From: a virus
IMG/VR virus record: IMGVR_UViG_3300019761_000095
Span: 1-22,900 of that record
Strand: one strand, 5' to 3'
DNA length: 22,900 nt
This document shows, in pieces, positions 1 to 22,900 of this stretch. Below the pieces are notes generated by a model that saw only the letters and a program-made list of their open reading frames with translations, did not search any database and had not been told where the DNA came from. Position 1 is the first letter of the stretch; every line of letters starts with the position of its first letter. Made by a program: the position numbers and the translations under genes.

Positions 1-1095
1 ACTACGTATCCTTTGATTGTAAGAGATAAAGAAAAGTTTGAGTCACATTGCTTTTTATATATCATTTTAGATGAAGCCCAAAAAATAAAAAATCCAAAAA
101 CAAAAATGACCCAAACAATAAAAGAGCTCAAAAGTGAACACAAACTAGCTTTGTCTGGAACTCCAATTGAAAATCATCTAGGGGAGCTTTGGAGTATTTT
201 TGACTTTTTAATGCCAAATTTTTTAGATACATTGAGTTTTTTTAAAAAGTATTATCAAAATCCAATTGAAAAAGAAAATGATATGGCTCGTCAAAAACTA
301 CTTAACGAAAGAGTAAAACCATTTATCATACGGCGTACAAAAGAGAAAGTAGCACATGAACTTCCAGCAAAATCTGAAATCATCAAATACACTCAGTTTG
401 AGTCCAAGCAGTCAAAACTCTATGAATCTATACGTGTAACTATGGAGAAAAAAGTACGAGAAGCTATTTCTGAAAAAGGGATAGGGTCTTCCCATATTAC
501 GATACTTGATGCACTTTTAAAATTACGACAAGTGTGTTGTGATCCTAGTTTAGTAAAAATTGATGAGGCTTTAAAAGTTCAGGAGTCAGCTAAACTAGAA
601 TTGTTTTTAGATTTAGTTGATGAACTTTTAAGTGAGGGTAGAAAGATACTTGTATTTTCACAGTTTACTTCTATGTTAAAAATAATAGAAGAAAAAATTT
701 TAGAAAAAGAGATATCGTATACTAAACTAACTGGCTCAACTGTAAATAGAGAACAAGCAATAGAGAAGTTTACAGATGGAAAAGCAGATATGTTTCTTAT
801 CTCACTCAAAGCTGGTGGAGTAGGGTTAAATCTCACACAAGCAGATACTGTTATACATTATGATCCATGGTGGAATCCAGCAGTAGAAAATCAAGCTACA
901 GATAGAGCATACAGAATAGGGCAAAAAAATGCAGTGTTTGTATATAAACTCATAGTAGAAAATAGTATCGAACAAAAGATACTAGAGTTACAAGAGAAGA
1001 AAAAAGTACTTCAAGACGGAATATTTGATGAAAATAAACAGCAAGAAGATACGAAATTTTCAGGAGAAGATTTATTGGAGTTGTTGAAGCAATAA
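1..1095 (+). CDS. SNF2-family DNA-dependent ATPase/helicase, C-terminal part (5' truncated by window)
   Basis: The reading frame is open to base 1, so the gene begins upstream; the TTG at 13 is only an internal codon (residues T-T-Y-P-L precede I-V-R-D). Motifs in order are: the DEAQ box (L-D-E-A-Q at 67-81), S-G-T-P-I-E-N (motif III), then the second RecA-like lobe with I-L-V-F-S-Q-F, L-T-G-S-T, L-K-A-G-G-V-G-L-N-L-T and the SNF2 signature D-R-A-Y-R-I-G-Q starting at 901. These motifs are diagnostic of the RapA/SNF2 group of ATP-driven double-strand DNA translocases, which remodel protein-DNA complexes. The lobe order and C-terminus look intact. It ends at TAA 1093-1095, and the hairpin at 1197-1227 could terminate it. 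The natural partner or substrate cannot be told from this fragment. Confidence 0.95.
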   Translation, partial: TTYPLIVRDKEKFESHCFLYIILDEAQKIKNPKTKMTQTIKELKSEHKLALSGTPIENHLGELWSIFDFLMPNFLDTLSFFKKYYQNPIEKENDMARQKLLNERVKPFIIRRTKEKVAHELPAKSEIIKYTQFESKQSKLYESIRVTMEKKVREAISEKGIGSSHITILDALLKLRQVCCDPSLVKIDEALKVQESAKLELFLDLVDELLSEGRKILVFSQFTSMLKIIEEKILEKEISYTKLTGSTVNREQAIEKFTDGKADMFLISLKAGGVGLNLTQADTVIHYDPWWNPAVENQATDRAYRIGQKNAVFVYKLIVENSIEQKILELQEKKKVLQDGIFDENKQQEDTKFSGEDLLELLKQ

Positions 1096-1106
1096 AACTT
1101 ATTTTA

Positions 1107-1135
1107 TTGACAAGAAAATTTTTATTTGTTATAAT
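1107..1135 (+). promoter_or_regulatory. Perfect-consensus sigma70 promoter
   Basis: TTGACA (1107-1112), exactly 17 bases, then TATAAT (1130-1135); predicted transcription start about 1142. Both hexamers match consensus completely, which is rare and implies strong transcription. No annotated-size gene follows on this strand for more than 1 kb. It must therefore serve the short RNA/mini-ORF locus at 1142-1381. Confidence 0.75.
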
Positions 1136-1141
1136 AATTAT

Positions 1142-1229
1142 GAAACACGAAAATCTCAATATTTAAGAATTAGTTACTCTTAGAGTATTGGAGTTTAAAA
1201 AGGTAAGGTTAATAGCCTTACCTTTTTTT
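1142..1229 (+). ncRNA. Candidate small RNA or structured leader of the mini-ORF
   Basis: The segment runs from the predicted start of the consensus promoter to the T-run of the first hairpin, giving about 88 nt. It has no credible ORF. It carries TATTGGAGTT (1186-1195), an exact complement of AACTCCAATA (1262-1271), which ends on the first base of the Shine-Dalgarno of the 20-aa ORF. It may be a stand-alone RNA ending at the hairpin, or the 5' part of a longer mRNA that reads through. Expression is inferred, not observed. Confidence 0.4.
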
Positions 1230-1312
1230 ATGATGGGTGGTATCTGAAAATGGGTAAAGGGAACTCCAATAAGGAGGTTTTCGTGTCGAGATTATTAATA
1301 ATCTTAATAGTG
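1195..1312 (-). ncRNA. Speculative antisense RNA over the mini-ORF start
   Basis: A perfect TATAAT lies on the minus strand at 1324-1319, inside the 20-aa ORF, with only a poor -35 match. A transcript from it would start near 1312, cover the start codon and Shine-Dalgarno, and run into the hairpin at 1227-1197. This geometry is like antitoxin RNAs that start inside a type I toxin ORF. The evidence is one hexamer in AT-rich DNA, so confidence is low. Confidence 0.2.
1197..1229 (+). terminator. 12-bp hairpin with T-run (possibly bidirectional)
   Basis: The arms AAAAAGGTAAGG (1197-1208) and CCTTACCTTTTT (1216-1227) are perfectly complementary around a 7-base loop, and the T-run extends to 1229. 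On the plus strand this is a textbook intrinsic terminator for the SNF2 gene and the RNA started at about 1142. On the minus strand the same stem ends in five T, so it could stop an antisense transcript too. Confidence 0.7.
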
Positions 1313-1345
1313 GTTGGTATTATACTTGTAGTACCACTTTTCTAA
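1283..1345 (+). CDS. 20-aa hydrophobic mini-protein, Ibs-like candidate type I toxin
   Basis: GTG at 1283 is preceded by a near-perfect Shine-Dalgarno AAGGAGG (1271-1277) at ideal spacing. The peptide starts M-S-R-L-L-I-I-L-I-V-V and ends V-V-P-L-F, so it has one charge (Arg3) and is otherwise a single membrane-spanning stretch. From memory, E. coli IbsC starts M-M-R-L-V-I-I-L-I-V; the charge position and hydrophobic pattern are strikingly similar. Ibs peptides are 18-19-aa inner-membrane toxins controlled by antisense Sib RNAs. Here the ORF has a structured leader, a consensus promoter upstream and a terminator nine bases after its stop. Translation is well supported by the ribosome site. 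The toxin role is inference; a leader peptide or a small membrane subunit are alternatives. Confidence 0.55.
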   Translation: MSRLLIILIVVGIILVVPLF

Positions 1346-1353
1346 AAAACTAC

Positions 1354-1381
1354 TGGGGAATTAACTACTCCCCATCTTTTT
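1354..1381 (+). terminator. Bidirectional terminator between mini-ORF and nuclease gene
   Basis: TGGGGA (1354-1359) pairs with TCCCCA (1369-1374) around a 9-base loop. It is followed by a T-rich tract on the plus strand (1375-1381), and by GTAGTTTTTT on the minus strand. It lies between the convergent mini-ORF and the minus-strand nuclease gene, so it can end both transcripts. Confidence 0.65.
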
Positions 1382-1433
1382 ACCTTCAAATTTAAATCCA
1401 GTTATTAATAAATTTAATTGCCAATACAATAGA

Positions 1434-2237
1434 TTATAAATCATAATCTTTTTTAAACTGCTCTTCTTTGAACTCTATAGTATCTTTTAGATTAAGTTTT
1501 ATCAAAAGATTTGGGTTTGTATTCATATCTTTTTTCTTGATGTAATACTGAGACTCTTTATTTGTCATACTTAAAAGATATTTTGTACCTATATTAAAGT
1601 TAGATACTCTTTCTCCTAAAGTTAATAAGTATCTATTGTTTGTTCTTTTTATTGTATAGTCATGAGTTATCTCATCTAACTCTTCTTGAAAATCTATTAA
1701 GTCTTTCCCTGGTATATGATCGTTTCCAGTTTTTTTTCTTCTAAATGTGATACTGATATCAAAATACTTTTCTATCTCAGCTAATGGTGCTAAAAGTGTA
1801 TCTTTAGCAGTTAAATTACAAAACTCTTTTGATGCTATGAGCCACTCTACATTTTTTTCACTATAAACTGCTTTTACCCATTTGTATAGTGTACTGTAAC
1901 TGATATCAGATACAGGAATAGTTGCTGAACTATTTCCTTGAAAGGCATCATAGTTTGTATTTAGATGTTTGATGATCTCTTGTGTATAGGTATTTGAACT
2001 ATTTTTACTCTTATCTGAGAATGTAAATTTATTCCCATCATTTAACAATATAATTTGTCCTGCTTGTGCAGGGCAAAATTTTGCTTCTATTGTTGTGATA
2101 ACTCTGTTTGTATCTCTTACTGTTATTTCTGAAGTTGTAGCGTCAAACCCACCTTCCATTGCACAGTGAATATCAAAATAATCACTTAAAAAATCTGTTG
2201 CTTGGTTTTGAAATACTTCCCACTTTTGTAATGCCAT
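1434..2237 (-). CDS. Putative PD-(D/E)XK-fold endonuclease (restriction-like)
   Basis: 267 aa, unrecognised by name. Residues 29-61 show a nuclease-like core: G-G-F-D-A (Asp32), a beta-rich spacer of 18 residues, then I-E-A-K-F (Glu51, Lys53) and a Gln pair (Q57/Q61) in C-P-A-Q-A-G-Q. This matches the D-x(n)-E-x-K pattern of the PD-(D/E)XK superfamily, which includes many type II restriction enzymes. The remaining 200 residues are charged and mixed alpha/beta, without signal peptide or membrane segment, so the product is cytoplasmic. AAAGG lies shortly upstream of ATG 2237, and a TATAAT sits at 2277-2272. No methyltransferase lies beside it, unusual for a restriction enzyme. A repair or defence nuclease that does not need one is an alternative. 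The fold call is moderately sure; the role is unknown. Confidence 0.6.
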   Translation of the reverse strand: MALQKWEVFQNQATDFLSDYFDIHCAMEGGFDATTSEITVRDTNRVITTIEAKFCPAQAGQIILLNDGNKFTFSDKSKNSSNTYTQEIIKHLNTNYDAFQGNSSATIPVSDISYSTLYKWVKAVYSEKNVEWLIASKEFCNLTAKDTLLAPLAEIEKYFDISITFRRKKTGNDHIPGKDLIDFQEELDEITHDYTIKRTNNRYLLTLGERVSNFNIGTKYLLSMTNKESQYYIKKKDMNTNPNLLIKLNLKDTIEFKEEQFKKDYDL

Positions 2238-2271
2238 ATTGTTGCCTTTGGTATAAATTATAATTTGGTGT

Positions 2272-2277
2272 ATTATA
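2272..2277 (-). promoter_or_regulatory. -10 hexamer for the nuclease gene
   Basis: A perfect TATAAT on the minus strand, 35 bases upstream of ATG 2237. No convincing -35 is present. It forms a divergent promoter region with the HAD gene promoter. Confidence 0.4.
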
Positions 2278-2316
2278 GCGAATAGATTACATATTATTCG
2301 TAGGTAGTCTAAAATA

Positions 2317-2325
2317 TGTTATACT
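2317..2325 (+). promoter_or_regulatory. Extended -10 promoter for the HAD phosphatase gene
   Basis: TG-T-TATACT at 2317-2325, 31 bases before ATG 2356. The -35 region is weak, as is usual for extended -10 promoters. Confidence 0.45.
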
Positions 2326-2355
2326 ATTGCTATAAATAAAAGGTTACAAAAGAAG

Positions 2356-2988
2356 ATGGATAAAAAATATATTTTATTTGACAACGATGGGGTATTGGTC
2401 GAAACAGAAATCTGGTACTATGAAGCCAGTAAAAGAGCGTTAAAAGAATTTTTTGATGTAGAGTTAGAGTTTGAAGAATATATGGATATTATGACAGCAG
2501 GAGAGGGAGTGTGGGTGGCTGCAAAAAATGCAAGTGATACAGAAAAAACTATAGCTCGAAATCAAAGAGATATGTATTATCAAGAGTATTTACGAACAGA
2601 AGATATAGCGATAGAAAATGTACACACAATTTTAAAAGAGTTACAAAAACAATATAAAATGGGTATAGTAACTACATCAAGACGAGTAGATTTTGAAATT
2701 ATCCATAAAAATAGTGGTATAACGGAATTTATGGAGTTTGTTTTATGTGTAGAGGATTATCCACGTTCTAAACCACATCCAGATCCTTATTTAAAAGGTT
2801 TAGAACTTTTTGGTGCTACAAAAGAGGAAACCATCATCATAGAAGACTCCCAACGTGGTCTTATCTCTGCAAATAGGGCAGGAATAGACTGTGTTATTGT
2901 TCATAATGAGTTTACTAAAACTCAAGATTTCTCAAAATCTTTATGTAAAATTGAAAACTTGACAGGGTTAATTAAAATATTAAATTAA
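2356..2988 (+). CDS. HAD-superfamily phosphatase (beta-phosphoglucomutase-like subgroup)
   Basis: 210 aa, the usual length of small HAD phosphatases. Motif I is F-D-N-D-G-V-L-V-E, with nucleophile Asp9 and acid/base Asp11. Motif II is the V-T-T-S stretch around residues 105-108. The motif III lysine is Lys139 in R-S-K-P-H-P-D-P. Motif IV is I-I-E-D-S (Glu163, Asp164), followed by G-L-I-S-A-N-R-A-G-I typical of the group. The helical cap is inserted between motifs I and II (about residues 16-88). The family hydrolyses or transfers phosphate on small cytoplasmic metabolites such as sugar phosphates; the substrate cannot be read from sequence. The ATG is preceded by AAGAAG. It is followed 57 bases later by a response regulator with its own extended -10, so the two are probably separate units. 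Confidence 0.9.
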   Translation: MDKKYILFDNDGVLVETEIWYYEASKRALKEFFDVELEFEEYMDIMTAGEGVWVAAKNASDTEKTIARNQRDMYYQEYLRTEDIAIENVHTILKELQKQYKMGIVTTSRRVDFEIIHKNSGITEFMEFVLCVEDYPRSKPHPDPYLKGLELFGATKEETIIIEDSQRGLISANRAGIDCVIVHNEFTKTQDFSKSLCKIENLTGLIKILN

Positions 2989-3013
2989 AATATATTTTTA
3001 CTAAATAAAAAAA

Positions 3014-3022
3014 TGTTATAAT
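3014..3022 (+). promoter_or_regulatory. Extended -10 promoter for the response regulator gene
   Basis: TG-T-TATAAT (3014-3022) lies 23 bases upstream of ATG 3046. It is a perfect extended -10 with a weak -35. The Shine-Dalgarno GTGAGG follows before the start. Confidence 0.55.
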
Positions 3023-3045
3023 ACGAAAAATATAAGTGAGGCTAA

Positions 3046-3720
3046 ATGAAAATATTATTATTAGAAAATGATCCAACACTACAAAATACAATAAAAGAAT
3101 ACTTAACAAATTTAGGACATCATTGTGTAACGTCTTTATATATTCAAGATGCTAAGCACTATTTAGTAGATACACTTTATGATTTACTTATATTAAATAT
3201 TGATGATAAAACCTTAGATGGATTAGAATTATATGCAGATTTAAAACGTACTAATTTTACAACACCAGTTATGTTTATAAGTAGTTTAGTTGATATAGAA
3301 ACAATATCAAAAGCATTTGATATGGGTGGTTCAGAATATATAAAAAAACCTTTTCATATAAAAGAATTAGGATACCGTTTACAAAAATTATCGTATGAAA
3401 TAGAAAATATACGAAGAGAGCATATTTTATTGAGTCCAAATTATAGCTATATACGAAAAGAGAACAAACTTTTATATAAAAATGTTGTGCAACCGCTTAC
3501 AAAAAAACAGTTTCATATTATAGAGTGTTTATGTAAAAATTTAGGAACGATAATAAATTTTGATCTATTTAGAGAATATGCTTGGGGATCAGATTTAGTG
3601 AGTGATGCAACTATTCGTACAGAATTAAGTCGTTTACGAAAAGTTTTAAAAGAAGATTTTATTCAAAATTATAAAGGGATAGGATATAAAGTAGATAGGT
3701 ATGTAAAAATACCTAAATAG
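3046..3720 (+). CDS. PhoB/OmpR-family response regulator with degenerate (Asn51) receiver
   Basis: 224 aa: receiver domain (about 1-118) and C-terminal winged helix (about 132-222, with T-I-R-T-E-L-S-R-L-R-K-V-L recognition helix and G-I-G-Y-K-V wing). In the receiver the switch residue is Ser79 and the conserved Lys101 (K-P-F) is kept. However, the phospho-acceptor site reads I-L-N-I-D-D, with Asn51 where the family has Asp, and the acidic pair reads Glu7-Asn8. The codon is AAT at 3196-3198, one base from GAT. Family knowledge says such receivers usually work without phosphorylation, like Helicobacter HP1043. The product would be a cytoplasmic DNA-binding regulator. A histidine kinase gene lies 360 bases downstream on the same strand but is separated by an opposite-strand gene, so pairing is uncertain. 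Target genes are unknown. Confidence 0.9.
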   Translation: MKILLLENDPTLQNTIKEYLTNLGHHCVTSLYIQDAKHYLVDTLYDLLILNIDDKTLDGLELYADLKRTNFTTPVMFISSLVDIETISKAFDMGGSEYIKKPFHIKELGYRLQKLSYEIENIRREHILLSPNYSYIRKENKLLYKNVVQPLTKKQFHIIECLCKNLGTIINFDLFREYAWGSDLVSDATIRTELSRLRKVLKEDFIQNYKGIGYKVDRYVKIPK

Positions 3721-3733
3721 AAGCGTATAAAAA

Positions 3734-3922
3734 CTAGTTTTCTAAAAAACTTATCTCATCTAAAATATTTTTTAAATCTTTCATACCTTCATCTAATTCA
3801 TGAATGATTTTCTGTTCAATCACATCCTGAGTCATCTTTTCATCTATTGTAATATTTAGTTGAAGTGCTTGTTCTTTTCTTATTTTTAATGCAATATTTT
3901 CATTTAATATTTTCTCAGACAA
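3734..3922 (-). CDS. Small acidic helical protein of unknown function
   Basis: 62 aa, starting at TTG 3922, chosen because AAGGAAAA lies just upstream and no ATG is available in the right place. The sequence is charged and predicted helical (E-K-I-L-N-E-N and later D-E-G-M-K-D-L-K-N-I-L-D-E-I), with no cysteines, signal peptide or membrane segment. It is convergent with the response regulator (13-base gap) and divergent from the histidine kinase. I do not recognise a family. The position between a regulator and a kinase hints at an accessory role, but this is only context. Confidence 0.5.
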   Translation of the reverse strand: MSEKILNENIALKIRKEQALQLNITIDEKMTQDVIEQKIIHELDEGMKDLKNILDEISFLEN

Positions 3923-4034
3923 AATTTTCCTTGTGTAAAATTTGGATTGAAATAATAGGGTAATAAACTTAAGTTAACTTTTCATCTGTGGTGAAAATAA
4001 ATATCCCTTAATTAAAGTAAAAAGAAGTATTATT

Positions 4035-4063
4035 TTGACATAATTAAATATATTAATTTAACT
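4035..4063 (+). promoter_or_regulatory. Possible promoter of the histidine kinase gene
   Basis: A perfect -35 TTGACA (4035-4040) is followed after 17 bases by only a weak -10 (TTAACT, 4058-4063). It is suggestive because of its position 17 bases before the start codon region, but unproven. Confidence 0.3.
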
Positions 4064-4079
4064 AACTGGATATACGTAT

Positions 4080-6017
4080 ATGGACAATATGAAAAAAGAA
4101 CAATCTATTTTAAACTTTATTAAATATGGACCAATTCTTTTTGTACTCACTTTATCATTTATAATTACAAAAATTACTTTAGAGGATAGAAAAAAAACTT
4201 TTGAAGCGGAAGTAAAACATATAGAAGAAGTATTTTGGTTAGATAATAAGCAAAGAATTAAAGAAGAAGTTGAAGAGGTATACCAGTATATTTTAGATGA
4301 AAAGAAAAATTCAGAAAGTTTTTTAAAAGAAGAGATAAAAAATAGAGTATATGAAGCACATCAAATTGCAACAAATATGTTTTCTAATGAAGTAAAATTA
4401 GAAAAAAATCATAATCATTCTCAAAAATATATTTTAGAGTCTATAAAAAACGCCTTGGGTGGAATAATCTACAATAAAGGTAGAGGGTATATTTTTATGG
4501 ATGATATTAATGGAATCAAAATTTTACAACCTTTAAATAAAGAACTAGAGGGAAAAGATCTTTCAAATTTTCAAGATGCAAAAGGGTATAAATTTGTCCA
4601 TAAAATTGTAGATACTATTAAAAATAAAACTGAAGCGTATGATACGTATTATTGGTATAAGTCTGGAAATAAAGAAAAATCATACAAAAAAATTAGTTTT
4701 TATAAATACTTTGAGCCCTTTAATGTTGCAATTGGGACAGGTGAGTATCTTAAGGACTTTGAAGAAGAATTAAAGGAAAAGGTACTTGAACGAATAAATA
4801 AAATGAGATATGGAGAAAAGGGTTATATATTTATATATGATTTAGATGGTACATGTTTATCACATTACAAACAAGAGCTTGTTGGAAAAAATAGGATAAA
4901 CTATCAAGATAATGAGGGAAGACTTCTTGTTCAGGAGATAATTGATCTTAGTGTAAAAAATAAAGAAGGATATTTAACATATAAATCTTCTGTTAGACCT
5001 TTTGATAATATTGAAAGTAATTTAAAAGTATCGTATATTAAATCATTTAAGGATTGGGGATGGGCTATAGGTACAGGCTTTTATACTGATGCGTTACAAA
5101 AAGAGATAGAAAAAAGAAAATTTAGCTTAGAAACAACAAATAAAGAATCATTAAAAAAGATAATATATGTCAGTCTTTTCATAACAATAGTTTTTATTTT
5201 AATCTCTTTTTATATCTCAAAAATAATAAAAAATAGATTTGAAGAGTATAGAACTAATTTAAACGATGAGATACGAAAAACAATAGAAAAGGATCATCAA
5301 CTTATACAGCAATCTAAAATGGCTATAATGGGTGAGATGATTGGTAATATTACACATCAATGGAAACAACCATTAAGTTTAATAAGTGTTTCAAATAGTC
5401 TAATTCAATTTAACCAAGGTAATGATAAGACAAATTCAAAAGAGAAGCTTAAAAAGTTTACAAGTAATATTGAAAATGCAGTAAATCATCTATCTACTAC
5501 TATCGATGATTTTAAAAATTTCTTCAGACCTGATAAAGAAAAAAAACTTTTTAAAATAGAAGATGTTTTTACTAAAACATTTAGCTTAATTAATTTTCAA
5601 TTTACGGATAATAATATTGAATTAATGAGAAATACGAGTGATATTATTGCTTATGGATATCAAAATGAACTTTTACAAGTTATGCTAAATATATTTTCAA
5701 ATTCAAAAGATGAACTTGTTAAATTAAAAAGTGGGAAAAGGCTTGTTTTTGTAGATGTTCAAAAAAATGAAAGTTACGTAACTATAAGTATAAAAGATAA
5801 TGCAGGGGGGATACCTGATGCTATTATTGACAAAGTATTTGATTCCTATTTTACAACAAAAAATGATAAAGAAGGAACAGGTATTGGCTTATATATGAGT
5901 AAACAAATTATTACTAATATGTCTGGTACTATCACTGTTCAAAATGTACAATATGAAATAGATAATATTCAGTATAAAGGTGCAGAGTTTATAATATCTT
6001 TACCTTTTGAAGAATAA
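4080..6017 (+). CDS. Membrane histidine kinase with double Cache sensor
   Basis: 645 aa. A short N-terminal tail leads to membrane segment 1 (about 14-34) and a large periplasmic region. That region carries two related Cache halves: G-R-G-Y-I-F-M-D-D near 135-142 and E-K-G-Y-I-F-I-Y-D near 246-254, each followed by I-G-T-G. Membrane segment 2 is at about 361-381. A linker and HisKA H-box follow, with phospho-acceptor His426 in I-T-H-Q-W-K-Q-P-L. The HATPase lobe shows an N-box around Asn537-Asn541, G1 box D-N-A-G-G-I-P at 573-579 and G2 box G-T-G-I-G-L at 599-604. All catalytic boxes are intact. The family senses small extracellular molecules (often organic or amino acids) and phosphorylates a response regulator. 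The nearest regulator, at 3046-3720, lacks its acceptor Asp, so the partner may be elsewhere. An alternative start at 4089 is possible. Confidence 0.93.
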   Translation: MDNMKKEQSILNFIKYGPILFVLTLSFIITKITLEDRKKTFEAEVKHIEEVFWLDNKQRIKEEVEEVYQYILDEKKNSESFLKEEIKNRVYEAHQIATNMFSNEVKLEKNHNHSQKYILESIKNALGGIIYNKGRGYIFMDDINGIKILQPLNKELEGKDLSNFQDAKGYKFVHKIVDTIKNKTEAYDTYYWYKSGNKEKSYKKISFYKYFEPFNVAIGTGEYLKDFEEELKEKVLERINKMRYGEKGYIFIYDLDGTCLSHYKQELVGKNRINYQDNEGRLLVQEIIDLSVKNKEGYLTYKSSVRPFDNIESNLKVSYIKSFKDWGWAIGTGFYTDALQKEIEKRKFSLETTNKESLKKIIYVSLFITIVFILISFYISKIIKNRFEEYRTNLNDEIRKTIEKDHQLIQQSKMAIMGEMIGNITHQWKQPLSLISVSNSLIQFNQGNDKTNSKEKLKKFTSNIENAVNHLSTTIDDFKNFFRPDKEKKLFKIEDVFTKTFSLINFQFTDNNIELMRNTSDIIAYGYQNELLQVMLNIFSNSKDELVKLKSGKRLVFVDVQKNESYVTISIKDNAGGIPDAIIDKVFDSYFTTKNDKEGTGIGLYMSKQIITNMSGTITVQNVQYEIDNIQYKGAEFIISLPFEE

Positions 6018-6105
6018 GGTAATTTTAAAATCTCTTTGTACCTTTGATATATTAACTTTTGATTAAAAGTTCCATTTAAGTAATAACATAATATTATACA
6101 AAAAA

Positions 6106-6130
6106 TAAATGAATGACCGTCATTCATTTA
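6106..6130 (+). promoter_or_regulatory. Perfect palindromic TetR-type operator
   Basis: The arms TAAATGAATGAC (6106-6117) and GTCATTCATTTA (6119-6130) are exact inverse complements around one C at 6118. Palindromes with a TGAATGAC core of this length just upstream of a tetR-type gene are typical autoregulatory operators. It overlaps the likely start of transcription and ends 15 bases before the regulator's ATG. Confidence 0.75.
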
Positions 6131-6145
6131 AAAGTTGGAGGTTTT

Positions 6146-6340
6146 ATGGCAATTATTGTTGATAAGGTACAAAAAAGAAGAGATATTGCACTTTCTTGCA
6201 ATGATTTATTACTTGAAAAAGGGATTAAAAAACTCACTATTGCAGAAGTAGCAAAAACAGCGGGTGTATCTAAGGGAAGTATTTATGATTATTTTGAAAA
6301 CAAAGAAGATATTTGTGGAACCGCTTTTAAAATGTTATAA
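6146..6340 (+). pseudogene. TetR-family regulator truncated after its HTH, probably by prophage insertion
   Basis: The start ATG 6146 is chosen over an upstream in-frame ATG at 6113 because TTGGAGG precedes it at good spacing and 6113 lies inside the operator palindrome. Residues 1-56 are a normal TetR N-terminus: D-I-A-L-S-C-N-D-L-L-L-E-K-G helix, then T-I-A-E-V-A-K-T-A-G-V-S-K-G-S-I-Y-D-Y-F, then E-N-K-E-D-I. After Ile at 6311-6313 the sequence turns into C-G-T-A-F-K-M-L and stops, giving 64 aa instead of about 190-200. The whole ligand-binding and dimerisation domain is missing. Without dimerisation it should not bind the palindrome well, so its own promoter and any efflux-type target would be derepressed. 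The missing 3' half may lie at the far side of the prophage. A naturally short HTH-only protein is a less likely alternative. Confidence 0.8.
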
Positions 6341-6516
6341 TTTTGCTTATGAAATGTTAATACACCTTAAAATATAGCTATTTTCACCCTTTTCACTCAC
6401 ATTTTAAAAGCAAATAGTTATATTAAAATAGCCTTAAAAAATAAACATTTCAAGTACTAACTAACCTTTTAAAAACAAAACTAAAACTTATTTAACACCC
6501 TTTTTTACTCTTTCTA
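6314..6516. repeat. Repeat-dense non-coding phage-end region
   Basis: No gene is visible between the tetR stop (6340) and 6517. The stretch holds a 13-bp perfect inverted repeat, GCTTTTAAAATGT (6323-6335) with ACATTTTAAAAGC (6399-6411). It also holds an 8-bp one, GAAATGTT (6351-6358) with AACATTTC (6444-6451), and a near-direct repeat CACCCTTTT-n-ACTC (6385-6398 and 6496-6510). Clusters of short repeats at an element end are typical recombinase binding sites. That role is an inference. Confidence 0.45.
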
Positions 6517-6747
6517 TTAATTTGAGAGTTGATTGTAAGTATTATCGCATGTAGTTATAATGTCATTTATAATTGCATCTAAACCATAAATACCTTCATT
6601 CTCTTTCCACATATGTTCTTCCATTAAAGATAATGATCTTTTTATAAAGATAAGTTTTGCACTTGTATCTGCCATTTCTCTGCAAATCTTTGAATATGTT
6701 TCTTCTGGTATTACATACCCACTTGCAACTTTTTGTACTTTTTCCAT
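6517..6747 (-). CDS. Small phage protein of unknown function
   Basis: 76 aa with an ATG overlapping the stop of the antirepressor-like gene (TAATG), so it is translationally coupled to it. The sequence is mostly helical and charged, with C-R-E-M-A-D-T-S-A-K in the first half and G-L-D-A-I-I-N-D-I-I-T-T-C-D in the second. There is no membrane segment. I do not recognise the family. As the distal gene of the two-gene minus-strand regulatory operon from the promoter at 7566-7594, a role alongside the regulator is plausible. It is the last gene before the proposed phage end. Confidence 0.6.
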   Translation of the reverse strand: MEKVQKVASGYVIPEETYSKICREMADTSAKLIFIKRSLSLMEEHMWKENEGIYGLDAIINDIITTCDNTYNQLSN

Positions 6748-7535
6748 TATATTATTTCCTTTCCTGATAATTGGGCTACTCTGTCAAGTAGTGCCATTGA
6801 TTCCATATCTAAGTATTGAGACTCCATATCTAGCTTTTTATCAAGCTCTCCACTTAACAGGTACTGTCCGAAGCTACCATCACGATTATGTAGACCTATC
6901 CAACCAGCACCGATTCGTGTCCACCATGTAACATGACCTATTTTTACAAAGTGTTTATTTTTTACTAGCTTATCTCCATGGTATTTTTTGAGTACTCTAA
7001 GTGTTGAACTTTTAACACCCATAAGCCTTGCTAACTCTGGAGTAGATACTATAAAACCATATTTACTATCTGCATACGCTAAAGCTTTAAATCCCATATG
7101 TTCTATATAAAATTCTGCATTTGGATTGAACACTCCATATTGAGAATAGAACTTCATCATATCTTCATCTATAGGTATCTCTTTTACTATCTTTGGTTCA
7201 TAAGTTTTATTGAGTTCAGCTATTATAAGATCCTCACACCAGTCTCTAAACTTTTTAGCTCTTTGGCTTTTGATGAAAAATCCTAATCTTACTAATCCTC
7301 TTTTTGTCCAAAGTGTTTGTCGTCTAGGAATCCCGCCGTCCATAATTTGGACGCTGGTAAAATGTTTGTTTTCAATAAACTCATCTTTATTATTATTCTT
7401 ATGACTTCTTACAGTACTTGAATTTACACCATAACCAAGTGCTACCTCTTTAGTTGGTAACAAAAACTGATGAGTTTCATCTACTATAAGATTTAACTCT
7501 ATATCATCTTCAAATTTCTTTACAATTGTTGTCAT
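6747..7535 (-). CDS. Antirepressor-like phage regulator with duplicated DNA-binding domain
   Basis: 262 aa, cytoplasmic. Two copies of one domain are visible. The first has G-V-N-S-S-T-V-R at 36-43, E-N-K-H-F at 55-59 and W-T-K-R-G-L-V-R-L-G-F-F at 76-87. The second has G-V-K-S-S-T-L-R at 173-180, K-N-K-H-F at 192-196 and W-T-R-I-G at 205-209. Between them R-A-K-K-F-R-D-W-C-E-D (92-102) is typical of phage antirepressor/ORF6N-like proteins. Such proteins relieve repression or bind DNA during the lytic switch. ATG 7535 is preceded by AAAGGAT. The gene is driven by a perfect-consensus promoter at 7594-7566 whose spacer carries an operator-like repeat, so repression by the divergent HTH regulator is likely. 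Family naming is moderately sure. Confidence 0.7.
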   Translation of the reverse strand: MTTIVKKFEDDIELNLIVDETHQFLLPTKEVALGYGVNSSTVRSHKNNNKDEFIENKHFTSVQIMDGGIPRRQTLWTKRGLVRLGFFIKSQRAKKFRDWCEDLIIAELNKTYEPKIVKEIPIDEDMMKFYSQYGVFNPNAEFYIEHMGFKALAYADSKYGFIVSTPELARLMGVKSSTLRVLKKYHGDKLVKNKHFVKIGHVTWWTRIGAGWIGLHNRDGSFGQYLLSGELDKKLDMESQYLDMESMALLDRVAQLSGKEII

Positions 7536-7565
7536 TTTTATCCTTTTTGGTAAAATTATGAAGAA

Positions 7566-7594
7566 TTATATACCATTTAGGAATAAATGTCAAG
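7566..7594 (-). promoter_or_regulatory. Perfect-consensus promoter of the antirepressor operon
   Basis: On the minus strand, TTGACA (7594-7589), 17 bases, TATAAT (7571-7566). The start is predicted near 7559, giving a leader of about 25 bases to ATG 7535. The spacer is occupied by one copy of the operator-like repeat, so a bound repressor would block it. Confidence 0.8.
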
Positions 7595-7615
7595 AGTTAA
7601 TTTACCATTTAGGAT
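7572..7615. promoter_or_regulatory. Pair of operator-like direct repeats between divergent promoters
   Basis: TACCATTTAGGA occurs exactly at 7572-7583 and 7604-7615, 32 bases apart (about three helical turns), each followed by a TAAAT-containing tail. Copy 1 fills the spacer of the minus promoter. Copy 2 overlaps the -35 and spacer of the plus promoter. The likely binder is the HTH protein encoded at 7652-7873. Confidence 0.6.
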
Positions 7616-7630
7616 AAATTTATTATAATT
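7602..7630 (+). promoter_or_regulatory. Promoter of the HTH regulator and lipoprotein genes
   Basis: TTTACC (7602-7607, 4 of 6 matches), 17 bases, then a perfect TATAAT (7625-7630). The start is predicted near 7637, 15 bases before ATG 7652. It is weaker than the opposing promoter and overlaps operator copy 2, which allows autoregulation. Confidence 0.6.
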
Positions 7631-7651
7631 CTTTAGACATAAAGGATAAAT

Positions 7652-7873
7652 ATGGATAAAAAAGAATTTGATTCTATTTTAAAAGAAAATAGATTATCAA
7701 GAAAAGACTTTGCTAGTTTATCAGGTATTCAATATACGACTGTTGGAAAATGGAATGATACTGATAGACCGATACCTGCATGGGTAAGAAGTTGGCTAAA
7801 AAACTACATCAAAGCCAAAAGTTATGAAGATGTAAAAGATAAGGTTTTACAGATAGAGGGGATAGCTAAGTAG
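7652..7873 (+). CDS. Small HTH phage regulator (Cro/CI-type candidate)
   Basis: 73 aa. Residues 10-45 form a helix-turn-helix: S-R-K-D-F-A-S-L-S-G-I with Q-Y-T-T-V-G-K-W-N as recognition helix, as in short XRE-like regulators that are little more than the DNA-binding domain. The tail I-P-A-W-V-R-S-W-L-K-N-Y is common to this small family in phages. AAAGGAT lies just upstream of the ATG. It faces the antirepressor operon across a 116-base divergent region with two operator-like repeats, the classic layout of a lysis-lysogeny switch. It is probably the repressor or Cro equivalent. There is no larger CI-like gene with a cleavable domain in view. Confidence 0.75.
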   Translation: MDKKEFDSILKENRLSRKDFASLSGIQYTTVGKWNDTDRPIPAWVRSWLKNYIKAKSYEDVKDKVLQIEGIAK

Positions 7874-7908
7874 CTATTAGATTAAAAATTAAAGTAATAA
7901 GGAAAATA

Positions 7909-8259
7909 ATGAAAAAGTTATTAAGTGTTGTGATTATTAGCGGAATGTTTATCGGTTGTGGACAAGTAGCATATAAAAAGTACGGTGTGGGTTTAGCAGG
8001 AACATATGATGCTAAAGTTGGATATTCAGATTTTGAAATAGGAAAAAATAAATATAAAGTTACTTATACAGGTGGGTCCTATGAAGATCAAAATAAAATA
8101 ACAAAATTCGCGTATAAAAGAGCTAAAGAGTTATGTACTGAAAAAGGGTTTACAACTTACAAGGTTTCAAATACTGAATCTAGTTCTACTAAAGCAACTG
8201 GTAGCTTTAGTGATAGTCAAAGTAAAAAAGTATATATGCTTGATGTAACGTGTGAATAA
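7909..8259 (+). CDS. Outer-membrane-type lipoprotein, probable lysogenic-conversion gene
   Basis: 116 aa. Signal peptide M-K-K-L-L-S-V-V-I-I-S-G-M-F-I-G-C with lipobox F-I-G-C; lipidation at Cys17. The mature part has Y-K-V-T-Y-T-G-G (about 49-56) and F-A-Y-K-R-A-K-E-L-C-T-E-K-G-F (about 67-81). This resembles CC0125/CC1285-type lipoproteins of unknown function. It sits 35 bases after the HTH regulator on the same strand, with no own promoter seen, so it would be expressed in the lysogen. In phages such added genes often change the host surface or block superinfection. That role is inference. Confidence 0.75.
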   Translation: MKKLLSVVIISGMFIGCGQVAYKKYGVGLAGTYDAKVGYSDFEIGKNKYKVTYTGGSYEDQNKITKFAYKRAKELCTEKGFTTYKVSNTESSSTKATGSFSDSQSKKVYMLDVTCE

Positions 8260-8268
8260 CTTTTATTC

Positions 8269-8290
8269 GTAGGTGGAAATTACCACCTAC
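8269..8290. terminator. Hairpin between convergent genes
   Basis: GTAGGTGG (8269-8276) pairs perfectly with CCACCTAC (8283-8290) around a 6-base loop. It sits exactly between the plus-strand lipoprotein stop and the end of the minus-strand late operon. The T-tracts are short on both sides, so it may be a weak or factor-assisted bidirectional terminator. Confidence 0.55.
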
Positions 8291-8299
8291 ATACTAAAT

Positions 8300-8554
8300 T
8301 TAAAAATTGTTTTTTAATTCCCCAGGTACAACTTGCTTTCCCTGCTTATCCAACGTATATGCATACTCTATAAATGTACTTGCGTTATCTAACTCTAGTT
8401 CTGCAATTTCTTCTTTTGTTAAAAATATTGTCACACCTTTTTTAACAACTTTATATACAACCACTCTATTATCATAAATCTTTTGCCCTACTGTTGTAGC
8501 ACACCCACTTAATAAAAATGCAAATAATGCACCTACTAATAATAATTTTTTCAT
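8300..8554 (-). CDS. Small phage lipoprotein (possible lysis-related)
   Basis: 84 aa. Signal peptide M-K-K-L-L-L-V-G-A-L-F-A-F-L-L-S-G-C with lipobox L-S-G-C (Cys18), followed by A-T-T. The mature part is short and charged (K-E-E-I-A-E-L-E-L near 47-55) with no proline-rich stretch. The start overlaps the stop of the phospholipase-like gene (ATGA), so the two are coupled. An outer-membrane spanin-like role at the end of the late operon is possible, but no inner-membrane partner with the usual nested layout is seen. I cannot assign a function. Confidence 0.7.
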   Translation of the reverse strand: MKKLLLVGALFAFLLSGCATTVGQKIYDNRVVVYKVVKKGVTIFLTKEEIAELELDNASTFIEYAYTLDKQGKQVVPGELKNNF

Positions 8555-8916
8555 TTCTCTTCCTTTTTATAAAATGCACTATCTCCATGATCTTCTACAA
8601 AGCTATAGTATGTCATTGCTCTTTTTCGTGCTAGTTTTGTTGGGTAATACCACTTATCAACTGCATTAATAGCTGTGATAAGATTATCCAACATCTCATC
8701 ATCTCCTATTTTTTTATCTTCTTGTGTTATTCCATGTTCATAGCGATCATCATGCCGACAACATATTGGCTTAATATCTAAAAAATAGATAGTATCAGGT
8801 ACAAGTTTTGCATTCCATCCAGCTCCACAACCATTGCAGTCTTTTTTTGATACATAGCCATCTCTTGCTGATAATTTAGAGATTGTATCTTTTGATATTG
8901 TTAGTAATTTAAACAT
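8551..8916 (-). CDS. Phospholipase A2-like phage protein
   Basis: 121 aa. It has a glycine/cysteine loop C-N-G-C-G-A-G-W (27-34) and then I-C-C-R-H-D-D-R-Y (51-59). The latter matches the catalytic C-C-x-H-D-x-x-Y signature of secreted phospholipase A2, with His55 and Asp56. Acidic residues D72-D73 or D77 in G-D-D-E-M-L-D could fill the second catalytic position. The C-terminus R-K-R-A-M-T-Y-Y-S-F-V is shared with small prophage proteins I recall next to fibre genes. There is no signal peptide. GGAGATATAAA precedes the ATG. If active, it would hydrolyse sn-2 acyl bonds of phospholipids, during lysis or entry. Activity is inferred from motif only. Confidence 0.65.
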   Translation of the reverse strand: MFKLLTISKDTISKLSARDGYVSKKDCNGCGAGWNAKLVPDTIYFLDIKPICCRHDDRYEHGITQEDKKIGDDEMLDNLITAINAVDKWYYPTKLARKRAMTYYSFVEDHGDSAFYKKEEK

Positions 8917-8946
8917 TTTATATCTCCAGTTCTATTGCTTTAGTTA

Positions 8947-9471
8947 TCACAACTCACCTCCAGCGATAAACAAATTATCTAGCTGTCGTTCACTCATCCC
9001 TAAACCACTCGCCATAGCATTTAAACTATCCCAATCTCTCCTAACCACATCTGCATATTCCCATTCTATTTTCATCGCTTCATCTGTGCCGTTTTTGATG
9101 GCAGTTTCGATTGTTTCTAATAAATTTGCACCAAGCAGAGCAAGTCTAGTTTGTCTCATAGTTAAAGATGCTGGAACTGTATCTTTAAACTCAGCTTCTA
9201 ACTCTTCTGCTGTTTTTTCTACAACTTTTTGAGATACATTTACTAAAAAGTTATCTTCATCAAGCGTATATGTTTCATTTCCATCTAGTTTATGTGTAGC
9301 ACTATCAAAAGCTTCTGTTATATTTTTTTCTTTCCAAAATGCAAAATCTTGTAAACCTAAGCTTTCATCAGTCCAGCTTAAATCATTTAATGATTCTTGT
9401 TTTAAACCTTTTAAGCTTTTTGGTAATTTTGCGTTTGTTATCTCTTTTGTTATTTTGTTTATTTTTTTCAT
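8947..9471 (-). CDS. Tail-fibre assembly / virion accessory protein
   Basis: 174 aa, soluble. The C-terminal half has T-M-R-Q-T-R-L-A-L-L (104-113), then I-E-W-E-Y-A (about 134-139) and G-M-S-E-R-Q-L-D-N-L-F at the end. This three-part pattern is common in phage proteins encoded directly after tail-fibre genes, some of which act as fibre chaperones. The N-terminal half is lysine-rich with no recognisable domain. The start overlaps the stop of the beta-propeller fibre gene (TAATG), supporting coupled expression and a chaperone role for that protein. Confidence 0.6.
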   Translation of the reverse strand: MKKINKITKEITNAKLPKSLKGLKQESLNDLSWTDESLGLQDFAFWKEKNITEAFDSATHKLDGNETYTLDEDNFLVNVSQKVVEKTAEELEAEFKDTVPASLTMRQTRLALLGANLLETIETAIKNGTDEAMKIEWEYADVVRRDWDSLNAMASGLGMSERQLDNLFIAGGEL

Positions 9472-10559
9472 TATTTATCCTTTATATAGATATTTGATAG
9501 TTTTAATGAACTCACTTTGTCTTGATACCCTGACATTAAAGTTTTATCATTGGTTATATAGTGTGTACCACTTAAATTAGTTGCACCAGTTCCTATTTTA
9601 GATTCTGTAACCATAATGTTTGACATATCTCTTATGTTTACAATAACTGAAGATGAGCCTACGCAGAGTATAGTGAAATCGTCTATAATGTGATAAGAAT
9701 ATGCAGTTAAACCTAGCTCTACTGTCGTTATCAAATTAAAACTATTAGCAGATATATCATATACATACATAGTATCATTAGATTGTACTAGCAAAGTATT
9801 ATTCTTGTATATAATACAAGCTGTTGTCGAGCCTAATATTTTACTTGCTATAAGGGTTGATTTATAAATATTAGACACATCTAACAGAGTTACAGTTTGA
9901 CTATCTGGACTTAGTACTACCATACGTTTTGTTTCTAAATCATAAGACATGACTGTTGCTGCATCCATTTCATTATTTATATATTCATGACGCACACTTA
10001 CATCCAAAGGATTTGATATATCCATTGAATAGAATCTACCTGCTGAAACCACAGAGTTAGTCCAAGCAGTTTTTCTAGCCACATCAAGTACAATGTCCCT
10101 CCCTGGATATTTATTACTCCCTCCACAGTATGAAAGTAAGTACATATTACGAGGATTAACTACACTAATAGCTAAAAAATAATAAGCTGAAGTATTTGAA
10201 GACCTAGCTGTACAGTATAAGACTTTGTTTACTGTATCTAATGCCAAAGCAGAGTTATCTGTATGACAAAGAAGAGTCGTATTTGTATAAGTATCTAGTA
10301 CCTGAATATTTGTCAAGTCTGATAAATCCAAAGAGACAATAGTATTAATATCTGTAGACAAAACATATCCTATCTTGTTTTCCTCATCTACAGTAAAAGC
10401 TCTAACATCGTTTATGAACCCATTCGATATTCCAGTAATCCAATTTGTGTTATAAAAAGAAAATTCTTCCTTATATGTTTCAACATTTTTTTCTTTCCTA
10501 CTCGGCAAACCACCCAATCCACCACCAACACTGGGCTTTAATTTTCCTAACTGATTCAT
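9471..10559 (-). CDS. Tail-tip beta-propeller, probable receptor-binding protein
   Basis: 362 aa. The N-terminal 22 residues are a glycine-rich anchor (K-L-K-P-S-V-G-G-G-L-G-G-L). Then follow seven repeats of about 40-48 residues, each with a strand pair and a closing D-[LIV]-S or similar: T-I-V-S-L-D-L-S-D-L, F-L-A-I-S-V, F-Y-S-M-D-I-S-N-P, T-L-L-D-V-S-N-I, M-Y-V-Y-D-I-S, I-V-N-I-R-D-M-S, S-S-L-K-L-S-N-I. This spacing suggests a seven-bladed propeller of the LVIVD type. There is no signal peptide, so it is a virion protein rather than an exported host protein. It lies between upstream tail proteins and a fibre-assembly gene, the usual place of the adhesin. The host receptor is unknown. Confidence 0.65.
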   Translation of the reverse strand: MNQLGKLKPSVGGGLGGLPSRKEKNVETYKEEFSFYNTNWITGISNGFINDVRAFTVDEENKIGYVLSTDINTIVSLDLSDLTNIQVLDTYTNTTLLCHTDNSALALDTVNKVLYCTARSSNTSAYYFLAISVVNPRNMYLLSYCGGSNKYPGRDIVLDVARKTAWTNSVVSAGRFYSMDISNPLDVSVRHEYINNEMDAATVMSYDLETKRMVVLSPDSQTVTLLDVSNIYKSTLIASKILGSTTACIIYKNNTLLVQSNDTMYVYDISANSFNLITTVELGLTAYSYHIIDDFTILCVGSSSVIVNIRDMSNIMVTESKIGTGATNLSGTHYITNDKTLMSGYQDKVSSLKLSNIYIKDK

Positions 10560-10560
10560 A

Positions 10561-10968
10561 TTAAAAATCCGTTAAACGTGCTGTAATTACTATTCCATCT
10601 GCTAATGCAACACCAGCAGATACGTATAGTTTTTCATTTGATTCAAGTCTTATTGGTGTATCTTGACTAATATCGGAAAAGGTTGTAACTGGTATAGCTG
10701 TTGAAGTATCTACTGTGTGTGCTTCCATTAAAACACTATCAATTAATCTTTTTGTTACTCCATCATCTTGACTAACAAATAAATATAATGGATTTGCAGT
10801 TGTTGTTGCACGTGGCATTGCTGTAACTTTTGTGAGTAATGCTCCATCTGTTCCAGCAGTTGCTATAAGTTCAGTATTTGTCGGTGTATCATTTGTAATT
10901 ATTCCAGCTAATGTTAGTACTGCTGTATTTACTTTTGGTATTTGTGCGAATGGTGCTGTATGTGTCAT
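10561..10968 (-). CDS. Phage virion protein, beta-rich, fibre region
   Basis: 135 aa. It begins T-H-T-A-P-F-A-Q-I-P-K-V and continues as beta-rich sequence with L-Y-L-F-V-S-Q-D-D-G (about 62-71) and E-K-L-Y-V-S-A-G near the end. I recall similar small proteins with a D-G-x-x-x-R-L-[IF] segment in many tailed-phage structural regions. They may be jelly-roll-like decoration or tail-tip proteins. AAAAGGAAAAAC precedes the ATG. It is followed one base after its stop by the propeller gene. The exact role is unknown. Confidence 0.55.
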   Translation of the reverse strand: MTHTAPFAQIPKVNTAVLTLAGIITNDTPTNTELIATAGTDGALLTKVTAMPRATTTANPLYLFVSQDDGVTKRLIDSVLMEAHTVDTSTAIPVTTFSDISQDTPIRLESNEKLYVSAGVALADGIVITARLTDF

Positions 10969-11000
10969 GTTTTTCCTTTTGTTTTTTAATTGTTCTTATA

Positions 11001-11414
11001 CTAGAAGTATAATGCTGTTGCTGTTGCTTGTGCTAAGTTTTGTTTTTGTGATAGTTTAGATTCAATTTCTTGACTACTGTATGTATCTGCTGCTGATATA
11101 GTTTTATCATTAACAGTTCCTTCAGGGAGTATTGAAACTACCCCAAGTACTTTCTCTTTTGCAGCTACTGTAATTTGTGAGGCTTCTACCACTTCCTGGT
11201 GTTTTGTATTGATATCTTCAGCAGTATTGTTTACTTCATCTTTTATTTTATTTATTTTGGGAACAAAACTTTCATTTATATTTGTTGCCAATGTATTTGA
11301 AGTGTACTTTAAAAAACTCCATACGGCTAATGCTCTTGTATTATCATCCTGTATTGATCTGTCAGGTACTACCCCTTCATAAACTGCTAATGTTGTTAAT
11401 TTTGTTTCTATCAT
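11001..11414 (-). CDS. Phage tail-fibre-associated helical protein
   Basis: 137 aa. The N-terminus has T-L-A-V-Y-E-G-V-V-P-D-R, the centre (about 45-90) is a helix or coiled coil (I-N-K-I-K-D-E-V-N-N-T-A-E-D-I), and the C-terminus has Y-S-S-Q-E-I-E-S-K-L-S-Q-K, a pattern frequent in fibre linkers that trimerise. It overlaps the upstream distal tail gene by four bases (ATGA). It is probably a connector between the tail tip and the receptor-binding proteins. The family is not recognised with certainty. Confidence 0.55.
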   Translation of the reverse strand: MIETKLTTLAVYEGVVPDRSIQDDNTRALAVWSFLKYTSNTLATNINESFVPKINKIKDEVNNTAEDINTKHQEVVEASQITVAAKEKVLGVVSILPEGTVNDKTISAADTYSSQEIESKLSQKQNLAQATATALYF

Positions 11415-12361
11415 TTCGTTGGTACTCCTACTATTTTACATTGTGTTGGTATGCTTTGATTGTTGGCTTTCATTGAAAAGTTTTCTAAATACCCAATATC
11501 AATGTTTTCTGCAAAAACATCCTTTTTAGTAGGTATCCAAAGCATATACCTATCAAATATCTCATCTGCTCTCATTGCTGTAGAGTTGAAATTATTTGTA
11601 TCAACTATTAATTCAGCACTTAAAACTCTTACACTTCCTTTACGAAGTACAGTTCTAAATCCAGTAAATTGATTAACATCAAACTTACTCTGACTTTCCC
11701 AAGTTAAAAGATTTCCGATTATATTAAACCCAAGTTCTTCTTCTCGTCCAATACCTAAAGTTCCTATAGACATATCTCCAGTAAAAGTTAAAGTAACAGT
11801 ACTACTAGGAAGCCATTCCAAATCCAATATTACTTTTCTTTTTTGCTTTGTAGGCTTGAAACAATACTCAGCAAAATCATCAAAACTAATATCTTTTCCA
11901 CTTATTACAGATTTTGTTACCTCCTGTGTTGTATTACATTTTTGTGAGACTGTTAAAAGATGAAATTTACAATCAACAAAAGATAAGATATTACATTGGT
12001 TAAAGTCCATAGTCATTACTACATCAGTTCCAACTGTTTTTGCTCCTATATTTTCATCTAAAGCAAACATATTTGCACTATTTACATAACCAAACCAAAC
12101 CCATTTTTCACTATTTTCAAGACATGGAAAATTTCCTACATTTGGTTCTTCTATAGTTCCGATAGTGCTTCTATAAATACTTTTTAGCTCAGGTACTATT
12201 ACATTATCACCATGTAAATATTTCTGCGTTTCAGAATATTCTGGATATTGTTCATCTGTTACACCTGTAATTGTTGTTGCATTTTTATAGATAGTTTTTT
12301 GATAAGTGATTCCTTCATGCTCTACACTTAGAACTTCCTCTTTTAACTCTGCAAAATTCAT
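11411..12361 (-). CDS. Distal tail protein downstream of tape measure
   Basis: 316 aa. The start is V-S-V-E-H-E-G-I-T-Y-Q-K-T-I-Y, then I-Y-R-S-T-I-G-T-I-E and W-V-W-F-G-Y-V-N-S-A-N-M-F (about 87-99), and F-T-G-F-R-T-V-L near 250. I recall proteins of this build directly after tape measure genes in siphoviruses, including transposable ones, where they form part of the tail tip. The central segment may include a small carbohydrate-binding-like insertion (Y-P-E-Y-S-E-T-Q-K-Y-L-H-G-D-N). The ATG overlaps the tape measure stop (ATGA). No large hub or J-like protein follows, so this may carry more of the tip structure than usual. Confidence 0.6.
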   Translation of the reverse strand: MNFAELKEEVLSVEHEGITYQKTIYKNATTITGVTDEQYPEYSETQKYLHGDNVIVPELKSIYRSTIGTIEEPNVGNFPCLENSEKWVWFGYVNSANMFALDENIGAKTVGTDVVMTMDFNQCNILSFVDCKFHLLTVSQKCNTTQEVTKSVISGKDISFDDFAEYCFKPTKQKRKVILDLEWLPSSTVTLTFTGDMSIGTLGIGREEELGFNIIGNLLTWESQSKFDVNQFTGFRTVLRKGSVRVLSAELIVDTNNFNSTAMRADEIFDRYMLWIPTKKDVFAENIDIGYLENFSMKANNQSIPTQCKIVGVPTK

Positions 12362-15300
12362 TTATTGAACCTACCTGTTCTTGTATTTTCTGCTATATTT
12401 GATGAATGATGATTATTATCTTCTCTCATTTTTCTAACTTCATTCTTTAAAGATTGGATCTCTTGTAAAAGTTTTTTCATATGCAGTGGATCATTTTTAA
12501 GTGGTACGATAAGTTCATCATGACTTTCTTCACCAATATGACCAAAAACTCCACCTTGTCCACCTTTTATTAATCCACCTTCTGCAAATGCTGTATATTT
12601 TTTATTATTTAAATACTCATCAGAGTTTAAAAATCCGCTTGATATTTCAGCTCGTGTTAAATCACTACTTGTCCAATAGTCAACACCTGTTAACTCTCCT
12701 TCTCTTCCTAAAATATCTTGATATAAGCTTCTTACATATTGTTCTCTTTCAGATAACACAGGTTCGTTTGTAGGTATTCTTGTGTTAGAAGAAGTTGTTG
12801 AATTTGTAACTAGAGATTTTCCTATATCACTGAGTTGAGCTAGTAATGACTCATAAGTCATCCTTGTATTTTCTTCGATCTCTGCTAAATAATCTATTTG
12901 AGTTCTAGTATCTATTTCTAAATCTTCTAATTGATTAGCAGCTGATAACTGAGCATAAGTCATATCTGCAGTACTCGTAAATAGATCAGTATTATTAAAG
13001 ATATTTGAGCTTGATACCAAGTCTTTTATTACAGATGCATATCCATCCTCATCTGTTATATCAAAATCTTTAGCAGTATTTAAAGTAGTATAAAATTTAG
13101 CTAAAGACACATCTGCTGTTTGACTATATCCACGTAACTTATCTATTGTTGTTTCTAAAGATGTAAATACACCTTCAAGTGTAGAAATTGAATCTGCATA
13201 TTCATTTGTTTGTTCAATAATAGATTTATTAGCTGACAATAACTCAGCTTCTGCATCTGTTAAACCAACTGTATCAGAAGCTAACTTTTCAAATAGTGAA
13301 GATAATTCTTCTATATTTGTTGCAACATCTACACCCAAATTTGAAGCCATATCTCCTAATAACTCTTCATCGTTTTTAAAACTATCTACAAAAGAGTTTA
13401 TATTATTAACAGAAGTCTCCATCGCTTCTGCTACTAGTTCAAAGCTATCCATGCTATTGATAAGCTCCCTAAGTCCTTTATCGTTTGTTTCGTATGCTGT
13501 TCCAAGTTGTGTGTTTAGCTTATAAAGTGTATCTTGTTGTTTTAAGAAATCTTTAGGATTTGTAGAAAATAAACTTTCTAATTCTGCATTAGTAAAACTG
13601 TTTTCTAATTCTCTAATAAGAGAAATATTTTCTTCTATAAAAGACGAGAAGCTTTTATCCCCTATAAGAGAAGATACAGTTTCGTATGCTTTTTTAGTTT
13701 CTAGTTCTGCATATTTACTAGTATTTGTTATAGAGTCAAACATATCCTCTACATCTTCTTTATAGTCAACTAAACTTTCCAAAGAGCCGAAAGAACCTTT
13801 TGCAAAATCCGCCATTAGGTTCTGCATTTCAAAAATTCTCTCTACACCTAAAAGCTTATTTTCTTCGGCTGTATTATTTCCGCTACCCCAATTTACGAGA
13901 AATCCTGCATTGTTGTCGAAAAGTACACCGACATATCGCAAGAAGTCCTCATTACTTTGAATTAAATCTTTGTTTAATCTTGCGTCTTGTTCCCCTTTAA
14001 TACCATCTTCTCTTTCTGTAGAAGTCCATAAGTCTGCACCAAATTTACTATTTAGATTGTCGAAAAGTTTTAAATAATTTTCCCATTGTTCAGGTGTTTC
14101 ATATCTCGATACTAATCGACCTTGAAGCCCTTTTTCTTCTCTAAAATCTGAAGTCATTTCATTTATGTATGTAGCCATAGCATAGTCATATTCTACTTTT
14201 GTTTTTTCGATTGTCAGTTGTTCTGCACTACCATTTTTCTTAATCGCTTCCAACAGGTCTATTTGGATATCCGCTTTTTCTAACATAGGCTCAAAATGGT
14301 TATCTATTCCGACTTGATTTATTTCAGATTGTGGAACTTTAGGAGCAGAACCACCTCCACCACCACTAGCTCCAATTTGTCCTAGCAATCCACCAACAGC
14401 TGCCATAGTTAAAGGTACTGTTACAAGATTTAAAGGATAAGGATCACCCCATGCTCTAATAACAGCACGTACACCTTGTACTACTGCTAAACCTTGCTCG
14501 GCAGCAATTGCAACTTTAGCTGCTGTTGAACTTTGTTCCCCATAGCTTGAAACTGCAGCAGAAAGATTTGAAAATGCTCCGATATAACTATCCATTTCAC
14601 TTTCTCTTATTTTTGATTGTGTAGCATCAAATTCAGATGATGCTTTTTTTTCTTTATATACATCTCCATTTGCTTCAAGGTATGCTTTTGCATATTTCTT
14701 TTGTGCTTTTAAATCTGCACTTTCACGTTTCTTTTTGTCTTTATCTATATCAGAAAATGATTTTCCAGCTTGAAGTAATGCTCCACTTACTCCTTTGATG
14801 TTTGTAGCCCAGCGATCACTACTATCTGCTAAAGAGGATTGCAAGTCAAGTAAATCAGTCATAGAGTCCATACTATCAAGATTTGCTATTTCTAATTCTG
14901 CTTCTATTTTTATCTTTTTTGCACTTATAATACTTATTTCATTAATCAATGCATCATCTACTAGATCTAATTGCACTTGAGTATGTAATGGATTTAAAGC
15001 TACAGTATCTCTTAAATTTGCATACTTTAAAGATACTTCATAAAATGGATCATCTTCTATAGTTATATTTAATGATTGTTCTATAGTAGTTAATTTATCC
15101 TGCTGAGCGTAAAACTCTTTAGCTGCACTATCCATAGTTGTTTTTATGCTTAGTTTTACAGTTTTATCTGTATTTTTATTTGAAGATGAACCTACTAAAG
15201 AATCTTTGTTTTTTTCTGAGTCTTCTATTAATTCACTTCTTTTTTTAATAAGTTTAGTAAGCTCTTCATTTAATTCTTTAATATTCTTTTTATAATGAGT

Positions 15301-16290
15301 TTCGCCAAATATTCTACCATTCCCTAAATCTTCAAAAAAAGAACCTTTTATTTTGCTGTTATTTTCAGACAGAGCTCTTGTTACATCTGCAATTTTATTT
15401 TCTACATCATCAAGTGTTTTAAGATCTGCTGGTTCAGCAAACCAATATTTCAATAATTTTACATCTTTATTTAAATCATCTAAAAATCCAGATAATTCTT
15501 TTGCACCTTCTTTAACATCTTCAAATATATCTTCAGTCATAGTTCCAGCTAATTGATCCCAAGAATTTGTAAGATTTGATACAGCGACATTCATTGTATC
15601 TGCTGCTTTAAATTGACTTAGTCTATCTTCTAAAAGTTTTACTACATCATCAGATTCTTTTAAAGCTTGATTTGTAAGACCAAGTCCACTTAAAAATCTC
15701 CCTAAGTCGCTATTTGCTAGAACAGTTCCAGTTGCAAGTCCATCAACACCAGCAAGAAGTGAATTAAATTCTATTTCTGCACTACCTGCTGCTATTGACA
15801 TCTTTTTTGTGATATTTATCATCTCACTATTTGATGCACCTGCTTTTTTCATAGATACATACATAGCTTTATAAATTTGGTTTGTTTGATTTAAAGAATG
15901 TGGAGTATCTGCATTTATCTTTTGTAAATCTTTTACAGATTTTGTAGCTTCTATAGTTGCTAATGAGTATTTATCTGTTAAAGTTAAGTGTTTTCCAAGA
16001 GCTGAAATATTTGAGCTAGTAGCAACAGTAAGAGCTGTAAGCCCTTGAGTTGATTGTTCTAAAGAATTATTAAAAGAAAATCCACTTTTTATAGCAAATT
16101 CAAATGCTTCTTTGATTAGATATATAGAACCTACACCAGCAGCAATACCACCGAGACTTTTTGTAACATCTTTTATCCCTATAGATGCAGATTTGGTTTT
16201 AGTATTTAATGTATCAAATTCATCACCGACAACTTTTACAGCACCTGTATCTTTGTCAACTTTAATTTTGATTTTTAATTCTTTATTCAT
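12358..16290 (-). CDS. Tail tape measure protein
   Basis: 1310 aa, the longest gene, placed after the tail chaperones as in all long-tailed phages. It starts with a charged segment and G-G-I-A-A-G-V-G-S helix (about 48-56). Alternating coiled-coil helices follow, with a central hydrophobic stretch near 610-650 (L-V-T-V-P-L-T-M-A-A-V-G-G-L-L-G) and a glycine-rich linker. Near 1180-1227 is a DUF4214-like unit (Y-V-R-S-L-Y-Q-D-I-L-G-R-E). The C-terminus has F-A-E-G-G-L-I-K-G and G-H-I-G-E-E-S-H-D-E-L-I-V-P-L, standard for tape measures. At roughly 1.5 angstroms per residue the tail would be about 190-200 nm. AAAAGGTGATAG is the ribosome site. It sets tail length and is ejected into the cell envelope at infection. 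Confidence 0.92.
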   Translation of the reverse strand: MNKELKIKIKVDKDTGAVKVVGDEFDTLNTKTKSASIGIKDVTKSLGGIAAGVGSIYLIKEAFEFAIKSGFSFNNSLEQSTQGLTALTVATSSNISALGKHLTLTDKYSLATIEATKSVKDLQKINADTPHSLNQTNQIYKAMYVSMKKAGASNSEMINITKKMSIAAGSAEIEFNSLLAGVDGLATGTVLANSDLGRFLSGLGLTNQALKESDDVVKLLEDRLSQFKAADTMNVAVSNLTNSWDQLAGTMTEDIFEDVKEGAKELSGFLDDLNKDVKLLKYWFAEPADLKTLDDVENKIADVTRALSENNSKIKGSFFEDLGNGRIFGETHYKKNIKELNEELTKLIKKRSELIEDSEKNKDSLVGSSSNKNTDKTVKLSIKTTMDSAAKEFYAQQDKLTTIEQSLNITIEDDPFYEVSLKYANLRDTVALNPLHTQVQLDLVDDALINEISIISAKKIKIEAELEIANLDSMDSMTDLLDLQSSLADSSDRWATNIKGVSGALLQAGKSFSDIDKDKKKRESADLKAQKKYAKAYLEANGDVYKEKKASSEFDATQSKIRESEMDSYIGAFSNLSAAVSSYGEQSSTAAKVAIAAEQGLAVVQGVRAVIRAWGDPYPLNLVTVPLTMAAVGGLLGQIGASGGGGGSAPKVPQSEINQVGIDNHFEPMLEKADIQIDLLEAIKKNGSAEQLTIEKTKVEYDYAMATYINEMTSDFREEKGLQGRLVSRYETPEQWENYLKLFDNLNSKFGADLWTSTEREDGIKGEQDARLNKDLIQSNEDFLRYVGVLFDNNAGFLVNWGSGNNTAEENKLLGVERIFEMQNLMADFAKGSFGSLESLVDYKEDVEDMFDSITNTSKYAELETKKAYETVSSLIGDKSFSSFIEENISLIRELENSFTNAELESLFSTNPKDFLKQQDTLYKLNTQLGTAYETNDKGLRELINSMDSFELVAEAMETSVNNINSFVDSFKNDEELLGDMASNLGVDVATNIEELSSLFEKLASDTVGLTDAEAELLSANKSIIEQTNEYADSISTLEGVFTSLETTIDKLRGYSQTADVSLAKFYTTLNTAKDFDITDEDGYASVIKDLVSSSNIFNNTDLFTSTADMTYAQLSAANQLEDLEIDTRTQIDYLAEIEENTRMTYESLLAQLSDIGKSLVTNSTTSSNTRIPTNEPVLSEREQYVRSLYQDILGREGELTGVDYWTSSDLTRAEISSGFLNSDEYLNNKKYTAFAEGGLIKGGQGGVFGHIGEESHDELIVPLKNDPLHMKKLLQEIQSLKNEVRKMREDNNHHSSNIAENTRTGRFNK

Positions 16291-16322
16291 CTACTATCAC
16301 CTTTTCTACCACTATATGGCGA

Positions 16323-16354
16323 TACTACTAAATCTTAAAAAGATTTATGTAGTA
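16323..16354 (-). other. Hairpin containing the GT stop codon
   Basis: On the minus strand TACTAC (16354-16349), a bulged A, and TAAATCTT (16347-16340) pair with AAGATTTA and GTAGTA (to 16323) around a TTT loop. The GT stop codon TAA (16347-16345) opens the upper stem. No T-run follows, so it is not an ordinary terminator. It could adjust translation or mRNA level between the chaperone and the tape measure. Confidence 0.45.
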
Positions 16355-16898
16355 CTATTAACTTTACTTAGTATTCTTTTCATGATTTTATATATATCTA
16401 TAGAATCAAACTTATATTTTTTACAATAATCTTTAACTATCTCATAGCTTATCTCTACCCCAAATCCATTGTTTTTTAGAGATGTTTGATATATATCAAA
16501 CAAAATATATTCATAATTAGTTTCTAACTCATACGAAAATATTCCGTTATCTTTTCCAAGTGTTTTTATGTAAGCTATGACACTCTTTATGCTTTCTTCT
16601 TGAGCTTTCCCATCTCTTCATCACAAAGATTTATGAAGTCATAAAAATTTCCATTTTCTTCATAAAATTCTTTTACTGCTTCAATCTCTTCTTTTTCACC
16701 TTTGAAATTATCAAAAAATTGTTTAAATGATAATTCATCAATTTCATACATCTTTGTACCTGGTGCTTTTGACAATTTTTTCATCTCTTTAATTTGTTTT
16801 GTAACTTTTTCAAAGTATGTGAATTTTAATTTTTTACTATCTAATTCGATCTCTACATCTATAAATTTTCTTGTGTTTTTATCTAATTTTAAGTTCAT
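16345..16898 (-). CDS. Tail assembly chaperone GT, made by -1 frameshift
   Basis: Reading starts as protein G, slips back one base at G GGA AAG (16611-16605) after Lys98, and continues in a frame without its own start codon: A-Q-E-E-S-I-K-S-V-I-A-Y-I-K, and on to the TAA at 16347-16345. This adds 86 residues and gives about 184 aa. The extension is open, helical and charged (I-S-Y-E-I-V-K-D-Y-C-K-K-Y). The slippery heptamer is the one used by lambda for gpGT, and position and direction match: after the tail tube, before the tape measure. GT would bind the tape measure and recruit tube protein during assembly. The frameshift itself is predicted, not measured. Confidence 0.8.
16587..16898 (-). 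CDS. Tail assembly chaperone G
   Basis: 103 aa, cytoplasmic assembly factor not expected in the virion. The N-terminus is beta-rich (M-N-L-K-L-D-K-N and I-D-V-E-I-E-L-D), the rest helical and acidic (K-G-E-K-E-E-I-E-A-V-K-E-F-Y). It ends C-D-E-E-M-G-K-L-K-K-K-A. The gene sits between tail tube and tape measure, the fixed place of G-type chaperones. AAAGGA precedes the ATG. A canonical slippery sequence near the 3' end diverts part of the ribosomes to make GT, while most should stop at 16589-16587. Confidence 0.8.
   Translation of the reverse strand: MNLKLDKNTRKFIDVEIELDSKKLKFTYFEKVTKQIKEMKKLSKAPGTKMYEIDELSFKQFFDNFKGEKEEIEAVKEFYEENGNFYDFINLCDEEMGKLKKKA
16605..16611 (-). promoter_or_regulatory. 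Programmed -1 ribosomal frameshift site
   Basis: On the minus strand the codons read ATG-GGA-AAG-CTC, giving G-GGA-AAG in the exact X-XXY-YYZ phase. After slippage both tRNAs re-pair on GGG and AAA. Six codons later the zero frame stops, while the -1 frame stays open for 86 codons. Confidence 0.8.
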
Positions 16899-16909
16899 CT
16901 TTTAATCCT

Positions 16910-17479
16910 TTACGCTTTTGCCATGAAGTATTCTTTGAAATGAGAATCTTCAGTATCTAATTTAACTATTTCACAATCAAAACCAACAGTTGCATGTTTT
17001 TCTGCAAAATAATCTCTAACATCTCCACTAGGAGTGATAAAAGCATGATGTATTTCAAGCACAGGGTTTTTAGATCCTGATAAGTTCTTACCAATAATTC
17101 TAATTTTTCCTTCTACTTTTGCAATCGTTCCACCTTTTATCACATCAAGTGTAGTTTCTACTGTTGCTGTTGTTCCATCTGGTAAAGTATCTCCAATAGC
17201 AAAAACTTCAGTTCCAACTGTACCAAACATAGCCATCGCCATATTGTCTTTACTCATGTTTTGTGTTGTAAATGCTGTAGTTGCTTTTGTTTCAGTAAGT
17301 ACTTTGTCTACTTGCTTTTTTACACCTTCATCTTTACTATAACCATCAGCATAAGTATTTGATATTTTTAAAGTTGCTGTTTGCACCTCTCCAATAGCTA
17401 CAAATGGTTCATAACCAGTACCATTGTAAAGTGCTAATTCAACCGTTCCACCACCTATATATCTTTCTATATCTGCCAT
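16910..17479 (-). CDS. Major tail tube protein (non-contractile type)
   Basis: 189 aa, beta-rich. It starts M-A-D-I-E-R-Y-I-G-G-G-T-V-E-L-A-L-Y, then G-E-V-Q-T-A-T-L-K-I-S (31-41). A middle segment T-T-A-F-T-T-Q-N-M-S-K-D-N-M-A-M-A-M-F-G is typical of siphoviral tube proteins, and I-H-H-A-F-I-T-P-S-G-D-V near the C-terminus also recurs in this family. No sheath gene lies beside it, supporting a non-contractile tail. Stop and start overlap with the gene before (TAATG), and G follows 11 bases later. It polymerises as rings around the tape measure to form the DNA channel. Confidence 0.8.
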   Translation of the reverse strand: MADIERYIGGGTVELALYNGTGYEPFVAIGEVQTATLKISNTYADGYSKDEGVKKQVDKVLTETKATTAFTTQNMSKDNMAMAMFGTVGTEVFAIGDTLPDGTTATVETTLDVIKGGTIAKVEGKIRIIGKNLSGSKNPVLEIHHAFITPSGDVRDYFAEKHATVGFDCEIVKLDTEDSHFKEYFMAKA

Positions 17480-17673
17480 TATTTATCCTTTTTATCTATT
17501 TGAGTTGTTGTAGCTTTTTGTTCTTCAACTAATTCAACAGCTTCATTTTCTACTAAAATATCTGCTGTTGTTTTAAGTACTTCCATAGTTTTACCTATTG
17601 GTACCAATTTTTGATTTTCATCTCTAACACCTTTTGGGTTTAGAACTTTTACGGTTACTTTTTCGTTTGCCAT
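17479..17673 (-). CDS. Small phage head-tail region protein
   Basis: 64 aa. Beta-rich with a pattern seen in small phage proteins near capsid genes: V-T-V-K-V-L-N-P-K-G-V, then K-L-V-P-I-G-K-T, then L-V-E-N-E-A-V-E-L-V-E-E. This matches small barrel-like proteins that I recall but cannot name safely. AAAGGAT precedes ATG 17673. It is coupled to the tail tube gene by TAATG. A minor head or connector role is likely from position only. Confidence 0.6.
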   Translation of the reverse strand: MANEKVTVKVLNPKGVRDENQKLVPIGKTMEVLKTTADILVENEAVELVEEQKATTTQIDKKDK

Positions 17674-17683
17674 CTAATATCCT

Positions 17684-17896
17684 TTAAAATATGATTTTTT
17701 TTAAGAACTCAATAAGTCCTATTTGTTGAATTATTGCTAGTGTAACACCACCAATAATCCAGTTTTTAATCGCTGCTATATTTTTAGAAAAAGAACTAAA
17801 AGATTCTGTTAATGTTTTGTTTGATTCTTTGAGTTCTTTTATCTCTAGAGCATGATGTTCTTGTGTAACTTCAAGCTTTATAATTCGTTCTTCCAT
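17684..17896 (-). CDS. XhlA-like holin-associated membrane protein
   Basis: 70 aa from ATG 17896 (a GTG codon directly before it is less likely, because ATG overlaps the previous stop as TGATG). The first 45 residues are a charged heptad helix (I-K-L-E-V-T-Q-E-H-H-A-L-E-I-K-E-L-K). A single membrane segment follows at about 45-62 (W-I-I-G-G-V-T-L-A-I-I-Q-Q-I-G-L-I), then a short charged end. This is the build of XhlA/haemolysin-type proteins that help holins. Its place among connector genes rather than in a lysis cassette is odd. A structural or assembly role is an alternative. Confidence 0.65.
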   Translation of the reverse strand: MEERIIKLEVTQEHHALEIKELKESNKTLTESFSSFSKNIAAIKNWIIGGVTLAIIQQIGLIEFLKKIIF

Positions 17897-18195
17897 CACA
17901 CACCTCTTACTTCACATTCAATATGAAATGCTTCTTTTTTCTTTCCATTTTCAAAAAAAGTATCACTTTTTAATAACTTCATTCCATCATTATTTTGAAC
18001 ATGATTTTTTACAAATTTATTATAAAGCTCTTCATTATTTTCTTCATATAAAAAAATAGCTATAAATACTACTTCTTTACATGCCGTTTTGATAGTTGTT
18101 CTTTTTTGCGTAAAAAGTGTGAAGTCTGTTGTATGTGTACTTACAATACTTTTGATAGCATTTCTAGCTTCATCTTCATTTATATACTGTCCCAC
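17896..18195 (-). CDS. Phage connector-region protein (possible tail terminator)
   Basis: 99 aa, starting at GTG 18195, inside the end of the previous gene (16-base overlap). No in-frame ATG fits. Features are T-Q-K-R-T-T-I-K-T-A-C-K-E-V-V-F-I-A-I-F-L-Y-E-E (29-52) and C-E-V-R-G-V at the end. The position between a connector and the tube suits a tail terminator or head closure protein, but no diagnostic motif is seen. Confidence 0.55.
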   Translation of the reverse strand: MGQYINEDEARNAIKSIVSTHTTDFTLFTQKRTTIKTACKEVVFIAIFLYEENNEELYNKFVKNHVQNNDGMKLLKSDTFFENGKKKEAFHIECEVRGV

Positions 18196-18518
18196 AACAT
18201 CTCACTTTCATCATCATTATTTGTTTTATTTAATGCACTATTGGCACGATTGAGCCAATACTCTTGAAACTTCTTTACGTCTTTAAATGTCTCAAGAGAT
18301 TCGGCATACTCTTCAGCTCGACTTTGCATCTCAATAAAAAGTAATGGAGCAAGATAATATAAAGACTTAGAACCTATAACTTCAATTTGTTGTATCTCTT
18401 CATCAAAAGTAATATGATTATAATCCCATATTGCACGATTAAGATGTGGAGTTATATCTGTATCTTCTAAGCTCAAAGGGAATAAACCCTTTAAATCTTC
18501 TATATTTACTGATTCCAT
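18180..18518 (-). CDS. Head completion / head-tail connector protein
   Basis: 112 aa, helical: M-E-S-V-N-I-E-D-L-K-G-L-F-P, then T-P-H-L-N-R-A-I-W-D-Y (24-34), then A-P-L-L-F-I-E-M-Q-S-R-A-E-E-Y and a tryptophan-containing C-terminal helix. This helical layout resembles adaptor proteins that dock under the portal, and it follows the capsid gene by 11 bases, the place of P2 gpL and related proteins. It is too short for a P2 gpM-type small terminase. The identification rests on position and general fold. Confidence 0.6.
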   Translation of the reverse strand: MESVNIEDLKGLFPLSLEDTDITPHLNRAIWDYNHITFDEEIQQIEVIGSKSLYYLAPLLFIEMQSRAEEYAESLETFKDVKKFQEYWLNRANSALNKTNNDDESEMLWDSI

Positions 18519-18529
18519 AATTGTACTTT

Positions 18530-19441
18530 TTACGCTGCTACAAATGTCACTAAAGTTACATATTTATGAATATCAAATTCATAATCACAGTACACAACAA
18601 ATTTATATCTTAAACAAGAAAGTTCATTGTCATACCATCTCGTTCTCTCAATTTGATTTGAGATTCCAAAGACCATATTTTTAGGAACTGTGGCTAGAAA
18701 TTCGCCAGTTTTCATATTTTCATTTGGTTTGAGTTTGTACCCCATAAATGAGTTAATTCCACCATTTATTAAAGCTCCACTATTTGGATAAGCTTCAGAT
18801 ACTTCTAATTGATAAGCATCATAATCAACTGCACTTAGATAAATAACAGCTTTTCCACCTTTACAATCTTCATGAATATTTTCAACTACTTTTTGAAGTT
18901 GTGCAGCCACCTCTGTTTCAGATGTAGTTACTTTTTTAGAATCAGAGCTATCTTTTGCAATTTGCACCCAACCTTTGGCTAATTCTTCAAATTCTGCTGT
19001 AGATGCTGCATTATCATCTGTACCAACAATTCCTAAATAATCTAAATCATTCATAAATGCAACAGCAAAACTTGCAAACTGCTCTGTATCAAAGTTTGGA
19101 TTATCTTTGTTATCATTTAAAGTATCTTGTAAAATTCTTGCATTTAAAGATACACCTTTACTCATATCAAGATTACACCCAATTTTTCCAAGTTTTTTCA
19201 TAGCAGCTGTAGATGGAGCAGTTCCACTTATATGTCTACTTAATACACCTTTTGCAATATCATAAGTGCTTCTTTCTTTTGTAAGTTTAGAAGAGATATC
19301 TACTGTTACATCTTTTAGGATAGATTGTCTATCTACAATAGCTTTAATAAATGTTCTTGCTTGTTGTGGTGTAAGATTTCCACTGAGTGTTACATCTTGT
19401 GGTGTTGTGTTTGCTTTTAAAATATCTGTTAAATTTTGCAT
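18530..19441 (-). CDS. Major capsid protein, P2 gpN-like (HK97 fold)
   Basis: 303 aa. The first 20 residues resemble a processed N-terminal tail. The body has L-D-Y-L-G-I-V-G-T (about 133-141), A-K-G-W-V-Q-I-A-K (compare V-G-W-L-Q in P2 gpN as I recall it), and a C-terminal block W-Y-D-N-E-L-S-C-L-R-Y-K-F-V-V-Y-C-D-Y-E, parallel to the gpN end. The start overlaps the stop of the protease/scaffold gene (TAATG), as expected for coupled head assembly. It forms the icosahedral shell after scaffold removal. Confidence 0.8.
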   Translation of the reverse strand: MQNLTDILKANTTPQDVTLSGNLTPQQARTFIKAIVDRQSILKDVTVDISSKLTKERSTYDIAKGVLSRHISGTAPSTAAMKKLGKIGCNLDMSKGVSLNARILQDTLNDNKDNPNFDTEQFASFAVAFMNDLDYLGIVGTDDNAASTAEFEELAKGWVQIAKDSSDSKKVTTSETEVAAQLQKVVENIHEDCKGGKAVIYLSAVDYDAYQLEVSEAYPNSGALINGGINSFMGYKLKPNENMKTGEFLATVPKNMVFGISNQIERTRWYDNELSCLRYKFVVYCDYEFDIHKYVTLVTFVAA

Positions 19442-20268
19442 TATAAAATTCCTTCTATTGAATTTGCTTTTTCTACATCAGTTTTAGCTGGTGTGTCATC
19501 TTGTTTACTTTTTTTAAGCTTTTCTACTAGCTCACCATTTTCTTTTTCTAAATCTTCAATCTTTTGATTTAAAGGTTTAACACTTTTTTCTATCTCTTCT
19601 TTGATAGTTTTCTCTACATCTTCTTTTTTCAACTCTTCCCCTTCTTGTGATTTGTGTATATTTGCTTCATCGTTATAAACATGACCACTTATTTCTACTG
19701 AAGTTCTTCCAAATATTTTTTTGAACATATTTAAAACATCATCCATAGAAAAACTTTTTTCATCTGCTTTTGATACTTCAGGTTCTATTTTCGTAGCAGT
19801 TCCAGCCATAGAGATACCAGCTATCTCTCCTGTTTTTGCTTGTTCTTTAAGAACATCATCTTCAAGCTGAATTGCTACAGCCCAAGAACCTAAAGCTTCT
19901 TCAGGAAAAATAGAATCATTTTCTTTGATGATCCAGCTCTCAGCAATAAATGCTTTTTCATTATTGAAACTATGCGATTTGTCTACATTTGTAGTGTTTT
20001 TTGATTTCATAAAGTTATATGCTGCTTTTATGATTTCATCTGCATCTGTATACTCTCCATCAGTATCTACTTGATTTGGAGCATAAACTACACCATATAT
20101 CACACCTTTTTCATCATCAGTTTTAGAAATTTTTATTTGATGTTGATGTAATGGATCGTTCTCACTCGACTTATAAATGATATCTTTCCCATTTGCTCCA
20201 GCTTTCACTAAAGATATATGTGTAATAGATATATCAGTAAGTTTAGTTGCTTTCTTTTTATCTGACAT
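19441..20268 (-). CDS. XkdF-type capsid protease fused to scaffold domain
   Basis: 275 aa. Residues 10-160 match the XkdF-like serine protease: T-D-I-S-I-T-H-I-S-L-V-K-A-G-A-N-G, then V-Y-A-P-N-Q-V-D-T-D-G, D-K-S-H-S-F with His99, and A-G-I-S-M-A-G with Ser153; Asp70 or a neighbour could complete the triad. Residues about 210-260 form an acidic coiled coil (K-I-E-D-L-E-K-E-N-G-E-L-V-E-K-L-K-K), the scaffold. Function and order correspond to P2 gpO, although the sequence is closer to XkdF. The product directs shell assembly inside the prohead and then cleaves itself and the capsid tail. GAAAGGA precedes ATG 20268. Confidence 0.85.
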   Translation of the reverse strand: MSDKKKATKLTDISITHISLVKAGANGKDIIYKSSENDPLHQHQIKISKTDDEKGVIYGVVYAPNQVDTDGEYTDADEIIKAAYNFMKSKNTTNVDKSHSFNNEKAFIAESWIIKENDSIFPEEALGSWAVAIQLEDDVLKEQAKTGEIAGISMAGTATKIEPEVSKADEKSFSMDDVLNMFKKIFGRTSVEISGHVYNDEANIHKSQEGEELKKEDVEKTIKEEIEKSVKPLNQKIEDLEKENGELVEKLKKSKQDDTPAKTDVEKANSIEGIL

Positions 20269-20297
20269 CGTGTTCCTTTCTTTAAATTTACTCCACT

Positions 20298-20306
20298 ATT
20301 ATGACA
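20298..20306 (-). promoter_or_regulatory. Probable late promoter (extended -10) for the capsid-tail operon
   Basis: On the minus strand TG-T-CATAAT (20306-20298), with predicted start near 20291 and a leader of about 23 bases to ATG 20268. No consensus -35 is present, as expected for an activator-dependent late promoter. The 158-base divergent region holds CACTC (20324-20328) and GAGTG (20345-20349) as inverted arms that could bind an activator. Confidence 0.4.
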
Positions 20307-20426
20307 ATTTCAAAACTTTAAAACACTCCATATATGAGTATTTAGAGTGATTAAAAAAATCTTTTATATTAGTATTGGGTATCTGAACCTTAAAAGGTTT
20401 ATGTGGTATGAAATGAAGGGAATTTG

Positions 20427-21485
20427 ATGGATGAACATATACTAAAAGGTGCTACAAAATCAAAACAATATATAGATAAAGACACGTTAAGTCCAAATGG
20501 AACCATAAATCCTTTTATAGATTTTAATGGACTTCTAAAGTATTACTATTTCAATGTCTATCATCAAAGAAGTATTAAATTAAAAGCTGGACTTTTATCA
20601 CAAGTGAAGTCTACAAACTTAGATAAATATTTACCATCATCTGAATTTATAAGTGATTTTCTATTTGCGGTGTGTTGTGATTTAGAGATGTATGGGAATG
20701 CATTCATGGAAAAAGCTGGTACTACTAAAGAGTTTCATCTTCATCATATATTGGGTTATCAAGGTAGGTTAAATAAAGACAAAGAGATCTATCAACTTAC
20801 AACAAATGATGATGCTCTAAAACTTGATGGGTACCATTTAAAATATTATAGCCCTAGTGGAAAGTATTATGGAGAGCCTGATTATTTAACAGTTCTAAAA
20901 CAAATCAATACTTTAAATCAAGCAGATACTTATAATAGTACTTTTTTTACAAATGGAGCTAGACCAGGCTTTGGAATTGTGTTTGAAAATTCAGCACCAA
21001 ATGTAGAGCAGCAAAAAGCTTTTAAGACATTTTTTTCGGATAATTACAAAGGTTATGAAAATTCTCATAAATCACTTTTGATGTATACAGGGAAAAGTAA
21101 AGAGGGAACTCCTCCTGCAAAAATACGATTAGAAAAACTTGATGGTATTGAAGATATGAGTTTTGAGAAACTCAAAAATGTAGGACGTGATGAAATTATA
21201 GCAGCTCATGGAGTACCTCCCAGATTAGCTGGAGTTATGACAGCTGGTGGGCTGGGTGGGGGAAGAGAACTTATAGATCAACTTCATTCTTTTAACCAAG
21301 TGGTTATGAAACCAAAAATAAGAAGAGTTGAGGGATTCTTTAAAAATATAGGGATTGATTTAGAAATTGAAGAGCTTGATGTAACAAACTTTAAAGATGA
21401 TAGCGATCTTGTTACAAATCTTGTAGATAGAGATATTGTATCTCAAACAGAAGCAAGAGAACTTTTAGGGATAGGAAATAAATAA
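20427..21485 (+). CDS. Portal protein, P2 gpQ-like
   Basis: 352 aa from ATG 20427. A TTG directly before it is open too, but GAAGGG (20415-20420) is best spaced for the ATG. Matches to P2 gpQ from memory are: M-Y-G-N-A-F-M-E-K (about 89-97; F-G-N-A-F-L-E-K in P2), F-F-T-N-G-A-R-P-G-F, L-L-M-Y-T-G-K (L-F-L-Y-A-P in P2), I-I-A-A-H-G-V-P-P-R-L (D-A-H-R-I-P in P2) and the following glycine-rich loop. Length is near P2's 344 aa. It forms the dodecameric DNA channel at one capsid vertex. It is divergent from the capsid operon and upstream of the terminase, exactly the P2 arrangement. Confidence 0.9.
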   Translation: MDEHILKGATKSKQYIDKDTLSPNGTINPFIDFNGLLKYYYFNVYHQRSIKLKAGLLSQVKSTNLDKYLPSSEFISDFLFAVCCDLEMYGNAFMEKAGTTKEFHLHHILGYQGRLNKDKEIYQLTTNDDALKLDGYHLKYYSPSGKYYGEPDYLTVLKQINTLNQADTYNSTFFTNGARPGFGIVFENSAPNVEQQKAFKTFFSDNYKGYENSHKSLLMYTGKSKEGTPPAKIRLEKLDGIEDMSFEKLKNVGRDEIIAAHGVPPRLAGVMTAGGLGGGRELIDQLHSFNQVVMKPKIRRVEGFFKNIGIDLEIEELDVTNFKDDSDLVTNLVDRDIVSQTEARELLGIGNK

Positions 21486-21500
21486 AATATGTTTTCTATG

Positions 21501-21521
21501 CCGTTTAAAACCCGTTTAAAA
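21501..21521 (+). repeat. Tandem 10-bp direct repeat upstream of terminase
   Basis: CCGTTTAAAA occurs at 21501-21510 and again at 21512-21521, spaced 11 bases (one helical turn), in the 93-base gap between portal and terminase. It is a possible regulator or terminase recognition site. A chance repeat in AT-rich DNA is not excluded. Confidence 0.35.
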
Positions 21522-21578
21522 ACTCAAAACTATTTTTATTCGATTAATGTATCGTCTAAACAAATAAAAGGCTAAATA

Positions 21579-22900
21579 ATGGCTTATACACAAGAACTCA
21601 AAAAAGAAGCACTTAACTTAGTAAAAGCTGGTGTAAGTATCACAGATATCTGCAAAGACCTTAAAATCAAAAATAGAGCTACCCTTTATGGATGGATTAA
21701 AAAAAGTGAAGATAAAAATGTAAATGAAGAATCTATAGAAAATCTTGATAAGCAAATAGCCACTTTATCTAAAAGAGCTCCAACAGAAGCAAACAGCAGA
21801 AAGTTAGCAATGCTTACTAAATCAAAAGAAAGATTAGAAAAGAAGTCTAAAAAAATAGTCAAAAAAGTAAAACAAAATATCATCCACTCTAAAGAAGTTC
21901 AAGAATACAGAGATAAGATGCTTGATGAAGATTATGGTCTATATAAATATCAAAGAGAGTTTATGCATGATACTAGTCGTTTTAGAGTTTGGTTAAAGAG
22001 TAGACAAATCGGTGCTACTTATGGATGTAGTGGTGAGTGTTTAGTAGATGCTATGAGTGGTATGGATCAGCTGATACTTTCAGCTTCTGAAACACAAGCT
22101 TTGAAGTGGTATGCCGAGATTCAAAAGCATGCTGAAAAATTAGATATCGTGTTGAGTGGTTCTAGTTCTGAAATAAAGGTACCTTCAGGAGCTACTATTT
22201 ATATCTTTGCAAATAACTTTAGAACTATACAAGGGTTCTCAGGAAGTGTTTGGATGGATGAGTTTGCTTGGTACTTAAATCCTAAAAGAATATGGGAAGC
22301 ATTTATTCCATCTATTACATCTGTAAAAGCTGGTGAAACAAAAGCTAGAATTACTATTTTAAGTACTCCCTTTGTTCAGGATAGTTTATTTCATAAGCTT
22401 TGTGTAGATGATGTTAAATTTTATATGTTTTCTAGGCATATTACAACTATTACTGATGCTGTTAAAGATGGTCTTGATGTAGATATTCAAATACTAAAAG
22501 ACCTATTTGATGAAGACAGCTGGGCTATGATGTATGAGTGTCAGTTTGTAGATGATGATAGTTCTTTCTTTCCTATATCACTTATTAAATCTTGTGTTAA
22601 AGATTATAGTTACTATACACCCAATTTACAAAATGTACTTTGGAGTGGTTATGATATAGGTCGTGTAAAAGATTTATCAAGTTTGAGTTGTTTGGATTTG
22701 GTTGAGAAAAGATACACACTTGCTATTCAAGATGTATATGAAAAGATGAAATTTGAGTCTCAAAAAACAGTTTTAAGAGATCATTTAAGAGTATTTAAAA
22801 AGTCAAATATCAGAATAGATATGACAGGAATAGGAAGAGATATAGCTGAGACTATGGAGAGTGAATTTCCTAGCCAAGCTGAAGGCGTATACTTCACAGC
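21579..22900 (+). CDS. Terminase large subunit, P2 gpP-like (3' end outside window)
   Basis: At least 440 aa, cut by the window edge; P2 gpP is about 590 aa. The ATG 21579 follows AAAGG. The N-terminal HTH (about 5-40: A-L-N-L-V-K-A-G-V-S-I-T-D-I-C-K-D-L) fits DNA recognition. A lysine-rich helix follows, then the ATPase with L-K-S-R-Q-I-G-A-T (139-147), the P2-family Walker A variant, and Walker B V-W-M-D-E (224-228). The nuclease domain begins with G-Y-D-I-G-R-V-K-D (Asp359 and Asp365). C-E/Q-F-V-D-D just before it also matches P2. It cuts phage DNA and drives it through the portal. No separate small subunit is seen, so the HTH may supply recognition. Confidence 0.92.
   Translation, partial: MAYTQELKKEALNLVKAGVSITDICKDLKIKNRATLYGWIKKSEDKNVNEESIENLDKQIATLSKRAPTEANSRKLAMLTKSKERLEKKSKKIVKKVKQNIIHSKEVQEYRDKMLDEDYGLYKYQREFMHDTSRFRVWLKSRQIGATYGCSGECLVDAMSGMDQLILSASETQALKWYAEIQKHAEKLDIVLSGSSSEIKVPSGATIYIFANNFRTIQGFSGSVWMDEFAWYLNPKRIWEAFIPSITSVKAGETKARITILSTPFVQDSLFHKLCVDDVKFYMFSRHITTITDAVKDGLDVDIQILKDLFDEDSWAMMYECQFVDDDSSFFPISLIKSCVKDYSYYTPNLQNVLWSGYDIGRVKDLSSLSCLDLVEKRYTLAIQDVYEKMKFESQKTVLRDHLRVFKKSNIRIDMTGIGRDIAETMESEFPSQAEGVYFT

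Follow-up and report, generated by a model that had tools for sequence, protein, structure and literature searches.

How did a bacterial repressor gene of the TetR type come to end, after 56 codons, in the sequence of a bacteriophage, and what would this mean for the genes under its control? The question is raised by a virus record of 22,900 bases (the whole stretch of DNA that was analyzed, called the window here), in which bases 1-6313 are bacterial and everything from base 6314 onward is phage, the record ending inside the phage. The host genes match Arcobacteraceae, and the host is treated here as an Arcobacter-like bacterium. The answer developed below, to which a probability of roughly nine in ten is given, is that a Mu-like phage transposed into codon 56/57 of a tetR gene that in relatives heads a tetR-MFP-RND-TolC operon, thereby breaking the repressor and probably cutting the pump genes off from their promoter.

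The break itself is made up of the following parts.

6146-6313, plus strand: 5' part of tetR, 56 codons with the DNA-binding domain (Pfam TetR_N; 100% amino acid identity to residues 1-56 of the protein in relative G082)
6314-6340, plus strand: phage-encoded end of the truncated frame, CGTAFKML-stop, by direct translation, with TAA at 6338-6340
6314-6418, no strand: right end of the Mu-like prophage, which starts with TGTGGAACC at base 6314 (alignment with 15 further right ends)

The tetR frame starts at ATG 6146, TetR_N covers its residues 21-56 (E 5e-13), and its last host codon is ATT at 6311-6313. The nearest intact tetR that was found, in G082 (L152:5136-5732), encodes 198 amino acids; its first 56 residues are shared with the window, and it then continues as VFEIIRSH.... 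The sequence GAAGATATT is the host sequence that in an empty site would run straight into tetR codon 57. In the intact protein, TetR_N extends to residue 60. The window copy thus keeps the helix-turn-helix whole, but has lost the end of that domain and, after residue 56, the whole C-terminal domain for dimerisation and ligand binding, which is present in G082. Between the stub and the G082 gene there are 0 amino acid differences and 19 silent codon differences, and the stub retains its start and operator, for which reasons the break looks recent.

The position of the junction was established by comparison. With window bases 6040-6520 as the query against 104 Arcobacteraceae genomes, long tetR matches stop at 6310-6313 (two at 6294-6295), and matches to the phage end, which come from other places, begin near 6314 (6306-6319, one earlier). 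The switch from tetR to phage falls at 6313/6314 across all comparisons. The phage terminus is base 6314, fixed to one base, because 16 related right ends, aligned over about 105 bp, all start there with TGT (T1, G2 and T3 are invariant), while the flanks outside them are unrelated. An earlier note on this DNA, made from the sequence alone, had proposed that a prophage truncates tetR, that the TetR pattern holds up to the codon ending at 6313, that the junction lies within one or a few bases, and that phage genes begin about 200 bases later. All of this stands, the first phage-side open reading frame (6517-6747, minus strand) being 203 bp inside the terminus. Its statement that the gene is cut exactly after the helix-turn-helix is correct for the motif, but not for the domain, the end of which is lost. 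The comparison with an intact gene that it had suggested is provided by G082, and a native short tetR, sought as the opposing case, was ruled out: the 10 relatives inspected all have full-length open frames of about 195-213 codons. A search for the 3' part of tetR in viral contigs gave no match, and a simple scan found no intrinsic terminator near the junction.

The right end carries an ordered set of repeats.

6323-6359, plus strand: two direct 15-bp repeats, 22 bp apart, GCTTTTAAAATGTTA at 6323-6337 and GCTTATGAAATGTTA at 6345-6359, common to all aligned ends
6395-6414, minus strand: third, inverted repeat copy, ACTCACATTTTAAAAGCAAA (right-end alignment)

The direct repeats are likely transposase-binding sites. 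Further copies of the exact window right end were sought in viral contigs, and none was found; a sequence model, R1, built from the right end does find further copies, and is used below to map related phages.

The phage side of the window encodes the following.

6517-7535, minus strand: first phage genes, for a 76-aa unknown protein and a 262-aa antirepressor-like protein (100% identical in G001)
7652-7873, plus strand: small phage regulator with a Cro/C1-type helix-turn-helix (phrog_8898, E 8e-21; weak Pfam HTH_26)
12358-16290, minus strand: probable tail tape measure protein (weak TMP_3 match, with size and position)
18530-20268, minus strand: capsid-type structural protein and S78-type head protease (phrog_1623, phrog_3017; Peptidase_S78_2)
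20424-22900, plus strand: portal protein and terminase large subunit (Phage_portal; Terminase_6N/6C on the identical G001 gene)

The terminase frame opens at 21579 and runs off the record. The missing left part of the phage is supplied by G001 (IMG/VR record 3300019755_000131), which matches the window phage base for base over the whole 16.4 kb that they share, in pieces of 11,019 and 5,437 bp that meet. In its left part G001 encodes an S24-type repressor, a small regulator, a transposase, a TniB-like AAA ATPase, DUF3164, GemA, a weak Mu F-like protein and terminase. The transposase (L087:3212-5305, outside the window record) matches Mu-transpos_C (PF09299, E 1.5e-11) and rve (PF00665, E 3e-9), and is adjoined by a MuB-like AAA ATPase (L087:5316-6020; AAA_22 and TniB). 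The G001 record starts and ends exactly at gene stop codons, with about 0.2 kb of the right end and a left stretch trimmed; it therefore shows neither terminus and carries no information on the host site of G001. A candidate left end at L087:1066 (TGTATC...) was rejected, as it lacks the left-end consensus of relatives, the record begins exactly at a gene's stop codon, and the leftmost genes of relatives point outward as well. A hairpin-containing element of about 50 bp occurs in the window phage and in the related phage G002 (window 16303-16356, L087 8394-8447, L088 353-398; 83-85% identical); it has no Rfam match, and the search for structured RNAs gave none.

Transposases 56-67% identical to this one, in full-length frames, are found in 8 Arcobacteraceae genomes. 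The left ends of the phage family, seen only in relatives, read TGT[GA]AGG-like. Exact 5-bp target duplications flank the ends in four relatives: CCTTA (G044), AAAAT (G023), AAAAC (G069) and ATTAA (G087). In G023, removal of the prophage and one duplication leaves a continuous gspE-type gene. Because of these four cases, a duplication is also predicted in the window.

6309-6313, no strand: predicted 5-bp target duplication ATATT (on the model of the relatives' 5-bp duplications; second copy outside the record)

Three other relatives (G017, G018, G076) have no clean target duplication, which may reflect adjacent deletions or rearrangement. In G018 (L137/L136), the flanks connect an upstream gene with an internal part of gspE, which looks as though the beginning of that gene was deleted beside the insertion.

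Phages of this type are known in the Campylobacterota. AMLP1 is the Mu-like prophage of Arcobacter butzleri RM4018 (PMC2147049), and the G018 prophage, at 1,653,666-1,690,560, matches its approximate size and position. AMLP1 and CMLP1/CJIE1 of Campylobacter jejuni share with the window phage Mu-type A and B transposition proteins and a prophage of 30-40 kb. The AMLP1 paper (PMC2147049) gives neither termini nor a target site, and the window phage is a different virus, the closest transposase being 67% identical. More broadly, coliphage Mu and the D3112/Ab30 group of P. aeruginosa have in common with it TG...CA ends, repeated transposase sites, a 5-bp duplication (observed in relatives of the window phage and predicted for the window copy), a transposase with rve and Mu-transpos_C domains, an AAA ATPase partner and GemA. 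The relationship is distant, however, since the best transposase match in the phage collection is 28.5% identical over most of the protein, or 34.6% over half. Unlike those phages, the window phage has portal-like and S78-protease genes in its head region, and the sites of its family cluster at the S10 leader.

The function of the interrupted gene can be approached through its relatives. In G082, three genes come directly after tetR, for a membrane fusion protein (MFP), an RND permease and a TolC-type channel; in each case the distance to the preceding gene is 0-20 bp, or the two overlap. MFP and RND genes lie directly downstream of tetR in G082, G080, G071, G097, G087 and G068. A palindrome precedes the window gene.

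6106-6130, no strand: palindrome TAAATGAATGACCGTCATTCATTTA, likely TetR autoregulatory operator (perfect 12-bp arms; near copy before tetR in G082)

Self-regulated efflux operons are usually laid out in this way, with a palindrome before tetR and the order tetR-MFP-RND-TolC. AcrR, MtrR and the Campylobacter regulator CmeR share this plan, each TetR gene heading an MFP-RND-outer membrane operon with a palindromic operator. The window TetR, however, scores far under the curated AcrR and MtrR cut-offs and is not their orthologue; the comparison with CmeR covers the operon plan. By synteny with relatives, the target of the repressor would be its own operon, and the insertion would also be polar on the efflux genes, because tetR is the first gene of that operon in relatives.

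The proposed course of events is as follows; its account of the left junction, of the operon in this host and of expression is inferred. A transposable phage of the Mu-like kind, with relatives among the AMLP1-type Arcobacter prophages, inserted by transposition at tetR codon 56/57, with the right end of the prophage facing the start of tetR. The transposase would join the TG...CA ends to a staggered cut and duplicate 5 bp, predicted to be ATATT. The product left would be a 64-aa stub, consisting of the helix-turn-helix and eight phage-encoded residues, which should not repress because its C-terminal dimerisation and ligand domain is absent. A prophage of roughly 31 kb would now stand between the promoter/operator and the pump genes. 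Most likely, the operator-promoter would be free but transcribing only the stub, with the pump genes silent or expressed only by read-through, when outward transcription of phage genes passes the left end. The earlier note had predicted loss of repression of a host target. The repressor is indeed broken, but its target would be its own operon, and the pump genes would be separated from their promoter at the same time; silencing of the pump, or its takeover by outward phage transcription, is thus likelier than plain derepression.

Two other outcomes of the same insertion have to be weighed. The prophage could switch the efflux genes on: its leftmost genes, for the S24-type repressor and the M78 peptidase, are read outward, the direction in which the rest of tetR and the pump genes also run, so that a lysogenic promoter could drive the pump. 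In G001, these two genes do occupy the minus strand at the left end, and the leftmost genes point outward in most of the 8 relatives checked, but the left 0.3-0.7 kb of the phage is trimmed from all records, and such activation is rated as possible though doubtful. Alternatively, the main effect could lie elsewhere, the lost TetR having controlled other promoters in trans that would now be constitutively on. Local TetR repressors sometimes have further targets, and a stub deprived of its C-terminal domain should have lost trans repression too. Nevertheless, the anatomy points to a single target, the palindrome before tetR itself, with the pump genes of relatives downstream in the same operon, which makes a principal effect in trans unlikely.

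The host flank bears on whether the junction is chromosomal.

1-6313, no strand: host chromosome flank on the right side of the phage (SNF2 helicase fragment, HAD hydrolase, response regulator, histidine kinase, truncated tetR)

The window is collinear with G082 in blocks: 1-1089 (85% DNA identity), 2350-3972 (77%) and 6102-6312 (87%). The dCache histidine kinase at 4080-6017, which separates the response regulator from tetR, is missing from G082, where homology covers 2350-3972 and picks up again at 6102. The kinase found in G012 and G080 precedes the response regulator instead. A search of the window for a tRNA that might serve as a target found none. Since the record comes from a metagenomic virus collection and Mu-like phages package host DNA beyond their right end, the junction might be thought an artefact of assembly or packaging, in which random host DNA from virions was joined by the assembler. 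This is very improbable: a chromosomal prophage is favoured because the host DNA beyond the right end runs to over 6.3 kb and matches G082 in collinear blocks, exceeding the packaged tail expected of a Mu-type phage. Site-specific integration by an integrase at a short shared core, the route set against transposition in the earlier note, carries next to no weight and was rejected, given the Mu-type transposase and TniB-like ATPase of the identical phage G001, and the many unrelated target sequences, with duplications of 5 bp, that relatives occupy. For a transposable phage, an insertion of this kind is nothing unusual.

The distribution of related phages was examined by running the right-end model over 104 Arcobacteraceae and 399 Campylobacterales genomes. 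Counting Arcobacteraceae matches with E <= 1e-5, and leaving out internal, nested and partial duplicates, gave 25 sites, 24 of which were inspected; right ends outside the family looked scattered. Insertions occur at many different flanks across genomes, though they are clustered. Eleven of the 25 right ends lie 206-303 bp upstream of rpsJ in the S10 operon, all facing rpsJ (G044, G069, G036, G046, G045, G039, G004, G098, G091, G074 and G048; loci L144, L138, L151, L148, L147, L142, L163 and L169-L172). A weaker match in G019 has a similar place upstream of rpsJ. Comparison with intact S10 leaders places these insertions in the spacer that separates the conserved leader from the gene upstream of it. 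Three of the 25 (L158 in G070, L164 in G087, L173 in G068) lie 161-187 bp upstream of a tetR heading an MFP-RND operon orthologous to that of G082 (TetR 48-50%, MFP 47-49%, RND 70-85% identical where visible). Four more are in probable DNA-uptake genes (L134, L136, L140, L132): three interrupt a T2SSE gene of the gspE type, with a gspF-like gene after it, and the fourth a gene of the ComEC type. Their probable role in competence is taken from what is known in Campylobacter.

If insertion were uniform, the chance of three such tetR fronts among 25 sites would be about 2e-7, and that of two independent intact S10-leader insertions among eight full phages about 3e-7, with target sizes estimated and with common ancestry lowering the effective numbers, as G045 and G046 have shared flanks. 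G044 and G069 differ in transposase group and in duplication, and G087 has its own duplication. It is judged somewhat probable that this phage family inserts non-randomly, at the S10 leader, the tetR-RND front (the type of operon hit in the window) and gspE/comEC-type genes, through biased target choice or through selection that keeps insertions. For instance, loss of DNA uptake would protect a prophage from removal by transformation.

Some sites have been used more than once. In G045, G039 and G070 (L147, L142, L158), the right terminus is repeated over 11-21 bp immediately outside the right end now present, and in G039 (with L165) an older right end has most of its remainder beyond the new left end; later phages thus inserted into the end of an earlier one. 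Insertion hotspots are known for Ab30, a transposable phage of P. aeruginosa (PMC5977238), and insertion upstream of promoters is known for TnGBS-type transposases (PMC3942029). A promoter-adjacent rule of the latter kind is not supported for the S10 sites, whose ends stand clear of the TTGACA/TATAAT promoter, well over 100 bp upstream of it. The literature searched contained no account of Mu-like phages clustering at the S10 leader or at tetR-RND operons.

The locus is a clear-cut and recent example of how a transposable prophage can rewire a regulator of its host, and it yields a precise prediction at the unseen phage end. The comparison also provides base-exact ends for the Mu-like phage family of Arcobacteraceae and a map of its sites. 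The clustering of insertion sites is the part that a specialist would follow, as it bears on the conflict between prophages and natural transformation; that prophages disable transformation is an established idea (PMC4774983). If the clustering holds, the family would offer a tractable system in which Mu-type target choice, at the S10 leader and the fronts of efflux operons, could be set against selection in DNA-uptake genes.
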